A stretch of 64,000 bases of DNA from Candidatus Alcyoniella australis (GCA_030765605.1 JAVCCG010000119.1:1-64000); one strand, 5' to 3'; counted from the first letter of the stretch, positions 1 through 64,000 are shown. A program made the numbers and translations. The notes: generated by a model not told the origin, from the letters alone.

Positions 1-621
1 GGAGCGACGTCGGGCACCAACGCCGAGATCCTGATCAAGGTCAACGGCGAGATCGTGCATACATTGGCGATTACGCCCCAGGACGCCGACGTGATGCGGC
101 TGATCGACCTGGAACAGTACACCAGCGAAGGGAACAACGAGATTAGCATCGAGCTTCAGGGCGAGGGATCGCTACTGTACTCGATCGTCTCGCGCTTCTG
201 GCTGCCGTGGAAACAGTTGCCCGCGACCCAGGGCGAGCCGATGAACATCGACGTGCGCTACGACAAGACCGAGCTGACCGCGGACGACATCGTGACCTGC
301 AACGTGCGCGTGAACAACAATCTTCCGGGCGAGTTGGGCATGGTGATCGTAGACCTGGGAGTGCCTCCGGGCTTTGAGGTGCTCACGGAGGATCTGGACG
401 AGCTGGTGGGTTCGAAGGTCATCTCGCGCTATGAGCTGACCGGCCGCCAGGTGATCGTCTACCTTGACGAGCTGAATCACGAGCGGCCCGTGGAGCTGAG
501 CTACCGTCTGCGCGCCAAGTATCCGTTAAAGGCGCAGACGCCGCGCAGCAGGGTCTACCAGTACTACGATCCGACGACCCAGGCCCTTGCCCGGCCGACG
601 ACGATCACGGTCAATCAGTAG
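1..621 (+). CDS. Alpha-2-macroglobulin family protein, C-terminal part (5' end outside window)
   Basis: The reading frame is open from base 1, so only the last 206 residues are present. The end of the protein has the receptor-binding-like beta-sandwich seen at the C-terminus of bacterial alpha-2-macroglobulins. It includes a run reading VIVDLGVPPGFE, a strand with VIVYLDEL and a closing YYDPTTQA segment. Bacterial members are large periplasmic proteins thought to trap proteases and are often anchored as lipoproteins; signal peptide and thioester region, if any, lie upstream and cannot be judged. The stop overlaps the convergent helicase gene by 11 bases, leaving no room for a separate terminator. 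The family call rests on the C-terminal pattern only. Confidence 0.8.
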   Translation, partial: GATSGTNAEILIKVNGEIVHTLAITPQDADVMRLIDLEQYTSEGNNEISIELQGEGSLLYSIVSRFWLPWKQLPATQGEPMNIDVRYDKTELTADDIVTCNVRVNNNLPGELGMVIVDLGVPPGFEVLTEDLDELVGSKVISRYELTGRQVIVYLDELNHERPVELSYRLRAKYPLKAQTPRSRVYQYYDPTTQALARPTTITVNQ

Positions 622-2554
622 CGGATGGGTCCAATGGTTGTTCGAGAAACTCGCGTAGCGGTGAGATCTCGCTCACCTGGGGCGAGGGCGGCAGGCCGGC
701 GATGATCTTGCGGCCGTAGCGCCGCGTGTGCAGGCGCACATCGGCGATCGCCAGTACGCCGCGGTCGTCGCGGCTGCGGATCAGGCGGCCTAGCCCTTGG
801 CGCAGCGCGAGGATCGCCGAGGGCACTTGGAAGGTCCAGAACGGATCCTGCTGTCGCGCACGCGCGGCCTCGATCCGCGCGGCGATGATCGGCTCTCCGG
901 GGCTGGCGAACGGCAGCTTGTCGATGAACACCGCGCTCAGACTTTCTCCGACCACGTCCACTCCCTGCCAAAACGATGCCGTGGCCAGCAGCACCGAGCT
1001 GCGGTCGTCGCGAAACTGTTCGAGCAGCGCGTTCTTCGTGCCCTCGCCCTGGAGCAGCACGCGGAACGGCAGGTCGTGGGGCAGGCGTTCGCGCACGCCG
1101 AGCATGTTGCGGTAGCTGGTGAACAGCACCAGTGCGCGGCCCGACGTGGCTCGCAGAAATTCGACCAGCCGCGTGGTCAGGGCCTCGACGAACTGCGAAT
1201 CGTTGGGCTCGGGCAGGTCGCGCGGCAGGTAGAGCCGCGTCTGGCGGGCGAAGTCGAAGATCGGCGGGATCACCAGGTCGAGGGTCTCGTAGTCGATGCC
1301 CAGGCGCTGCTTGAGAAAGCCGAAGTTGTTGCCCGTGGTCAGAGTGGCCGAGGTGAGCACGATGCCGTTGCCGACCGAAAGCAGATTTTCGCGCAGCTGA
1401 TCGGCGACCTCGATCGGGCTGGCGTTGAGCAGGCTGCCGCGCGGCCGGCGTTCGACCCAACGCACGCGTTCACGGTCCTGGCTGTCGAGGATCAAGCACA
1501 GGTCTGCGTGCAGCTCGCGGCCACGTCGCACGATCGTCTCGAGTTCCGCGGGACGCGTCTGGGGCATAGCCCGGCGCAGCTCGTCGCCCAGGGCACTAAG
1601 CGAGTCGAGCACGTTCTGGCCCGCGGCCTTGCCCAACTTATCGAGCTGTTGATCCTCGAGGCGAAAGCGGTCGTTGCCCGGCAGCTTATCCACGAGTTTG
1701 AACAGCGCCTTAGAGCGGCTTTCCAATGCTGAAGCCGCGCGGATCACCGTCGGCGGCGAGAGCTTGAGCGCGCTGAGAAACGAACGCAAGTCGCGCGTCA
1801 GCTCGCTTAGGCGCAACCCGGAGAACATCGTGCCGAAGTGCTCGGTGGCCACCTCCTCGAGCCCGTGCGCCTCGTCGAAGATCACGGCCTTGTGCTCGGG
1901 GATCACTCCGCTGGGGGAGGTGAGTCGTAGCGACAGGTCGGCGAAGTACAGGTGGTGGTTGACGATCACCAGGTCGGCGCGCGCCGCGGCCTGGCGCATG
2001 CGCGCGACGAAGCATGTCGTGAAAAAGGAACATGTCGAGCCCAGACAGTGATTGGAGGTCGAGCAGACCTGATTCCAGAAACGCAGGTTGTCCGGAAAAT
2101 CGGTCAGTTCGGCGCGGTCGCCGGTCTTGGTTTTAGCGGCCCAGCTTGCGAAGGGTTTAACCAACTTCGCCTCCGCGGCCACATCGAGCAGCGGTTCGGC
2201 TAAAAAATGATCGAGCCGTTGCGGGCACAGGTAGTTGCCGCGCCCCTTCATCAGCGCGTACTCGAACTTGAAGCCCGCGCGCCGCAAACCAGGGATGTCC
2301 TTGTCGACCAGCTGCCCCTGCAGGGTCTTGGTGCCGGTACTGATTACGACCCGGCTGCCCAGCAGGATCGCCGGGACCAGGTAGGCCAGGGTCTTGCCTG
2401 TGCCGGTGCCGGCCTCGATCAGCGAGGTCTCGTTATCGGACAGGGCCTGCAGCACCAGTTGCGCCATCCGCGCCTGACCCGGACGCGGCTCGAACCCGGG
2501 CAGCTTTCGGGCCAGCGGTCCCTCGGGGCCGAAGATCTGCGTCAGGTCAGTCAA
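611..2554 (-). CDS. DinG/XPD-family ATP-dependent DNA helicase
   Basis: Superfamily 2 helicase of the iron-sulfur DinG/XPD type, 647 residues, a normal length. Visible motifs are Walker A EAGTGTGKT near residue 43, a motif Ia region STGTKTLQGQL, DEAH (VIFDEAHGLEE) and the C-terminal helicase motif with QGLGRLIRS. Four or more cysteines between Walker A and DEAH (YLCPQ, QVCSTSNHCLGSTC and TTC) fit the 4Fe-4S pocket of the family. Such enzymes unwind structured DNA such as R-loops or D-loops in repair. No exonuclease domain is fused. The start is TTG and overlaps the end of the upstream gene by 8 bases, suggesting translational coupling as the last gene of the ribosomal-protein operon. Confidence 0.93.
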   Translation of the reverse strand: MTDLTQIFGPEGPLARKLPGFEPRPGQARMAQLVLQALSDNETSLIEAGTGTGKTLAYLVPAILLGSRVVISTGTKTLQGQLVDKDIPGLRRAGFKFEYALMKGRGNYLCPQRLDHFLAEPLLDVAAEAKLVKPFASWAAKTKTGDRAELTDFPDNLRFWNQVCSTSNHCLGSTCSFFTTCFVARMRQAAARADLVIVNHHLYFADLSLRLTSPSGVIPEHKAVIFDEAHGLEEVATEHFGTMFSGLRLSELTRDLRSFLSALKLSPPTVIRAASALESRSKALFKLVDKLPGNDRFRLEDQQLDKLGKAAGQNVLDSLSALGDELRRAMPQTRPAELETIVRRGRELHADLCLILDSQDRERVRWVERRPRGSLLNASPIEVADQLRENLLSVGNGIVLTSATLTTGNNFGFLKQRLGIDYETLDLVIPPIFDFARQTRLYLPRDLPEPNDSQFVEALTTRLVEFLRATSGRALVLFTSYRNMLGVRERLPHDLPFRVLLQGEGTKNALLEQFRDDRSSVLLATASFWQGVDVVGESLSAVFIDKLPFASPGEPIIAARIEAARARQQDPFWTFQVPSAILALRQGLGRLIRSRDDRGVLAIADVRLHTRRYGRKIIAGLPPSPQVSEISPLREFLEQPLDPSATD

Positions 2555-4361
2555 GGGACTGGATGCCCGAGGGGCCGAAGCCCAGCAGCTTGAGCGGACG
2601 CCTGATCTCGCCTGTGGCGTCGAAGGAGGTCGGGCCGCACACGCCGGGGAAGTCGCGCACTTCCCACAGCAGTTCGCGCAGCATCCCGCGGTCCGCGCCC
2701 GGATTGCGACTCAGTTGCCGGTCGAGAATGCGTCCCACGTCGTAGGCCGAGGCCGAGATCAAGTCCGGACGGCCGCTGATGTAGCGCTGGTAGTCGCGCA
2801 GAAAAACCTGTGTGGCCTGGTCGGTTGCGCCCTCGAAAAAGCCGTCGACGATTACCGCGTTGAACAGCTGCTCTCCCAGGGCCGCGGCCAAATGCTGATC
2901 ATTCCAGCCGCTGGGGCCCAGCAGCAGCGGCTGTTGGGTCAGCAGCATCAGTTGTGGGACGATCACAGACACCGTGCGGCTGAAGTCGGGGATGAACAGC
3001 GCGTCCACGCGCCCGGCGCGCTTGAGGTCGCGCAGCTCGCGGTGCCAGTCCACGGAGGTCGGCTCGTAACCCATACTGATCACCAGCTCAAGGCCGCGCG
3101 CGCGCGCCTCACGCTGGAAATCGGCGGCCATGGTCTCGCCGTAGCGGTCCAGCGGGTAGAGAACGGCCACGCGTTTGACCTTGCGGATCTCGGCCGCGTA
3201 GCGCACCAACTCCTCGACCTGCGCGCTGTCGGTGGTAAAGGCGCGGAAGATCCAATCGCCGATCCCGGCGATGTGCTCCTTGCGCGTGAGCGTGATCAAC
3301 GGGATCCCGAGGCGCTGGGCCTCGGTGGCGGAGGTGACCGCCTCCGAGCTCAGCAGCGGCCCGACGATCGCCACAACGTCGCTCTGGGCCAGCTCGCGCA
3401 CGCATTGCGCGGCCAAGTTCGGGTCGCCCTGGCTGTCGCGGACCAGCAGGTGGATCAAGGTATCCTCGAGCTGCGGCTCGTCGTAGGCGCCGATGCCCAG
3501 CAGCAGCCCCTTGAGCGCCTGTTCGCCGTAGACGCTCAGCCGTCCGGACAGCGGCAGCACGCAGCCGATGAACACGTCGCGCGTGCCCCCGCGTTGGGGC
3601 AGGGTGGCCTGTCGCAGCCGCTGGGCCTCGAGGCGGATCGAGGCCGGACCCTGCTTTAGGTCGGCACGATCCAAGGTGCCCTGGGCCTTGTCGCGGCGGC
3701 CGGCCGCGATCTGTCGGCGGGCCAGCTCGATCGCCACCACGTCGCGTACAGGTCCGCGCTCCAGGCTGTCGAGCAGACTAAGTAAAATACGATCGTCGCC
3801 CAGTCCCGTGGCCACGCGTCGCGCCTCGATTACGCTCGTATCGCGTTGATCGCTCTGGGGCAAGATGCGCCAGGCCGCGGCAAAGCCGGCCAGCGACGAT
3901 CCGGCCTGTCCCAGGGCGCCCAGGCTGCGTCCGAGGTAGAGCTGGGCCTGTCCCAGCCGCAACGCGTCCGGTCCCTGATCGAGGTAGGCCCGGAAGTCCT
4001 CGGATGCCTTGAGTTGCTCGCCGACCTCGTATGAGCAGTAGCCGCGGTAGTACAGCGCCTCGCGCGCGAACTCCGATTGCGGTTGCTCGCGCACCAGCTT
4101 GTCAAAGTAGATCCGGGCCTTGGGCGGGTCCTCGAGCCTGATGTAGATCGCACCCACGCGATACAGACAGCGGTCGATGAACCGCGCCTCTCCATGATGC
4201 ACGACCAGCTTGCGGTAGAGTTCCAGTGCCTGCTCAAAATCGCCGGCGGAATAAGCGGCCTCAGCATTGGAGAACAGTTCCGACGCCTCGTCGGCCAGGG
4301 CCGAGTGCGGGCAGAGCACAAGCAGCGCCAGCGCCAGGCACAGCCCTCCTGTGCATCTCAT
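2547..4361 (-). CDS. TPR plus type-1 periplasmic-binding-protein (LpoA-like) exported protein
   Basis: A 604-residue exported protein. A signal peptide ending SALADE is followed by TPR/BamD-like repeats (about residues 30-230, with AAYSAGDFEQALELYRKL). A Leu/Ile/Val-binding type-1 periplasmic domain (about 260-590) follows, starting VFIGCVLPLSGRLSVYGEQ. The order resembles LpoA, the outer-membrane activator of penicillin-binding protein 1A, but there is no lipobox, so soluble periplasmic localisation is more likely. A role in cell-wall synthesis or ligand sensing is inference. The start is the ATG with AGGAGG seven bases upstream; it overlaps the dnaJ-like stop as ATGA. A longer frame upstream lacks support. 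Neighbours are translation and chaperone genes. Confidence 0.82.
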   Translation of the reverse strand: MRCTGGLCLALALLVLCPHSALADEASELFSNAEAAYSAGDFEQALELYRKLVVHHGEARFIDRCLYRVGAIYIRLEDPPKARIYFDKLVREQPQSEFAREALYYRGYCSYEVGEQLKASEDFRAYLDQGPDALRLGQAQLYLGRSLGALGQAGSSLAGFAAAWRILPQSDQRDTSVIEARRVATGLGDDRILLSLLDSLERGPVRDVVAIELARRQIAAGRRDKAQGTLDRADLKQGPASIRLEAQRLRQATLPQRGGTRDVFIGCVLPLSGRLSVYGEQALKGLLLGIGAYDEPQLEDTLIHLLVRDSQGDPNLAAQCVRELAQSDVVAIVGPLLSSEAVTSATEAQRLGIPLITLTRKEHIAGIGDWIFRAFTTDSAQVEELVRYAAEIRKVKRVAVLYPLDRYGETMAADFQREARARGLELVISMGYEPTSVDWHRELRDLKRAGRVDALFIPDFSRTVSVIVPQLMLLTQQPLLLGPSGWNDQHLAAALGEQLFNAVIVDGFFEGATDQATQVFLRDYQRYISGRPDLISASAYDVGRILDRQLSRNPGADRGMLRELLWEVRDFPGVCGPTSFDATGEIRRPLKLLGFGPSGIQSLD

Positions 4362-5281
4362 CGGATTTCCTCCTGCCGCTCCCAGCAAAGCAGTTGCTCG
4401 ATCTGTTCGTCGGTCAGCCGGGGTACACGGTAGTTCAGCTCCACGACGTGGTCGCCGTCAGCCTCGCCGTGCAGGTCGGGCAGCCCCTTGCCCTTGAGGC
4501 GGAAGCTCTTGCCCGAGGCCATTGCCTTGGGCAGCTCGATGGTCTGCGGGCCGTGGATCGTCTGCACCTGGACCGTGCCGCCGGACAGCGCGCTAGTGAA
4601 TAAAATCTGTTGTCGGCTCAGCACGTCCAGGCCCGAGAGCGCGAAACGCTCGTCAGGCTTGACCCGCACCTCGACCACCAGATCGCCGGGCTCCGTCGAG
4701 CGTTCGCCCTTGCCGCAGATGCGCAGCCGGGCTCCGTCGGCCGTACCGCCGGGAACGCGCACGGGCAGATGCTCGCGCTCCACGCAGCGTCCCGTGCCCT
4801 GACAGTGAGCGCATTCGCGATCCTCGGTTTCGTCGCGGCCGTCGCAATCCGGGCAGGGCCCCGGACGATCGACCGCAAGCGAGTGGAACGAGTCGGCGGC
4901 AAGGTCGGTCAACTCGACCTCCAGCCGGTAGAGCAGGTCGCGGCCTGCCGACGAGCGCCGCGCCGCCTCGCGGCGACCGCGCTTGAAGCGGGCGATCGTT
5001 TGTCCGACGCGCGTCCCGGCTCGCCGGGCGAAACGATTGATCTCGGCGTTGAGTCGCGCGGCCTCCACCGATGTCTCGAAGGCGACGCGTTTCTCGGGGT
5101 CGTAGAGGATATCGTAGGCAAGCTGGACCTTCTGGAACGTCTCACGCATGCGCGGATCGTCTCCCGCCAGGTCGGGGTGCAGCTGTCTGGCGAGTCGGCG
5201 GTAGGCACTCTTGATTTCAGCTTGCGTTGCGCCTGGCCGGATCTTGAGCGTTTGATAAAGCTGCTGCAGCGACGGACTCAT
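4358..5281 (-). CDS. DnaJ-like co-chaperone with a reduced zinc finger
   Basis: A 307-residue J-domain protein. Residues 1-70 form the J domain with the HPD motif at 35-37, which stimulates DnaK ATPase. Residues 143-160 contain only two CxxC pairs (CPDC and CAHCQGTG), whereas canonical DnaJ has four CxxCxGxG repeats forming two zinc centres. The C-terminal half keeps the DnaJ substrate-binding beta domains (GDLVVEVRVKPDERF, LPDLHGEADGDHVV). The usual Gly/Phe linker is replaced by an Arg-rich stretch (about residues 82-112). It is therefore a diverged DnaJ rather than the housekeeping one. The start is the ATG at 5281; the longer open frame runs back into frr. Its stop overlaps the next gene as ATGA. 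Confidence 0.88.
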   Translation of the reverse strand: MSPSLQQLYQTLKIRPGATQAEIKSAYRRLARQLHPDLAGDDPRMRETFQKVQLAYDILYDPEKRVAFETSVEAARLNAEINRFARRAGTRVGQTIARFKRGRREAARRSSAGRDLLYRLEVELTDLAADSFHSLAVDRPGPCPDCDGRDETEDRECAHCQGTGRCVEREHLPVRVPGGTADGARLRICGKGERSTEPGDLVVEVRVKPDERFALSGLDVLSRQQILFTSALSGGTVQVQTIHGPQTIELPKAMASGKSFRLKGKGLPDLHGEADGDHVVELNYRVPRLTDEQIEQLLCWERQEEIR

Positions 5282-5297
5282 CGCGCACGAAGGTCGT

Positions 5298-5855
5298 TTA
5301 GACCTCCATGATCTCCTGTTCCTTGCGCTTGAGAATTTCGTCGGCCTTCTCGGAGTATTCATCGATGGTCTTCTGCACGCGCTCCTGGCCCTTGCGCGCA
5401 TCGTCCTCGCTGACGTCGCCGCTTTTCTCGAGTTCCTTGAGCATCTCGTTGGCCTCGCGGCGGTGGTGCCTAAGCTGGATTTTGCAATCCTCGTTCATCT
5501 TTTTAACCAGCTTGACCAGATCCTTGCGACGGTCCTCGGTCAGCGGCGGGAAGGCGATGCGCACCACCCGGCCGTCGGAGTTGGGATTGAGACCCAGGTC
5601 GCTTTTAAGGATCGCGCGTTCGATGTCGCCGATGATGTTGGCGTCGTAGGGCTGGATCACGATCAAGCGGCTCTCGGGCACCGAGAGGGTGGCCATCTGA
5701 TTTAGCGGAGTGGACGTGCCGTAGTAGTCGACGCGAATGCCGTCGAGAATCGAGAGGCTGGCGCGGCCGGTACGGATTTTGGAGAGCTCTTTGGAGTAGG
5801 CCTTGAGCGAGTTCTCCATCGCATCGATCATCTCGTGGTGGATATCTTCAATCAT
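5298..5855 (-). CDS. frr: Ribosome recycling factor
   Basis: 185 residues, the standard length of RRF, which with EF-G splits the post-termination ribosome in the cytoplasm. Diagnostic segments are KIRTGRAS near residue 26, [14 protein letters not shown], the VIQPYD strand and the C-terminal [11 protein letters not shown] coiled helix with [16 protein letters not shown]. The ATG start overlaps the pyrH stop as ATGA, so the two are probably translationally coupled. Gene order rpsB-tsf-pyrH-frr is the conserved bacterial arrangement. Confidence 0.98.
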
Positions 5856-6574
5856 CTTATTTCCCCGTCGATGGACGTGCCGAGATCCTCCCCGATCAGG
5901 GCGCGTTTGATATTGCCCGGCACGGTCATGTTGAAGACTTTTATTGGGATCGAATTTTCGCGGCAGAGGCTGATCGCCGTGTGGTCCATCACCCGTAGAT
6001 CGCCCTGGATCACTTCCAAGTAGCTGATGTGTTGGATCAACTCGGCCGAGCTGTCGAGGTTGGGGTCGGCGGTGTACACGCCGTCGACCTTGGTTCCCTT
6101 GAAGATCACGTCGCAGCTAAGCTCAGCTGCTCTCAACGCGGCGGTGGTGTCGGTTGTGAAGAACGGCCGTCCCAGGCCGGCGGCCAGGATCACCACGCGC
6201 CCCTTTTCCAGATGGCGGATCGCGCGGCGGCGGATGAACGGTTCGGCCACTTCCTCGCAACGAATCGCGCTGAGCAGCCGGGTGCTCACGCCGATCTGTT
6301 CCATGCGATCTTGCAGCGCCAGCCCGTTGATCAAGGTGGCGAGCATGCCCATGTTGTCGCCCTGCGGGCGGTCCATCCCCCTGGCAGCGCCCTTGATCCC
6401 GCGGAAGATATTTCCTCCGCCGATCACCAGCGCCAACTCCACTCCCAGGTTGACGGCGTTTTGCAGTTCGCCGCAGACCCTTTCCAGGGTGTTGGGATCG
6501 ATGCCGTATCCGGTATCGCCCATCAGGGCTTCGCCGGACAGCTTGAGCATTACGCGGCGGTACTCCAACTGCAC
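5852..6574 (-). CDS. pyrH: UMP kinase
   Basis: 240-residue amino-acid-kinase-fold enzyme that phosphorylates UMP to UDP, first committed step of UTP/CTP supply. Seen: [13 protein letters not shown] at the N-terminus, GGGNIFRG, the [23 protein letters not shown] stretch (as two motifs DNMGML and INGLAL), and [12 protein letters not shown] for nucleotide binding. The open frame begins at a GTG (6574) close to GGAGG; a TTG two codons downstream gives the family's usual short N-terminus and is an alternative start. It lies between tsf and frr in the conserved order. Confidence 0.97.
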
Positions 6575-6613
6575 ACTTCCTCCGAACGCCGATGCCGCCG
6601 CGGGTGGGAAAGC

Positions 6614-7219
6614 TTACTCGGGAAGCTGCTCCCCCACCTGCCAGCGGACAAACCGGCGGATTGACATGGCCTCGCCGATCTTGGAGAACGCTTCGGCCAG
6701 CAGGTCGCCGACGGTCTTGTCGGGATCCTTGACGAACGGCTGGTCGAGCAGGCAGACCTCTTTGGTCCATTTATCTACGCGCCCATCGGCGATTTTGTCG
6801 ATGATCTTCTCGGGCTTGCCGTCCTCGATTGCCTGGGCGCGGGCGATATCACGCTCGTGCGCGAGCACCTTGGGATCGACGTCTTCTTTGCTGATAAACA
6901 ACGGGTTGCTGGCAGCGATGTGAATCGCCAGCTGCTTGGCCAACTCGATAAAGTCATCAGTGCGGGCGACGAAATCGCTTTCGCAGTTGAGTTCGAGCAA
7001 TACGCCGATCTTACCGCCGGTGTGGATGTAACTGTGAATTACACCCTGGGCTGTGGATCGTCCGGCCCGCTTGGCGGCCTTGGCCAGGCCCTTGGTCCGC
7101 AACCAGTCGATAGCTTTTTCCAGTTCGCCCTCGCACTCGACCAGGGCTTTTTTGCAATCCATCATGCCGGCGCCCGTGCGCTCGCGCAGGGACTTGACGT
7201 CAGTAACACTGATGCTCAT
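6614..7219 (-). CDS. tsf: Translation elongation factor Ts
   Basis: 201 residues, a short-form EF-Ts, the nucleotide exchange factor that recycles EF-Tu. The N-terminal UBA-like part reads TDVKSLRERTGAGMMDCKKAL, split by the EF-Tu-contacting loop; the core keeps NCESDFVARTDDF, the signature that inserts into EF-Tu. Only one core subdomain is evident, as in other about 200-residue EF-Ts proteins, unlike the about 280-residue E. coli form. The ATG follows AGGAGACATCG, a good ribosome-binding site. It sits 22 bases downstream of rpsB. Confidence 0.97.
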   Translation of the reverse strand: MSISVTDVKSLRERTGAGMMDCKKALVECEGELEKAIDWLRTKGLAKAAKRAGRSTAQGVIHSYIHTGGKIGVLLELNCESDFVARTDDFIELAKQLAIHIAASNPLFISKEDVDPKVLAHERDIARAQAIEDGKPEKIIDKIADGRVDKWTKEVCLLDQPFVKDPDKTVGDLLAEAFSKIGEAMSIRRFVRWQVGEQLPE

Positions 7220-7241
7220 CGATGTCTCCTAGATCTATCGC

Positions 7242-8297
7242 TTACTCGTCGGCCTGTTTTTTGGGCTCGGCGGCAGCCTCGTCGTTAACCTCTTGCTTGG
7301 TACCTGTTTCTTTTGTATCGGCCTTGTCCTCGACGGCCTGAACCGGCGGCTCCTCGGATTTGGCCTTCTGCGGCTCAGCGACTTTCTCGGGCTGCGCGTC
7401 GGTCGGCTCGCCGGGCTTCTCGCTCTGTGCTACCGGCTCCTCGGTCGGTGCCTCGCTCTCCGCCACCGGTACGCGGCGCTTGGCCACGATCTCGAATCCG
7501 ACCTGCTGGTCGAACTCTACCGGCCGCGGCATTTCGTCGGAGCGGCGAACGTCGATTCCCTCGCGGTCGGCGCGGCTGCGCACGGCCTCCTCGAAACGCT
7601 TCTGGCCCTCGACGCAGGCGTCGGCGATCTTGCCGGCGAACAGCTGGATGGCGCGGATCGCGTCGTCGTTGCTCGGGACGGGGAAGTCGATCGGTTCGGG
7701 GTTGGTGTTGGTATCGACCAGCGCCACAATCGGGATGTTGAGCAGATTGGCCTCGTGGATCGCAAGATGGTCCTTGCGGCAGTCGATCACGAACAACACG
7801 CCGGGCAGGCGGCCCATGTCGCGCAGGCCCTTAAGGTTCTTGGCCAGCTTGTCTTTCTCGCGCCGCAGCTTGAGGATGCTCTTTTTGTTGAAGCGTGTGT
7901 AATCGACCTTCTCTTCGGCCTCTTTCAGACTCGGCTCAAGCTCCTCGAGGTATTTGTAGCGTTCAATCCGGCGCTTGATTGTGGCGTAGTTGGTCAGCGT
8001 CCCGCCCAGCCAGCGGTTGCTGATCCAGTGCATGCCCGCGCGCTCGGCCTCCTCCACCACGATGTCCACCGCCTGGCTCTTGGTGCCGACGAACAGCACT
8101 TTCTCGCCCATGGCCACGCGGCTGGCCACAAAGCGATAGGCCGTGTCGAAGAGCTCGACGGTCTGCTGCAGGTCGAGGATGTAGATTCCGTTGCGCGCGC
8201 CGAAAATGTAGCGCTTCATTTTGGGGTTCCAGCGTTTGGTCTGGTGACCAAAGTGGACCCCGGCCTCGAGCATGGTCTTCAGGGAAACGATCGGCAT
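7242..8297 (-). CDS. rpsB: 30S ribosomal protein S2 with acidic/Lys C-terminal extension
   Basis: The first 240 residues are an ordinary S2: LLEAGVHFGHQ-like start (MLEAGVHFGHQTKRWNPKM), NRWLGGTLTN at about 95 and the IVALVDTNTNP signature near 190. The remaining ~110 residues are a low-complexity tail rich in Glu, Pro, Lys and Ala (SEAPTEEPVAQ, EKPGEPTDAQ and so on), making the protein 351 residues against about 240-260 for most S2. The tail is in frame and followed directly by the stop. The start ATG follows AGGAG at eight bases. First gene of the operon rpsB-tsf-pyrH-frr-dnaJ-like; a promoter candidate lies about 140 bases upstream. Confidence 0.97.
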   Translation of the reverse strand: MPIVSLKTMLEAGVHFGHQTKRWNPKMKRYIFGARNGIYILDLQQTVELFDTAYRFVASRVAMGEKVLFVGTKSQAVDIVVEEAERAGMHWISNRWLGGTLTNYATIKRRIERYKYLEELEPSLKEAEEKVDYTRFNKKSILKLRREKDKLAKNLKGLRDMGRLPGVLFVIDCRKDHLAIHEANLLNIPIVALVDTNTNPEPIDFPVPSNDDAIRAIQLFAGKIADACVEGQKRFEEAVRSRADREGIDVRRSDEMPRPVEFDQQVGFEIVAKRRVPVAESEAPTEEPVAQSEKPGEPTDAQPEKVAEPQKAKSEEPPVQAVEDKADTKETGTKQEVNDEAAAEPKKQADE

Positions 8298-8435
8298 ACG
8301 GTTTTCTCCTAACGGGTTGTTCCTCCGCGACCTTCTTCCTCAGCGGTCGGCGCGTGAGCGCCACCCCTCCGCCTTGTCCAGTCGCGTGTGTAATCGTGTC
8401 CTGCGGGCCGAATCGGTGCGCCCGCGAACCGTGGA

Positions 8436-8464
8436 TGTGTACCACGTGTTGCGACGCAAATCAA
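8436..8464 (-). promoter_or_regulatory. Candidate sigma-70 promoter of the rpsB operon
   Basis: Read leftwards, TTGATT (8464-8459) and TACACA (8441-8436) are separated by 17 bases. Transcription would begin near 8430 and give a leader of about 130 bases before rpsB. The leader contains a GGCGC/GCGCC hairpin around a TCAC loop, possibly used in ribosomal-protein autoregulation; that last point is inference. Confidence 0.45.
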
Positions 8465-8497
8465 GATGATCCGTGGGCAAATCGCCGTTGACTGGGG

Positions 8498-8503
8498 TAT
8501 AAT
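8498..8503 (+). promoter_or_regulatory. Candidate -10 element for the small lipoprotein/kinase genes
   Basis: A perfect TATAAT about 29 bases before the likely start at 8527. No good -35 is seen at 16-18 bases upstream; the TTGACT at 8488 is only four bases away and cannot pair with it. The rpsB promoter lies just to the left facing the other way, so this is a divergent intergenic region. Confidence 0.4.
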
Positions 8504-8526
8504 CCCGCCTTATCGGAGTGATGAAA

Positions 8527-8889
8527 ATGCAAGTTGTAAAGATAGCGTTGATGCTGATCGTCTGTGCGACGTTGTGCTGCTGCCCGGCCAATAACGAACC
8601 GGCGGCCACGCCCGAACCCACGCCGGAGCAGCCCAGTACGATGCTCGGTTCGCTGAGCCAGGCGGCGGGAGTCGAGGCTCAGAGCTACGGGCACAGCGTA
8701 CAGACGGCCCAGATGGCGTACCGCGCGGTCAATGGGCGTTTCGCCTGTTCGCTGGACGAGCTGATGACCATCGAACGCGAGCTGGGCGTAAATCCGCAGA
8801 TTAGCCTCGTTTTCGGCGACTGCAACGTCGAGGGATATACCTTCACGGTGATTTCCCGCGACGGGAAGCAATTCGTCTTAAGCGACTGA
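8527..8889 (+). CDS. Small putative lipoprotein of unknown function
   Basis: About 120 residues. A hydrophobic N-terminal segment runs into ATLCCCPANN, where one of three cysteines could be the lipidated residue. A Pro/Glu/Thr linker and a small C-terminal domain (SVQTAQMAYRAVNGRFACS, then GYTFTVISRDGKQFVLSD) follow. The C-terminal pattern, with an Ala/Tyr helix, paired cysteines and a short beta sheet, resembles the head of type IV pilin-like proteins. The pilin prepilin motif is absent, so I do not call it a pilin. GGAG at 8515-8518 is spaced best for the ATG at 8527; ATG 8521 is an alternative. The kinase gene follows seven bases later. Confidence 0.6.
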   Translation: MQVVKIALMLIVCATLCCCPANNEPAATPEPTPEQPSTMLGSLSQAAGVEAQSYGHSVQTAQMAYRAVNGRFACSLDELMTIERELGVNPQISLVFGDCNVEGYTFTVISRDGKQFVLSD

Positions 8890-8895
8890 CGCATC

Positions 8896-10188
8896 GTGTC
8901 GACCCCCTCGCAGATCGGCCGCTACGAGATCCTCGATCGGATCGGCGCGGGAGGTATGGGCACGGTCTACCGCGCAAAACTGCCGACCCTCGAGCGGATC
9001 GTTGCGCTGAAGATCCTCTCCGACGAGTGCCTGAGACATCCGGACCTGGTCAGCCGCTTCCGCCAGGAGGCGAACATGTTGGCGCGGATGGATCACCCGA
9101 ATATCGTCAACATCTTCGATTTGGACGAGCACAACGAAAAACTGTTCTACGTGATGGAGTACCTGCCGCGTTCGCTGGCCGACGAGATCTACATTCGGCA
9201 AGCCGACGGCGCGACCAGGGGCGTCCGGCCGATCAGCTTCCGTTGCGCCTTGGATTGGTTCGTGCAGATCGCCCAGGGGCTGGCCGCGATCCACGCCGAG
9301 GGAGTAGTGCACCGCGACCTGTCGCCGCAAAACATCCTGATCGACACCGACCTAACGGCCAAGATCTCCGACTTCGGGATTGCCAAGCAGCTGGGCTGTC
9401 CGAGTATGACCAAGACCGGCCTGACCGGGATCGGCAAGGAGATGTACGTCGCTCCCGAGCAGTGGGTCGATTTTAAGCGAGCCGACGCGCGCTCCGATAT
9501 CTATTCCGCAGGGGTGATCTTCTACCTGATGCTCACGGCCCACTTCCCGGTGGGACGATTCGATCGGCCCCGGGAACTGGCGCCGCACGTGCCCTCGGAG
9601 CTGGACGCGCTGGTGATGCGCTGTCTGGATTATCAGCCCGAGACGCGCTACCCCGGGGGCGTGGAACTGCTCGCGGCGTTGCAGACGATCGACGTGTCAA
9701 CGGTTCCCGACCTGGAGCCCGAGCCGATGACCATTGACAGGCAGCGTCCCACGCCGCCGCCCGTGGCCCAGACGCCGACGCGGATGCTCGACGCTACGCC
9801 CGCGCCCGGTCAGCCGCCGCCCGCGCCCGAGGGTCTGGATCAGACCCCGTTTGCCGTTTCGATCGAGGACGTCACCGGCGGATTCGCTCGCCCGGAGGCC
9901 TCCCGCGGGACGGCGATCTTCTCGGTCGTGCTGCTGTTCCTGCTCTGCCTCTGGCCGCTTAACAGCGTGCTCGCTGCATTGTTGGGTACGATCAATCTGA
10001 TGAGGATCAAGCGAAACCCCGTGAAGTACGGCGGCCGCGACATGAGCATCGTGGCGGTGGTGGTCGGCGTGGTCGAGCTGCTGTACGTTCCCTTGATCGG
10101 CTGGTTCGTCTACTTCTTCGAGTGGCCGCCCTTTGTCTGGAAACTGATGCAGATGTTCGTTAACTTTCTGGGCTACCAGTTCTCCTGA
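8896..10188 (+). CDS. Membrane-anchored serine/threonine protein kinase
   Basis: 430 residues. The Hanks-type kinase domain occupies about residues 8-275: glycine loop GAGGMG (18-22), ATP-anchoring Lys39 in VALKIL, catalytic HRD at 139-141 (HRDLSPQN), DFG at 159-161 and an APEQW segment. All catalytic residues are intact, so it should be active. A Pro/Thr-rich linker (280-325) leads to two or three hydrophobic segments at 335-410, which place the kinase in the cytoplasm anchored by its C-terminus; there is no extracellular PASTA or sensor domain. The start is GTG with no strong Shine-Dalgarno, so translation may be coupled to the lipoprotein gene. A PP2C phosphatase that could oppose it lies at 57.6 kb. 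Confidence 0.93.
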   Translation: MSTPSQIGRYEILDRIGAGGMGTVYRAKLPTLERIVALKILSDECLRHPDLVSRFRQEANMLARMDHPNIVNIFDLDEHNEKLFYVMEYLPRSLADEIYIRQADGATRGVRPISFRCALDWFVQIAQGLAAIHAEGVVHRDLSPQNILIDTDLTAKISDFGIAKQLGCPSMTKTGLTGIGKEMYVAPEQWVDFKRADARSDIYSAGVIFYLMLTAHFPVGRFDRPRELAPHVPSELDALVMRCLDYQPETRYPGGVELLAALQTIDVSTVPDLEPEPMTIDRQRPTPPPVAQTPTRMLDATPAPGQPPPAPEGLDQTPFAVSIEDVTGGFARPEASRGTAIFSVVLLFLLCLWPLNSVLAALLGTINLMRIKRNPVKYGGRDMSIVAVVVGVVELLYVPLIGWFVYFFEWPPFVWKLMQMFVNFLGYQFS

Positions 10189-10194
10189 CCCGCG

Positions 10195-11028
10195 ATGAAC
10201 GAGCGCGCTAAACGCTCGCTGTTCTACCTGGCTCTGCTGGGGCTGCCCCTGCTGGCGCTGCTGCTGGCCTACAGCCTTTCGGCCGAGCCGCAGTGGATCA
10301 CGGTCAACTACCAGCGGCTGGACTCGACGCCGCTCAACACGGCCCTTGTCGGTACGCGCATCGTTGTCGTGGCTGACCTGCATTCATACGGGTTTCGTAC
10401 GCCCGAGCTCAATGTACTGCGCACTGTCGAGGAGCTTGACGCGGACTGGGTGCTGGTGCCCGGCGACATTCTGCCGCGCATTGATGCGGACCACGACGCT
10501 GTGGACGTGCTGCATTCGCTGCATGCGCGCAACGGCGTGATTGCCAGCTACGGCGATTCCGACGTGTTCTTCGAGCGCGAGCTCAGCGGGCAAAACCTGC
10601 TGCGAACGCCGACCACGCTGCTCAATGATCGTGTGCAGGTGCTGGTCGATTCGTATCAGTACATCCAAGGGCCCGGAGGCCCGGTGCTGATCGCCGGGCT
10701 GGACGGCATCTACCCGCCCGAGCCCACACGGTTTCTCGATTCGCTGCCGCGCGACGCGCCGGTGATTTTGCTTGCGCATTATCCCGAGGTGTTCGATGCG
10801 GCCGCACAGCGCGGAATCGAGCTGACCGTGTCCGGCGACACCCACGGCGGCCAGGTGGAGCTGCCGCACTTCCTACTGCACCTGATCTTCGGCCCGGCCA
10901 AGACCAAATACCGCCAGGGCCTGTTCTCAAAAGGCGAGAGCCTACTCTACGTGAACCAGGGAATCGGCATGAGCGTGCTTCCTATGCGCTTTGCCTGCCG
11001 CCCAGAGATTACGGTTTTCGATTTCTAG
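10195..11028 (+). CDS. Calcineurin-like metallophosphoesterase with altered active-site motifs
   Basis: 277 residues with one N-terminal membrane segment (residues 8-28), so the domain is probably periplasmic, like YkuE/YaeI-type enzymes. Motifs in order are VVADLHS (Asp61, His63), VPGD (Asp91), LAHYPEVFD (His195) and SGDTHGGQ (213-220). Two family positions differ: the usual GNHD is GDSD (120-123), losing the Asn ligand and the catalytic His, and the usual GHTHGGQ is GDTHGGQ. Metal binding may be partly kept, but phosphodiesterase catalysis is doubtful. It follows the kinase by six bases and its stop overlaps rsmG, which runs the other way. Confidence 0.88.
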   Translation: MNERAKRSLFYLALLGLPLLALLLAYSLSAEPQWITVNYQRLDSTPLNTALVGTRIVVVADLHSYGFRTPELNVLRTVEELDADWVLVPGDILPRIDADHDAVDVLHSLHARNGVIASYGDSDVFFERELSGQNLLRTPTTLLNDRVQVLVDSYQYIQGPGGPVLIAGLDGIYPPEPTRFLDSLPRDAPVILLAHYPEVFDAAAQRGIELTVSGDTHGGQVELPHFLLHLIFGPAKTKYRQGLFSKGESLLYVNQGIGMSVLPMRFACRPEITVFDF

Positions 11029-11651
11029 CCCAGATTATTGATTCGCTCCAGGTGCAGGATCAGGCGCGTGGGGTGCGGGTCAGGGGCAAGTCCGTATTCC
11101 AGTCGTTGGAGCAGCTTCCAATGCGCCTCGATTGCGGGCGCATCGTCGGTTGTGGTCCACAGCAGCGCTTTGCCGCCGTTGGGCAGTACGTTGCGCAGCA
11201 GCTCCAGCGCGCTGTGCGGCGCGGCCAGGGCCCGGGCGCAGGCCAGGTCGAAGCGCTCGCTTGACTCCTCGATGCGGCAGGTGAGCACGCGCACGTTTGT
11301 CAGACCCAGTTTGCGCGCCACGTGTTCGAGAAACGCCGTCTTCTTACCGCGCGATTCCACAAGCGTCACGTTCAGCTCGGGCCGGGCCAGGGCCAGCGGG
11401 ATGCCCGGCAATCCGCCGCCGGATCCCAGGTCGGCCAGCGTTCCGCTTTGGGGCAGCAGGGGCAGGGCGGTCCACGAGTCGAGCACATGGCGCTGGACGA
11501 TCGTTCGCGGCTCGCGGTCGGCAGTGAGGTTGATCTTGGCTGACCAGCGCGCCAGCTCCAGCACGTAGTCCGCGGTCAGCTCCAACGTGTTTTGCGGAAG
11601 CCCGTAGCGGGCCGCATCGCGGGCCAGCAGATCGATCAATTCCTGTCTCAT
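11025..11651 (-). CDS. rsmG: 16S rRNA (guanine-527-N7)-methyltransferase
   Basis: 208 residues, typical of RsmG/GidB, which methylates G527 of 16S rRNA using SAM. Seen: the N-terminal KINLTADREP motif, HVLDSWTALPLLP, the SAM-binding DLGSGGGLPGIPLALA, LVESRGKKTAFL and CARALAA. The ATG at 11651 shares its A with the mnmG stop; a TTG one codon earlier is an alternative. The pairing with mnmG (gidA-gidB) is conserved across bacteria. Confidence 0.97.
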   Translation of the reverse strand: MRQELIDLLARDAARYGLPQNTLELTADYVLELARWSAKINLTADREPRTIVQRHVLDSWTALPLLPQSGTLADLGSGGGLPGIPLALARPELNVTLVESRGKKTAFLEHVARKLGLTNVRVLTCRIEESSERFDLACARALAAPHSALELLRNVLPNGGKALLWTTTDDAPAIEAHWKLLQRLEYGLAPDPHPTRLILHLERINNLG

Positions 11652-13528
11652 CAATTAATCTTTCGTTTGATCACAGCGTGCAGTAGGCCGATGGCGGCCG
11701 GGGTCATGCCCGAGATGCGCGAGGCCTGCCCCAGGGTGCGCGGTCGGACCTGTTCGAGCTTGTGTTGCAGCTCGCCCGAGAGCCCGGGCAGGCCGGAGTA
11801 TTCGATCGTCTCGGGGATCTTCAGCGATTCGATCCGCGCCGCGCGCTCGACTTCAGTCTGCTGGCGTTTGAGGTAGCCCTCGTACTTGAGGCTGACCTGC
11901 ACCTGCTCGGCCTCGTCCGCGGAGAGTGTCGGCCGTTGCGGGTCAATGGCGGCGAGGTCCTCCAAAGTAACCTCTGGCCGTCGCAGCAGCGACGCCAGGC
12001 TGATCTTGCCCGCGGGCAGCGATGTGCCCAGCTCGTCGCACAGCCGGGCCAGGCGGTCGCCGCTGGTAACCGTTGTCTGGTGCAGCCGCGCGATCTCGGC
12101 CTCGACGTTGCGCGCCTTACGCTGCACCGCGCGCAGCTGCTCCTCGCCCAGCAGGCCGATCTCGCGTCCTAGGGGCGAGAGCCGCAGGTCCGCGTTGTCC
12201 TCGCGCAACAGCAGCCGGTACTCGGCGCGGCTGGTGAACATTCGGTACGGCTCGGAGGTGCCCTTGGTCACCAGGTCGTCGATCAGCACGCCGATGTAGG
12301 CCTGGTCGCGGCCCAGCACCAGCGGCTCGAGGTTCCCCAGGGATCGCACTGCGTTGATCCCGGCGATCAAGCCCTGGGCCGCGGCCTCCTCGTAGCCCGA
12401 GGTGCCGTTGATCTGACCGGCGAAGTACAGGCCACGCACACGGTGGGTCTCCAGGCTCGGTTCGAGCACCAGCGGATCGACGTAGTCGTACTCAATGCCG
12501 TAGCCCCATTGCAGGACCTCGGCGTGCTCCAAACCAGGGATCGTGCGGATGTAGCGCAGCTGCACGTCGCGCGGCAGGCTGGTGGACAGGCCGTTGGGGT
12601 AGACCCACTCGCTGTCGAGCCCCTCGGGTTCGAGGAACACGTGGTGCGAGCGGTGGTGCGGAAATTTTACAACCTTGTCCTCGATCGACGGGCAGTAGCG
12701 CGCGCCGACCCCGGTGATCACGCCGGAGAACAGCGGACTGCGCTCGAGACCGGCGCGGATCGCCTCGTGGGTCTGCTCGTTGGTGTGGGTGATGTGGCAC
12801 GAGACCTGCGGCAGCCCGGGAGGCGGGCCAAAGAAGCTGAAGGTCGAGGGCGGCGTATCGCCGGGCTGCTCCACGCAGCGCGAATAGTCGATGCTGTTGC
12901 AATGGATGCGCGGGCAGGTGCCGGTCTTAAGCCGCGCCAGCTCAAACCCCAGCGCCTCCAGCGAAGCGGAGAGTTTGTCAGCGGCACGGTCGCCTATGCG
13001 ACCGCCGGGGGTCGCCTCGAATCCGACGTGCATCAGACCGCGCAGAAATGTTCCGGTGGCCACCAGCACAGCCCCGGCGTCGTACTCCACGCCCGACGCG
13101 CAGCGGACGCTGCTGACGCGGGTCTCGCGGCCCGCGCCTTGCTCTACCTCGATGGAAACCACCTCGTCCTCGACGATCGTCAGCCCGGCGCTTTGCTCCA
13201 ATGCTTCGCGCACCCAGTGGGCGTAGAGCGCCATATCGCTTTGGCAGCGCCTGGCGCGCACCGCCGCCCCGCGCTTGGTGTTCAGTCGGCGGAACTGGAT
13301 TCCCGTGGCGTCGGCCGCGTACCCCATCAGTCCGCCCAGGGCGTCGATCTCGCGCACCAGGTGTCCCTTGCCCGGGCCGCCGATGGAGGGATTGCACGAC
13401 ATGGCGGCGATCGCCTCGCGGCGCATGGTGATCATCAAAGTGCGCGCGCCCAGGCGCGAGCCGGCCCAGGCGGCCTCACAGCCCGCGTGCCCACCGCCGA
13501 TGATCACCAGATCGTAGTGGATTCCCAT
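11651..13528 (-). CDS. mnmG: tRNA uridine-5-carboxymethylaminomethyl modification enzyme MnmG
   Basis: FAD-dependent subunit that with MnmE installs (carboxymethyl)aminomethyl at the wobble uridine of tRNAs. 625 residues from the chosen start. Seen: FAD-binding [38 protein letters not shown] (as CNPSIGG and GHLVREID), [12 protein letters not shown], the second signature [16 protein letters not shown] and the C-terminal KYEGYLKRQ region. The frame extends 30 codons further upstream, but ATG 13528 begins right before the FAD strand and has AGGT at eight bases. mnmE is not in the window. Confidence 0.97.
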
Positions 13529-13635
13529 GGTCGCTAACCTGAGATATTCACCTTCTTTCGTCAACCACGCAGCATACGGGGTTTGCTGTAAATCGATGTT
13601 TAACGCCTCAAGCAGCAAGTCGCTGTGTAAAACTC

Positions 13636-13664
13636 TTGACGCGATGCGCGGTGGGCATTGATAG
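13636..13664 (+). promoter_or_regulatory. Candidate sigma-70 promoter for the VanZ-like gene
   Basis: TTGACG (13636-13641) and TGATAG (13659-13664) are 17 bases apart. A start of transcription near 13671 leaves almost no leader before ATG 13678, which hints either at a near-leaderless transcript or at use of the second ATG at 13690, preceded by ACAGGT. Confidence 0.5.
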
Positions 13665-13677
13665 TGAACTTTAAACC

Positions 13678-14364
13678 ATGACGACAGGTATGGACGTGAG
13701 CGATCTATTACAAATACAACTTGGGTATTTAGGCTTCGCTCTGGTCTGGGTGCTCTCGCAGGCCATGCTGCTGTGGACCGCGCTGCTGCTCTATCGCGCG
13801 TTGGGACGCGGCAAGATCAGCCTGGGAAACGCCCTGTACTGGCTGGTCCTCTTGGGTTGGGTCGGATTGATCTGCGCAACCCTGGGGATGGTGCGGCAAC
13901 TGACCAACGCGATCACCGATGCCATGGGTCGCGGCAATTTCAATCTGCTGGTGTTGATCGTGCTGGGGCTGATCGGCCTGTGCCTGTTGGTTTTCCTCGG
14001 CGTCGGCATTGCTCGGCGCAGGATATCGGGCCGCAGTCTACTGTGGCTGCTGCTGTTGTTCGCAACGGCCGCGATCACGGCCTACATGCAGGGCTGGAGC
14101 CCCATCGGCCGCATCCATCTGGTTCAGTATGGCCTGGTCGGAGCCCTGAGCTTTCTGGCGCTACGTTCGCTGGTGCCCTGGCCGCGCCTGCTTTCGGCCG
14201 CACTGGGTCTGGCGACGGCCTTCGGAGCCCTGGACGAGGTGATTCAGGGATTTCTGTCCACGCGCTATTACGACATCTGGGACGTGCTGATCAACGCGGT
14301 GGCCGCGGGAATCGGCATCGGCGTGGTGCTGGTGCTCAGGCCGCGTTCGGGTGATATCAGCTGA
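13678..14364 (+). CDS. VanZ-family membrane protein
   Basis: 228 residues, mostly hydrophobic, with six to seven predicted membrane segments. The C-terminal half carries the VanZ pattern: HLVQYGLVG, then [26 protein letters not shown] written as DEVIQGF, RYYDIWD and NAVAAG. VanZ proteins are named for teicoplanin resistance, but most chromosomal homologues have no established role. The N-terminal ~80 residues are an additional membrane region. ATG 13678 and ATG 13690 are both possible. It stands alone between mnmG and the ACT gene, each with its own upstream space. Confidence 0.85.
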
Positions 14365-14472
14365 GCTGTATTCTTTTCTATTGAAGCTCTGTTTCAAGTC
14401 TGTTAAGCAAGAATTGTGTCCTTGTGAGTGAATAATCCTGGAGAGTTAAAGGTTCTTCATTCGGAGGCTTCA

Positions 14473-14871
14473 ATGAACGCATACAGGTCCAAAGAACTAA
14501 TCGTCAAAATGCAGGACAAGCCCGGGCTGGCGGCGAAGATCTTCGCCGCGGTCGCCGCGACCAAGGTCAACGTCAAGGCCACGGCCGGTTACACCATGGG
14601 CAGCGATGCCTTGCTGATGCTGGTTACCGACGGCAACGCCAAGGCCAAGCGCGTCCTGCTAAAGGCCGGATTCAGTTGTGACGACCGCGACGTGGTCGTG
14701 GTCGAGACGCGTAACAAGCCCGGTGAGATGAGCGTGATCTGCCAAGCTCTGGCCGATAAGAAGATCACAATCGATTTTCACTACGCCACGACAACCGGCG
14801 TGCGCAGTGCGACGATCGTGCTGTTGACCTCGGACAACGCCAAGACGCGCAGGCTGTTGGCCAACCTTTAA
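14473..14871 (+). CDS. Tandem ACT-domain protein
   Basis: 132 residues forming two ACT-like modules: ELIVKMQDKPGLAAKIFAAVA followed by a second, VVVVETRNKPGEMSVICQALADKKI, each with the Lys-Pro-Gly turn that starts an ACT domain. ACT domains bind amino acids or other small ligands and usually regulate enzymes; no catalytic domain is fused here, so it may act as a free sensor. The ATG at 14473 has GGAGG six bases upstream; the frame opens 45 bases earlier but without a site. The stop overlaps the convergent SGNH gene by four bases. Confidence 0.85.
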   Translation: MNAYRSKELIVKMQDKPGLAAKIFAAVAATKVNVKATAGYTMGSDALLMLVTDGNAKAKRVLLKAGFSCDDRDVVVVETRNKPGEMSVICQALADKKITIDFHYATTTGVRSATIVLLTSDNAKTRRLLANL

Positions 14872-16115
14872 TTAGGGCCGCTGAGGGCCAGCCCCGCGCC
14901 GAGCAGACGCCGGGCCGCATTGACCGCCAGCTCGCGCAGCAGCGGGTCGGGCTCGCGGCCGCTTTGCGCCCTATCGCGGCGTTCAATCCGCTCGTAGCAG
15001 GGATCGGCCAGATTGCGGGCGATCAGCTCCAGCCCCGCGGGCGAGGGGTGCGGGTCAACAGCGAAAAACATTGGCGCGCCTTGTTCGATCCCGTTGCGTA
15101 GCGGCTCGACCAGCGACAGCGCGTCGATTTGCAGCCGATCGCAGATTTGCATCAGCCGCTTTTCAGGCTGCCCGCGGTCGAGCTGTTGCGGGTCCAGGCC
15201 GTAGTAGGCCACGCCGCGCTGAAACACATCGTCGATCACCGTGCTCTTGGAGGGCAGAGCGACCACCAGCAACTGGGCCCCGTGGCGCGCGCAGAGCTGC
15301 CCGATCTGATCCAGGTAAAGTTCGCTGATTTGCCAGCCACCCAGCGCGCGTGCGTCAGGCGGGACCTGCATCAGGCCCAGCTCCTTGGCCGGTGCGGACT
15401 CGACCAGGTTCCAGCGCATCAGCAATCCCCAGGAACGGATTGCCACAAACTGCGCCAGTCGACTGCGCGAATAGATCCCGTGGCGCAGCCGTTTGTAGAG
15501 GCTCCAACCCGGGGGCTGCGGCAGGTTGGGCAACGGCTGGTTCTCGATATCGACGCGGAAGTTCAAGTTGTCGTCCGGGTCGTTGCCCAGAAAGAAAAAA
15601 ACCAGCACCAGCTCCGGTTTGTAGCGCGGAAGCCAGCGCTCGAGCTGCACCCGCGCCTGCCCCTGGCAGTAGCCCGAGCAGCCGAGGTTGAAAAATTCCA
15701 CCGGCCGCGGGCCGCGTTGCGCCAGGGCCGACTCGAGCCGCGCGGGGATCGTCTCGTGCTGCTGCGCGCCGTAGCCGAAGACGATACTGTCGCCTAGGCA
15801 CAGTACGCGCCGGGCGCCGGGGCCCAGCGATCCGAACTCGGAGTCGCGGTAGCCCGCGGAGTTGGTACGGATCGCGACCTCGAATTCGGGGCTGTAGTTC
15901 AGGCCGATGAAGTCCGGCAGCATCCGATGGCCCAGCTGTTGGTCGTCGATGTAAAGGTTGCGGCCCGCGTTGTCGAGGATCTGGTGCGCCTCGTGAGGAG
16001 TCCAGTATCGGCGAAAACCGGCCTCGACCAGCAGCAGCGTGATAGCGGTGCTGGCCAGCAGCAGGATGATGTCAAAGACGCGCCGCCGTCCGCCGCTGCG
16101 ATGCCCAGCGTTCAA
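14868..16115 (-). CDS. Membrane-anchored SGNH/GDSL hydrolase-like protein
   Basis: About 415 residues. One N-terminal membrane helix (VFDIILLLASTAITLLL) is followed by an SGNH fold: block I GDSIVFGYG, block II glycine in NLGCSGYCQGQ, block III GND in FFFLGNDPDDN and block V DPHPSPAG near residue 370. The Ser, Gly, Asn and Asp-x-x-His set is complete, so esterase or acetylhydrolase activity on an extracytoplasmic glycan or lipid is plausible. The start is uncertain: TTG at 16115 sits just past the upstream stop, while the frame is open to 16187 inside the preceding gene. Last gene of the pseudokinase operon. Confidence 0.85.
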   Translation of the reverse strand: MNAGHRSGGRRRVFDIILLLASTAITLLLVEAGFRRYWTPHEAHQILDNAGRNLYIDDQQLGHRMLPDFIGLNYSPEFEVAIRTNSAGYRDSEFGSLGPGARRVLCLGDSIVFGYGAQQHETIPARLESALAQRGPRPVEFFNLGCSGYCQGQARVQLERWLPRYKPELVLVFFFLGNDPDDNLNFRVDIENQPLPNLPQPPGWSLYKRLRHGIYSRSRLAQFVAIRSWGLLMRWNLVESAPAKELGLMQVPPDARALGGWQISELYLDQIGQLCARHGAQLLVVALPSKSTVIDDVFQRGVAYYGLDPQQLDRGQPEKRLMQICDRLQIDALSLVEPLRNGIEQGAPMFFAVDPHPSPAGLELIARNLADPCYERIERRDRAQSGREPDPLLRELAVNAARRLLGAGLALSGPN

Positions 16116-16116
16116 C

Positions 16117-16872
16117 TCACTGCAGCTCGCCGTAGATCTGGCCGACGAAGGCCTCGGCCTCGAAGCGCAGCAGCAGGCGTTGCGCATCGTCCGAGACGTA
16201 GAAGTAGACCTCGCGCACCTTTTCGGTGCCGCTGCTCTTATCCTGTTCGGAACTGCTGACGATGCGCGGGGCGATTTTCAGCGCGGCGAACCTGCCGCGG
16301 GGTACGTTGATTATCTCGCGGCTGACCACCTTATATTCCAGCAGGTGCGTGCGTTTGCCGTCGAACACGCTCAGGCGCTGCACGTCGCCCACGTCGAGAT
16401 CCTGGGTGCGCACGAAGAACAGCGCGCTGATCGGATCCATGTACTTATCGGCCTCGACCTCGCGGTCCTTCATCCGGCGGTGCTTCTTGACCCGCGTGGA
16501 ACGCGCGACGTTGGTCTCGTAGTTCCAGATGATGTCCGTGTCCTGGGTGAAGCGGCCCTCGCGCTGGTAGAAGCTGTAGCGGATCGGATTGAGATCCGCG
16601 GTTTTGGTGAACGTGACGAACTCGTCGCGCATTTTCCAGATCAGGTCGATCGCCCGCTTGGTCCGGCCGTGGATCTTGATCTCGTAGCACTGGTTGCCGA
16701 AGTAATCGACCACGTCGATCTCGACGTCGATCTCCGCGGCCGGGATGCCGTTCCAGCCGAACTGGTAACTCAGCCGCTCGCCCTGGAACTGCGCTCCGGC
16801 GCTGGCTATCGTCGGAACCAGCAGCAGCGCCACCAAGAGCAACCACAGCAGGATGCTTACGCGTTTAATCAC
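16117..16872 (-). CDS. DUF3108 domain-containing exported protein
   Basis: 251 residues. Signal peptide LLWLLLVALLLVPTIASAGA, then a single DUF3108 beta-rich domain: GERLSYQFGWNGIPAAEIDV at the start, MDPISALFFVRT in the middle and EVYFYVSDDAQRLLLRFEA at the end. The family is periplasmic and of unknown function, with a lipocalin-like or LolA-like shape proposed for some members. GTG 16872 is chosen because GGAGG stands four bases upstream and it overlaps the preceding stop as GTGA; the longer frame to 17133 is a shadow of the TPR gene. Confidence 0.87.
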   Translation of the reverse strand: MIKRVSILLWLLLVALLLVPTIASAGAQFQGERLSYQFGWNGIPAAEIDVEIDVVDYFGNQCYEIKIHGRTKRAIDLIWKMRDEFVTFTKTADLNPIRYSFYQREGRFTQDTDIIWNYETNVARSTRVKKHRRMKDREVEADKYMDPISALFFVRTQDLDVGDVQRLSVFDGKRTHLLEYKVVSREIINVPRGRFAALKIAPRIVSSSEQDKSSGTEKVREVYFYVSDDAQRLLLRFEAEAFVGQIYGELQ

Positions 16873-17960
16873 TGATCCTCCGAGATCTGTTCGTAGATCT
16901 GTCTGGTCAGCCGGACCCACTCGTTGTCGATGTCGAGCTGACGGGCGACGTTGAGGTTCTTCTTGAGCACGGCCAGGGACTTGCTGCGCAACGGCTCGAC
17001 CGCCTCGAGCAGCTGATCGCGGTACGCTTGCTGTTGCTCCTGGTCCAGCTCGTCGGGCAGCGGAGCTTCGAGGATCTCCTCGCGCAGCTCGAAGTAGCCC
17101 AGACCGATCTTGTACATGCTGGCGGTCATCCACTGCGGATTGTGGGTGCGGATCGCCTTGAGGTACTGCGCCCTGGCCAGCAGCAGCAGCCGGGCCTTGT
17201 CCTCGAGCGTCGACTCCATCTGCTCCATCGGCACGTTCAGGTTCAGCGCGGAGAACTGGTCGTAGTAGACCTCGCCGAGCACGAAGTAGGCCTGGGCGAT
17301 GAACGTGGGCCTTCCCAGGGGAATGCGGCGCGACAGCTCGTCGTAGTGTTCGAGCACCTGCCGCAACTCTTGCTTGGCCTGGGAGGGTTGGCCCGCGAAA
17401 TACAGCGCGATTGCGGCCCGCGCCTCGAGCTTGAGCTGCTGTTGGGGAGCAAGGCCGGGCAACATCGCGGCCTCGCCGTAGACTGCATGCGCCTCGCTCC
17501 AGCGGTCGAGCTGCTCAAGACAGGACCCGCGCCGCAGCGGCACCTCGTGCGGCTCGAAGTCGTCGGGCCAAAGCTGGCCGGCGCGCAGATAGTAATCCAG
17601 CGCCTCTGAATAACGCTGTTGGCGCTCAAGGCAGAGGCCGAAGTTGTAAGTCGCCAATCCGGCGAACTCTGATTCGGGGAATGTTTCGATCAGCCTGCCA
17701 TAGAGCTGCTCGGCCTGGGCGAAACGCTGTTCGTTGTAGGCGCGGTTGCCTTGCTGCAGCAGGATGAACGCATCGTAGTAGGTCGCGGGCAGTTCGCCGC
17801 TGGGATCGACCTCAACGTAGATCGGGTCGAGGTCCGCCAGCGGATCGATCTGTTTTTGATGAGTGCAGCCCGTAATCGCCAACCCGGCAATTAAGACCAG
17901 TGCCCAAGCAGCGATCAGGCCGCGTCTGCGGACTGACGCGCCGTGGGCGCGATGGGACAC
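16869..17960 (-). CDS. TPR-repeat lipoprotein
   Basis: 363 residues. The signal peptide ends LAITGC, a clear lipobox, so the mature protein is a lipoprotein starting at Cys32. It contains at least four TPR-like repeats (AYNEQRFAQAEQLYGRLIETFP, split here as NEQRFAQAEQLY; RYSEALDYYLRAG; RWSEAHAVYGEAA), similar to BamD-like and Myxococcus gliding-motility TPR lipoproteins. GTG start with AGGAG seven bases upstream, two bases after the pseudokinase stop. The arrangement with a TonB-tailed kinase-like protein suggests an envelope-spanning assembly; that is inference. Confidence 0.85.
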   Translation of the reverse strand: MSHRAHGASVRRRGLIAAWALVLIAGLAITGCTHQKQIDPLADLDPIYVEVDPSGELPATYYDAFILLQQGNRAYNEQRFAQAEQLYGRLIETFPESEFAGLATYNFGLCLERQQRYSEALDYYLRAGQLWPDDFEPHEVPLRRGSCLEQLDRWSEAHAVYGEAAMLPGLAPQQQLKLEARAAIALYFAGQPSQAKQELRQVLEHYDELSRRIPLGRPTFIAQAYFVLGEVYYDQFSALNLNVPMEQMESTLEDKARLLLLARAQYLKAIRTHNPQWMTASMYKIGLGYFELREEILEAPLPDELDQEQQQAYRDQLLEAVEPLRSKSLAVLKKNLNVARQLDIDNEWVRLTRQIYEQISEDQ

Positions 17961-17964
17961 GGGG

Positions 17965-20670
17965 TTACTCCTGGAAGGTGAACTTGTAGTTCACCGTTGC
18001 CGACCCGCCGACCGGTTTGGGGAACTTCATCCGCTGTACCCGGCGCAGGATGCAGGCCTCGACCTGTGGGTCGCCCAAGGTGCTTTGGGTGATCGTCGCG
18101 CTGACCACCGAGCCATCGGCGCCGACGTTGAAGCGGACCCAGACCACGCCCTCCAGGCCCGGATTGCGGCGCAGGCCCTCGCGATAGCAGACCTTCACCC
18201 GTCCGATGTACTCGGAGATGGTGCTGTTGATCTGATCGCGCGTCAGGCCCTTGGTCGCGGACGTCGGCGTCGGAGCGGGCGTGGCTGCGGGCGAGACGCC
18301 CGGCGGGGGCGTCACGGGCACGGCGTCGAGGTCGACGGTCTCGGGCGTCGGCGTTACCGGCACGGCGTCGAGGTCGACCATCTCGGAGGGCGTCGGCGCG
18401 GGAGTCGGGACCGGTGTCGGAACGGGAGTGGGCGCGATCGGCTCCGGTGTCGGTACGGGAGTCGGCGCGGGAGTTGGTGCGGGGGTCGGAACCGGGATCG
18501 CTGCTGCGGCGCGACGTTCGCGCGCCAGCTCGCGTTTGGTGCTCGCCTCGCCGGAATTGGGGTTGACCGCCAGCGCCTCGCTGAAGCGGTCGATCGCCCA
18601 ATCCCAGTTCTGCTGATTCATCGCCTGGTCGCCCTGGCCGATCAGCGCGCTCTCCATTGAGCGCAGGCGGTTGTTGGCCGTGGAGTTACCCGAGTCGATG
18701 CCAAGCACCTGGCGGTACTTGTTGGCGGCCGTGCGGAACGCGCCCCTGCGGTAGTCGGTGTTGGCGCGCGCGAGCAGCGATTCAACGCGACGGTCGACCT
18801 GCGGGGTCGGCGCGGGCTGACGGGTCGCCGCCGGCGGGGGGGTGGGTTTGACGGTCTGTGCGGGCAGCGGCTCGGGGCTGGGCTGCGGCGTGGTCTGGAC
18901 GACCGGCTCGTCGCCGGCGAACAGCTCGGCGATCTGGTCGCGGTAGAGCGCAAAGGCCACAACGCAGCCGATGAGCACCACCGCCGCGATAATTATAATC
19001 GACATCAAGCGGCTGTCCTGCCGTTTGGGCTTGAGCGGTTTGAACACTGCGGAGGGCACCGATGTCGGGGGTTCTACGGCCGCGGCTATTGGCTTGGGCT
19101 CGAACTCCTCGACCAGGGGTTGCTCGATTTCGGCCGGCGGTGCTTCGGCAGCCTCGGGCTCGGGCGGCTCGGGCTCTGAGGGCGTGATCGGGGGCGGAGT
19201 CTCGAACCCGGAGAGGAAGTCGCTTACAACGTCGCGCTCCTTCTCACTGATCGGCGGCTCCATCTGATCAGAGGGCGGCTCTTCCACGGTCTGCTCAACG
19301 GAGGGCTGCTCGATTTGCGTAAGCTGTTCAACATCATCCGGCTCAGCCTCAAACTGCCCGTGGTCGATGTAGCGGTCGGGCTGCTGGGTGGCGGCGTCGC
19401 TGATCAGCATTTCGTCGTCGGACTCGGGCAGGGGGGTCTCGGAGACGGCCTTGCCGAAAACCTCCTGGATCACTTCGGCGCCGATTACCGGTTTGCCCTC
19501 TTCGGGCTTGGGCTGCGGCTTTTCTTCGGCAACCGTCGCGGTGGTTTCGCCGTCCATCAGGTCGCCCAGTTCGAGTCCCTCAATCGGTTCTGCGGCGGCC
19601 GGTTGGGTTACGATCGGTTCCTCGGGCTGCTCCGCGGGCTGCTCGTCAACGGCGAAGACGTCGATTTCCGCTTCGCTGGCAGGCGCCTCGGGTTCGGCCT
19701 GGGCCCCGGAGGGTTCGATATAGCTGCCCTCGAATGCCTGTATCAGGGCCTGCTTCAGTTCCGCTGCGCTGCCGTAGCGCGATGCCGGGCTGTTGGCCAG
19801 GCAAGCCTTGACTACCCAGCCCAGGGCCTCGGGGAAGCTGCGGCTGATCTCGATGGCGTCGCCCACCTCGTCGCTGGGAGCCGAACCGGTGAGCATCGCG
19901 TGGGCCAATGCGCCGACCGAGTAGATGTCCGCGGCCGGACCGGCGTTGGGCGATTGGGCCCTGACCTCCGGTGCGCGGTACTCGCCGCCGTCCACCATCG
20001 CTAACTGGGACTTGGGCATTTTCAGCAGCAGGCCGCCGGCAATGCCGAAATCGGCGATGCGCGCGCCGTTCTTGAGCAGGAAGATGTTTTGCGGCCGCAG
20101 GTTCAGATGCGGCAGGCGCTTGTGCGCCTCGCTCAGGGCGTCACAGATTTCGAACAGGGTGGACTGGAGCTGCTCCAGGCCCAGCTCCTTTTTCTTGTCG
20201 TGCAGCAGCCGCAGCAGGGTGGCCAGTGTCTGGCCGATCAGGTACTCGTAGACCACGTAGGTCTGGCCGCTCTGTTCGCCGAACTCCAGCACGCGCGAGA
20301 TGTCGCGCTGGTCCAGGGATTGGGCGCGTTTGATGCAGCCCACGAACTGTTCCTTGGAGCCCTGGTCGGGAAGCAGGCGTTCGTAGATCGTCTTGACCGC
20401 GACGGTTTTACGCGTCTGCTGGTCCTGACAGCGGTAGACGATGCCGAAATTGCCTCTTCCGATCAGGCCCTTGACCAGGTAATGGCCGCCGACGATCTCG
20501 CCCACGGCGTATGTCTTGGTGGTGGTCGCCTGGTCGATACTGCTCTCGATGGACTCGATCGCCTCATCGGAGAACAGGGCGTCGCCGATGTCCTTGGGGA
20601 GCTGTTTGCCGCAGTTGATGCAGGTCGTCTTATACAGCGGCGTTTGCCGCTTACAATAGGGGCAGATCAT
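17965..20670 (-). CDS. Zinc-ribbon pseudokinase with TPR and AgmX/PglI (TonB-like) C-terminal domain
   Basis: 901 residues with an unusual order. Residues 3-20 form a zinc ribbon (Cys3, Cys6, Cys17, Cys20). Residues 60-310 form a Hanks-type kinase fold with GRGNFG (71-76), Lys93, DFG (207-209) and YRAPE. In the catalytic loop HRD is HLN (188-190), so the catalytic Asp is Asn190. An acidic/Pro linker, a membrane helix (about 553-573), a TPR region and Pro/Thr repeats follow. The end (806-901) is a TonB/AgmX/PglI-type domain with CYREGLRRNPGLEG and GDPQVEACI. A cytoplasmic pseudokinase thus appears tied to a periplasmic energy- or contact-transducing tail. First gene of a four-gene operon with a good promoter. 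Confidence 0.88.
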   Translation of the reverse strand: MICPYCKRQTPLYKTTCINCGKQLPKDIGDALFSDEAIESIESSIDQATTTKTYAVGEIVGGHYLVKGLIGRGNFGIVYRCQDQQTRKTVAVKTIYERLLPDQGSKEQFVGCIKRAQSLDQRDISRVLEFGEQSGQTYVVYEYLIGQTLATLLRLLHDKKKELGLEQLQSTLFEICDALSEAHKRLPHLNLRPQNIFLLKNGARIADFGIAGGLLLKMPKSQLAMVDGGEYRAPEVRAQSPNAGPAADIYSVGALAHAMLTGSAPSDEVGDAIEISRSFPEALGWVVKACLANSPASRYGSAAELKQALIQAFEGSYIEPSGAQAEPEAPASEAEIDVFAVDEQPAEQPEEPIVTQPAAAEPIEGLELGDLMDGETTATVAEEKPQPKPEEGKPVIGAEVIQEVFGKAVSETPLPESDDEMLISDAATQQPDRYIDHGQFEAEPDDVEQLTQIEQPSVEQTVEEPPSDQMEPPISEKERDVVSDFLSGFETPPPITPSEPEPPEPEAAEAPPAEIEQPLVEEFEPKPIAAAVEPPTSVPSAVFKPLKPKRQDSRLMSIIIIAAVVLIGCVVAFALYRDQIAELFAGDEPVVQTTPQPSPEPLPAQTVKPTPPPAATRQPAPTPQVDRRVESLLARANTDYRRGAFRTAANKYRQVLGIDSGNSTANNRLRSMESALIGQGDQAMNQQNWDWAIDRFSEALAVNPNSGEASTKRELARERRAAAAIPVPTPAPTPAPTPVPTPEPIAPTPVPTPVPTPAPTPSEMVDLDAVPVTPTPETVDLDAVPVTPPPGVSPAATPAPTPTSATKGLTRDQINSTISEYIGRVKVCYREGLRRNPGLEGVVWVRFNVGADGSVVSATITQSTLGDPQVEACILRRVQRMKFPKPVGGSATVNYKFTFQE

Positions 20671-20748
20671 GCCAACCCTCGATGTTTATCATCAGGATTC
20701 CGCAGATATGGAATCCCCTTTCAGTTTTGGCTCCCGAAGCCGCCATAG

Positions 20749-20777
20749 CTTATACGCGGCAAAACGTATATTTGCAA
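20749..20777 (-). promoter_or_regulatory. Candidate sigma-70 promoter of the pseudokinase operon
   Basis: Leftward TTGCAA (20777-20772) and TATAAG (20754-20749) with a 17-base spacer. Transcription would start near 20742, about 70 bases before the ATG at 20670, which has GAGGG upstream. Confidence 0.55.
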
Positions 20778-20800
20778 GACCAGAGGTCTGAGGTCAAGTA

Positions 20801-20829
20801 TTGAAGCATACTCGTACCGTTTCTATTGG
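20801..20829 (+). promoter_or_regulatory. Candidate sigma-70 promoter for the CCA-adding-type gene
   Basis: TTGAAG (20801-20806), 17-base spacer, TATTGG (20824-20829). A start near 20836 supports translation from ATG 20884 instead of the upstream ATG at 20833. It is divergent from the pseudokinase promoter 25 bases away. Confidence 0.45.
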
Positions 20830-20883
20830 ACAATGCCGAGTCGCAGACAGTTCTATCCGGGCCCGGCCGTGCTATGCTTGGTC

Positions 20884-22113
20884 ATGCGCAACAGCCTCGA
20901 TTTCCTCACAAATCCGCCGCCTGGATTGGCTGCGGCGATCCAGGCCGCGCGCGAGCTGGGGCTCGAGGCGCACCTGGTTGGCGGCGCGGTGCGCGACCTG
21001 CTGCTTGGACGCGAGCCGATCGATTTCGACATCATGCTCGAGCGCGACGCTGACCAAGCGGCCCGGCGCTGCGCCGAGCTGCTCGGCGGCTCGGTGGTGG
21101 TGGTCAACCGCCGTTTTTCCACAGCGCGGGTGGTGCGCGGCAGATTGGCCCCGGTGGACCTGCTCGACCGCCAGGGCGGGTTGGACCAAGACCTCGGGCT
21201 GCGCGACTTCACGGCCAACGCCATGGCCTGGCGCCTGGCGCCGCAGCTCGACCGGCGGCCGGTCGATCCCTTTGACGGCGAGCGCGATGCTCGACAGGGA
21301 CTGGTGCGCGCGGTCGGGCCGCACAGCGTTATTGATCAGCCGATCAGGGCCCTGCGCGCGTTCCGCCTGATGGCGCTGTTCGGGCCGCAGGCGCAGATCG
21401 AGCCCCAGACCGTCGAGCAGCTCCAATCGGCCGCGCCGGGTCTGCCGCAGGAGCCCGGAGAGACCGCGGGGCGCGAGCTGTTCGGCGCGTTGACGATTCC
21501 CGGTCTGGCCAAGCGGCTGGAGCTGATGCGCGACTCGGGCGTGCTTTCCGCGATCCTGCCCGAGCTGTACGACGCTGCTCCGCGCGCCGTGCTCCGGGCT
21601 CGGGCGCTGGAACGATTGACCTGCGCGGGGCTACCCGACGAGTACGCTGGGTACCTCGACCGGACGGCCCCGCTGGTGGCCCTGGCCCTGTTCGGCGCGC
21701 AGGAGAACACCGATGGTCGTCAGATGTTGCGTCGGCTGCGTCGGCCGCGGGCTCAGATCAAGTCGTTGGAGGCGTTGAGGTCCGGAGCGGCGCGCATCGG
21801 CGACGCCGATCGCTTGACGTTGCGGACCCTGGCCTTTGAGCTGGGCATCGACGCGCTGGGTGCGGCGCTGGTCGCGTCCTGCGATGCACATAATCCCCTG
21901 GACTTGCTCAGCGCCATGCTGCGCGAACTACCCATCGGCCTGGACTTGGCGCGGCATCCGCTGCTCAGCGGACACGACCTGGTCCAGCTCGGGGCCCAGC
22001 CCGGGCCTGGTCTGGGGGAGTTGTTGCAGCGGCTGGACACGGAGCGGCTTGCCGATCCGTCAATCGAGCGTAATCGTGCGTTGGAACTAGCGCGGGATTG
22101 GATTACGGCTTAG
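20884..22113 (+). CDS. CCA-adding/poly(A) polymerase-family nucleotidyltransferase
   Basis: 409 residues of the class II tRNA nucleotidyltransferase / poly(A) polymerase family. The head has GGAVRDLLLG and DFDIML with the two metal-binding aspartates, then LRDFTANAMA, DPFDGERDARQGLVRAVG and RALRAFRLMA (the usual PxRxLRAxRF helix). The C-terminal half lacks a recognisable HD phosphohydrolase motif. It could add the tRNA 3' CCA or part of it; the window's tRNA-His gene already encodes CCA, so a repair role is possible. Start chosen from the promoter position. Its stop overlaps the convergent lipoprotein gene by four bases. Confidence 0.88.
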   Translation: MRNSLDFLTNPPPGLAAAIQAARELGLEAHLVGGAVRDLLLGREPIDFDIMLERDADQAARRCAELLGGSVVVVNRRFSTARVVRGRLAPVDLLDRQGGLDQDLGLRDFTANAMAWRLAPQLDRRPVDPFDGERDARQGLVRAVGPHSVIDQPIRALRAFRLMALFGPQAQIEPQTVEQLQSAAPGLPQEPGETAGRELFGALTIPGLAKRLELMRDSGVLSAILPELYDAAPRAVLRARALERLTCAGLPDEYAGYLDRTAPLVALALFGAQENTDGRQMLRRLRRPRAQIKSLEALRSGAARIGDADRLTLRTLAFELGIDALGAALVASCDAHNPLDLLSAMLRELPIGLDLARHPLLSGHDLVQLGAQPGPGLGELLQRLDTERLADPSIERNRALELARDWITA

Positions 22114-22721
22114 TCGGATTTACGCCGGCCCAGATAGACCTCGTCGGGAATTTCGAGCAACAGATAGGCGTTGTAATAGGTGCGCGCACGCCCCTCGCGC
22201 CGCTCCTCCCAACGTTGCCAAAAGCTTTCGGCGTCGAACTGATGCTCCTGGTCCGGGGCGAACATCGCGGAGAACACCAGCCGCTCCAGGGCCGCGCGTG
22301 CGGTGTTCAGCATCTCGCGGGGCGATTGCTCGTCCAGGCCGCGGTGCGCGAGCAGATCGTCGATCCACTGCCGGGCCGCGTCGAGACGCGCGGCATCCAA
22401 GGCGTCGGCGGAGGTCGACAGCCCTTGGGCGCGGCCCACGATCAGCGTCAGTCCCTGCGCCGGTTCGAGGCACGAGGAATTGGAGCCGAAGGTCCAGCAC
22501 GGCCTGAGGCGCGGCTGCTGTTCGCGCACCATGCGCAACGGGGCGGGATCGCCGGAGTCAACGTCGCTCCACGCCGCGGGCTGAGGCTGGGGCAGCACGA
22601 ACTGCGGTGTGACCAATCCGTCGTCAGGACGCGGCGGCGGCTCGACCTTGACGATCGGCGCGTTGCCCGCGCAGCAGGCGAGCAGCAACAGCAGCGCGAT
22701 CAGCCAAAGCAGGCGCATCAT
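22110..22721 (-). CDS. Putative lipoprotein of unknown function
   Basis: 203 residues. The hydrophobic start MMRLLWLIALLLLLACCAG gives a lipobox with Cys at about 16. A Pro-rich stretch and a mixed alpha/beta domain follow, with SSCLEPAQGLTLIVGRAQGL and a C-terminal helical RTYYNAYLLLEIPDEVYLG. The last part, where an NAYLLLEIP strand follows an Arg-rich helix, resembles the LPP20/FlgP-like domain of small lipoproteins, which is only a suggestion. ATG 22721 overlaps the previous stop as ATGA. It is the last gene of the envelope operon that starts at 26.1 kb. Confidence 0.7.
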   Translation of the reverse strand: MMRLLWLIALLLLLACCAGNAPIVKVEPPPRPDDGLVTPQFVLPQPQPAAWSDVDSGDPAPLRMVREQQPRLRPCWTFGSNSSCLEPAQGLTLIVGRAQGLSTSADALDAARLDAARQWIDDLLAHRGLDEQSPREMLNTARAALERLVFSAMFAPDQEHQFDAESFWQRWEERREGRARTYYNAYLLLEIPDEVYLGRRKSD

Positions 22722-23806
22722 TGGGCGAAGTAGAGCATCTCGACTAGGCACTCGCCGCGAAGTGTCTGCGGCGTGCCGCCGGATTGCTCGATGTTGATCG
22801 TGTAGCGCGCGCCAAAGCGATAGGTCGCCAGATGGTCGACCACCGCCGAGGCCAGTATGCCCTGCACGCGCGGCAGTTGGTCCAACCCGTCGAAGGATTG
22901 CAGTCGTTGCCCGAGCTCGAGTTCCACCCGCACCCGGCGGCCCTCGATTGTCGCCTCGGCCACGGTGCGCATCGGCAGGCTAAAGCCGTAGGTCGGGTCG
23001 GAAGCGAACTGCGCATCGTTCCAGCTCACCGCGGCGTCGGCCCCGCTGAATTCACGGCCGCAGACGATCATCGCGCCCTGATGCTTGCCCCCGTCGGCCG
23101 GGAGGAAGCGGAACAGGTCGACACTGATCTCGTCGGTGTGGATTCGTGCGCTGAGCCAGTTGCGCGAGAAGGAGAACAGCGGTATGTCCGACCAGGTGTG
23201 GTCGGCGTAAACCCAGCCGTTGATCGGATGCGATTTACCGCTGATCTCGATCGTCCCCGCAATCCGGCCGCGCGGCACGAACACGTTCCATTTCCAGAAG
23301 CGTCCCTTGGATAGGCCGATGGTGCCGTTGCCGACCTTGAGCGGCTGGGCCAGCGCGTCGATCTGGGCTCGCAGCCGCAACTCGTCATCGTCGACCTGCA
23401 GTGTGTAATGCGGGTGCTCGCCGCGTAGCGACACGTCCTGGAAGCGCACCAGCAGGCGGTTTTGCGCAGCCTCGATGTAATCTAGGTCAAAGCGCGAGAT
23501 CTCGGTGATCGTTCCCTGGGGCGAAATGTAGGTCAGACCCAGGCTCGGGTTGCGGTCGCCCAGTCCGACGTTGGAGAGCATCAGGTTGCACAGCAGCACG
23601 CCGCCGTCATCCAGCGGGCAGATCAGGCCCCAGCTCTCGGCGTAGGTCTCGTTTCCCAGCGGATGCAGACCGATATCCGCGGCCGACAGCGGCTGTGCGT
23701 CGCCGGAAAGCGGGGAGACGATCGGCTCGGCCGCGACCGTTGCGAGCGCGGCGATCAGCACGACCGACAGGGCCAACGCGATTTGCGCCGACTTATTAAA
23801 AGCCAT
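22718..23806 (-). CDS. Exported lipocalin-like protein (AttH/CrtC/Svf1-like)
   Basis: 362 residues with a signal peptide (ALALSVVLIAALATVAAEP). The mature part has the paired lipocalin-like halves of the AttH/CrtC (hydroxyneurosporene synthase) and Svf1 families: ESWGLICPLDDGGVLLCNLMLS in the first half and the signature GWVYADHTWSDIPLF with NWLSARI in the second. Known relatives bind or hydrate isoprenoid or other lipids; exported bacterial ones are poorly characterised. ATG 23806 is chosen because it begins the signal peptide; it overlaps the thioesterase gene by 11 bases. Neighbours point to envelope lipid handling. Confidence 0.75.
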   Translation of the reverse strand: MAFNKSAQIALALSVVLIAALATVAAEPIVSPLSGDAQPLSAADIGLHPLGNETYAESWGLICPLDDGGVLLCNLMLSNVGLGDRNPSLGLTYISPQGTITEISRFDLDYIEAAQNRLLVRFQDVSLRGEHPHYTLQVDDDELRLRAQIDALAQPLKVGNGTIGLSKGRFWKWNVFVPRGRIAGTIEISGKSHPINGWVYADHTWSDIPLFSFSRNWLSARIHTDEISVDLFRFLPADGGKHQGAMIVCGREFSGADAAVSWNDAQFASDPTYGFSLPMRTVAEATIEGRRVRVELELGQRLQSFDGLDQLPRVQGILASAVVDHLATYRFGARYTINIEQSGGTPQTLRGECLVEMLYFAQ

Positions 23807-24215
23807 CGCTGAGCAGTGCCGACATCCGCTGGATGAAATCCTTGGCAAAGCGGCGCACGCGGCCCGTGCGGTCGGTGGTCGTGTGTCGGGTGTATCCCGT
23901 GGCGATCAGCTCGCCACTTGGATCGTCGACAATCTGGTAGTCCAGGCGCAGCCGCGCGCCGCTCAGCTCGGTGAGGATCGTGCGGATGCGCAGCACTTGG
24001 TCGTAGACCGCCGGTCGCAAATAGCGCACGTTGGCCTCGATCACCACCAGGTAGCGGTCGTTGTCAAAATAGTGGGTGCCCGGGAGGTCCAGGGTGCGGT
24101 ACCACTCGGCGCGGCCGATCTCGAAAAAGCGCAGGTAGTTGCCGTAGTAGACAATGCCCAGGGCGTCGGTGTCGCCGAACAGTACGCGCGTCTTGAACTC
24201 GACCAGCTTGTTCAT
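23796..24215 (-). CDS. Acyl-CoA thioesterase, YbgC/4HBT hot-dog family
   Basis: 139 residues, a standard single hot-dog domain. The active-site segment is FGDTDALGIVYYGNYLRFFE, with the Asp of the YbgC/4-hydroxybenzoyl-CoA thioesterase group (Asp-x-Asp-x-x-Gly-x-Val-Tyr-Tyr). It hydrolyses short- or medium-chain acyl-CoA thioesters in the cytoplasm; exact substrate unknown. Only the last 139 codons of a much longer open frame are real: ATG 24215 overlaps the gspN stop as ATGA. The YbgC relatives in E. coli travel with Tol-Pal genes, but here it sits in a different envelope operon. Confidence 0.92.
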   Translation of the reverse strand: MNKLVEFKTRVLFGDTDALGIVYYGNYLRFFEIGRAEWYRTLDLPGTHYFDNDRYLVVIEANVRYLRPAVYDQVLRIRTILTELSGARLRLDYQIVDDPSGELIATGYTRHTTTDRTGRVRRFAKDFIQRMSALLSDGF

Positions 24216-25150
24216 CGCGAGCGCAGTTGCTGGATGCGCGGATTGGACGGCGAGCCGCGCAGGTCCAGCCGGTAGTAGTCCTGGGAGTCCTGCTTGATGT
24301 TGAACTGGCCGGCGGCCATCTTCAGCGCCATGCCGTACTGCTGATCGAACTGCGGGCCGAGCTTGAACTTGGCGGTGTAGGCGTAGTTGCTCTTCATGAA
24401 GTCGCTGCTGTTGAGCGTCATCTTGCCCGAGAGCAAAACCTCGACCTGCTCGCCGAGCAGCGTCCCCTGGCTGATCGTCAGGTTGGGGTGCCGCAGCTCG
24501 AGCACCAGCTTGGTCGGATCGAACGCTATCGGGTCGATCTCGAAGGGCCCGACCAGCGGGATCGTCAGCTTGATCCCGGAGATCGACAGGCCGTTGAGGT
24601 CCAGATCGAGATTGCCGCCTGACTTGTCGCCGTTTGCCGGGCGCGCGTCTCGCACCAGGTGCAGCGCCACTGTGCCCGAGAGCTTGCCCGCGGCGCTGAA
24701 ATCGGCCAGGCCGCCGGGGATGTAACGCGGCAGGTCCAGCCGTGCGATGTCGAGGTCTTGCAGCTCGCAATCGATGTCCGAGCTGCCGCTGCCGGCGCTG
24801 AAGCGTCCGCTGAGCTTACCGCCGTAGGCCGCCACGTCCAGGTGCAGGCTGGCGCGTCCCCACAGCAGCGGAAACGGGTTAAGCCACAATTGCAGACTGT
24901 CGAATTCGGCGAAGGTCAGCGCCTGCTTGTTGTCCCACGACAGCGCGACGCCCTCGAGCCGGACCCCGCTTAAGTTGTGGCGTTCGATGCTGCGCACCTC
25001 GGCCTTGATCTTCATGCTGTCCTGCAGCTCGACCAGCGCCCAGCGTACAGCCGCCTCGGTGGGAAATTTGATCGCCAGGGAGAGGACGAATACCGCCAGG
25101 AAGAAGAGCAGGAACCCGAGTATTCGTCCGATGCTTTTAAGCTTTATCAT
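24212..25150 (-). CDS. GspN-like type II secretion/AsmA-type membrane protein
   Basis: 312 residues. One N-terminal membrane helix (ILGFLLFFLAVFVLSLAI) is followed by FPTEAAVRWAL and a periplasmic beta-rich domain. It alternates short strands such as LSGVRLEGVALSW and ends with IKQDSQDYYRLDLRGSPSNPRIQQL. This layout matches the GspN family found with deltaproteobacterial type II secretion, and the repeated beta pattern relates it to AsmA-like lipid-transport proteins. No other gsp gene is in the window. The neighbouring thioesterase, lipocalin and barrel genes fit a lipid or outer-membrane function as well as secretion. Confidence 0.78.
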   Translation of the reverse strand: MIKLKSIGRILGFLLFFLAVFVLSLAIKFPTEAAVRWALVELQDSMKIKAEVRSIERHNLSGVRLEGVALSWDNKQALTFAEFDSLQLWLNPFPLLWGRASLHLDVAAYGGKLSGRFSAGSGSSDIDCELQDLDIARLDLPRYIPGGLADFSAAGKLSGTVALHLVRDARPANGDKSGGNLDLDLNGLSISGIKLTIPLVGPFEIDPIAFDPTKLVLELRHPNLTISQGTLLGEQVEVLLSGKMTLNSSDFMKSNYAYTAKFKLGPQFDQQYGMALKMAAGQFNIKQDSQDYYRLDLRGSPSNPRIQQLRSR

Positions 25151-25209
25151 GCTGTGATCCGTCGCTGTTTATCGATCGCCCGACGCCGAGACCACGGGCG
25201 CTTGACGTA

Positions 25210-26145
25210 TCAGAATTGGACCGAGATCTCGATCGAGTGGTCGAAGGTGCGCGAGCGCTCGACGTTGCCGCGGAACGTGTAACCGATGGTCCCGGTTTCC
25301 GCGTACCAACCCAGTCCGACACTGTAGAAATCGAGCTCCTGGATCTCGTCCCAGAGGTATCCGCCGCGTAGCGCCAGGCGTTGAAACATAACTCCCTCGG
25401 CTCCGGTGGCGAACATGAAGGTCTTGTCCGCGTCCGCGTCGAAATCCTTGGTAACGTCGAAGGTGATCGTGGCGTATTCCATGATGTGGCCGGCCAGCCC
25501 GACGACCACGTCGCGGTACAGCTCGGGCTGATCGTCTTTGGGCGCGGGCCCGAGGATATGATGCGAGGCCAGCCCCACGCCGATCCAGGGGGTCGGGCGC
25601 AGGATCATGCCCACGTCGCCGGTCAGGGCGTATTCGTCCTCTTTGAGCTTGACGTACTGATAATTGACGCCGAAGAAGAACGTGTCGTAGAAGTTGCCGG
25701 CCGTCGCGAGGTAGATGCGGTAGTCCTCGTTCTCCTTGAAATTATGGTTGGGAAAATCGATGCCCGTGAAGCTCACGCCCGCGGCCACCGGGTTGGTCGT
25801 GGCCGAATCGACGATCGAGAAGTGCCAGATGTCCCAGATCTCCTTGAACTCGTCCGGGCCTCCAAGGGGAGGCACGAGGAACTCGGAGCGCTGGTAGTTG
25901 GCGTCGACCCAGTACAGCTCGTGCTGGGCGATCCCTGCGGGATTGAACTGGATCGCGTTGCAATCGTCGGCAACTGCCACGAATGCAGTGCCCATGGCCA
26001 ACGGCTTGACGCCGGGGAAGAACACGCGGGCGTAAGCCGGAGCGCAGGGCAGCGCCAGGTACAGCGCGGTGAGCACAGCGATCCAGGCCCAACGTTGATT
26101 GATCCGGTCGCCGAGATGTTTGGAGAGCAGCTTCATAAGCCCCAT
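25210..26145 (-). CDS. PorV/PorQ-like outer-membrane beta-barrel protein
   Basis: 311 residues. The signal peptide ends APAYARVF. The mature start VKPLAMGTAFVAVADDCNAIQFNPAG is the hallmark of the PorV/PorQ/UPF0164 and FadL-like barrels, whose N-terminus plugs the pore. Amphipathic strands continue to a terminal EISVQF with the C-terminal Phe required for barrel assembly. The ATG at 26145 has AAAGG six bases upstream. It is the first gene of an operon running to 22110 with GspN, a thioesterase, a lipocalin-like protein and a lipoprotein. Confidence 0.85.
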   Translation of the reverse strand: MGLMKLLSKHLGDRINQRWAWIAVLTALYLALPCAPAYARVFFPGVKPLAMGTAFVAVADDCNAIQFNPAGIAQHELYWVDANYQRSEFLVPPLGGPDEFKEIWDIWHFSIVDSATTNPVAAGVSFTGIDFPNHNFKENEDYRIYLATAGNFYDTFFFGVNYQYVKLKEDEYALTGDVGMILRPTPWIGVGLASHHILGPAPKDDQPELYRDVVVGLAGHIMEYATITFDVTKDFDADADKTFMFATGAEGVMFQRLALRGGYLWDEIQELDFYSVGLGWYAETGTIGYTFRGNVERSRTFDHSIEISVQF

Positions 26146-26246
26146 TTTTTGCCTTTAAATTTGTCCAAAGGCTACAGGATATGCTGGGAAACTGTCAATC
26201 GAGCGGCGTGCGCCCGCAGGCCCCGATGTCCGTAGATGCGAATCCC

Positions 26247-26275
26247 TTGACACGTTATGGGGCTTTGATTAGCCT
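26247..26275 (+). promoter_or_regulatory. Sigma-70 promoter of tRNA-His
   Basis: A perfect TTGACA (26247-26252), 17-base spacer and TAGCCT (26270-26275). The predicted transcript starts about five bases before the mature tRNA. Confidence 0.65.
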
Positions 26276-26286
26276 TTGTCGGCCCA

Positions 26287-26362
26287 GGGGACGTAGCTCA
26301 GTTGGTAGAGCACTGGATTGTGGTTCCAGGCGTCAAGGGTTCGAGCCCCTTCGTCCCTTCCA
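26287..26362 (+). tRNA. tRNA-His (anticodon GTG), CCA encoded
   Basis: A full cloverleaf folds: acceptor GGGGACG/CGTCCCT, D stem GCTC/GAGC, anticodon stem CTGGA/TCCAG around TTGTGGT (anticodon GTG, G37), a GCGTC variable region, and T stem AAGGG/CCCTT with a TTCGAGC loop. CCA is encoded at 26360-26362. Unusual points: the first acceptor pair is G1-U72, the discriminator is U73 and the base before G1 is A (26286). Bacterial tRNA-His normally has a G(-1)-C73 pair; here the same positions would give A(-1)-U73. The gene has its own promoter and terminator. Confidence 0.93.
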
Positions 26363-26373
26363 TCGACCTTCAG

Positions 26374-26402
26374 AGGCTCCGCACGCGCGGGGCCTTTTGT
26401 TT
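26374..26402 (+). terminator. Rho-independent terminator after tRNA-His
   Basis: A perfect or G-U nine-base stem, AGGCTCCGC paired with GCGGGGCCT around an ACGC loop, is followed by TTTTGTTT. It lies 11 bases after the tRNA and reaches the stop codon of the convergent PHP gene. Confidence 0.85.
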
Positions 26403-27279
26403 ATTGAATCAGTCTTTGCGCCATGCGTTTCAGCGGCGCGAGCAGCGCATCGTCGTTCCCCTCGACCCCTCCCAGCTCGATTTCGGGCTTGAAACGTCTG
26501 CCGTGAAAATCAGAGCCGGCGGTGACGATCAGGTGCCGATTGTAGGCCACGTCGAGCCAATGGCGGTTGGTCTCGGAGTCGTGGTAGGTGGAAAAGGCCT
26601 CGATGCCCATCAGCCCCTCTTCGACCAGTTCGTCCACGACCTTGATCTGCGTGCGATTGGGGTGTGCCAGCACGGGCACGCCCCCGGCCTGACGCAGCCG
26701 CACGATGGCCTCGGCCGTGCCCACGCCGGGCAGGGGCACGAAGGCGGGTTTTCCCGCGGCCATATAATCCAAATAGAAATTGAGGAACGGCGAGTCCGAG
26801 CGCGCGCCGCCGGGCCGGTAGGGGGCCAGCCGCGGATCGTTATTGTTGTCCGGTTCCTCGAACATCGCCAGCAGGAAGCACGAGCCGGTGGGCGCCATGC
26901 CCTTGGCTTGAGCCTCGACCTTGTGCATCTGCACGGCGAATCCCAGCTCCTGCAGCCGCTGGAGTATCTGTCGCGCCTGACGCATCTTTTCGGCGTGGAT
27001 CTGCATCAGCCAAGCGCGGAAGCTATCGGAGCGCCAGTGCATCATGTAGCCCAGCAGGTGCAGGTCGGTCTGATCGTGGGTGGTGCTAAGCTCGATGCCC
27101 GGGATGAACTCGATGCCGTATTCCGCGCTGAGCTGCTCGCCTTGCTCCAGCCCTGCTGCCGAGTCGTGGTCCGCAAAGGCGATGCTGTGCAGGCCGATCT
27201 GAGCGGCCATCTGGAAAATTCGCTGCGGAGGGTGTTCGGCGTCCGCGCTGTGGCTGGTATGGATGTGCAGATCGATCAA
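26401..27279 (-). CDS. PHP-domain phosphoesterase
   Basis: 292 residues. The N-terminal metal site DLHIHTSHSADAE is followed by FADHDSAAGL, GIELSTTHD, VPVLAHPNR and the C-terminal GSDFHG, the full set of PHP histidines and aspartates that bind three metals. Relatives include RNase AM/YciV and histidinol-phosphatase-like enzymes; the substrate is unknown. Start: TTG 27279 begins directly before the first metal motif, with GGGG eight bases upstream overlapping the end of the upstream gene. The open frame extends to 28092 but that part is a shadow of the eIF-2B-like gene. The pair is probably co-transcribed. Confidence 0.88.
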   Translation of the reverse strand: MIDLHIHTSHSADAEHPPQRIFQMAAQIGLHSIAFADHDSAAGLEQGEQLSAEYGIEFIPGIELSTTHDQTDLHLLGYMMHWRSDSFRAWLMQIHAEKMRQARQILQRLQELGFAVQMHKVEAQAKGMAPTGSCFLLAMFEEPDNNNDPRLAPYRPGGARSDSPFLNFYLDYMAAGKPAFVPLPGVGTAEAIVRLRQAGGVPVLAHPNRTQIKVVDELVEEGLMGIEAFSTYHDSETNRHWLDVAYNRHLIVTAGSDFHGRRFKPEIELGGVEGNDDALLAPLKRMAQRLIQ

Positions 27280-27284
27280 GCGAT

Positions 27285-28190
27285 CTACCCCGTCAATAGT
27301 CCGCTCACCGGCCGCTTGGCGATCAACGCCTCGACCTGCGCCGGTCGCAGCAGACCCTGCTCGCAGGCTAGTCCCGAGAGCGCGTCGAGCTGGGTGCGGC
27401 CGAAGTAGATGTTGCGCACGGTCACGCCGTCCGGCGCGCCGCCCCAGACCTCGGTCGGGCTGTGCTCGACGATCTTGAACAGCGGTTCGAGCTGCGGCGC
27501 CAGGAATTTCTCCTGGGTGACAAAGGCGTAGCAGGGCATGCCCAACTGGCGGCAACGCGCGGCAATGGCGCAGGTGCCCGCCTTGTTGACCAGGGTGCTT
27601 GAGGTAACCGCGTCCGCGCCGAGAAACACTTTGTCGATGCTGTCCATCAGCGGGAACAGCCCCATGTCGGTGACGAACTCCACCTTGATGCCGCCGCTGC
27701 TTAGTTCGTGGGCCAGGGTGCGGCTCTCGAGGTTGGGCCGACCCTCGGTGATGATAGCTTGGAACGCCACTCCCGCGCGCTTGGCCCCGAGCAGAATGTC
27801 GCGCACCGTGGAGCTGTAGCTGTGGGTGGCGATGCGGTCGCCGGGCTTGACCAGCGGCAGCGCGGCCGCGATTGTGCTCTCCAGCGTGCTGCTCTGACGT
27901 TCGGTGAATCCGTGGATGAACTCGAACAGCCCCTGCTTGGCCTTGAGCCCGTTCTCCTGCGCCTGATGCATTGCCAGCAGCACGTCGTTGACCAAGTTGA
28001 TCACCGGAGCCATCGAGGGCTGGCCCTGGATCAGCATCATGCCCAGCTCCAGGAAATTTTCCGGCTCGGGCTTGCTCGTCTGCTCGATCCATTGCGAGAT
28101 CAAGCCCGCCGCCTTACGCGTGACCTGCGCGGCCCCGCTCACCCGGTCGCCGATCACCTCTTCGAGTAATTGCGAAAGTTGCTGTTCCAC
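27285..28190 (-). CDS. eIF-2B alpha/beta/delta-family protein (sugar-phosphate isomerase-like)
   Basis: About 301 residues of the IF-2B/MtnA superfamily, whose bacterial and archaeal members isomerise methylthioribose-1-phosphate or ribose-1,5-bisphosphate, or are uncharacterised. The conserved core is HSYSSTVRDIL, ITEGRPNLESRTLA, FLGADAVTSSTLVNKAGTCAIA, carrying the Asp and Cys used by the isomerases, and a C-terminal EVWGGAPDGVTVRNIYF. It lacks the longer N-terminal domain of MtnA. Start: GTG 28190 after GGTGG is preferred; a TTG at 28259 would add 23 residues. The PHP phosphatase follows five bases later, so a nucleoside or pentose-phosphate salvage role for the pair is possible. Confidence 0.82.
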   Translation of the reverse strand: MEQQLSQLLEEVIGDRVSGAAQVTRKAAGLISQWIEQTSKPEPENFLELGMMLIQGQPSMAPVINLVNDVLLAMHQAQENGLKAKQGLFEFIHGFTERQSSTLESTIAAALPLVKPGDRIATHSYSSTVRDILLGAKRAGVAFQAIITEGRPNLESRTLAHELSSGGIKVEFVTDMGLFPLMDSIDKVFLGADAVTSSTLVNKAGTCAIAARCRQLGMPCYAFVTQEKFLAPQLEPLFKIVEHSPTEVWGGAPDGVTVRNIYFGRTQLDALSGLACEQGLLRPAQVEALIAKRPVSGLLTG

Positions 28191-28350
28191 GGTTGTTTCA
28201 CCACCCAGGTTGGTTATGTTCGCTACATTAAACGTAGCAGCGCCCAAAGGGCAAAGCAAGATTGCCCGAAGATTCTTGCTGCCGCCGGACCCTGATTTTT
28301 ACCAGAGCCGCCGAGCCCAGTGACGCTATCGACCGGCCGTACTAAAAGAT

Positions 28351-28378
28351 TTGCCCACGCTCTGAATTTTGGTATAAT
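28351..28378 (+). promoter_or_regulatory. Sigma-70 promoter for the secreted propeller protein
   Basis: TTGCCC (28351-28356), 16-base spacer, TATAAT (28373-28378). The gene starts 55 bases further on. It is one of the best promoter matches in the window. Confidence 0.6.
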
Positions 28379-28433
28379 CATCTTATACGGAATATGGGGC
28401 ATATAAGGACGGTCGTTACTGGCCGAGGAAATA

Positions 28434-29801
28434 ATGAATCGTATTTATTTAATAGTCGTAGTTGCCTGCCTGCTCCTTGCTTTGGCAACAGCACCGATGG
28501 CCTCTGAGGAAAGGGGTTGGGGGTTGGACGTGGATGACGACGGCAACGTATATATGACCTGCACGGTCAACGACACCCGAGTTGTCACGGTGAAATACGA
28601 TCCGAACGGTGAGATCGTTTGGGAAAGGACCTTCTCCCTTGGAGCCTTTGCCTCGGCAATTGAGATCGATCCTTACGGCGATATTGTTGTGATGGATGAC
28701 GGAGCTTTCGGTTTCGTCAAGTACGATCCCGAAGGCACAGAGATCTCATCGGGAGGCTTTTATAGTATTGATCGGTTGTGGGGAGAATCCATATGTATAG
28801 ATTCGGGCGGTAATATCTATGTAGCAGGCATGGCCGATGTAAATGAATACTTTACGCGCGGCGATTATCTGCTGGTTAAGTATGACGGCGACGGCAATGT
28901 TCAATGGCATCAGACAGCCAGCGGCCCCAATAAATATAACCTACCATTGGATTTATCAATTGGCGGATCCGACGGCATCTACATGACTGGAAAAGGCTGT
29001 TACGATTATCCCTGTCGCGGTCTGACGGTGAAGTTCGCTTCCGACGGAGAAGTGGTTTGGAAGGAAAGTATCCCTGATATCGATCCGTACAAAAGTTGCT
29101 TGTATTCCGTTGTAGCTGACGATGCGGGTAATGTATATGACGCCGGTGTATACATTGATATGGCGATCATTCGGAAAATAGGCGTTGATGGTACAAAGGA
29201 ATGGGAGGATACAATTAGGGGAGGATACCCCACCACCTCTTTTTCAGACGTGATTGTAGATATCGATGGTGGAGTAATCATCTGTGGCGATAGCGTTGAT
29301 AATTTAATTCAAGACAGGGGCGAGATTCTGGTAGCCAGATATGACGCCGAAGGTAATCAAACGTGGTTGTCCACCTATAACCAAGAGGGTGAGGATTTCT
29401 ACGACGGTGCAATGCAGGTTGCCAATGACTACTTGGGGAATATATACGTATCGGCACGCACACGAAAAGGCATTGAAAGCTCAGCAGATTATGTTTTATT
29501 GAAATACAATGCCGATGGTGATTTACTATGGGCTCAAACCTATGATGAGAATGGATATGAAGACCTAATAAGAGGATTGGTGATAGATAACAGTAACTAT
29601 ATCTATGTGACCGGCACTTCCTGTTTGGGCAGTGATTATACCCTCTGTGACGCATTAACGATCAAATACGACAGCGACGGAAATATCGTTTGGAAGGCTC
29701 GCTACGACTACAGCGACACACACGGTGATGACGATGATGACGACGACAGCGCAGACGACGACGATGATGATGACGACGACGACTCGGGCTGCTGCGGGTG
29801 A
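28434..29801 (+). CDS. Secreted beta-propeller protein with Asp-rich tail ending Cys-Cys-Gly
   Basis: 455 residues. A signal peptide (LIVVVACLLLALATAPMAS) precedes seven or more SBBP/PQQ-like blades, each built around a D..GN.Y.tg strand and a VKYD.dG...W strand (for example GGNIYVAG and LVKYDGDGNVQW, repeated in LLKYNADGDLLW and TIKYDSDGNIVW). After the last blade the chain becomes almost pure Asp (about residues 432-450) and ends SGCCG. Blades read as an extracellular propeller; ligand unknown. The Asp-rich stretch with terminal cysteines may be a calcium-binding spacer or a sorting tag. The gene is visibly richer in A/T at third positions than its neighbours. Confidence 0.82.
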   Translation: MNRIYLIVVVACLLLALATAPMASEERGWGLDVDDDGNVYMTCTVNDTRVVTVKYDPNGEIVWERTFSLGAFASAIEIDPYGDIVVMDDGAFGFVKYDPEGTEISSGGFYSIDRLWGESICIDSGGNIYVAGMADVNEYFTRGDYLLVKYDGDGNVQWHQTASGPNKYNLPLDLSIGGSDGIYMTGKGCYDYPCRGLTVKFASDGEVVWKESIPDIDPYKSCLYSVVADDAGNVYDAGVYIDMAIIRKIGVDGTKEWEDTIRGGYPTTSFSDVIVDIDGGVIICGDSVDNLIQDRGEILVARYDAEGNQTWLSTYNQEGEDFYDGAMQVANDYLGNIYVSARTRKGIESSADYVLLKYNADGDLLWAQTYDENGYEDLIRGLVIDNSNYIYVTGTSCLGSDYTLCDALTIKYDSDGNIVWKARYDYSDTHGDDDDDDDSADDDDDDDDDDSGCCG

Positions 29802-29836
29802 AATAGGCAATATTAACCTAATTCACCATCCGTGGA

Positions 29837-29952
29837 GTAGATCCTTCGGCCAAGGGCCTTTATCGTCATGTTGAACTTTAGGATGACGAATATCTTTCGA
29901 TGTCAACGATATAGTACGCATCATGTCACCCTGAACGAAGTGAAGGGTCTAC
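29837..29952. repeat. Intergenic inverted-repeat element, type 1
   Basis: The ends GTAGATCCTTC (29837-29847) and GAAGGGTCTAC (29942-29952) are inverted copies of each other with one mismatch. Between them lie TAGGATGAC (29880-29887 region) and GTCACCCTGAACG (29926 on). The phrase resembles short palindromic repeats that I recall from many environmental genomes. No open frame is present. The 363-base gap from 29802 to 30164 holds only this and the next element. Confidence 0.6.
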
Positions 29953-29980
29953 GTCTGCAACACTGTATTTCATTCGCCTA

Positions 29981-30069
29981 GCCTGATTATTCATGAGGCT
30001 TCGTAACTCTTCGACCGGGCTCAGGACCAGATTGTGCGGAGCAGTAGAAGTCCCATGAATAATGCGGGC
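29981..30069. repeat. Paired REP-like palindromic element, type 2
   Basis: Two inverted half-sites, GCCTGATTATTCATGAGG... (29981-30002) and its reverse partner ending ATGAATAATGCGGGC (30047-30069), enclose 44 bases. A third, partial half-site with CTATTCATGAAC lies at 30108-30128 in direct orientation. The same core, GCCCGCATTATTCATG, recurs 28 kb away at 58410. Each half-site can itself form a small hairpin. Confidence 0.7.
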
Positions 30070-30164
30070 CGGTTTTCATCCGGGCTCGCGCGCCGTATAC
30101 TCCACAAGCCTGGACTATTCATGAACAGTACAGGCAAGGCATTGGGAAGAATCCGGAGGCAACA

Positions 30165-30404
30165 ATGGCCCTGTCATGGTTGATCGCAGCAATGGTCTTT
30201 TTGGCTGTGGAGCGCTGGGCGCGCGGCAGCCGTTTCTTTCTGGGGCTGGCGATGGTCGCCCTGGCCGGAATGCTGCTGGCGCTGTGCGGCGCAAGCTGGC
30301 CTTGGCAGCTCGGGCTGTTCCTATTGGTCGGGCCGCCGTTCGCCGGTTACCTGGGTTCGCCGCGCACCGTGTCGCTGATCCTGCCCCCCGGCCGCCGCGT
30401 CTAA
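30165..30404 (+). CDS. Small two- to three-helix membrane protein, possibly NfeD-like
   Basis: 79 residues. The sequence begins LSWLIAAMVFLAVERWARG, continues FFLGLAMVALAGMLLALCGASW and then QLGLFLLVGPPFAGYLG. The pattern of a short helix, an acidic residue, a second helix and a Trp/Gln turn resembles the N-terminal membrane part of NfeD-type proteins, but the C-terminal OB domain is missing. CGGAGG stands five bases before the ATG, good evidence that it is translated. It is isolated between repeat elements and a convergent gene. Confidence 0.55.
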   Translation: MALSWLIAAMVFLAVERWARGSRFFLGLAMVALAGMLLALCGASWPWQLGLFLLVGPPFAGYLGSPRTVSLILPPGRRV

Positions 30405-30448
30405 CACGCGCTATCTCCTGCGCACATTGGACGGCGCAGTCCTGCGCG

Positions 30449-31909
30449 TCACTCGTCGTCGTTTAAAATACGGTAGATATTCCAGTGGCCGATGCGGTGT
30501 TCCAGCAGGAACAGGTGTCCGTGGGCGCGGGCGCGCAGGGTGTCGGGCTTGAACCCGAGGAACGGGTCGAAGTCCAGAGTGCCGCCGAAAAACGGGTAGA
30601 GCAGGAAAGTGGCGCGCGGATCGGCGAGGCTGGTCGCAAAGGTCCGCGGGTCCATGCTGCCGGTCTGCTCGTCAAAGCTGGTCATCAGGAACGAGTCGTA
30701 GGGCAGACCCGAGCGCGTGAGGATGTATCCCTGATCGCGCACGCCGATCAGCACCGCCTGGTCCGGCTCGACGTTGGTGCGCAACCAGCCCACCAGGCTC
30801 TCGAGTTCGGCCGTGGCGCGGCAGCGTTGCTGGTCGATGCTCACGTGCCACAATCCCACGCCGCAGATAATCGCCAGGGCGGCCGCGGCCGAAGCGATTC
30901 CGCTGCGGCCGGAGCGCAAGGTGGCGATGCGCTCGATGGCCAGCCCGCCGTAGGGCAGCAGCGGGATCACCAGCAGCGCGGTGTACTTGGTCTCGTTATA
31001 GGCGAAGCTGCCGGCCAGCGTGCGCAGCTCGAATACGCAGAACAGCAGCCCGACCAGCGCCGCGGGCCACAGCGCCCGGCGCTCGATGCGCGCCAGCAGC
31101 AGCCCCAGGCCGATGGCCAGCAGCAGCGGCCCGCTGGCCGTGCTCAGCAGCACGCCGGGCCAGCCCAGCAGCCGCACGTAGAGCGAAATCCGTTGCAGGT
31201 GGTAGCCGCTGATCGAGCCCGCGGCCTTTAAAAAGAACAGCGGATCGTTGTACAGCCGCATTACGTCGACCATGTACAGCAGCGGTCCGATGGCGGCGCA
31301 GGCCCACAGCAGCGGCAAATGCCGCAGATCGCGGCGGCCGGTCATCAGCGGGGCCAGCGGCAGCAGCAGCCAGCCCTCGAAGCGCGTCATGGCGGCGATG
31401 GAGAGCAGCAGGCCCGCGCAGGCGTAGCGCCAGGCCTTGCCGCTTTGGGCCTGCCTGCCCAACACGGCCATGGCCAGGCCGGAAAGTGCGAAAAACAGGA
31501 ACGGCGCGCTGTCGAGGCTGACCACCGAGAGCCGCACGTGCAGCGGATAGATCGCCAGCAGCACGATGCCCAGCACAGTGGCGTTGCGCCCCGCGCTGTA
31601 GCGTCCGAAGATCCAGAACGGCGCCAACGTCAACAGCGAGAACAGCAGGCTCAGCGCCCGCGGCGCCAGCTCCAGGTTGTTCCAGACCGACAGCGCCCCG
31701 GCCAGCAAATAGAAGTGCACCGGCGGGTAGACCTCGTCGGGCATGATCCGAGGATCGGGCAGCCACTGGTGGACCACGAACAGCGCGCGGTCAAAGGCGT
31801 TGTGGTGTTGGTCGATGCCGTTGTCCGACCCGGCAAAGGCCCACAGCCGCACCAGAACATAGAAGATGATCGCGGCCGCCAGCGCGATCTTGAAACGCTT
31901 GTCAGTCAA
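30449..31909 (-). CDS. GT39/ArnT-like membrane glycosyltransferase
   Basis: 486 residues with about ten membrane segments. The N-terminal loop has the GT39/PMT pattern: an acidic residue after the first helix (FDRAL), then MPDEVYPPVHFYLLAG, the donor/acceptor loop typical of enzymes that use polyprenyl-phosphate sugars and act on the outer face of the inner membrane. Acceptor unknown. It starts 42 bases after the four-module radical-SAM gene on the same strand, so the two are probably co-transcribed. One of four GT39 genes in the window. Confidence 0.85.
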   Translation of the reverse strand: MTDKRFKIALAAAIIFYVLVRLWAFAGSDNGIDQHHNAFDRALFVVHQWLPDPRIMPDEVYPPVHFYLLAGALSVWNNLELAPRALSLLFSLLTLAPFWIFGRYSAGRNATVLGIVLLAIYPLHVRLSVVSLDSAPFLFFALSGLAMAVLGRQAQSGKAWRYACAGLLLSIAAMTRFEGWLLLPLAPLMTGRRDLRHLPLLWACAAIGPLLYMVDVMRLYNDPLFFLKAAGSISGYHLQRISLYVRLLGWPGVLLSTASGPLLLAIGLGLLLARIERRALWPAALVGLLFCVFELRTLAGSFAYNETKYTALLVIPLLPYGGLAIERIATLRSGRSGIASAAAALAIICGVGLWHVSIDQQRCRATAELESLVGWLRTNVEPDQAVLIGVRDQGYILTRSGLPYDSFLMTSFDEQTGSMDPRTFATSLADPRATFLLYPFFGGTLDFDPFLGFKPDTLRARAHGHLFLLEHRIGHWNIYRILNDDE

Positions 31910-31951
31910 TGCCCACAGCCAGGCGAATCGTACGCCGTAATGGGGACTTCA

Positions 31952-34900
31952 TCAGTAGTCCAAACCGGGTTCGTTGCGCCCCGCGTCCTTGAGCACGTCG
32001 CGCTCCTCGCGGCTCAGTTCGTCGAGTCGGCGCTTGGCATCGCGGTTCATTCCAAGGTTATCACAGGCCTTGAGGCATTGGATCGGTGCGAAGTAGGGGT
32101 CGCGTTTGGACAGGTCGCGGGCCTTTACGCGGAACTCGCGAAAGCGCTCGCTGGTCCAGATCTCGCGGAAGGTGTTCTTGTGCAGGTTGCCCAGGGGCAG
32201 GTCGTCGGCCTTGCAGCAGGGGATCACGTCACCGCTGGTGAGCACGCGGGCGTAGGTCCAGCCCACGGTGCACGGCAGCTTGTCGATCACTTCCGCGTCG
32301 TAGCGGCCGCTGGTGCCGCCGGGGCTGGTGATCCGGCGGTAGAAGCTGCCGAAGCCTAAAAAGCTGACGAACTCGGCGGCCACGAAGAACCCGGTCTTGT
32401 CGATGGCGCAATGTTCGATCAGCTCGCATTCACGGCACTGCTGCTCGGGGTAGAAAAACAGCAGCGCGTTGCGCTCCGTGTTGTCCTCGCGCACCTCGAG
32501 CTGCCACTCCTTGCGCTTGCACAGCGCGTCGAAGCGCGCGATGTCGTCCAGCTCGTACTTGAAGCCCTTGGCCAGGGTGTCGCGTTTGACAAAGCGCGCG
32601 AACTCGTGCGACTCGGTGTCGCCGCCGCGCTGCTCGCGCCCCTTGCTCGGGTCGAGCTCGAGGTAATCATCGCGCAGGGTCAGCGTGCGCAGCTGCTCGG
32701 CTATCAGCTCGCGGTCCGCGTCGGAAAGCGCCAGGCTCTCGGTGCGGCCGGGCACGATGTCGATCGGCGTAAACTCGATGAACTCGGCCAGCGAATCCAC
32801 GGCAAAGTCGACCATATTGCCGATGTCGTGGGCGTTGAGCGTGCTGATTACGTTGTAGAGCTTGACCTGCGGCCGCGTCTTGCCTTGGCGCAATTTCTCC
32901 AGGTGCATCTCGCGCAAGGTGCTGCGCAGCTTGTCAAAAGTGTTCTTGGGCAGCTTGGGGTGGGTCGTGCGATAGACCTCGGGGCTGCCCGCCCAGACGC
33001 TGACCGTGATGTTGTCCACGCCCAGCTCCACAAGCTGTTTGGCGCGGCGTTTGTTGACCAGGGTGAAGTTGGTGATCAGCGTCACCGCCAGTCCAAGCTG
33101 CTTGGCCCGCGCGATGATATCCATGATTCGCGGGTGCATAAATGGTTCGCCCGCGCCGGTGAGCTGCACCATGCGCGTGCCCATGGTCGCCGCCTCGACC
33201 AGCAGTTTTTCCACCGCCGCGTAGGGCAGGTTCAGCTTGCGCTTGGCCGGCGAGATTTTGTCCGGTCCGAGCATGTCCGAGTGCACCCAGCAGCCCACGC
33301 AGTTGGAGTTGCAGTTGCACGTCAGGTCGATTTCCAAGATCTCCGGGCCGGTGAACACGTGGCCGGGCTCGCTGAGTACGCCCTGCAAATCGCGGTTGTC
33401 GCGCAGGAAGCCCTTGCGCTGGGCCGGGTCCGTGGCGTCGATGCCCGGGCCGCGATCGGCCGTGGGCTCTTTGGGCTGTTCGCGCTGCTGCGCGGGTTCG
33501 GCTGCGGGCTCCACCTCGCGCAAAGACTTGGGCTGGATATCGCTCTTGGTTTCGCGCGCGGGCTCCGGCTCGGGTTGATCGAGCGCCTCGGGCGGCGCGG
33601 TTTGGCCCGAGCCGTCGTCAAAGCTTTGCAGCGCGTTGATCTGGGTCAGCATTTGGGTCATCGCATCGGCGACGTTGATTGAGCCGTCGGCCAGCCGGTC
33701 GGCCAGGTCGTACTGTTTGCCCTCGGCCAGGTTGGTCTCGCGCACCTCAATGCCCTTTTCGCGGCAGAGCTTGAGCAGCGCGCGGATGCGGCGGTTGCGC
33801 TCGTCAATGGTGTTGCCGTGTTCGCCGACCCACAGGTAGTGGTAGTCGTGGTCGGGCAATGTGATGCCGAAGCGCTTGGGATTGCGGTGCAGGTCGGTGC
33901 CGGTGATCACGTGCAGGCTGTTGATCGATTTGATCTGGTCGATCCACTCCGCGTTGTCGCTTACGAATTGCAGGGTCTTACCGAACTCCTCGCGGGTCTC
34001 GCCGGGGAAGCCGATGATACTGAACAGGCAGGTTTTAATCCCGGCCTCGTGGGTGTCGTGGATCACGCGTTGCGCCTCGGCGACTTTAAAGAAGCGCAGC
34101 TTATTCATCTTTTTGAGCACGACCTCTGAGGCGCACTCGAGCCCGAGTTGCAGCTCGATGCACCCGGCGCGCGCCATCTTGTCCAGCAGTCGGCGGCTGA
34201 TGCCGGCCAGCGGAATGCCCTCTCCGCGCCACGCGAAGCGCAGCCCGGAGTCGATGATCAATTCGCACAGCCGCTCGAGGTTCGGCAGGTCGCCGTTGAT
34301 CAGCGGGTCGCAGACCGTGTAGTCGTGGATGCCGATCACCTCGACGTGGTGCCGCATCTCCTCGAATATCTGCTCGGCCGAGCGAGCGCGGTACGCTCCG
34401 GCGAGGTGGCGGCCCTTGCAGAACGTGCAGGCGCCGATGCAGCCGCGGCTCCACTCGACGATCAGGCTTTGGGCCGGGTAGTCGTCGAAGTCGAACTCCT
34501 CGTAACGCGGCCAGGGCACCTTGTCGAGGGAGGCGATCAGCTCCCGCGGTTCGTAACGTTCGTTGCCCGCGGCATCCCAGGTCAACACGCCGGGCACGTC
34601 GTCGAACGCGCTCCCCTCGCGTACGCGCCCCATCACCTCGAGTAACGCCGACTCGCCCTCGCCGACGATCATCCCGTCGATCAGATCGCCGATGTTGTCA
34701 ATAAAGATTTGGCGGTATTCGGGGGTGAAGGTCGCGGGCCCGCCCAGGACGATCTTGGCGGTCTTGTTCATCGCGCGGAAGCGGCGGATGAACTCGATGG
34801 TCATCCGTTCTTTGGGGTCGACCACGGAGAAGCCGACCAACGGCGGGTCGGTGAGCAGCAGTTTTTCCACGCACTGGTCGATCATTCCGTTGAACAGGTG

Positions 34901-37900
34901 GACCAGCACCTTGAAGGTGTGTTCGTTGGACCAGTAGTTCTTGTTCTCAACGTGCCACAGCAGCTTGGTCTGCTCGTGCGCCGCGTTGTACATCTCGTTG
35001 TTGAAGTCGAAGACCTCGGCCCACGAGCCGTGGGCGCGCACGTAGTTCGAGAGGTAGGCCAGGCCTACCGGCGGATTGTCAAAACCCCAGGGCGGTGTGG
35101 TGACCAGCACAACTTCGGCCGGCGGGCTGGTCTTGCTGCGCAGCCTGCGCCGGATGTCGTGCTCGTATTGACGCAGTGGGTGCTGCGCTCCGACCACGGC
35201 ATGCGAATTGAACTCAATCTCGAGCCCTTCGATGAACAGCGCCAGCTCGACGGTTTTCTTGTCGCGCCAGGAGGCGTTGTTGTAGCCGCGGTAGCTCCAA
35301 GAGCGATAGCGGTCGCGATCGAACAGTTGCACCTCGAACTGCGCCGGGGAGCGTTCGAGCTGGCTCTCGGGCGGCACGAAGCACGGGCCGAGGCGGTCCA
35401 CGGCGTCGATGTACTTTGCGTTTTGGCTCAGGCCGCGGGCGGTGTCGATGAAGCTGACCTCGGTCTCGCCGGGGAAGCCGACGATCAGGCTGACCTGGGT
35501 GCGGATCCCCGCGGCGTGGGCGTGGCGTAGGTTCCGCGCCGCGCACTGCGCGTCGTACTCCTTGTTCATCAGCGTCAGGATCTCGTTGGAGAACGACTCG
35601 ACGCCGAAGTGCAGCGAGATGCAGCCGCCGGCCGCCAGCGCGGCGAAGTATTCGGCGTCCATGTCCGGCCGCGGTGTAACATTTGCGCGCCAGCGCAACG
35701 GCTCGCCCGACTCGGCGATCAGCCGCGCCAACTCGCGCAGCAGGCCCGGGTCGGCGTTGGCGATCAGGTCGCCGATCCAAAATTCGTTGCGCCGCAGCCG
35801 CCGCCGGTTGGCAAGCATCTCGTCGAACACCGGTCGCGCCGAACGCGGTCTAAACGGACCCTCCATCGGCTGCTCGGCGCAGAACGCGCAACGGAACGAG
35901 CAGCCGCGCCCCAGGCGCACGGGTAGCGAGGGCGAGGTATAGAGGTTGAGCGCGAAGCAGGAGAACGTCGGCGCAGGCAACAGGTCCAACGGCCGAAGCG
36001 GCTCGCGCGGCCAGAACTTGCCGTCGTCTTTTCCGCGTAGTGCGCCGCGGATGTTGCGCCCGTCCAGCTCGTCGGCCAGCGACACCAGCTCGTGTACGGT
36101 CTTCTCCGGGTCGCCGAGCACGAAGTAGTCCACGCCGCGCTCGAATGCCGTGCGTTCGGCCTCGGAGATCGCGGCCGGTCCACCGACGATGATCAGCGGA
36201 CGGCACTCCAGCTCGTCCAACCCGCGCACCAGCTTGGCTGCCAAAAGCCGGTTGGGCTGGGTGGCGTGCACGTAGACAGCGCGCGGGGCCAGCGCTTTAA
36301 GGCGCGCCAGGGCACCGGGCAGGTCGATCTTGATTCGTTTGGCCAGATTGTCCAGGCCCTCGGGCCGTCCGCTGTCGCGCCAGATTTCAGCGGGCCAGTC
36401 GGCCTGACCGTCTTGAGCGAAGCGCGAGAAGGTCTCGATGTTCAGGTCGAGCAGTCGCACCGAGAGGTTGCGCGCGCGCAGGTACTCGTCCAGCGCGGCC
36501 ATGTCCCAATCGGGCATGCCTGCGGCCAACGGCGGCGGTAGGATCAGCGCCAGGTCGAGCCCGCTGTGCGCGGCAAAGCTGCTCTCGCCCTCGAAGCTCA
36601 CGTTGCTCTGTCTGACCTCCAGGTGCAGCTCCTCGGCAAGCTTCAGCGCGCGCAGTTGGCGCTCGCGGCGCGAGGCCGGGGTGTTGCCGTCGCGTCCGAT
36701 CCAGTCGACCTCGAACCAACGCGCATCGGACGTGGGAACGATGCCGTACTCGTCCGGCCGCTGGGCCAGGATCGAGCCGGGCAATACGTTGCAGGTGTTT
36801 AGCACTGAAATGGCGTCGATTAAAGTCTTACCGCGCTCGATCAGCTCGAGGGTCTGATCAAAATCCTGCTCGGTCTCGCCGGGGAAGCCGATGACGATGT
36901 TGATCCAGAGCCTGATCCCGGCGTCCTTAACGCGCTGCATCTGGGCCAGGGCCTGCTCGGATTTAAACCCTTTGTTCATCAGCCCCAGCACGCGGTCCGA
37001 GCCGCTTTCGATCCCCAGGCTCAGAGTGTGACAGCCCGCTTGGCGCAGCAAGGTCAGCGCATCGTGGTCAAGCAGGTCGGAGACCCAGGCATTGCCGTTG
37101 AAGCGGATCTTTTGGCCCGACTCGACGATCAGCCCACAGAGCTTGAGCATTTGGGGCAGATTGCTGTTGATCGCCAGGTCGTTGAGCATGTAATCGTGGC
37201 ATCCGTAGCGCTCGATGTGTGCGCTGAGTTCCTCGAACAGCGAGCGGCCCGAGCGGCGGCGCAACGGTCCCATCAGCACTCGGTCGTTGCAAAGTGTGCA
37301 GCCGCGCGGACAGCCGCGGCTGGCGATCAAGGGCAGGTTGGGCGTGGCGTACTTGTCCAGCTCGAACTCCTCGAACGTGGGCCAGCCCAGCTGGTCGAGA
37401 TCCTCGGAGTATGGCCGGGTTTTGAGCGGGCCGAGCACGCCGCCGGAGACTGTCAGCAGGCCGGGAATGCCTGCCGGGCGATTGCCCTCCCGGCGCGCCT
37501 GGATCAGCTCCAGGGCGGTCAGTTCGCCGTCGCCCACCACCATCAGATCGACGTTCTCCGGGGTGAAGCGTTCGCGCTGCACGGCTGTGCCCGTGGCTGT
37601 GCCGCCCACCAGCAGGGTTAGGCCGGGCAACCTGCGTCGCAAATGGGCCAGCAGTCGGTCGGCGAACGCCAGGCTGTCGCTGCTCACCGACAGGCCGACC
37701 AGTTGCGCGCCCGAGGACTCGATGCGCTTCAGCGCGCGCTCGACCTGGGGCGACATCAGCTCCCAGGTTTGCTCCAGCCGCGAGTCGTAGACCCACTCGT
37801 CCTTGTGGTCCATGCTCCACAGTTCGGGCCGCCCCGCAGCGCAATAGCAGTCGATGTTGAGGTCGATCACCAGGGTCGTAACGCCGCGTCGGCGCAGGAA

Positions 37901-37996
37901 GCTCGAGACCTGCGCCAGGCCCAACGGCGGGCCCTCGGGCCCCCAGGGCGGGACCTGAATCAATACGATGTCGATCGGTTGCAGCTGCGATACCAT
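31952..37996 (-). CDS. Four-module radical-SAM megaprotein (three B12-like/rSAM repeats plus a SPASM-like rSAM module)
   Basis: 2014 residues in one uninterrupted frame. Module 1 (1-475), module 2 (478-955) and module 3 (956-1430) each have an N-terminal B12-binding-like Rossmann domain, then a radical-SAM core with CxxxCxxC at 229-236, 699-706 and 1186-1193, a GxE (GIESGS, GVESFS, GLECAS) and GFPGET at 370, 840 and 1329. Modules 1 and 3 share the start PPWGxxxPPxGLA; module 2 is more worn. None shows DxHxxG, so base-off cobalamin binding is uncertain. A charged Pro/Glu linker (1460-1530) joins module 4 (1545-2014), which has CNSNCVGC at 1562-1569, GAGEPFMHP, and downstream cysteines (CREC at 1854, CC at 1927, CLKAC at 1974) like a SPASM domain. 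Substrate unknown. Confidence 0.9.
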   Translation of the reverse strand: MVSQLQPIDIVLIQVPPWGPEGPPLGLAQVSSFLRRRGVTTLVIDLNIDCYCAAGRPELWSMDHKDEWVYDSRLEQTWELMSPQVERALKRIESSGAQLVGLSVSSDSLAFADRLLAHLRRRLPGLTLLVGGTATGTAVQRERFTPENVDLMVVGDGELTALELIQARREGNRPAGIPGLLTVSGGVLGPLKTRPYSEDLDQLGWPTFEEFELDKYATPNLPLIASRGCPRGCTLCNDRVLMGPLRRRSGRSLFEELSAHIERYGCHDYMLNDLAINSNLPQMLKLCGLIVESGQKIRFNGNAWVSDLLDHDALTLLRQAGCHTLSLGIESGSDRVLGLMNKGFKSEQALAQMQRVKDAGIRLWINIVIGFPGETEQDFDQTLELIERGKTLIDAISVLNTCNVLPGSILAQRPDEYGIVPTSDARWFEVDWIGRDGNTPASRRERQLRALKLAEELHLEVRQSNVSFEGESSFAAHSGLDLALILPPPLAAGMPDWDMAALDEYLRARNLSVRLLDLNIETFSRFAQDGQADWPAEIWRDSGRPEGLDNLAKRIKIDLPGALARLKALAPRAVYVHATQPNRLLAAKLVRGLDELECRPLIIVGGPAAISEAERTAFERGVDYFVLGDPEKTVHELVSLADELDGRNIRGALRGKDDGKFWPREPLRPLDLLPAPTFSCFALNLYTSPSLPVRLGRGCSFRCAFCAEQPMEGPFRPRSARPVFDEMLANRRRLRRNEFWIGDLIANADPGLLRELARLIAESGEPLRWRANVTPRPDMDAEYFAALAAGGCISLHFGVESFSNEILTLMNKEYDAQCAARNLRHAHAAGIRTQVSLIVGFPGETEVSFIDTARGLSQNAKYIDAVDRLGPCFVPPESQLERSPAQFEVQLFDRDRYRSWSYRGYNNASWRDKKTVELALFIEGLEIEFNSHAVVGAQHPLRQYEHDIRRRLRSKTSPPAEVVLVTTPPWGFDNPPVGLAYLSNYVRAHGSWAEVFDFNNEMYNAAHEQTKLLWHVENKNYWSNEHTFKVLVHLFNGMIDQCVEKLLLTDPPLVGFSVVDPKERMTIEFIRRFRAMNKTAKIVLGGPATFTPEYRQIFIDNIGDLIDGMIVGEGESALLEVMGRVREGSAFDDVPGVLTWDAAGNERYEPRELIASLDKVPWPRYEEFDFDDYPAQSLIVEWSRGCIGACTFCKGRHLAGAYRARSAEQIFEEMRHHVEVIGIHDYTVCDPLINGDLPNLERLCELIIDSGLRFAWRGEGIPLAGISRRLLDKMARAGCIELQLGLECASEVVLKKMNKLRFFKVAEAQRVIHDTHEAGIKTCLFSIIGFPGETREEFGKTLQFVSDNAEWIDQIKSINSLHVITGTDLHRNPKRFGITLPDHDYHYLWVGEHGNTIDERNRRIRALLKLCREKGIEVRETNLAEGKQYDLADRLADGSINVADAMTQMLTQINALQSFDDGSGQTAPPEALDQPEPEPARETKSDIQPKSLREVEPAAEPAQQREQPKEPTADRGPGIDATDPAQRKGFLRDNRDLQGVLSEPGHVFTGPEILEIDLTCNCNSNCVGCWVHSDMLGPDKISPAKRKLNLPYAAVEKLLVEAATMGTRMVQLTGAGEPFMHPRIMDIIARAKQLGLAVTLITNFTLVNKRRAKQLVELGVDNITVSVWAGSPEVYRTTHPKLPKNTFDKLRSTLREMHLEKLRQGKTRPQVKLYNVISTLNAHDIGNMVDFAVDSLAEFIEFTPIDIVPGRTESLALSDADRELIAEQLRTLTLRDDYLELDPSKGREQRGGDTESHEFARFVKRDTLAKGFKYELDDIARFDALCKRKEWQLEVREDNTERNALLFFYPEQQCRECELIEHCAIDKTGFFVAAEFVSFLGFGSFYRRITSPGGTSGRYDAEVIDKLPCTVGWTYARVLTSGDVIPCCKADDLPLGNLHKNTFREIWTSERFREFRVKARDLSKRDPYFAPIQCLKACDNLGMNRDAKRRLDELSREERDVLKDAGRNEPGLDY

Positions 37997-38126
37997 AACT
38001 GATCTAAATTACGGTAAGCATTGCCCGTGTACAAGCATCGAACATACCAACCCCGCGCGGCTCAAGGGCTGGGAGCTAATAAAGAATCTGCTAAGATGCG
38101 TTCGATTCGCAGCAGGAGGACCGCTG

Positions 38127-39092
38127 ATGCAACGCAAATCGGAAGTGATCTTCGGTCCGGTCCCCTCGCGCAGGTTGGGAATGAGCCTAGGCGTTGATGT
38201 GGTGCCGTGGAAGGTCTGTTCCTACGATTGCGTGTACTGCGAGGTCGGCCGCACCACCGAGCACACGCGACAGCGGGCCGAGTATGCGCCGTTGGCAACG
38301 ATCGAGGCCGAGCTGCGTAAATATTTCAGCGATCCGGCGGCGGGCAAGGGACTGGATTATGTGACCTTCTCCGGCTCGGGCGAGCCCACGTTGAACTCGG
38401 GGATCGGTCGGCTGATTCGGCTGGTCAAGCAGCTGTGCGATGTTCCGGTGGCCGTGCTGACCAACGGATCGCTGCTCGACGAACAGTCTGTGCGCGACGA
38501 GCTGTTTGCCGCCGACCTGGTGGTGCCCAGCCTGGACGCGGTCTCCCAAGAGGTGTTCCAGCGCGTCAATCGTCCGGCCCCCGGGATCGACGCGCAGCGC
38601 GTGGTTCAGGGCATTGAGCTGTTCACCCACAGCTTCGCGGGCGAGGTCTGGCTCGAGATTCTATTCGTCAAGGGCATCAACGACAGCAGTGACGAGGTCG
38701 AACGCCTGGCGCAGGCTGCCGCGGCCATCGCGCCGTTCAAGATTCAGCTGACCACTGTGGTGCGTCCGCCGGGATTCGGCAGCGCCGCTGCGGTTGACAG
38801 CGATTGGTTGCGTTCGATCAGCGCGCGCTTTGCGGGCAACGTCGAGGTGGTGGCTGATTTCAGCCGCGCCGCGCATCCGGCCTATAGCGAGGATCGCGCC
38901 GAGCAAATCATCAAAATGCTGCGCATTCGGCCGGTGACAATCGACGATCTGTGCGCATCCCTGGGCCTGCATCCAAACGAGGTGCGCAAGTATCTCGACG
39001 AGCTCCAACGCACTCACGGCGTGGAGAGCAACGAGTTCGAGGGGCGGCTGTACTACACCATTGATAAACGCAAACACGACGAGCACGGCTGA
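38127..39092 (+). CDS. Radical SAM protein (COG0731-like) with C-terminal winged helix
   Basis: 321 residues. Starts with FGPVPSRRLGMSLGVD and the cluster motif CSYDCVYC (CxxxCxxC), then VTFSGSGEPTLN (the GGE-like SAM-binding motif) and LTNGSLLD. This is the Fe-S oxidoreductase group distantly related to wyosine-base enzymes; its members have no settled reaction. The last 60 residues look like a winged helix (TIDDLCASLGLHPNEVRKYLDELQ). ATG 38127 has AGGAGGA six bases upstream. It is divergent from the four-module radical-SAM gene with 130 bases between, and 20 bases upstream of a dipeptidase gene on its own strand. Confidence 0.9.
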   Translation: MQRKSEVIFGPVPSRRLGMSLGVDVVPWKVCSYDCVYCEVGRTTEHTRQRAEYAPLATIEAELRKYFSDPAAGKGLDYVTFSGSGEPTLNSGIGRLIRLVKQLCDVPVAVLTNGSLLDEQSVRDELFAADLVVPSLDAVSQEVFQRVNRPAPGIDAQRVVQGIELFTHSFAGEVWLEILFVKGINDSSDEVERLAQAAAAIAPFKIQLTTVVRPPGFGSAAAVDSDWLRSISARFAGNVEVVADFSRAAHPAYSEDRAEQIIKMLRIRPVTIDDLCASLGLHPNEVRKYLDELQRTHGVESNEFEGRLYYTIDKRKHDEHG

Positions 39093-39112
39093 GTCGCAAC
39101 GGGGGGATCGGC

Positions 39113-40147
39113 ATGATATTCGGCGGACGCGAGCGGATCGAGGTCTCGGATCGGGCGGCGCAGATTCATGCGCGGGCGCTGGTGGCGGACCTGCACGTGG
39201 ACAGCGGCGTGGTGCACAACCTGGTGGGCTACGACATCACCAAGCGCCATAGTCCGTTTCCGTACTCGCCTCTGGTCTGGCAGGCCGACATCCCGCGGAT
39301 GATCGAGGGCGGAGTCAATTGCGTGGGGTTCGGCATTGTGACCAATCCGCTGCAATCGGCTGCAAAGCGAAACCGCTCGGCGCTGAATCAGGTCGATTAT
39401 TTTCACCGAATCCAGGAGCGGACCGACAAGCTGATGATCGCGCGCACGGCCGCCGACGTGGAGCAGGCCCGCGCCCAGGGCCGAATCGCCGCGGTGCTCG
39501 GCCTGGAGGGGGCCCACGGGTTGCATCACGGAGTGGAGGACCTCGAGCGGCTTCACGGTCTGGGACTGCGCTACCTGACCCTGGCGCACTTCTCGAAAAA
39601 CGCCGCGGCCACACCGGCCTACGGCAAGGGGGCGGACAAGGACTCGGGCCTGAGCGATTACGGCTGCGAGTTGGTCAAAGCCTGCGGCCGCATCGGTGTG
39701 ATGATCGACCTGGCGCACATCAACAAAGCGGGGTTTATGCAGGCCGCACAGTTGGCCCAGGGGCCGATTTTCGCCAGCCACACCGGGGTCTGCGGCGTGA
39801 TGCCGCACTGGCGCAACCTTGACGACGATCAGCTCGGAGCCATCGCCCAAAGCCACGGCTGCGTGGGCGTGATCTTCGGCTGCCACTTCCTTTCGCCCAA
39901 TATCCGCTGCGACCTGGATCGCGTGGCCGACCACATCTGTTACATCGCCGAGCACTTCGGCGCGCAGACGCCGGCCATCGGCTCGGACATCGACGGCTTT
40001 CTCTGGACATTGCCGCGCGGCATGCACGACATCTCGCAGATGCCCGCGCTCACCGAACTGCTTTGCCGCCGTGGGTTCAGCGACGAGGAACTGTTGGGGA
40101 TTCTGGGCGGCAATTTCCTGCGCACCATGGCGCAGCTCGACGGCTGA
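39113..40147 (+). CDS. Membrane dipeptidase-family (M19) metallopeptidase
   Basis: 344 residues of the renal-dipeptidase family. Zinc ligands appear in order: ADLHVDSG (His-x-Asp), GLEGAHG (bridging Glu), DLAHINK (His) and ASHTGVCG (His), and GSDIDGF near the C-terminus supplies the last Asp. These enzymes cleave dipeptides, including ones with a D-residue at the second position. No signal peptide is visible, so it is probably cytoplasmic despite the family name. ATG 39113 follows GGGGGGAT. Its stop directly abuts that of a convergent GT39 gene. It may be co-transcribed with the radical-SAM gene. Confidence 0.92.
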   Translation: MIFGGRERIEVSDRAAQIHARALVADLHVDSGVVHNLVGYDITKRHSPFPYSPLVWQADIPRMIEGGVNCVGFGIVTNPLQSAAKRNRSALNQVDYFHRIQERTDKLMIARTAADVEQARAQGRIAAVLGLEGAHGLHHGVEDLERLHGLGLRYLTLAHFSKNAAATPAYGKGADKDSGLSDYGCELVKACGRIGVMIDLAHINKAGFMQAAQLAQGPIFASHTGVCGVMPHWRNLDDDQLGAIAQSHGCVGVIFGCHFLSPNIRCDLDRVADHICYIAEHFGAQTPAIGSDIDGFLWTLPRGMHDISQMPALTELLCRRGFSDEELLGILGGNFLRTMAQLDG

Positions 40148-41902
40148 TTATTCCGGGGGCAGGCGCGGGTTGAGCGGCTCGGCCGGGGGGCCGTAGGCAG
40201 TCCGGCGGCTGACCACCACGTGCTTGGGATCGAGCACTCCCAGCCCGTCGTAGGCTGGCTCGTCGCTGACCGACTCGATCTCGAAGTAGCGCTGGTTGGC
40301 CGGTCCCCAAGAGACCACGTACTGCACGTCCATCGCCAGGAACAGGCCCTTGACGTACCAGGCGTCCTCCTCGCGGGCGCGTTTGAGATCGGGATGCTCG
40401 AGGCTCGGCAGGTAGTTGTGAAGCCCGCAATAGCCGTAGCCCGCGTCGATCTGCATCGGGTCCACGCCGCGGCGCTCGAGCACAGCGGCTTGATCCCACA
40501 GCGCCTCGTGCATTCGCAGATACTGAGTCGAGCGAATTCCGCCGATCACCAGCAGCGGGATCAGCAACAGCCAGCCCGGGGAGAATATCGACAGCCGACG
40601 TCGCGAGCCGATCAGTACGATTGCAATCAACAGCGCCGTGGGTCCGATGAAGTAGCGGTCGAAGAACTGGGCCAGTGGGTAGAGCACGGCCAGCTGTCCG
40701 ACGAGCACCAACAGCAGCATGCCCACCGGCGACTTGTAATCGACGATCGCCTTGGCCAGCCGGGACGCCAGCATCGCGGCGAGCAGCGCACCGCCGATCA
40801 GCGCGAGCTGCGTGGCGTGGGCAAAGCCCCAGGGCCACTCCAGCGGCGGCAGCTCGGTAAGCATCGAGGGCAGATAGGGCCAGACGGTTTCGATTTTTTC
40901 CAGTACGTAGCGGCCACTCTCAATCACGTCCAGCTCGATACGCAGCAGCCACCAGGCGGTAAACGCGGCCAGGCCCACGATCACGCTACGCCACAGCCAC
41001 GGAGTCTTCCGTTCGAGCCGCGGGCCCAGGGCCAGGCCGACGATCAGCGGCAGCAGCACGATCCCGGTGTGCATCAGCAGCAGCGCGCTGCGCGGGGCTA
41101 GGTCGCGGATGATCGGCGCGCGTTGGGCCAGGCGCTGTTGCACCTGCAGCCACTTGGCGTCGAGGGTGGTGTGCACCGGGTGGAACCACTCGTAGCCCAG
41201 ACGGAACACGGCGTAGCTGGTCAGCGGCAGCACGACCAACATCGCCAGGTGCGGCCAGGGCAGGGCCAGCCTCCGGCGGTTGGCCAGGAACCAGGGCAGG
41301 GCCAGCGGCGCGATCAGCAGCCCGTGCAGCTTGTTCCAAATCGACAGCGCGGCGATCACCGCACCCCACACCAACGCCTTGCGCGAACCGCTGGTCCCGG
41401 CTCGCACCAACAGCGCGCAGCTCCAGCACAGCATCGCCAGGTAGACCATGTCCGACTGAAATGTGAATCCGGTCACCAGCAGCACCGGGCTGGCACTGAG
41501 CACCAGCGCCGCGATGAACGCCTCATCCCCGCGACGGCCCGACCAGCGCACCATCGAGTAAAGTCCCACAGCCGCCAAATAGGTCGCGGCCACGTTGGAC
41601 AGCCGCAGCACCCAGGGCTCGAAGCCGAACACCAGGCAGAACAGGGCGCCCCACAGCGTGTGGATCACAGCGGCGGCCGAGTTGAACGGATCGAAGTAGA
41701 GTCTGCCGTGGAACAGCAGTTGCTGCACGGGCAGGGCGAAGTTCCACGAATCGTCGACCAGCGTGCGCGCGTCGGTGGGCAGGATCAGCGCTAGCGCAGC
41801 CCAGACCGCGCTGAGCACGACCAGCCAGGGCTCCGAGGCCAGCAAGCGCCCAATGCGCCTTGGGAATATCGGCTGTTCGCCGGTTGGAGGATCGGCCGTC
41901 AT
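40148..41902 (-). CDS. GT39-like membrane glycosyltransferase
   Basis: About 584 residues with ten to twelve membrane segments. After the first helix the loop reads LVDDSWNFALPVQQLLFHGRLYFDPFNSAA, with the acidic pair of GT39 enzymes; FTFQSDMVYLAMLCW and WNKLHGLLIAPLALPWF follow in later helices. Predicted to transfer a sugar from a polyprenyl-phosphate donor at the periplasmic face. ATG 41902 is chosen over a TTG twelve codons upstream. It is monocistronic and convergent with the dipeptidase gene. Confidence 0.8.
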   Translation of the reverse strand: MTADPPTGEQPIFPRRIGRLLASEPWLVVLSAVWAALALILPTDARTLVDDSWNFALPVQQLLFHGRLYFDPFNSAAAVIHTLWGALFCLVFGFEPWVLRLSNVAATYLAAVGLYSMVRWSGRRGDEAFIAALVLSASPVLLVTGFTFQSDMVYLAMLCWSCALLVRAGTSGSRKALVWGAVIAALSIWNKLHGLLIAPLALPWFLANRRRLALPWPHLAMLVVLPLTSYAVFRLGYEWFHPVHTTLDAKWLQVQQRLAQRAPIIRDLAPRSALLLMHTGIVLLPLIVGLALGPRLERKTPWLWRSVIVGLAAFTAWWLLRIELDVIESGRYVLEKIETVWPYLPSMLTELPPLEWPWGFAHATQLALIGGALLAAMLASRLAKAIVDYKSPVGMLLLVLVGQLAVLYPLAQFFDRYFIGPTALLIAIVLIGSRRRLSIFSPGWLLLIPLLVIGGIRSTQYLRMHEALWDQAAVLERRGVDPMQIDAGYGYCGLHNYLPSLEHPDLKRAREEDAWYVKGLFLAMDVQYVVSWGPANQRYFEIESVSDEPAYDGLGVLDPKHVVVSRRTAYGPPAEPLNPRLPPE

Positions 41903-41983
41903 GGGCCAAGGGTATTGGCCGCGGCCAAGACCTGTCAATCGCGGCGTTGACAGCGGCGGGCGGCTCAGCGTAAATGACCCTCA

Positions 41984-43279
41984 ATGAAAGCGTGCAGGAT
42001 CATCGCGGCCCTGACACTGGCTCTGGCGGCGTTCGCCCTGTGGCCAGTTGCGAGCTATGCCCCGGGCGTACCGGGTCAGTATCAAGCCCGGACCTTCACG
42101 CAGGACCCGGCGCTGCTCGCGCGGCTGAGCCAGCTATGGTTGATCGGCGATAATCGGCTGGTGGCGCTGACACAATCCGAACGAGCCGAGGGACTTTGGG
42201 AGCGCACGGTCTACTACGTGCCGCCCGACGGCTTCGACCTCGCCGCGTTCGAGGTCGACCCGTCCCGCCGCCTGGCCGCATTGTGCATCGTGCGCCAAGA
42301 CCCGTACTCCCCGCGCCTGGGCCCGGTGCTGATCAGGGTGTTGCGGCTGAACCTCGAGACGCGCGCGGAGAGCTTGCTCTACGAGGCGTCGGGCAGCTAC
42401 ACCAGCGGCGTGGCGATCGTCAGCAAGATGCAGATCTCATCGCGCGGCGCCCTGGCGATCCAGACCGAGCTGCGCAGCCAGCAGCGCTGCCTGGTCTATT
42501 TGCCGGACGGACGCGAGGCGTTCGGCGGCGACCAAGATTGGGTCGAGCGCTGCGCCGGATTCTCGGTCGACGGACGCTACGCCTTGGGCCTGATCGACGG
42601 CGGAGCGCAGGGTCGCGCGAGCTACGTGCGGCGGGCCGATATCAACGACGGCGCGGTGCAGACCTTCACCTTCCCCGGCGCGCAGCGCGTGGAGTATCTG
42701 CCGCGCTGGGGCGTGGCCGTGACCGCTCGTTCGGATTTGCAGAACAAGCGCTTTACGGTGGTGCGCCTGCCGGAAAATGAGCAACTGGCGCAGGCCGACG
42801 TGCAGGGCTTTGCCGCACTGCTCGATGACCGTAACTGGCGGCTGCCGTACTATGCGCTGACCGACGAGCGTCTGCTCAGCTGGAAAAAGGACGGCGACCT
42901 GGGATTGGCCGGAACGGGCTCCGCGATTCAACTGCTGGCCGCGCATCCGACTAAAAACGGCTACGTCTATCTGCGGCGCGATACGCGCGAGGTGTTTGGT
43001 TTCAGTCGCGGCGAGCAAGGCAACGAGTCGTTGCGGCTGTTCGATCTGGACGGCGATAATCCGTATTCGCGCGGTGACCCGACGCTGTTGATCGAGCGCG
43101 CCGTGCCAACTTTCTGGGACGAGTTCGGCGCGCTGCAGTTGATCGGCAGAAATTCCAACCGGATGTTCCTGATCGACTTCGCCGCCGGAACCTATTACGA
43201 AATCATTGCACCGCTGCCAAAGCGCAACGACGCACCCTGGTATCGGCTCGATCGCGAGGCCGTGGTATTCTTACGCTGA
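41984..43279 (+). CDS. Exported protein of unknown function, probably beta-propeller
   Basis: 431 residues. Signal peptide (IIAALTLALAAFALWPVASYA), then a beta-rich mature domain with repeated Leu/Val strands and acidic turns (for example LSQLWLIGDNRLVALTQ, AFEVDPSRRLAALCI, GFSVDGRYALGLIDGG). The repeat spacing of about 45-60 residues suggests a propeller fold such as TolB or WD-like, but no family motif is recognised. It starts the rightward group of envelope genes up to 46.4 kb, 16 bases before an Asp-rich lipoprotein gene. Confidence 0.65.
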   Translation: MKACRIIAALTLALAAFALWPVASYAPGVPGQYQARTFTQDPALLARLSQLWLIGDNRLVALTQSERAEGLWERTVYYVPPDGFDLAAFEVDPSRRLAALCIVRQDPYSPRLGPVLIRVLRLNLETRAESLLYEASGSYTSGVAIVSKMQISSRGALAIQTELRSQQRCLVYLPDGREAFGGDQDWVERCAGFSVDGRYALGLIDGGAQGRASYVRRADINDGAVQTFTFPGAQRVEYLPRWGVAVTARSDLQNKRFTVVRLPENEQLAQADVQGFAALLDDRNWRLPYYALTDERLLSWKKDGDLGLAGTGSAIQLLAAHPTKNGYVYLRRDTREVFGFSRGEQGNESLRLFDLDGDNPYSRGDPTLLIERAVPTFWDEFGALQLIGRNSNRMFLIDFAAGTYYEIIAPLPKRNDAPWYRLDREAVVFLR

Positions 43280-43295
43280 TTCACGGGAGGTAGAC

Positions 43296-43799
43296 ATGAG
43301 GTGGTTGGCATTGCTCACGGCGCTGTGCCTGGTTGCGTTCATGATGTACGCCTGCGAGGCCGAGAAGTCGGACGATGACGACGACTCGCGCGGCGGCGAC
43401 GATGACGACGGCGACGATGACGACGACACGGACGACGACGATCAGGATGATGACGACGACACGGTGCCCGGTGCTCCGACCCTTGACGAACTAGAGTGTC
43501 CCGAGCAGGTCTACATCGGCTCGAACTTCGTGATTCAGGCCCCGTGGACCGACGACGAGGGCGACGTGGCCACGGTCTTTTTTAATGAATATTTCGGCGA
43601 GGACGTCGAAGGGGACCAGACCGACGCGGACGACGCCAACATCAAGGCGGGTCGCACCTTCGGCAATATGGTGCTGCAACGCGAAGAGGCGTTGTTCCCC
43701 GAGGAGGGCCCGCACACGATCGAGGTCTGGCTCGAGGACGAGCTGGCGCACACCAGCGAACACATGTGGTGCGACATCGTATTTGAGTCCCAGGATTGA
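43296..43799 (+). CDS. Lipoprotein with Asp-rich linker and small C-terminal beta domain
   Basis: 167 residues. The signal peptide ends FMMYACEAE, a lipobox variant with Cys at about 19. Next comes a linker of about 45 residues made almost only of Asp with a few Ser, Gly and Thr. The mature domain (about 65-167) has immunoglobulin-like strands, starting LDELECPEQVYIGSNFVIQ and ending HTSEHMWCDIVFESQ, with two cysteines that could pair. The linker is probably a charged, calcium-binding spacer holding the domain away from the membrane. GGGAGG precedes ATG 43296 by five bases. Confidence 0.75.
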   Translation: MRWLALLTALCLVAFMMYACEAEKSDDDDDSRGGDDDDGDDDDDTDDDDQDDDDDTVPGAPTLDELECPEQVYIGSNFVIQAPWTDDEGDVATVFFNEYFGEDVEGDQTDADDANIKAGRTFGNMVLQREEALFPEEGPHTIEVWLEDELAHTSEHMWCDIVFESQD

Positions 43800-43907
43800 A
43801 TCGATGTCGAATCCGGGCGCTGTAGCCCGAGTGCAGCTTGATTTAATCCAGGGCAATCCTCTATAAGGGAATGAACATACCGCAATCACTTTGGGGGGCG
43901 ATTTCCC

Positions 43908-45575
43908 TTGATATCCGATAGCCGGCGGATCGCCAAATACCTGTGTGCGCTGATCGTCTGTCTGGCGCTGGCCCCGGCCGCGCTGGGCAGCCCGCTGGAC
44001 CTCTACGGCTTCGGCGCCCGGGCCAACGCCATGGGCTCTGCGTTCACCGCGGTGGCCGACGACTGGGAGGCGATCTACTACAACATGGCCGGCATGACCC
44101 AGATCAGCGGCTACCAGGTCTCAGCCGGATTTATGGCGATGTACCCCAAGCTGTCCATGGAGCTACAACCGGCCAAGAGCGCCACGCGCAGCGAAGCTCA
44201 GCAGCTGGCCGATCTGGCCAACGAGCAGGAGGACGTTCCGCTGGTCAGCGGCTATACCATCGGCGCGGCGCTCAAGCTGCACCCGATGCTGGCCTACGGA
44301 GTGGGGCTCTACCTGCCCGAGGCCCGCGGAGTGATCATCCGCTTTAAACCGTTGGACAGCCGCAAGCCGACCTTCCTGATGCACGAGAATCGCTCCAAAC
44401 GAATCTGTATTCTCACCGGCGCGGCGTTCGAGCCGCTGCCCGGGCTGAGCTTCGGCGCCGGAGCGAGCATCTTTCTGCGCATCGAGGGCAGCGCCTACGT
44501 GCCGCTGCAACTGGACAACAGCAACCTCTCGTTGGACCCGGGCAATCCGGCGCCCGAGCCGATCCGGTCCGGGATCGACGTCGAGCTCTCGCTGCCGGTG
44601 ACTTTCGACCCGGTGGCCGGCATCCACTATCAGCCGCTGGAGTGGCTGCGCTTCGGCGCGTCATACCGCTATAACTACAGCCTGTCGGTGGACATCGACG
44701 CCAAGATCAACATGGCGATCGAGGAGTTCACCTTCGACTTGGGCGAGATCGACAAGCTCGTGCCCGGCCTGTTCCCGCTCAAGGCCGACGTGATCATCGA
44801 CATCCCGATGCTCGGCGATACGCCGCTGATCGTGCCGCTGGAGCTCGACGGGCTCGAGGGCGAGATGACGATCACGGTCAAGCTGCCGATCGAGGCCAAC
44901 CTGTTTGCCACCGAGATGTGGCAGCCGCAGCAGGCCACGGTGGGCGCGGCGGTCGAGCCGATCGAGGGGCTGCTGTTCTCGTTCGATGCGACCTGGTTCG
45001 ACTGGTCGGAGTTCCCCAGCCCGGACTTCAAACTCGATATCGACGAACTGCGGGTCAACCTCAGCACGCTGCCGGCGACGATCACCGGCCGCGTCAAATC
45101 GATCACGCTGCCGGTTGTCGGCGCGCTGGGACCGCTGCCGCCGGTGGACATCAACGTGCCGGGTATCGACGCCGAGATCGTAATGCCGCTGAACATCGCC
45201 GAGCCGCTGGTGCCGCAACTACGCGACACGATCGTGCCGCGCGTCGGCGTGGAGTACGCGCTGCCCAAGCTGCGCGGCCTGTGGATGGTTCACGAGATGC
45301 AGTTCAAGCTGCGCGGCGGCTACCAGTACATTCCCACGCCCCTCAAAGAAGAGCAGGGGTTGGTCAACCTGGTCGACAATACGACGCACGTGTTCAGCAG
45401 CGGCCTGGGCGTGACGGTGATGGACTTCTTCACCATCGACGTCTACGGCCAGATGTTCCACCTCGAGCCGCGGCGCGTGGTTCAGCAACAGATCGACGAC
45501 GAATATCCGTTCCAGGTGGTCAAGACCTCGGGCGACATCTTCGGCGGCGGAATGCAGGTGGGAGTGACTTTCTAA
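43908..45575 (+). CDS. FadL/OmpP1-family outer-membrane protein with large central insertion
   Basis: 555 residues. The signal peptide is followed by LDLYGFGARANAMGSAFTAVADDWEAIYYNMAGM, the FadL N-terminal hatch pattern (as GARANAMGSAFTAVADD and YYNMAGM). FadL proteins admit long-chain fatty acids or other hydrophobic compounds. Strands resume after a central region (about 270-480) rich in Leu/Pro/Val such as LGPLPPVDINVPGID and LVPGLFPLKADVIIDIP, absent from classical FadL of about 420 residues. The last residues are GMQVGVTF with terminal Phe. The start is TTG 43908 with a G-run ten bases upstream; no in-frame ATG is nearby. Confidence 0.83.
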   Translation: MISDSRRIAKYLCALIVCLALAPAALGSPLDLYGFGARANAMGSAFTAVADDWEAIYYNMAGMTQISGYQVSAGFMAMYPKLSMELQPAKSATRSEAQQLADLANEQEDVPLVSGYTIGAALKLHPMLAYGVGLYLPEARGVIIRFKPLDSRKPTFLMHENRSKRICILTGAAFEPLPGLSFGAGASIFLRIEGSAYVPLQLDNSNLSLDPGNPAPEPIRSGIDVELSLPVTFDPVAGIHYQPLEWLRFGASYRYNYSLSVDIDAKINMAIEEFTFDLGEIDKLVPGLFPLKADVIIDIPMLGDTPLIVPLELDGLEGEMTITVKLPIEANLFATEMWQPQQATVGAAVEPIEGLLFSFDATWFDWSEFPSPDFKLDIDELRVNLSTLPATITGRVKSITLPVVGALGPLPPVDINVPGIDAEIVMPLNIAEPLVPQLRDTIVPRVGVEYALPKLRGLWMVHEMQFKLRGGYQYIPTPLKEEQGLVNLVDNTTHVFSSGLGVTVMDFFTIDVYGQMFHLEPRRVVQQQIDDEYPFQVVKTSGDIFGGGMQVGVTF

Positions 45576-45654
45576 CCTGGATTATCAGCCGGGATTGTTC
45601 CTCAGCGCGAGCGCTGGTTGGAACTCTGGCAATGATCCGGGCCGAGGAGTGCAA

Positions 45655-46356
45655 ATGGAAGGCCCTGAGGGCAAGCTGACCCGGATTCTCTCCGTGGGCG
45701 AGGAGCGGCTGAGCGAAGTGATCAGCATATTGCTCGACAACGACGGTCTGACCCGGCGCATGGAGGGAATCTCCAAGAGTCGGGCGCGCCTGATGGATAC
45801 GATCTCCAGCGTGCGCGGAATGATCGGGCTGCCCAGCCACGGCGATTTACAAACCCTGGAGGCCGTGCTGGCGCGCTCGGGGCGCAAGCTCTCCGACCTG
45901 CGCTCGTCCCTGGCCCGATTGGAATCTAATCTGGACACCCTGCGGCAGGCCTCGCAGAGCGAGCTGAAACAGGCCCTGCGCAGCAGCATGGAGCAGCAGC
46001 CGGAGCAGCCCCAGACCAAGCAGCAGCCGGAGCCCAAGGCAGCCGCCGCACCCAAGGCTCGGAAGCAGCCGTTGTCCACCAAGGACCTGCGCGTTGTCCA
46101 GCCCCCGCCGCCCGTCAAAGCCAAACCCAAGGCCGCAACCCCCAAAGCCGTAAAACCTAAAGCCGCCAAATCCAAGGCGAGCAAGCCTGTAGCCCGTCCG
46201 TCCAAGGCCAGCGCCGTGGTCTCGCTTACCGGCCAGCCGCTGGTGAGCAAGCCGCGCAAACGCAAAGGCTCAGCGGCTAAGTCCAAATCCTCGGGCATGC
46301 CCCGCTCGACCATGGGCCTGACCTCGATCGATCTGCGCAAGATCAAGGGCCGCTGA
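45655..46356 (+). CDS. Helical protein with Lys/Ala/Pro-rich tail (phasin- or histone-H1-like)
   Basis: 233 residues. The first 115 residues are a helical, coiled-coil-like segment (KLTRILSVGEERLSEVISILL, SDLRSSLARLESNLDTLRQ). The remainder is a low-complexity tail with repeated KPKAA-type units (PKAVKPKAAKSKASKP) plus Gln/Pro stretches, ending in KRKGSAAKSKSS and DLRKIKGR. This combination resembles polyhydroxyalkanoate-granule phasins with AlgP/H1-like tails that also touch DNA; neither activity is proven by sequence. ATG 45655 has GAGGAG five bases upstream; an upstream extension is not supported. It is the last of the rightward genes here. Confidence 0.65.
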   Translation: MEGPEGKLTRILSVGEERLSEVISILLDNDGLTRRMEGISKSRARLMDTISSVRGMIGLPSHGDLQTLEAVLARSGRKLSDLRSSLARLESNLDTLRQASQSELKQALRSSMEQQPEQPQTKQQPEPKAAAAPKARKQPLSTKDLRVVQPPPPVKAKPKAATPKAVKPKAAKSKASKPVARPSKASAVVSLTGQPLVSKPRKRKGSAAKSKSSGMPRSTMGLTSIDLRKIKGR

Positions 46357-46393
46357 TCAACGCAGACCGCGGGCCGGGCCAGATTATTTTTAA

Positions 46394-47737
46394 CTAATAA
46401 AAGACGTAGACCAGGCCGAAGGCGCTGAGTAGGTCGTAGACCAACGCGCTGCTTAGGCTGCAAAACAGCGCCAGCAAATAAACCGACCCGGCGTGCGGCC
46501 CGAGGTTGAGCAGGCCGCGGGCCATGGCCAGGGCCAGGGCGGGGAACGCGGGCAGCAGGTAGCGCACATGCGGGATGGTCAGCCCGGTTAGCACCAGCAG
46601 GATCGCGATCCACCAGAAAATCAGGCTCGTCGCGCGGCGTCGCTCGGTATTCGAGCGCGCCTGCCGAACGCTGATCCAGCAGCCGTAAACCAGCGGCGGC
46701 ACCATGAACATCCCCAGATGCACCGGCAGCACGGGCAGCAGCGCCTCGCGCACGTACTGCGGTCCGCCCTCGGGCACAAACGCCACCAGTAGGTAGCTCG
46801 CCAGCCGCTGGACCTGCATCCGGCCGACCTCGGTCAGCGCCAAGTACGCGATCCAGGGCGCGGCCACCAGCACCGGACCCAAAGCCGCCAGCCACACGCG
46901 TCGATCGCGCCATGCGCCGGGTTTGCCGTAACGCACGAGCATCGCCAGCAGGATCGGGTAGATGAACAGCATGTTGTAACGCGTCAGTCCGCCCAGCCCG
47001 ATCGCCAGGGCGGCTGTGATTGCGTTGCCGTATCCACCGCGGTCCAACGTGCGCTTGAAGTACAGCAGCGCGGCCAGGAAGAAGAACAGGAACGGCATGT
47101 CGAACAGCGCGGTGGGCGCCTCGAAGATCACCAGCGGAAAGCACGGCAGACAGGCCGCGGCGATCAGGCCGCTGCGTTCGTCGTACAGCTCGTGGCCCAG
47201 GGCGAAGGTCATCCACTGGGCGGCGCAGAAGAACGCCAGGCCCAGCAGCCGGCCGGCGAACAGCGAGGAGCCGCTGAGCTTGAACAGCAGCCCGTAGATC
47301 GTGGCCAGCAGCGGCGGATGGTGCGGCGAGAGCCAGTCGGAGAGCGACCCGTAGTTCGCCAGATATTGACCCAGGCCGTGGTCGATTAGGACCTGGGCCG
47401 CCTCGAGGTTGAAGCGTTCGTCGTTCCACTGCGGGGCCAGGGCCGCGGCCAGCGCGCCCAGGGCGAAGCAGATCGCCACCAGGATTTTGGCGTTGCGCGT
47501 GGGACGTTCCAAGAGCTTTTGAAATAGGCTGGTGCGCTCGCGCTCGATTCCGCGCAGGGCCAGAACAGCAGCCAGCACCATGCTGCCCAGCACCAGCAGG
47601 GCCGAGAGCCGAAACGACTCGGGCTCGAATCCGTAGGGTCGGCGTAGCAGGTCCAACGCCTGGTGCGCGGCCAGGCACAGCGCCATGAGCATCAGCAGGG
47701 TTCTGGCCTGGGTTGCGGTGCCGAGGCGTTTGGGCAT
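46394..47737 (-). CDS. GT39-like membrane glycosyltransferase
   Basis: 447 residues with about ten helices. The signature loop after the first helices reads WNDERFNLEAAQVLIDHG (acidic DE motif), then SPHHPPLLATIYGLLF, the HPPL motif of GT39. It is probably a polyprenyl-phosphate-sugar-dependent enzyme adding to a lipid-linked or cell-surface glycan. It starts five bases after the FAD oxidoreductase stop and is the last gene of the glycan operon. Confidence 0.83.
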   Translation of the reverse strand: MPKRLGTATQARTLLMLMALCLAAHQALDLLRRPYGFEPESFRLSALLVLGSMVLAAVLALRGIERERTSLFQKLLERPTRNAKILVAICFALGALAAALAPQWNDERFNLEAAQVLIDHGLGQYLANYGSLSDWLSPHHPPLLATIYGLLFKLSGSSLFAGRLLGLAFFCAAQWMTFALGHELYDERSGLIAAACLPCFPLVIFEAPTALFDMPFLFFFLAALLYFKRTLDRGGYGNAITAALAIGLGGLTRYNMLFIYPILLAMLVRYGKPGAWRDRRVWLAALGPVLVAAPWIAYLALTEVGRMQVQRLASYLLVAFVPEGGPQYVREALLPVLPVHLGMFMVPPLVYGCWISVRQARSNTERRRATSLIFWWIAILLVLTGLTIPHVRYLLPAFPALALAMARGLLNLGPHAGSVYLLALFCSLSSALVYDLLSAFGLVYVFY

Positions 47738-47742
47738 CGCGC

Positions 47743-49095
47743 TCAGCCCTCGCCCAGACGCCCGGCAAGGTCCAGGGCGTCGGCCACCACCTCGTCCATA
47801 TTAAGGTAGGCGAAGCGGCCGGTGCGGCCCACCGGGTGCAGGTTCTCCAAGGTGGATAGGTATTGCGTGAGCACGGCCAGTTGTCGCTCGTACCCCACGC
47901 GGAACAGCGGGTAGGCGTCGGGCACGCGCTCGATGAACGCGGTGCGGATCTTGTCGCGCGCCACCAGGCCGGTGGCCACCAGGTCGCGCACCGCCAGGTC
48001 GGCCAACGCCTTGTCGTCCAGCTCCCAAGCCGCATCGCCGGGACCGCAGAAGATCTCCAGGCACAAGCTGGTCATCCCTGGTTCGCTCATCTCGCGTTCC
48101 CAGTTGCGCGGCTCGTGACTGCGGCCGAAAATCTGCGCCGTGTTGGGGAAGTAAATCCAGGTGTCGTCGCTCACCTGCTCCAGGTCGATGATCATGAACA
48201 CGCAGACCAGCGAGCGGTAGGCCAGCATCCGCGCGGCGTCCTGCACCTGCGTCGGCGGTTGCGGATCGAGGATGCGGATCAGCTCGGTGATCGGCACGCT
48301 GGAGATAAACTGCGCACCCTGGACCTCGACCAATCCGTCGGGCTCGCGCACCAGCGCGGCGCGTACGCGGCCGTTTTCATGGCGCACGCGTTCGACTCCG
48401 CGCACGTGGTGAATCACCGAGCCGTGCGCCTCGACCCGCTTGGCCAGGGCCTGGGCGATGCGGCCGATTCCGCCGCGCGGATAAAAGAACTGCGAGGCAT
48501 AAGTGCGCGGGGAGCGCCGCGAACTTAGCAATGCCTTGCGCACCGCGTCGAACAGGCTCAGCAGTTGGATGCGCGTGTTGGCCCAGTCCGCGCTGATCTC
48601 GCTGGAGGGCAGGCTCCAGGTTTTTTCGGTGTAGGGCCGAAAGTAGATCTCGAACAGTGCGCGGCCGAAGCGCGAACAGATCCAGCTTTCGAAGTCGTCG
48701 TCCCGCGAGCGGCCCAGCAGGCGGCCCAGCGCGGCTGTGCCGTAGTCGCGCACGATGCGCGCCGTGTCGCGTGCGCCGAACCCGAGCATCGCGTTGGCCG
48801 GCCGCAGCGGGTAGTCGAAAAAGCGGTCGCCGAGCATGATCCGGCTGCGGCGGTCGACCGTCAGCAGGTCGTCGCCCAAAAGCTCTTGCAGCCAAGCGAT
48901 CAGCCCCGGGTCGGCCGAGAAGAAACGGTGCCCGCCCAGGTCGAAGGTGAAGCCGCCCATGCGCACGTTGCGCGCCAAGCCGCCCAGTTGCGGCAGACGC
49001 TCGAAGATGTGCACCTCGCGGCCGCGCGCGCTGAGCATGTCCGCGGCGCTTAGTCCGGCCAATCCGGCGCCGAAGATTACGGTTCGTTCGCTCAA
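47743..49095 (-). CDS. FAD-dependent amine-oxidase/UDP-galactopyranose-mutase-like protein
   Basis: 450 residues. Rossmann start VIFGAGLAGLSAADML, then FERLPQLGGLARNV, FTFDLGGHRFFS and YTEKTWSLPSSEISADWANTRIQ. The GGHRFF and EKTW-SLPxxEISADWA motifs belong to the family of NAD(P)-binding amine oxidases near glycan clusters that are related to UDP-galactopyranose mutase and protoporphyrinogen oxidase. The actual reaction is unknown; modification of a nucleotide or lipid-linked sugar is likely from context. The start is TTG 49095, with GGAGG four bases upstream, overlapping the GT2 stop as TTGA. Confidence 0.85.
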   Translation of the reverse strand: MSERTVIFGAGLAGLSAADMLSARGREVHIFERLPQLGGLARNVRMGGFTFDLGGHRFFSADPGLIAWLQELLGDDLLTVDRRSRIMLGDRFFDYPLRPANAMLGFGARDTARIVRDYGTAALGRLLGRSRDDDFESWICSRFGRALFEIYFRPYTEKTWSLPSSEISADWANTRIQLLSLFDAVRKALLSSRRSPRTYASQFFYPRGGIGRIAQALAKRVEAHGSVIHHVRGVERVRHENGRVRAALVREPDGLVEVQGAQFISSVPITELIRILDPQPPTQVQDAARMLAYRSLVCVFMIIDLEQVSDDTWIYFPNTAQIFGRSHEPRNWEREMSEPGMTSLCLEIFCGPGDAAWELDDKALADLAVRDLVATGLVARDKIRTAFIERVPDAYPLFRVGYERQLAVLTQYLSTLENLHPVGRTGRFAYLNMDEVVADALDLAGRLGEG

Positions 49096-51293
49096 TCGTC
49101 CTCCGTCACCTGTAGGCCGATCCGTTTGACGATCCACGGGTCGGGCGGCGCGTTGACTCGCGCGTCACGCCGTCCACGCATGCGCCAGGCGACCTGCTCA
49201 ATCTCGCGGCTGCGGCCCAAAATCCACAACGCGCTCTCAGCCGCGCACGCGGCGAGATAAACAGCCCGCAATCCCGGTCCACGCAGCCTGCGCGAGAGCA
49301 GCTCGGCATTGCGTCCCAGGAAGTAGGTCTTAACAATTCGCGCCATCGAACTCGTGGGCCCCGCGTGCTCGACCGTGGCCCGGGGCTCGACAAAGCAACG
49401 CAACCCGCGCGCCCGCGCGCGTTCGCACCAATCGAGCTCATCGTGATAGCAGTAGAGTTCACTATCAAGCCCTCCGACCAGGTTCCAGCCGCGACGGGTA
49501 ATCAACAGGCAGCAACCCAGGGGGAAGTCCACGGGTCCGGCGGAGTAGCGCGCGTTTGCCGACGGCTCGCCCTGGCCGCGAATGCGAGCCAGGAATTGGT
49601 TGGGACGAATCGCTCCGGCAAACCCCTCGAGGATTGAGCAATCGTCGCCGCGCCGGACCAGCGCGCCCACGCAGGCGCAATCAGCATGACGGTCGGCCAA
49701 ACGCGAAAGCGCCCGCACCGCGTCCGGATCGACGAACGCGTCGGGGTTGCACAGCAGCGCGTGGCGCGCGCCCGCGTTAAAGGCGCGCTCCAGGCCGACG
49801 TTGGCCGCGGCCGCGTACCCGCGGTTGCCCGGCTGATAGAAGAAGTCGAATCCCGGCTCATAGATTGCGGCCCAGGGACGGCCGTGTTCCAGCAGCGGCA
49901 TGTCGGCGATCACGATCCCGCGTTGCACTCCAGAGCGGCGCAGGGCCTCCAGGCAACGCGGCAAGCTCGGCGGCTTGCCGTGAACCACGACCACTGCCCA
50001 GGTATGCGCAACATCGGTCTGCTCGTTGCCGCCGGGCTTGGGCGTGACCACCCAGGGTTGGGGACCGGGTCGTAGCGCCGAGAACTGGCCGCGCAACGCG
50101 GCCAGCATGTCGGCCAGGAAGATCAGCGGTGCGGGGATCAGCCGCAACCACAGCGCCAGCGGCTCGCGCGCTTGTAATAGCGCTCCGGCCGCGAACAGCG
50201 CTGCGCAAAGCAGCGGAGCCGCGATCAGCCACCAGGGGAAGGCCACGCCGCTCAGCGGCGCGAGCAGCGCCAGCGCCAGCCCCACCAGCAGCGCCGCGCG
50301 GTCGGCGTAGCCCAGCAAATACAGCAGACCGGCCAGTCGCGCCAGAAGCCCGCCGGAGGGGTCCCACCACGGTTCAGAGGCAAAGGCCCGCGACCAGCCG
50401 GCGTGTTGGTCGATGTAGGCCCGCACGCTTTGCGGGGCCAGGTGCTCGACCAGCGGCTCGCGCACGAAGCGCACTTTGCTGCCCTGCGCGTGCAGCGCTT
50501 TACTTAGCGGCACATCCTCGGCGCGGCTCCCCTCGGGGAACATTCCGGCCCTTCGCAGCGTGTCGAGCCTGATGGCAAATCCGTGGCCCAGCAGCGGCGG
50601 ATTGCCGGCCAGCTCCAGGATGCGCACGATCCCCGCCTGGTGCACGATCTGTTCGAGCAGGCAGTAGGCGGTAACTGCGTTCCGGGTTCCGTTGTGGATC
50701 CGCAGCCCGAACTGCACCGCGTCGGCCCCGGCGTTGATCTGCGCGGCCGCGCTAATGGGCCAGTCCGGCGGTACGCGGTCGTCCGCGTCGAGCACCAGCA
50801 CAACCTCGGCCCATTGCTCATCGGCCAGGGCTGCGTTGAGCGCCGCGGGCTTGCCCGCGCCCGCTCGCTCGGGCGGCACCTGGAATACGCTCCAGTTGCC
50901 GCGCCCCTTGCATGCCGCATCAAGCAGCTCGGCTGTGTTGTCGTTTGATCCGTCGTCGATCAGCAGCACTCGCAATCGATCCGGCGGAGCCTCGATCAGC
51001 ACCAGGCGGGAGATGGTCTCGGGCAGCACCGCGGCCTCGTTGCGGCACGGCACCAGCAGCAGCAGGTTGGGCCAGGGCTCGGATTCGGTGGGTACCGGCT
51101 CGGATGTGCGCGGCAGCAACAGCAGCAGTAGCGAGATTATCCGGCGCAGGGTGTAGAGGGTCAGCACCGCGCCGCAAAGCACGGCTGCCAGATAGAGCAC
51201 GGCGCGCAGCGCGCCCATCGGTCCGCCGTTGATCAGCCCGACAATCGCGGCCAGCAGCGCGAGCACGATCAGGACCGGGGTCGACCGTCTCAT
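49092..51293 (-). CDS. Double GT2 glycosyltransferase with central membrane region
   Basis: 733 residues carrying two family-2 glycosyltransferase domains. The first (about 75-300) has LLLVPCRNEAAVLPETI, LLIDDGSNDNTAEL, VLVLDADDRVP and a later AEDVPLSKAL; the second (about 435-660) has WAVVVVHGKPPSLPRCLEAL, LLCNPDAFVDPDAV and ELYCYHDELDWCERARARG, similar to rhamnosyltransferases. Membrane helices flank the first domain at residues 5-62 and 318-400. Catalytic aspartates are present in both, so both could be active. ATG 51293 overlaps the previous gene as ATGA. Confidence 0.88.
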   Translation of the reverse strand: MRRSTPVLIVLALLAAIVGLINGGPMGALRAVLYLAAVLCGAVLTLYTLRRIISLLLLLLPRTSEPVPTESEPWPNLLLLVPCRNEAAVLPETISRLVLIEAPPDRLRVLLIDDGSNDNTAELLDAACKGRGNWSVFQVPPERAGAGKPAALNAALADEQWAEVVLVLDADDRVPPDWPISAAAQINAGADAVQFGLRIHNGTRNAVTAYCLLEQIVHQAGIVRILELAGNPPLLGHGFAIRLDTLRRAGMFPEGSRAEDVPLSKALHAQGSKVRFVREPLVEHLAPQSVRAYIDQHAGWSRAFASEPWWDPSGGLLARLAGLLYLLGYADRAALLVGLALALLAPLSGVAFPWWLIAAPLLCAALFAAGALLQAREPLALWLRLIPAPLIFLADMLAALRGQFSALRPGPQPWVVTPKPGGNEQTDVAHTWAVVVVHGKPPSLPRCLEALRRSGVQRGIVIADMPLLEHGRPWAAIYEPGFDFFYQPGNRGYAAAANVGLERAFNAGARHALLCNPDAFVDPDAVRALSRLADRHADCACVGALVRRGDDCSILEGFAGAIRPNQFLARIRGQGEPSANARYSAGPVDFPLGCCLLITRRGWNLVGGLDSELYCYHDELDWCERARARGLRCFVEPRATVEHAGPTSSMARIVKTYFLGRNAELLSRRLRGPGLRAVYLAACAAESALWILGRSREIEQVAWRMRGRRDARVNAPPDPWIVKRIGLQVTEDD

Positions 51294-52789
51294 GGCAGCG
51301 TCGCCTCGTCAGCGGATTGTGGCGAGCTGTAGGGGATGAATCGGATCCCCATGTATGGCTGCACCGATATCGGTTCTCCGCGTTCCAGCCGCTGATCCAG
51401 CTGGCGTTCCACCGAGCGTTGCGGGTCGTGCAGGTAGCCCATGTAGTCGGCGAGCCAGACCGTGTCGCGCTCCGCGATCAGCTTCTCCAGGCGCAGATGC
51501 AGTTCGTCGGAATCGTCGGGGACCGTCAGACGGCTGGAATCGAGGATGATCTGTTTCAGCGGCGCATCGCCCCGGTAGTAGTACAGCAGGTCCGGCGTGC
51601 TGTGGCGGCTGAAGACCAACAGCAGGTCGCGCGGCCCGGTGCGCGAGGCCATGGCGCTGAACGCCTCGCGCCACTGCGGTTTGGAGTAGAGCGGATCGTT
51701 GCGCGTCTGCGCGATGCCCAGCGCGCCGCACAGCAGCAGCGCGGCCAGGCAGGCCCCGGCCAGGATCCGCGAGCGTTCCCAGGCCGCGTCGAAACCAAGG
51801 CCGACGCAGGCGGCGAACGCCGGGACCACGAACACCATGTACTTGGCCGAGAACAGCGGTACGAACAGCGATACGGCCAGCACCAGTGCGAAGGGCAGAA
51901 GCAGGTAGGCGGCGAACAATCGGTTCCCGCGATCCTTGCGCCGGACCAGACTCCAGCCGACAAGCAGCAGGGCCGGCGCACTGAGCGCCAGCTGAACCAG
52001 TCCGTAGTTCGGCCCGCTGCGCGCCAGCAGCGGCTCGAGCAGGCCGCTTAGCGTTGATGGTCGCCAGGGAAACGAGTTGAACGTCCAGGCCAGCCAGGTC
52101 TGCAACAGCATCTGACCCAGGGATGTGAACTCGCGCCAGCTCTGGCCGTGAATGAACTGCGAAACCAGGAACAGCGTCCAGGGTGCGAACAGCAGCAACG
52201 GCACGGCAATGTGTTTGAGCTGGCGCAGGCTGCGCCTGGACCACAGCAGGTAGAGCCCTTGGAAGGCCACGATGAAAAAGGCGAAGTAATTGGTGTACAG
52301 CGCGGCGGCCGTGACCAGCGCGTGGGCCGGGCTCAGTCGGTCGCGGCGTCCCCTGGCAATCGGGATCAACAGCAGCACCGACAGCGCGCCCAGGGTGGTC
52401 AGCATGCTCAGGTTGCGCAGATCCTGGCTGATCCAGTTGTGCAGCGGATTGAGCGCCAACACCAGCGCGGCGATCAGCGCGGCGCGCGTGCCGTGCAGTT
52501 GCCGCACAGCCAGGTAGAGCACCAGGACCGCAAGGGTTCCCCACAGTGCGGGGATCGCGCGCAGCCAGGTCTCGGATTCGCCGAACTGGCGCATCAGCCG
52601 CACGCTGATGTAGAACAGCGGCGGGTGCGGGTCGGTGCTGTAATAGGCCAGGGACGAGGCCAGGGGGAACTTGGTGACGTTGATCGAGCACAGCTCGTCG
52701 CCCCAGAAACATTGATCGCCCAGGCCGATGAAGCGCAACGCTCCGGCCAGCAGCGTGACCGCGCACGGTGCGATCCAATCGCGGCGCAT
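51290..52789 (-). CDS. GT39-like membrane glycosyltransferase
   Basis: 499 residues with about ten membrane segments. The first loop contains CFWGDELCSIN (GT39 acidic motif) and YYSTDPHPPLFYISVRL (HPPLFY motif). It likely uses polyprenyl-phosphate-linked sugar at the periplasmic face. Its ATG shares a base with the DUF502 stop and its stop overlaps the GT2 start as ATGA. A nearly equally long open frame overlaps it on the same strand but is rich in Arg/Ala/Pro with no membrane segments and is rejected. Confidence 0.86.
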   Translation of the reverse strand: MRRDWIAPCAVTLLAGALRFIGLGDQCFWGDELCSINVTKFPLASSLAYYSTDPHPPLFYISVRLMRQFGESETWLRAIPALWGTLAVLVLYLAVRQLHGTRAALIAALVLALNPLHNWISQDLRNLSMLTTLGALSVLLLIPIARGRRDRLSPAHALVTAAALYTNYFAFFIVAFQGLYLLWSRRSLRQLKHIAVPLLLFAPWTLFLVSQFIHGQSWREFTSLGQMLLQTWLAWTFNSFPWRPSTLSGLLEPLLARSGPNYGLVQLALSAPALLLVGWSLVRRKDRGNRLFAAYLLLPFALVLAVSLFVPLFSAKYMVFVVPAFAACVGLGFDAAWERSRILAGACLAALLLCGALGIAQTRNDPLYSKPQWREAFSAMASRTGPRDLLLVFSRHSTPDLLYYYRGDAPLKQIILDSSRLTVPDDSDELHLRLEKLIAERDTVWLADYMGYLHDPQRSVERQLDQRLERGEPISVQPYMGIRFIPYSSPQSADEATLP

Positions 52790-53451
52790 CAGTCGGCTTC
52801 AACTCCAGTGGACGCCTCGGCGATGATGCCCGCCGAGATCAGCATCTTGAACGCCTGCTCCACGCTGACCTCGATGTTGATCAGCTCGCGCTTGGGAACG
52901 ATCACGTAGTAGCCCGAGGTCGGATTGGGCGTGGTGGGCACGAATACGCTCGAACACGGTTCGGGCAGCACGCTTTTAAGCACTCCGACGTTGTCGTTGG
53001 TCACGAACGCCAGGGTCCAGATCCCGGGGCGCGGATATTCGATCAGCGCCACGCGCTTGAAGTTGCCGGTGTTGGCCACGAACAGCGTGGTCAGCAGTTG
53101 CTTGATCGCGCTGTAAACCGAGCGCATCAGCGGGATGCGTTCGATGATATATTCCGTCAGCGACATCGCCCGGCGACCGATCAGGTTGCGCGCCAGCGCG
53201 CCGATCAGGATCAGCAGCAGCAGCGTGATGATCACGCCCAGTCCCGGGAAGTTGAAGTGCACCCAGTGCTCGGGACCGAAGGGGTCGGGCAGCAGCGAGA
53301 GCAGCCTGTCGGTCGTGCGGTCCACAAAGCCGATCACCAGCCACAGTACCCAGATTGAGACGACCAGCGGCACCGTGACCACGATTCCGGTCAGCAGGTA
53401 ACGCTTGAGAATCTCCTTGACCACGTTCCATAGTCGGCCCAGGCGGCTCAA
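52789..53451 (-). CDS. DUF502-family inner-membrane protein
   Basis: 220 residues. Two membrane segments (YLLTGIVVTVPLVVSIWVLWLVI and LGVIITLLLLILIGALA, each within the family pattern) are followed by RIPLMRSVYSAIKQLLTTLF and VALIEYPRPGIWTLAFVT, then FVPTTPNPTSGYYVIVP. The family is widespread and uncharacterised; related plant proteins act in membrane trafficking. Start TTG 53451 with GGAGG six bases upstream and a TATAAT 31 bases upstream. First gene of the glycan operon. Confidence 0.9.
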   Translation of the reverse strand: MSRLGRLWNVVKEILKRYLLTGIVVTVPLVVSIWVLWLVIGFVDRTTDRLLSLLPDPFGPEHWVHFNFPGLGVIITLLLLILIGALARNLIGRRAMSLTEYIIERIPLMRSVYSAIKQLLTTLFVANTGNFKRVALIEYPRPGIWTLAFVTNDNVGVLKSVLPEPCSSVFVPTTPNPTSGYYVIVPKRELINIEVSVEQAFKMLISAGIIAEASTGVEAD

Positions 53452-53481
53452 ACAACACCTCCGTTTAATGTTACAGCGTGG

Positions 53482-53487
53482 ATTATA
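53482..53487 (-). promoter_or_regulatory. -10 element of the DUF502/glycan operon
   Basis: Leftward TATAAT, 31 bases before the TTG start at 53451. No convincing -35 sits at the right distance (TGTGCG is the nearest). It lies in the 146-base gap after panD. Confidence 0.4.
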
Positions 53488-53516
53488 ACTGCTGACGCGC
53501 GGAGCGCACAGACGAA

Positions 53517-53541
53517 ACGGGCGCCCGGATCGGACGCCCGT
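53517..53541 (-). terminator. Stem-loop downstream of panD, weak terminator
   Basis: ACGGGCG pairs perfectly with CGCCCGT around an 11-base loop. On the minus strand it is followed by TTTCGTCTG, a poor U-tract. It lies 57 bases after the panD stop and just before the next operon's promoter region, so it may separate the two transcripts. Confidence 0.45.
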
Positions 53542-53597
53542 GGGATGTCAACAGGACCGGTTGCGGCGGCCGTGGCCGGTCGCGGTCTGTGCGGCGG

Positions 53598-53972
53598 TCA
53601 GGAGATCGCCAGCTTGGGGGCCGAGCTTTTAACGCGGTTGTGCTCGTCCACGAACAGCAGCTTGGGCTTGTGCGCGGCGATCTCATCGGGCTCCAGGTCG
53701 AGCCAGGAGGCGATGATGACCTTGTCTCCGGCGGCAACCAGCCGCGCCGCAGCGCCGTTGACCGTGATCTCGCCCGATCCCGGTTTTCCGACAATGGCGT
53801 AGGTTGAAAAGCGCGTGCCGGCATCGACGTTCCAGATGTCGAGCTTCTCGTAGGGAAGGATGTCGGCTTTGGCCATCAGTTCGGAGTCGATGGCGATGCT
53901 TCCCTCGTAATGCACGTCGGCGCCGGTTACCACGCAACGGTGGATTTTGCTCTTGAGCATGGTGCGTTTCAT
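53598..53972 (-). CDS. panD: Aspartate 1-decarboxylase precursor
   Basis: 124 residues. Converts L-aspartate to beta-alanine for pantothenate. The precursor self-cleaves at Gly-Ser in DVHYEGSIAID to form the pyruvoyl group; Lys, Tyr and Arg of the active site are in MLKSKIHRCVVTGADV and AGTRFSTYAIVG. Length is typical. Start ATG 53972 overlaps the panC stop as ATGA; an internal ATG (53960) matches the more usual MLKSK start. Confidence 0.97.
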   Translation of the reverse strand: MKRTMLKSKIHRCVVTGADVHYEGSIAIDSELMAKADILPYEKLDIWNVDAGTRFSTYAIVGKPGSGEITVNGAAARLVAAGDKVIIASWLDLEPDEIAAHKPKLLFVDEHNRVKSSAPKLAIS

Positions 53973-54835
53973 GGTGCTCGTCTCCCATCAGCTACGGACA
54001 ACTCAACGTTGTCCAATAAGCGTGTCTTCCCCAGGTAGGCCGCGGCGGCCAGGCAGGCGTCTTGTTCCACCCGCCCCTGCAAAGGCTGTAGGTTTTCCGC
54101 GTCAACTATCTCAACGTAATCGATCCTGGCCAGCGGCTGGGCCTCAATGCTCGCCTTGGCCAGGTCGATTAATTTTTTCACTTCGCGTTCGTTTTGGTTG
54201 AACGCCTGTTTGGCGCTTTCCAGGCCGCGTTTGATGCACAGTGCGGCCGTTCGTTCATCGGGTTGCAGGTAGGCGTTGCGGCTGCTCATCGCCAGGCCGT
54301 CGGGCTCGCGTGCCGTGGTCCCGCCCACGACCTCGATCTCGAGGTGCAGGTCGCGCACCAGCCGTCGAATGACGCTCCACTGCTGGTAGTCTTTTTTACC
54401 GAAGACCGCGACGTGTGGCTTGACCATGTTGAACAGCTTGAGACAGATCGTGGCCACGCCGCGGAAGTGCACCGGCCGCGATACGCCGCACAGGCCGTCG
54501 GACAACCCCTCGACGCGCACGTAGGTGCTGTAGCCCTCGGGATACATCTCGTCGGCCGAGGGGCAGAAGACAACGTGCGTGCCGTGCTGCGCGAACTTGG
54601 CGTAGTCGCCCTGGAAGTCGCGCGGGTAGCGCGCAAGGTCCTCGTTGGGTCCGAACTGGGTGGGATTGACGAAGATGCTGGCCACGACCAGGTCGGCCCT
54701 CTCGCGCGCGATGTCCACCAGGCCCAGGTGGCCGGTATGCAAATAGCCCATGGTCGGTACGAAGCCGATGCGCAGCCCCTCTGCGCGGCGCTCGTCGGAC
54801 CAGCGCTGCATCTGGGTAATGGTTTCAATTACCAT
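53969..54835 (-). CDS. panC: Pantothenate synthetase
   Basis: 288 residues. ATP-dependent ligation of pantoate and beta-alanine to pantothenate. The motif VPTMGYLHTGHLGLV is the HIGH-like adenylate site; also IFVNPTQFGPNEDL, FGKKDYQQW and REPDGLAMSSRNAYL, all typical. ATG 54835 is chosen because the family always starts with this short VIETITQM segment; the upstream extension includes a terminator. Together with panD this gives beta-alanine plus ligation; panB is not in the window. Confidence 0.97.
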   Translation of the reverse strand: MVIETITQMQRWSDERRAEGLRIGFVPTMGYLHTGHLGLVDIARERADLVVASIFVNPTQFGPNEDLARYPRDFQGDYAKFAQHGTHVVFCPSADEMYPEGYSTYVRVEGLSDGLCGVSRPVHFRGVATICLKLFNMVKPHVAVFGKKDYQQWSVIRRLVRDLHLEIEVVGGTTAREPDGLAMSSRNAYLQPDERTAALCIKRGLESAKQAFNQNEREVKKLIDLAKASIEAQPLARIDYVEIVDAENLQPLQGRVEQDACLAAAAYLGKTRLLDNVELSVADGRRAP

Positions 54836-54856
54836 TGGCTGTGCTTTATCGCTCAA

Positions 54857-54885
54857 AAATAAAAACCCCCGGCCGTACCGAGGGA
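54857..54885 (-). terminator. Rho-independent terminator after the deoxynucleoside-kinase gene
   Basis: On the minus strand CCCTCGG pairs with CCGGGGG around TACGG and is followed by TTTTTATTTTT. It lies about 100 bases after the kinase stop and 22 bases before the panC start, so panC-panD may need readthrough or a promoter within this region. Confidence 0.85.
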
Positions 54886-54983
54886 ACGCGATCGAATATC
54901 GAGGGCTCCGCGACATGTGCCGATCGCCGTAGGTTTGACGTCGACGTCAGGTTCCCTGATCTGTGCGTCCGTCCCGGTCCGGC

Positions 54984-55625
54984 CTAGCCGGATCCAAGCG
55001 GTATGAAGTGCTTGACTCCCCTCTCGTGGCTGAGGATCTCCCGCAGGAGTTCCTCAAAGTCGTCTGTGTTGGCGACGAAGTCGATCTCGCTGGTGTTGAC
55101 CACCAGCAGGGGCGACTCCTCGTAGTTGAAAAAGAACCGGTTGTAGGTCTGGTTCAACTCCTCCAAGTAATCGGAGGTTATCGGCCTTTCCTGCGGCGTG
55201 CCGCGTTGCCGGATTCTTTTCAACAGCACCTTTGTCGGCGCTGCCAAATATACTACCAGGTCCGGCTTGGGAATATCAGTGATTAGCAGATCGTACAGTC
55301 GGTTGTAGAGGGTCAGCTCGCGCTCCGAGAGGTTGAGCTGGGCGAAGATCCGGTCCTTGGCGAACAGGTAGTCGGCGACCACGCCCTCGCTGAACAGGTC
55401 CGGCTGCGCCAATTCCTTCTGTTGCTGCCAGCGCGACAGCAGAAAGAAAATCTGCGTTTGAAACGCGAACTTACGCCGGTCTCGATAGAAATCTTCAAGG
55501 AACGGATTTTCAGACGCCTGCTCGAAAAGCGGCCGGGCCCCGATCCGCTGGGCGAGCATTCGCGTCATGCTCGTCTTCCCCACGCCGATTGGACCTTCGA
55601 TGACGATATGTCGGCCCCGGGCCAT
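54984..55625 (-). CDS. Deoxynucleoside kinase
   Basis: 213 residues of the dCK/dGK family, which phosphorylates salvaged deoxynucleosides. The P-loop is IEGPIGVGKTS, followed by FEQASENPFLEDFY (substrate Glu), FLLSRWQQQKEL, VVADYLFAKDRIFAQ (DR motif) and the LID arginines in KRIRQRGTPQER. In many deltaproteobacteria this gene sits near panB/panC/folK, matching this context. The terminator downstream ends its transcript. Confidence 0.93.
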   Translation of the reverse strand: MARGRHIVIEGPIGVGKTSMTRMLAQRIGARPLFEQASENPFLEDFYRDRRKFAFQTQIFFLLSRWQQQKELAQPDLFSEGVVADYLFAKDRIFAQLNLSERELTLYNRLYDLLITDIPKPDLVVYLAAPTKVLLKRIRQRGTPQERPITSDYLEELNQTYNRFFFNYEESPLLVVNTSEIDFVANTDDFEELLREILSHERGVKHFIPLGSG

Positions 55626-55703
55626 CTTCGTTTCCTTGTCCTATCGGTGACTGGGGGGGGAGACGCAAATTCCGTGCAATGCTACCCGCTTTGATTTTTC
55701 ATG

Positions 55704-56525
55704 TCAAAGGTTGCCTTGCAGCCGCGCCAGCTCGTCGGCAACGGCGATAAAATCCGGCAGCGCGAGCTGCTCGGCCCGCGCCCGGGGATCAACGCCCACA
55801 CGTTGCAGCAACGTGGCCAGGACTTGCTTGTCGTCTGTATTGGGCAGGCCCAGAGTCGTAAGCGCATTGCTCAACATCTTGCGTCTGCCTGAGAACGCAG
55901 CGCGCAGCACGCGCTGGAACAGCGCCGGATCAGTCGGTTGTTGCGGCCAGGGGCGCTCGAAGTCCAGCCGCAGGATCGCCGAATCAACCTTGGGGCGCGG
56001 CACGAACACCGTGCGCTTGACGATCCCCGCGTTGGTCGACTCGGCGTGCAGCCGCACCAGATGCGAGATCGAGCTCACGTTGCGGCCGCCAATCGCGCAG
56101 ATGCGTTGCACCACCTCTTTTTGCAGCAGCAGCGCGGCGATCGACCACAGTTCCCCGTGCTCCAGCAGCCGCACCAGGATCGGGGTGGCCAGGTGATAGG
56201 GCAGGTTGGCCACGATTTTAATTCGCGGTTCGGGCACCAGCTCGCGCAATCCGACCTTCAGCGCGTCGGCGAAGATCAGCTCGACGTTGCCCGACGGGTC
56301 GAAGCGGCTGCGCAAAGCCGGTTCAAGACGTCGGTCGAACTCGATCGACGTCACGCGGCGCGCGGCGCGGGACAGGGCCGCGGTCAGGTGGCCCGATCCG
56401 GCGCCGATCTCGAGCACCGCATCGTCTGGGCCGACCTGGGCCGCGTTGACAATGCGCTCGAGGGTTTTAGGGTCGGGCAGGAAGTTCTGCGAGAGCGATT
56501 TACGCAGCGCGACCGGCTCGGGCAT
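55704..56525 (-). CDS. rsmA: 16S rRNA dimethyladenosine transferase
   Basis: 273 residues of the KsgA family, which dimethylates the two adjacent adenosines near the 3' end of 16S rRNA. Seen: KSLSQNFLPDPKTLERIV at the start, SAM motif VLEIGAGSGHLTAAL, catalytic NLPYHLATPIL and FVPRPKVDSAILRL. The helical C-terminal domain ends LARLQGNL. ATG 56525 starts two bases after tsaD and follows GAGGTAGAG; an upstream reading frame is the shadow of tsaD. Confidence 0.95.
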   Translation of the reverse strand: MPEPVALRKSLSQNFLPDPKTLERIVNAAQVGPDDAVLEIGAGSGHLTAALSRAARRVTSIEFDRRLEPALRSRFDPSGNVELIFADALKVGLRELVPEPRIKIVANLPYHLATPILVRLLEHGELWSIAALLLQKEVVQRICAIGGRNVSSISHLVRLHAESTNAGIVKRTVFVPRPKVDSAILRLDFERPWPQQPTDPALFQRVLRAAFSGRRKMLSNALTTLGLPNTDDKQVLATLLQRVGVDPRARAEQLALPDFIAVADELARLQGNL

Positions 56526-56527
56526 CT

Positions 56528-57532
56528 CTACCTCGCAAGCGAGGCGAAGGCGTCGAGGTCGGGCTCCGAACGCCGTCCGGCCTCCAGCAACACGGCCCCG
56601 GCCGCGGCGACCATTGCCGCGTTGTCGGTGCACAGCTCGATCGGCGGCAGCACCAGCCGCAGCCCCTGGGCCTGCGCCAGTTCGGCCAATGATCGGCGCA
56701 GGGCGCGGTTGGCGGCCACGCCGCCGCTGACCACCAGCGTGTTCAGCCCCGTGTCGCGCGCACCGCGCCGCGCGCGGTCGATCAGCACGTCGATCACCGC
56801 CTGCTCAAAGCTCGCGGCTAGGTCGGCCCGGCGTAATGCCAGATCGTCGCCCAACGCTTGGACCGTGCGCCGCACATCGGTCTTGAGTCCCGAGAAGCTG
56901 AAGTCCAGATCCTTGGAGCGCAGCCTGGGCCGCGGCAGGGCGAACGCCCGCGGATCGCCGTGCTCGGCCAGCCGCGAGATCTCCGGCCCGCCGGGGTAGG
57001 GCAGGCCCAGCATCTGGCCGACCTTGTCAAAAGCCTCGCCGGCCGCGTCGTCGAGAGTTTTGGCGAGCAGCTCGGTTTGCTCGAAACTGCGCACAACGTA
57101 GAGGTCCGAGTGACCGCCGGAGATCACCAGCCCGAGGTATGGATATTGCGGCGGGTCGTCCAGCAGCAGCGTGGCGGCCAGGTGCGCCTCCACGTGGTTC
57201 ACGCCGATCATCGGTATTTCGCGTGCCGCGGCAAACGCCTTGGCCAGGCTCAGGCCGACCAGCACCGCGCCGATCAGGCCCGGGCCGCGCGTGGCCGCGA
57301 CCCCCTGCACCTGCTCGGGGCCGATGCCCGCGCGCTCCAGCGCCGCGCTGATCACCGGCAGCGCGGCCTGGATGTGCAGTCGGCTGGCGATCTCGGGCAC
57401 CACCCCGCCGTACTTGCGGTGATCCTCGACCTGGCTGGCGACCACCGAGGAGAGCAATCGTCTGCCGTCCACCAGGGCCGCCGCGGTCTCGTCGCAGCTC
57501 GTTTCGATTCCCAGTACGATCATCGGCCGCAT
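56528..57532 (-). CDS. tsaD: tRNA N6-adenosine threonylcarbamoyltransferase
   Basis: 334 residues, standard length. TsaD (with TsaB and TsaE) transfers threonylcarbamoyl to A37 of ANN-decoding tRNAs. Visible: VLGIETSCDETAAALV, GVVPEIASRLH, the iron-binding GVNHVEAHLAATLL, VISGGHSDLY and the C-terminal CTDNAAMVAAAG. ATG 57532 and a second ATG three codons later are both plausible. It is divergent from the PP2C gene. Confidence 0.96.
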   Translation of the reverse strand: MRPMIVLGIETSCDETAAALVDGRRLLSSVVASQVEDHRKYGGVVPEIASRLHIQAALPVISAALERAGIGPEQVQGVAATRGPGLIGAVLVGLSLAKAFAAAREIPMIGVNHVEAHLAATLLLDDPPQYPYLGLVISGGHSDLYVVRSFEQTELLAKTLDDAAGEAFDKVGQMLGLPYPGGPEISRLAEHGDPRAFALPRPRLRSKDLDFSFSGLKTDVRRTVQALGDDLALRRADLAASFEQAVIDVLIDRARRGARDTGLNTLVVSGGVAANRALRRSLAELAQAQGLRLVLPPIELCTDNAAMVAAAGAVLLEAGRRSEPDLDAFASLAR

Positions 57533-57573
57533 ACTATCCGAAATGGACGGTGCGATGGGTGAATTTGTTTACA

Positions 57574-57603
57574 TTGGATGCGAGCCCCATCATCTGCTAT
57601 ATT
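57574..57603 (+). promoter_or_regulatory. Candidate sigma-70 promoter for the PP2C gene
   Basis: TTGGAT (57574-57579), 18-base spacer, TATATT (57598-57603). A start near 57610 supports translation from ATG 57634 and argues against the open frame that begins at 57550. Confidence 0.5.
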
Positions 57604-57633
57604 CCCCAGATCATCAGAGGAAAACAGCCGCAG

Positions 57634-58410
57634 ATGGTACTTCGCATACATACCGCAGTACGTACCGACAAGGGTCTGGTTCGGGCCAACAACGAGGACT
57701 CCCTCTTCTCTTATGATTTGGCCAACCTCGGTCCGCACGACCCGGAGCTCGGACGGCTGTACGTGGTGGCCGACGGTATGGGCGGAGTGGCCGCGGGCGA
57801 GGTGGCCAGCCGCCTGGCGGCCCAGACGCTGTCCGAGTATTACACGCGCGGGGACGCCAACCAGAACGGCGAGGCGCTGCAGGAGCGGCTGGTCCAAATG
57901 CTGCTGCTGGCCAATGAGCGCATCCGCGAACACGTTGCCGACAACCCGGAATGCTTCGGCATGGGCACCACGATCACCGCGCTGCTGGTGTTTCAAGGCG
58001 AGGTGATTCTGGCCCACGTGGGCGACAGCCGGGCCTACCTGCTGCGCGACGGCGAGCTCTATCAGTTGAGCAAGGACCACTCCGAGGTGCAGCTGATGGT
58101 CGAGATGGGCCGCCTGACACCGGAGCAGGCGCGCGAGCATCCGCGCAAACACATCCTGACCCAGGCCGTGGGCGTGGATCATTCCGGCGTGCTCAACGTG
58201 TTCACGCGCCGACTCTCGAGCTTGGCGAACGACATCTTCCTATTGTGTTCCGACGGACTGACCGACATGCTCGATGACAAGCACATCAGCGAGCTGCTCA
58301 AGGACCACGAGTCGGTCGAGGACACGGCGAACGCACTGATCAAGGACGCCCTGGCCGCGGGCGGGCGCGACAACATCACAGTCGTTTTAATCAAACTTCT
58401 TCAGGATTAG
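57634..58410 (+). CDS. PP2C-family serine/threonine protein phosphatase
   Basis: 258 residues, a stand-alone PP2C/Stp1-type catalytic domain. Motifs: TDKGLVRANNEDSLF, VVADGMGGVAAGEVAS (metal-binding Asp-Gly), GTTITALLV, AHVGDSRAYLLR, HSEVQLMVEMGRLT, LLCSDGLTDML and a final AAGGRDNITVVLIK. All metal ligands are present, so it should be active; it could reverse phosphorylation by the kinase at 8.9 kb, which is inference. ATG 57634 has AGAGG upstream though at a long spacing. Confidence 0.93.
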   Translation: MVLRIHTAVRTDKGLVRANNEDSLFSYDLANLGPHDPELGRLYVVADGMGGVAAGEVASRLAAQTLSEYYTRGDANQNGEALQERLVQMLLLANERIREHVADNPECFGMGTTITALLVFQGEVILAHVGDSRAYLLRDGELYQLSKDHSEVQLMVEMGRLTPEQAREHPRKHILTQAVGVDHSGVLNVFTRRLSSLANDIFLLCSDGLTDMLDDKHISELLKDHESVEDTANALIKDALAAGGRDNITVVLIKLLQD

Positions 58411-58588
58411 CCCGCATTATTCATGCGGCTTCTGCTGCGGCGCACAATCCATCCTCAACTACTGCGTCATCCATGACGATTCGTCCTCGACGTACCGCAA
58501 CGGGTACGCCTGCGGATGATCGCCACGGCTTCCTTGTATTTGAAGCGCCTTGTGCGCCTCGCGACGAACCCGCACGAATATTGCGGGC
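58410..58588. repeat. REP-like palindromic element, second copy of type 2
   Basis: Begins with GCCCGCATTATTCATG (58410-58425) and ends with an inverted copy (58566-58588, ACGAATATTGCGGGC) matching 20 of 23 positions. Inside, TGCGTCATCCATGACG near 58463-58478 looks like a further, worn copy. It fills most of the 194-base gap between the convergent PP2C and oxidoreductase genes and may also fold as a bidirectional terminator. Nothing else was seen in the gap. Confidence 0.7.
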
Positions 58589-58604
58589 TTCACGATCGGG
58601 CGCG

Positions 58605-61130
58605 TTAGTCGGCAGGTGCGACTTTCACCGTTGCGGTGCGTCCGCGGGTGATCAATGATCCGAGCCCCAGCGACTTAAAATGGGTCGGCGCCAGCAGCGT
58701 TCCGGGCGGCACCTCCGCGTCGAGATCCAGGGGCGCGATGATGCTGCCGCCGCTGTTTTCGACCCTAAGCGAAACTCCCGCGGACAATCCCAAGCGCTGG
58801 GCGTCGGTCGGATTGATGCGCAGCCGCGGTTCGGGCGCCAGCAGCCCCGGGCCCTTGGTGGCGTGGGTCGAGAGCGTGCCGTTGTGGAACAACAGCGGCG
58901 CGGCGATCAGTTCCAGATCGCCCGTATGGTCCGCGATCAGGTCCTTGGGATCGATGCTGATTTCGAGCTGCTTGTACTTCTCGGGTTTGGCGGCTGAGGG
59001 GCAAAAATCTCCGGCCGCCAGCGAGCGTTCGTCCAGCCCGGCGTAAGCGGGCAGGCTGAAAAGTTCCTTCTGCGCATCCTCGATAGTCGGCCCGATGTGG
59101 CCGTGATCCAGACGGCGCGCCAGTTCTTCGATGATCTCCAGGTCGCTCAGCGAACGGCCCGGCGCGGGAACGGCCCGCCGCAACGGTCGCAGCGTGCCGT
59201 CGGCCGCGGTATAGCTGCCGTTCTTGCTGGCGAAGGTCGCGGAGGGGATCACCACCGTGGCGCGCGAGGCCGCGTCGGTGAGGAACGGATCGCAGACGAT
59301 CAGGCAATCGAGTTTCTCCAGGGCCTCAAGCACGCGCTGACGTTTGGGGAAGTTGGCCAGCGGCGTGACTCCGAACAGCAGCAGTGCCTTGATCTGACCC
59401 TTGAACGCCTCCTCGAAAATCCGGTTGGCGTCCAGTCCGTTTTCGCCCGGCCGGGCGATCTGCGCCGCTCCGCGCAAATTGCAGCGATCGGCCGAGAGCA
59501 GGATCCGCGAGTCGCGGTCGACCAGCGGGCAGCAGAGCATCAGGTTCACCAGCCCGCGCACCGCGGCCAGTCCCGCCGGCGCCTCGTAGAGGTCGGGCCC
59601 GATTACGATCAAGGGCCGTTGCGCGTGGCGCAGGGTGTTGACCACTTGCGCCAGATGGTCGTGGTCCAGGCCCGAGCGCTCGAGCAGCTCATCGAGCTTC
59701 AGCCGCGAAAGCGATTCTTTGGCATGCGAGAAGCCGATGGTGTTTTCGCCCACGAAGCGTTCGTCAAAACGGCCGGACTCGACCAACCATTTAATCAAGG
59801 CCAGGGCGGCCGCGGGCTCGCCGCCGGGTTTGAGAATCCGTGAGAATGTACCGTGCTTCGCCAGCTTGGTCGGACGGTTGGCCAGCACCATCAGCTCGGC
59901 GTCGAGCCGACGTGTGGCGTGCAGCAGCTCGATGCTCGCCACGGGCATTTCCACCGCCAGGTCCGAGCCGATTACCAGGATCGCGTCGTGACCCTCGAGC
60001 TCGCCGATCCGCGCGTGGTGCGCCGTGCCCAATCCCTCCACGACCGCCTCGAGCGCCTGGCGGTAGCCCAGAGCGGCCAGCGAGTCGATGTGCGGCGAAC
60101 CGATCACGTCGCGCATCATGCAGCGCAGCAGCGCGATCTCCTCGTTGGTCATCCGCGCCGAGGCCAGGGCGGCTACGGCCGACGGGCCGTCGTTTTGCAG
60201 CACTTGCTGCAGCGCGTCCGCGGCGATGTCCAGCGCCTGTTCGTCTGACAGCGGGCGCAGGTGATCGCCGTGACGCCGCAGCGGCGTGGCCAGGCGTTCG
60301 CTCGCGTGCTCAAAGCCCCAGCCGAAGGTGCCGCGTACGCACAGGTTGCCTTTGTTGGGGCCGTTCTCGTCGGGGAATACGCGCTTGATCTTCTTGCGCC
60401 GCGTGTCCAGGAACAGCTTGCAGCCCACGCCGCAGTAGGGGCAGGTGGTGCTCGTGCGCTCCAGGTCCCAGACCCGCGCCGAGTGCAGGAACGGCTTGCT
60501 GAGCAGCGCGCCCACCGGGCAGACGTGCAGGCATTGTCCGCAGAACTCGCAGTTCAGCGGCTCGCCGTCCACCGTGTCGACGTGGGCCTCGAGCCCGTGG
60601 CCAATGAATTCCAGCGCGCCCACGGCCTGCACCTGGCGGCAGATCGCCACGCAGCGGCCGCAGCGGATGCAGCGTAGGTCGTTGCGGATGATCAGCGGCC
60701 AGCCGCGTTCGATGCGGTCGCCGCCGCGCTCGCCCTGGACTTGAAACAGCGGTTCGCTGATTCCGAGCTGATAGGTCAGGTCCTGCAACAGGCACTCGCC
60801 GCCCTTGTCGCACACCGGGCAGTCCAGCGGGTGATGGGCCAGCACGTAGCCCACGGATTGACGACGCAGCTCGGTCAGCTCGTCGGATTCGGTGGTGACG
60901 ACCATCCCGGACTCGGCCGGAGTGTCGCAGGCGGTCAGCGGCTGGTCGCAGCCCGCGACGCGCACCAGGCACACCCGGCACGAGCCGATGGGGTCCAGCC
61001 GATCGTGATGACAGAGGGTCGGGATCTGCACGCCCGCGCTGCGCGCCGCCTCGAGGATCGTGGTCCCGGCCGGAACCTCGACCTGCTTGCCGTCGATTGT
61101 AAGGGTATAGCGCTTGGTCGGATTGCCCAT
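58605..61130 (-). CDS. NuoG-like iron-sulfur/molybdopterin-fold oxidoreductase subunit (SfrA-like)
   Basis: 841 residues. The N-terminal 2Fe-2S ferredoxin has CHHDRLDPIGSCRVC with a later C. Next come a NuoG-type His/Cys4 cluster (HHPLDCPVCDKGGEC), two 4Fe-4S motifs (CIRCGRCVAIC, CEFCGQCLHVC) and a molybdopterin-domain cluster (CPYCGVGC). The rest is the molybdopterin-oxidoreductase fold (SARMTNEEIALL onwards), but the Cys or Sec that binds molybdenum in formate dehydrogenases is not found in the corresponding DSLAALGYRQAL segment. It is thus an electron-relay subunit like NuoG or Geobacter SfrA. ATG 61130 is preferred; GTG 61136 overlaps the upstream stop. Confidence 0.87.
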   Translation of the reverse strand: MGNPTKRYTLTIDGKQVEVPAGTTILEAARSAGVQIPTLCHHDRLDPIGSCRVCLVRVAGCDQPLTACDTPAESGMVVTTESDELTELRRQSVGYVLAHHPLDCPVCDKGGECLLQDLTYQLGISEPLFQVQGERGGDRIERGWPLIIRNDLRCIRCGRCVAICRQVQAVGALEFIGHGLEAHVDTVDGEPLNCEFCGQCLHVCPVGALLSKPFLHSARVWDLERTSTTCPYCGVGCKLFLDTRRKKIKRVFPDENGPNKGNLCVRGTFGWGFEHASERLATPLRRHGDHLRPLSDEQALDIAADALQQVLQNDGPSAVAALASARMTNEEIALLRCMMRDVIGSPHIDSLAALGYRQALEAVVEGLGTAHHARIGELEGHDAILVIGSDLAVEMPVASIELLHATRRLDAELMVLANRPTKLAKHGTFSRILKPGGEPAAALALIKWLVESGRFDERFVGENTIGFSHAKESLSRLKLDELLERSGLDHDHLAQVVNTLRHAQRPLIVIGPDLYEAPAGLAAVRGLVNLMLCCPLVDRDSRILLSADRCNLRGAAQIARPGENGLDANRIFEEAFKGQIKALLLFGVTPLANFPKRQRVLEALEKLDCLIVCDPFLTDAASRATVVIPSATFASKNGSYTAADGTLRPLRRAVPAPGRSLSDLEIIEELARRLDHGHIGPTIEDAQKELFSLPAYAGLDERSLAAGDFCPSAAKPEKYKQLEISIDPKDLIADHTGDLELIAAPLLFHNGTLSTHATKGPGLLAPEPRLRINPTDAQRLGLSAGVSLRVENSGGSIIAPLDLDAEVPPGTLLAPTHFKSLGLGSLITRGRTATVKVAPAD

Positions 61131-61132
61131 GG

Positions 61133-63088
61133 TCACACCGCGAACCCGGCCAGGCGATAGCAGCGCAAACAGCGCCCAGCCTCGCGCACGGCCTCGTCGG
61201 TCGAGAACAGTTGCTCCACCTCGTCAAAGGTTTTGATACGCGTGGGGACCGGCAGATGCCGTAGCCCGGCGCGCGGTTCGCCCTGCGGCAGATCGATGCG
61301 CTCGTCCGGGTCGAACGGCTTGAGTCCGTGCAGGGTCTGTTCGAGCAGCACCTCTTGCAACGTGGCCTCCACCGGCTCTCCGCCCAGATAACGCAAAATC
61401 GCCGCGGCCGCGCGGTTGCCGTCGCCCAGGGCCACGATCAGGCTATCGGGGCCGCGTACGCAATCGCCGCCCGCGAACACGCCTTGGCGCGCGGTCAGCC
61501 CGGTGATCGGGTCGGCCTCGATCGTGCCCCAGCGTGTGACCCCGATGCCGTGGGACTCGGTCAGGAAGCTTAGGTCGGCCTGCTGGCCGATGGCCGGGAT
61601 CACCACGTCGGCGTCCACCGTGTATTCGCTGCCCTCGATCGGCACCGGCCGGCGGCGTCCCGAGGCGTCGGGCTCGTCCAGTTCCATGCGGATCAGCTCG
61701 ATGCCGACGATTTTATTGTCGCGCGCCAGCAGCCGCGTGGGGTTGGTCAGGAAGTGGAACTTGATCCCCTCGGCCAGCGCGTCCTCGATCTCGACGTCGG
61801 CGGCGGGCATCTCGTTGCGCGAGCGGCGGTAGACCAGATTGACGTCGCGGTACCCCTTGCGCAGGGCGCAGCGCACGCAGTCGATGGCCACGTTGCCGCC
61901 GCCGACCACCACGATTTTATCGCCGCGGTAGATCGGTCGCCCGAGGTTGACGTCGAGCAGAAACTTCACCCCGTGGATGAATCCCTCGTGGCCCAGCTCC
62001 TCGCCCTGGACCCCCATCTTGCGCGAGTTGTGGCAGCCCACGCCGAGAAACAGCGCGTCGAAGCTCTGCTCGCCCAGCAGGTCGTCGATGGACAGTCCCG
62101 CGCCCAGGCGTTGGCCGTATTCGATAGTCGCGCCCAAGCTGCGGATGATTTCGATCTCGCGTCCGAGCACGGTTCGCGGCAGGCGGTAATCCGGGATGCC
62201 CACCGCGGCCATGCCGCCGCCCTCGGGCAGCGCCTCGAACAGCGTGGCGTCGACCCCGGCCAACTGAAGGTTGTAGGCGCAGGCCAGGCCCGCGGGTCCG
62301 CAGCCGATGATCGCCGCGCGTTTGCCAAGCCTGGGCCGGGGAACCATCGGCGGAGTGCGGTGACGCTTGGTCTCGTCGTCGGCCACGTAGCGCTTGAGGA
62401 AGTTTATCTGGATCGGTTCGTCGACCAGCGCGCGGCGGCAGGCCGCTTCGCAGGGCCGCACGCAGACCCGGCCCACGGTGGCGGGCAGGCAGTTGCGCTC
62501 GCGGATCTTTTGCAGCGATCCGGCGAAGTCCATCTCGCCGACCCGCTCGACGTAGCAGGGGATGTCCAGGTGCGCGGGGCAGGCGTCGATGCACGGCGCG
62601 GTGAGCTCGGCGTGCAATTCCAGCGGTTCCACACTCTTGCCCGCTGCCAGTTCCTCGAACGCCTCGATCTGGTGCTCGAGCATTTTCAGAATCGGGATCG
62701 GCACGGTCTGTCCGACCTGGCATTTGCTGGTACGGCTGACGTTGAGCGCCAAACGCCCAAGCTCGGCGATGTCCTCGCGCGTGCCCTGACCGCTGCACAG
62801 CTTGAGCAGCAGGTCAAACATCAGCCGCGTGCCCACTCGGCCGGGGAAGCACTTGCCGCAGCTCGCCGTGTCCTGGCAGCGCTTGAGGTATCCGGCGGCC
62901 AAGGCCACGGGGTGCAGCTGCGGGTCGAGCAGCACGTAGCCCGCCCAGCCGATAAACGCGCGCAGCTCGCCCAACGCGGGCAGTTGCATGGGAAGCTCGA
63001 TCTCAAGGGAGGCCGACCCGTCGCCCTTACCGTCGCGGTTGTCGACGAGCTGTTCTTTCCAGATGCTGAAGACTACCTGTTGTGCCAT
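61133..63088 (-). CDS. NuoF-tail/GltD-like FAD-dependent NAD(P)H oxidoreductase (SfrB-like)
   Basis: 651 residues. Residues 60-150 resemble the C-terminal 4Fe-4S part of NuoF (CQDTASCGKCFPGRVGTRLM). Then comes a GltD-type ferredoxin-like cluster domain (CIDACPAHLDIPCYV, CVRPCEAACRRALVDEPI), an FAD site AAIIGCGPAGLACAYNLQ with GGGMAAVGIPDYRLP, an NAD(P) site IVVVGGGNVAIDCVR and the FAD-closing VFAGGDCVRGPDSL. A final pair of cysteines (CLRCY) is near the C-terminus. This matches NADPH-oxidising SfrB/NfnB/GltD-type subunits that pass electrons through iron-sulfur centres, here to the NuoG-like partner encoded next. Physiological acceptor unknown. Confidence 0.88.
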   Translation of the reverse strand: MAQQVVFSIWKEQLVDNRDGKGDGSASLEIELPMQLPALGELRAFIGWAGYVLLDPQLHPVALAAGYLKRCQDTASCGKCFPGRVGTRLMFDLLLKLCSGQGTREDIAELGRLALNVSRTSKCQVGQTVPIPILKMLEHQIEAFEELAAGKSVEPLELHAELTAPCIDACPAHLDIPCYVERVGEMDFAGSLQKIRERNCLPATVGRVCVRPCEAACRRALVDEPIQINFLKRYVADDETKRHRTPPMVPRPRLGKRAAIIGCGPAGLACAYNLQLAGVDATLFEALPEGGGMAAVGIPDYRLPRTVLGREIEIIRSLGATIEYGQRLGAGLSIDDLLGEQSFDALFLGVGCHNSRKMGVQGEELGHEGFIHGVKFLLDVNLGRPIYRGDKIVVVGGGNVAIDCVRCALRKGYRDVNLVYRRSRNEMPAADVEIEDALAEGIKFHFLTNPTRLLARDNKIVGIELIRMELDEPDASGRRRPVPIEGSEYTVDADVVIPAIGQQADLSFLTESHGIGVTRWGTIEADPITGLTARQGVFAGGDCVRGPDSLIVALGDGNRAAAAILRYLGGEPVEATLQEVLLEQTLHGLKPFDPDERIDLPQGEPRAGLRHLPVPTRIKTFDEVEQLFSTDEAVREAGRCLRCYRLAGFAV

Positions 63089-63256
63089 GGAGGTCCCGGA
63101 TAATCCTTGCCCGCAGATAGTATCCGCCGCGACCTTGCCTTAAAAGCGTGCCGGACGGCGGGTGGGTTCGGCAAGCATTATTGGCCGTAACGACTGGACT
63201 GGCAAGGGCGGAAACTCAAGTTCCAACTCCGGAATGGGGCCAGGTGGCCTGCGCCC

Positions 63257-63286
63257 TTGTAGCGCCTGATACAGATCGCTTATCCT
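63257..63286 (+). promoter_or_regulatory. Candidate sigma-70 promoter for the polysaccharide ABC exporter
   Basis: TTGTAG (63257-63262), 18-base spacer, TATCCT (63281-63286). A start near 63293 would leave the in-frame ATG at 63296 leaderless, favouring GTG 63362. The 273-base gap before the gene shows nothing else recognisable. Confidence 0.4.
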
Positions 63287-63361
63287 AAAATCACAATGCC
63301 CGGGCTGCACAGCGTAACCTGGGATGATGATTTTGTAATCCCGGCCGGAGGACAGATACAG

Positions 63362-64000
63362 GTGCGTTCAGTCCTCGCTGACATCCTGCAACAGCGCTAC
63401 CTGTTGTGGAGCTTTGTGAACCAGGATCTCAAGACCCGCTACGGCGGGTCGGCGGTGGGGTTCATCTGGTCGGTAGTCAATCCGCTGCTGTTGATCGTGA
63501 TCTACACCCTGATCTTTTCCTACGTGCTGGAGGTCAAGCTCGGCGTGGGCGCGGGCACGGGCAACTACGGAATTTTCCTGTTCTGCGGGATGCTGCCCTG
63601 GATCGCGATCAACGAGGCGATCACCAAGTCGAGCACCGTGATTCTCACCAGCCGCGACCTGGTCAAGCAGGTCAACTTCCCGACGATGATGCTGCCGCTG
63701 TACGTGGTGATCTCAGCGCTGCTGCACGAGCTGATCGCGATGGTGCTGTTCGTGTTCGTACTGCTGGTCGAGGGCAGTCCGCCCTCGGTGTTTATTTTGG
63801 GAATGATCACGATTTTGCCGCTACAGGTATTGCTCACCATGGGGATCTGCCTGGTGGTCAGCAGCCTCAACGTCTACTACAAGGACGTGGCGCAGCTGGT
63901 CTACGCCGCGCTGACGATCTGGTTCTTCGCAACGCCGATCGTCTTTCCGCTCGAGGTGGTGCCGGACTGGATGCAGAAGTATTTTCTGCTCAACCCGCTG
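63362..64000 (+). CDS. ABC-2 type polysaccharide/lipid export permease, N-terminal part (3' end outside window)
   Basis: 213 codons are open to the window edge. The start VLADILQQRYLLWSFVNQDLKTRYGGSAVGFIWSVVNPLL is the KpsM/Wzm/TagG pattern (written here in short as FVNQDLKTRYGGS and GFIWSVVNPLL), followed by five membrane segments and LNVYYKDVAQLVYAALTIWFF. Such permeases pair with an ATPase to export O-antigen, capsule or teichoic-acid-like glycans on a lipid carrier; the ATPase is presumably beyond the window. GTG 63362 follows GGAGG at ten bases; ATG 63296 is in frame but lacks a site. Confidence 0.88.
   Translation, partial: MRSVLADILQQRYLLWSFVNQDLKTRYGGSAVGFIWSVVNPLLLIVIYTLIFSYVLEVKLGVGAGTGNYGIFLFCGMLPWIAINEAITKSSTVILTSRDLVKQVNFPTMMLPLYVVISALLHELIAMVLFVFVLLVEGSPPSVFILGMITILPLQVLLTMGICLVVSSLNVYYKDVAQLVYAALTIWFFATPIVFPLEVVPDWMQKYFLLNPL

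Follow-up and report, generated by a model that had tools for sequence, protein, structure and literature searches.

The window analysed here is a stretch of 64,000 nucleotides from Candidatus Alcyoniella australis (GCA_030765605.1 JAVCCG010000119.1:1-64000). Its minus strand carries, at 31952-37996, one ATG-to-stop open reading frame encoding a four-core radical-SAM polypeptide of 2014 residues, numbered below from the ATG (stop-to-stop numbering adds 4). A first-pass annotation, made from the sequence alone, had described this single frame with four CxxxCxxC clusters, and its coordinates and residue numbers (229, 699, 1186, and 1562) were reproduced exactly. It had also asked about stop codons between the modules, of which there are none inside the frame. 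The whole protein matches the Pfam families Radical_SAM (PF04055) over four stretches (E=3e-78, 262 bits against a cut-off of 29.5), B12-binding over three (E=6e-25), and SPASM (E=6e-13, 49.2 bits against a cut-off of 21.5). Given these E-values and stretch counts, the four-core domain content is not due to chance. The four cluster motifs and the profile score above cut-off place the protein in the radical-SAM superfamily, and the repeated B12-binding-like Rossmann domains proposed earlier are thus recovered by Pfam.

The chain is composed of four modules. Module 1 (residues 9-476; 36569-37972, like all features of the gene on the minus strand) pairs a B12-binding-type Rossmann domain with a radical-SAM core bearing the cluster motif CPRGCTLC (residues 229-236; 37289-37312). 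Module 2 (residues 481-952; 35141-36556) has the same two parts, and its cluster motif is CSFRCAFC (residues 699-706; 35879-35902). Module 3 (residues 962-1437; 33686-35113), the most conserved, harbors the motif CIGACTFC (residues 1186-1193; 34418-34441) and a signature, WHVENKNYW (residues 1014-1022; 34931-34957). GFPGE occurs at residues 370, 840, and 1329, in agreement with the three GFPGET-type motifs reported at first pass. Modules 1 and 3 do share the start PPWGxxxPPxGLA, the corresponding stretch of module 2 being PPLAAGMPDWDMAAL. As had been read from the sequence, a Pro/Glu-rich linker (residues ~1464-1517; 33446-33607) follows, predicted as disordered (pLDDT <50) and differing in length and sequence among homologues. 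It leads to module 4 (residues 1519-2011; 31964-33442), which comprises a radical-SAM core with the motif CNSNCVGC (residues 1562-1569; 33290-33313) and a C-terminal SPASM domain (Pfam, residues 1909-1960); cysteines 1854, 1909, 1927, 1928, 1974, and 1978 are invariant or nearly so. The predicted models have a pLDDT of 89 for modules 1-2 and of 81 for modules 3-4, and all folds are complete.

Downstream, after a gap of 42 bases, a PMT_2-type glycosyltransferase gene (30449-31909) follows in the same orientation and is probably co-transcribed with the four-core gene. At the other flank, a single-core radical-SAM gene runs in the opposite direction, its likely ATG at 38127 being preceded by a good ribosome-binding site. 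A further PMT gene is found at 40148-41938, and GT2/PMT coding sequence at 49092-52789. No exporter gene was identified in the window, and no cobalamin riboswitch reaches the Rfam gathering score near the gene. The sole Rfam match in the window is a tRNA-His.

Each of the six other class genomes present in the collection carries the gene: four encode an intact four-core protein, one a three-core form, and one broken frames. The four intact homologues are 1945-2100 residues long and retain all cluster motifs; in one, that of G006, a short part of module 2 is unread. The three-core form, in G004, has the order module 2-module 3-module 4, and no remnant of module 1 was found near it. In the homologue search, none of the 34 genomes from outside the class reached E=1e-100. 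Mean ortholog identity is 47.8% for module 1, 43.6% for module 2, 58.5% for module 3, and 54.3% for module 4. That separate genes had been joined by an assembly or frame artefact might have been suspected from G005, where the modules lie in broken, overlapping frames, and from the missing module 1 of G004. G005, however, is a 77%-complete MAG, the same order stands in one frame in a Woesearchaeota MAG (see below), and the independent intact frames of four other class genomes rule out such a join, whose residual probability is negligible. A single chain with four complete cores is maintained across the class.

The descent of the modules was examined with a tree of 52 modules. Its 40 module rows split, with a support of 100/99, from the other B12-radical-SAM proteins sampled from the same genomes, and thus the three N-terminal modules are homologous members of one subclan, as their likeness had suggested. 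Within the class, modules 1, 2, and 3 each cluster together, and module 3 groups with the module 3 units of Wallbacteria, a 'Deltaproteobacteria' MAG, Omnitrophota, and DPANN archaea. The signature WHVENKN(Y/F)W is present in every module 3 listed, bacterial and archaeal, and DPKER and further stretches are also retained from bacteria to archaea. The first-pass proposal that duplication built the array finds no support within this lineage: the modules cohere by type and the closest kin of module 3 sit in other phyla, so that the tree speaks against a recent or lineage-specific tandem duplication. Judged from these sequences, each module is an old lineage, and the array has kept these ancient parts together.

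The same parts occur elsewhere in other arrangements. The Woesearchaeota MAG (L009) encodes three B12-type modules and a SPASM module in identical order in one frame of 1963 residues, and a Nanoarchaeota MAG carries the parts as adjacent genes (1 + 2 + 1 + 1 cores). In Omnitrophota, one genome (L012) possesses a protein with three B12-type modules and another with three SPASM units; two others (L085, L086) have a 1919-residue protein joining a B12-type core to three SPASM units, and a 1311-residue protein with a radical-SAM core and two B12-type modules. A Wallbacteria frame (L014) of 2203 residues has four cluster motifs, and three further loci (L089-L091) combine a worn module 2-like unit with modules 3 and 4 in ~1450 residues. 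Among the sampled genomes, strong matches were obtained for 9 of 285 from the L012 phylum, 3 of 279 from the L009 phylum, and 6 of 40 from the L014 phylum. No plasmid record covered 80% of module 3 in one place, the listed matches being 22-29% identical, and viral contigs gave one weak match (21%); carriage by plasmids or phages was thus discarded.

The SPASM units fall into three groups: s1, which includes module 4, s2, and s3. The s1/module 4 group has the weakest support (88/84), and the archaeal module 4 of L009 lies outside it, with separate archaeal genes. SPASM homologues fused to a GT1 glycosyltransferase are found in the window's own genome and at L013, L014, and L099; in the own genome, Wallbacteria, and L099, the fused unit is s2. 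The own genome also carries an s3 unit fused to a carbamoyltransferase domain. Since s1/module 4, s2, and s3 are combined in a single Omnitrophota chain, module 4 is linked to the GT1-fused s2 unit. The GT1-s2 protein has matches in 7/7 class genomes, in a single frame in five; recoding of a TAG within the matches of G002 and G004 was dismissed, this TAG being the stop codon of the upstream gene. The class also possesses a second giant of 2363-2606 residues with five cores (one radical-SAM core and four B12-type modules), found in a single frame in 6/7 genomes and split over several frames in G005; a carbamoyltransferase gene is nearby. Class genomes have at least 90 Radical_SAM matches each, and the 14 other genomes searched have 1 to 39. 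The fusion pattern described above would be expected of a conserved pathway whose parts had been re-fused.

Are all four cores catalytic? The first-pass annotation had left open an assembly line or a scaffold, and had called module 2 worn. Of this last description, one part stands: the Rossmann motif of module 2 is eroded, and the module evolves the quickest. The other does not: CxxxCxxC, GVES, and GFPGET are present, and the module is modelled as a complete Rossmann and TIM-barrel unit. A partial scaffold, in which modules 3 and 4 would be enzymatic and module 2 (perhaps also module 1) would chiefly dock the substrate, a partner, or an electron donor, could draw on this rapid divergence, on the higher identity of modules 3 and 4, on the lack of module 1 in G004, and on the module 2 counterpart of Wallbacteria and L089-L091, in which GxPGE and the Glu of GxES are no longer present. 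Within the class, however, module 2 always keeps CxxxCxxC and most other catalytic motifs, GFPGE being lost in G001, and the modelled fold is entire, leaving this reading rather unlikely. Between assembly line and scaffold, the fact that all four clusters are conserved speaks for catalysis, and module 2 may be partly structural.

A second question is that of the substrate. The first-pass annotation had placed a peptide among the candidate substrates of module 4. Maturation of a ribosomal peptide (RiPP), with the B12-type modules methylating it and the SPASM module making a cross-link or an epimer, would agree with the frequency of SPASM domains among peptide maturases, with the presence of SuiB and SkfB among the fold matches, and with the top NCBIfam model, TIGR03975 (RiPP C-methyltransferase), which the whole protein passes with 295.6 against a cut-off of 281.85. 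Scored singly, modules 1, 2, and 3 obtain 115.6, 76.3, and 116.9, all well under the cut-off. The pass is a summation artefact over three modules, and the sole strong support for a RiPP enzyme vanishes with it; proteins of this kind would be mislabelled as RiPP methyltransferases wherever HMM scores are summed over repeat modules. Within 4 kb of the gene across the class, no conserved short ORF was found except those overlapping conserved genes, distant or lineage-specific precursors being outside the scope of this search. The Pfam matches include no RRE/PqqD-like domain, and homologues of module 4 are fused to glycosyltransferase or carbamoyltransferase domains. The peptide proposal was thus abandoned, and RiPP maturation appears very unlikely.

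The loci of the relatives point to sugars. Their genes include an O-antigen ligase, an ABC exporter (ABC-2 permease and ATPase), a WecA-type transferase, GT1, and GT2; others encode an asparagine synthase, an epimerase, a polysaccharide deacetylase, or a carbamoyltransferase. In G002 and G004, the homologue adjoins GT2, B12-radical-SAM, GT2, and Wzz-kinase genes, a block partly present in G006. Judged by gene content, most relatives appear to lie in surface-glycan loci. Elsewhere, then, the units occur as separate genes or other fusions in clusters rich in glycosyltransferase and polysaccharide genes. Since they usually sit beside sugar-coat genes, the protein is, on balance, best read as a multi-headed radical-SAM enzyme that tailors a surface glycan, probably by carrying out several difficult radical modifications on a sugar chain of the cell surface. 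The retention of every cluster motif in four other intact homologues, the GT1 and carbamoyltransferase fusions, the PMT gene immediately downstream, and a set of nearest solved structures that includes sugar enzymes (see below) all argue for it. On the other side, the immediate context is weakly glycan-like in the window, L036, L039, and L089-L091, non-sugar enzymes are equally near by fold, and G004 indicates that four cores are not always required.

In such an enzyme, modules 1-3 would perform B12-type C-methylation or AprD4-type deoxygenation, and module 4 a SPASM-type sugar oxidation or decarboxylation. The substrate may be a single lipid- or nucleotide-linked sugar or oligosaccharide, modified before export. 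The covalent array would keep successive radical steps adjacent, intermediates close, and stoichiometry fixed, and the flexible linker would let module 4 reach the substrate of modules 1-3. The WecA-type and PMT enzymes of these loci use polyprenyl-linked sugars, and TIGR04072 (lipid biosynthesis) and HpnJ models score, well under cut-off. In a rival reading, the target of the modules might be a membrane lipid, a polyprenyl carrier, or the lipid moiety of a glycolipid, in the manner of BchE/HpnJ/ladderane-type B12-radical-SAM enzymes and Tes. The known fusions, however, are to GT1 and carbamoyltransferase domains, and no dedicated lipid-biosynthesis gene was seen in the scanned loci, so that lipid tailoring seems improbable.

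As usually described, a radical-SAM enzyme has a single core in its chain. The first-pass annotation had judged four cores in one polypeptide unusual, and indeed no description of four- or five-core chains that a whole class conserves, and that are rewired between phyla and between domains, was found in the open literature searched, most subscription papers lying outside it. The kinds of domains are already known; what appears to be new is that multi-core chains are conserved and re-fused, and can be traced part by part across domains of life. Tailoring of a surface glycan by such chains would predict C-methylated, deoxygenated, or oxidised surface sugars in little-known bacteria and DPANN archaea. 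The chains also allow a direct enquiry into the channelling of radical steps from one active site to another to which it is covalently joined. It is possible, though doubtful, that they belong to an undescribed radical-SAM "megasynthase" system, rare but phylogenetically widespread. By analogy with modular polyketide synthases, uncultured bacteria and archaea would have rewired orthologous parts (module 3, s1/module 4, s2, s3, and further B12-type units) into chains with three to five active sites, along which a single glycan intermediate would be handed, still tethered, from each core to the next.

Among known enzymes, those of class 1 of the cobalamin-dependent radical-SAM family, as defined in PMC13331322, resemble modules 1-3 most in layout. 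OxsB, TsrM, TokK, and CysS likewise place a five-stranded Rossmann domain at the N-terminus, ahead of a radical-SAM TIM barrel, an arrangement that Pfam, the models, and Foldseek all find in modules 1-3, which are predicted class-1 cobalamin-type folds. With MgmA, these four are among the PDB fold matches of the B12-type modules (TMt 0.70-0.73). Their solved examples have one core per chain, and identity to modules 1-3 is 13-19% in the fold alignments. AprD4 (PDB 6fd2), the radical-SAM 1,2-diol dehydratase of apramycin, is an aminoglycoside-sugar enzyme; bound to paromamine, it matches the modules as well (TMt 0.71-0.73), and since it shares the fold and scores equally, the fold does not prove cobalamin use. 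It is single-core, and against its family cut-off of 500, modules 1 and 3 score 38.7 and 34.0 bits, module 2 not being among the matches listed. Several of the enzymes matched by the four modules have sugars or nucleosides as substrates. TsrM, MgmA, CysS, and TokK are not sugar-acting, although equally close; as TsrM acts on tryptophan and MgmA on protein, fold alone cannot decide the substrate.

Module 4 resembles the SPASM/twitch sugar enzymes BtrN, BlsE, and DesII. Its auxiliary region is similar to that of BtrN (4e-11 by profile search, which also returned DesII), and its core to those of BlsE (TMt 0.73) and DesII. These enzymes are single-core, whereas module 4 is tethered to three further cores, and among the NCBIfam models listed it reaches the curated cut-off of none. 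The top NCBIfam matches of modules 1-3, the RiPP radical-SAM C-methyltransferases (TIGR03975, ApyD), differ in that the cut-off is reached only by summing. A radical-SAM polypeptide with more than one core is known in FO synthase FbiC, a CofG-CofH fusion; it is set apart by having two cores, of different families, without B12-binding or SPASM domains. Finally, the plasmid-borne LOS/rhamnose block of Brachyspira hyodysenteriae holds several radical-SAM genes among GT1, GT2, and rhamnose genes (PMC4267127). A single glycan locus with multiple radical-SAM proteins thus has a precedent, in which the genes listed are separate.

The class contains a second radical-SAM giant, located in the window's own genome at positions 11938-19284 of contig C110 (locus L026, same coordinates), with counterparts in loci L100-L104 of other class genomes. 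These proteins are 2363-2606 residues long and harbor five radical-SAM cores, arranged as one plus four B12-type modules. The five-core giant is a single frame in 6/7 class genomes, and a carbamoyltransferase gene lies near it. Locus L026 also encodes two fusion proteins, a GT1 glycosyltransferase-radical SAM/SPASM (1372-4104), with matches in all seven class genomes, and a carbamoyltransferase-radical SAM/SPASM (4574-7423). The genome and its class are unusually rich in radical-SAM proteins, each genome yielding 90 or more Radical_SAM matches.

For proteins with repeated modules, the curated cut-off of TIGR03975, the NCBIfam model of RiPP maturation radical-SAM C-methyltransferases, can be passed by the summed score while no single module reaches it. 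Such summed scores are a likely source of wrong RiPP labels.

Around the four-core gene (31952-37996, minus strand), a single-core radical-SAM gene is divergently oriented (38127-39092, plus strand). The C-terminus of its product is winged-helix-like, scoring under the Pfam cut-off, and no such neighbor was seen in the other class loci. Window positions 28001-30000 have a GC content of 0.487, against about 0.65 in the flanks. This low-GC stretch, inside which lies an SBBP beta-propeller protein gene, is possibly of foreign origin.

About 25 kb away from the four-core gene, the same contig (C119, 63296-69320; L028:3296-9320) carries a cluster in which three SPASM-type radical-SAM genes are interspersed among genes for ABC-2 permease-like and ABC ATPase-like proteins. 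These families also occur in the Omnitrophota loci. There, four proteins of 1429-1919 residues possess three SPASM radical-SAM cores each (L012:9932-14218, L015:7994-12313, L085:12655-18411, and L086:918-6668), supplemented in two of them by an N-terminal B12-type core.
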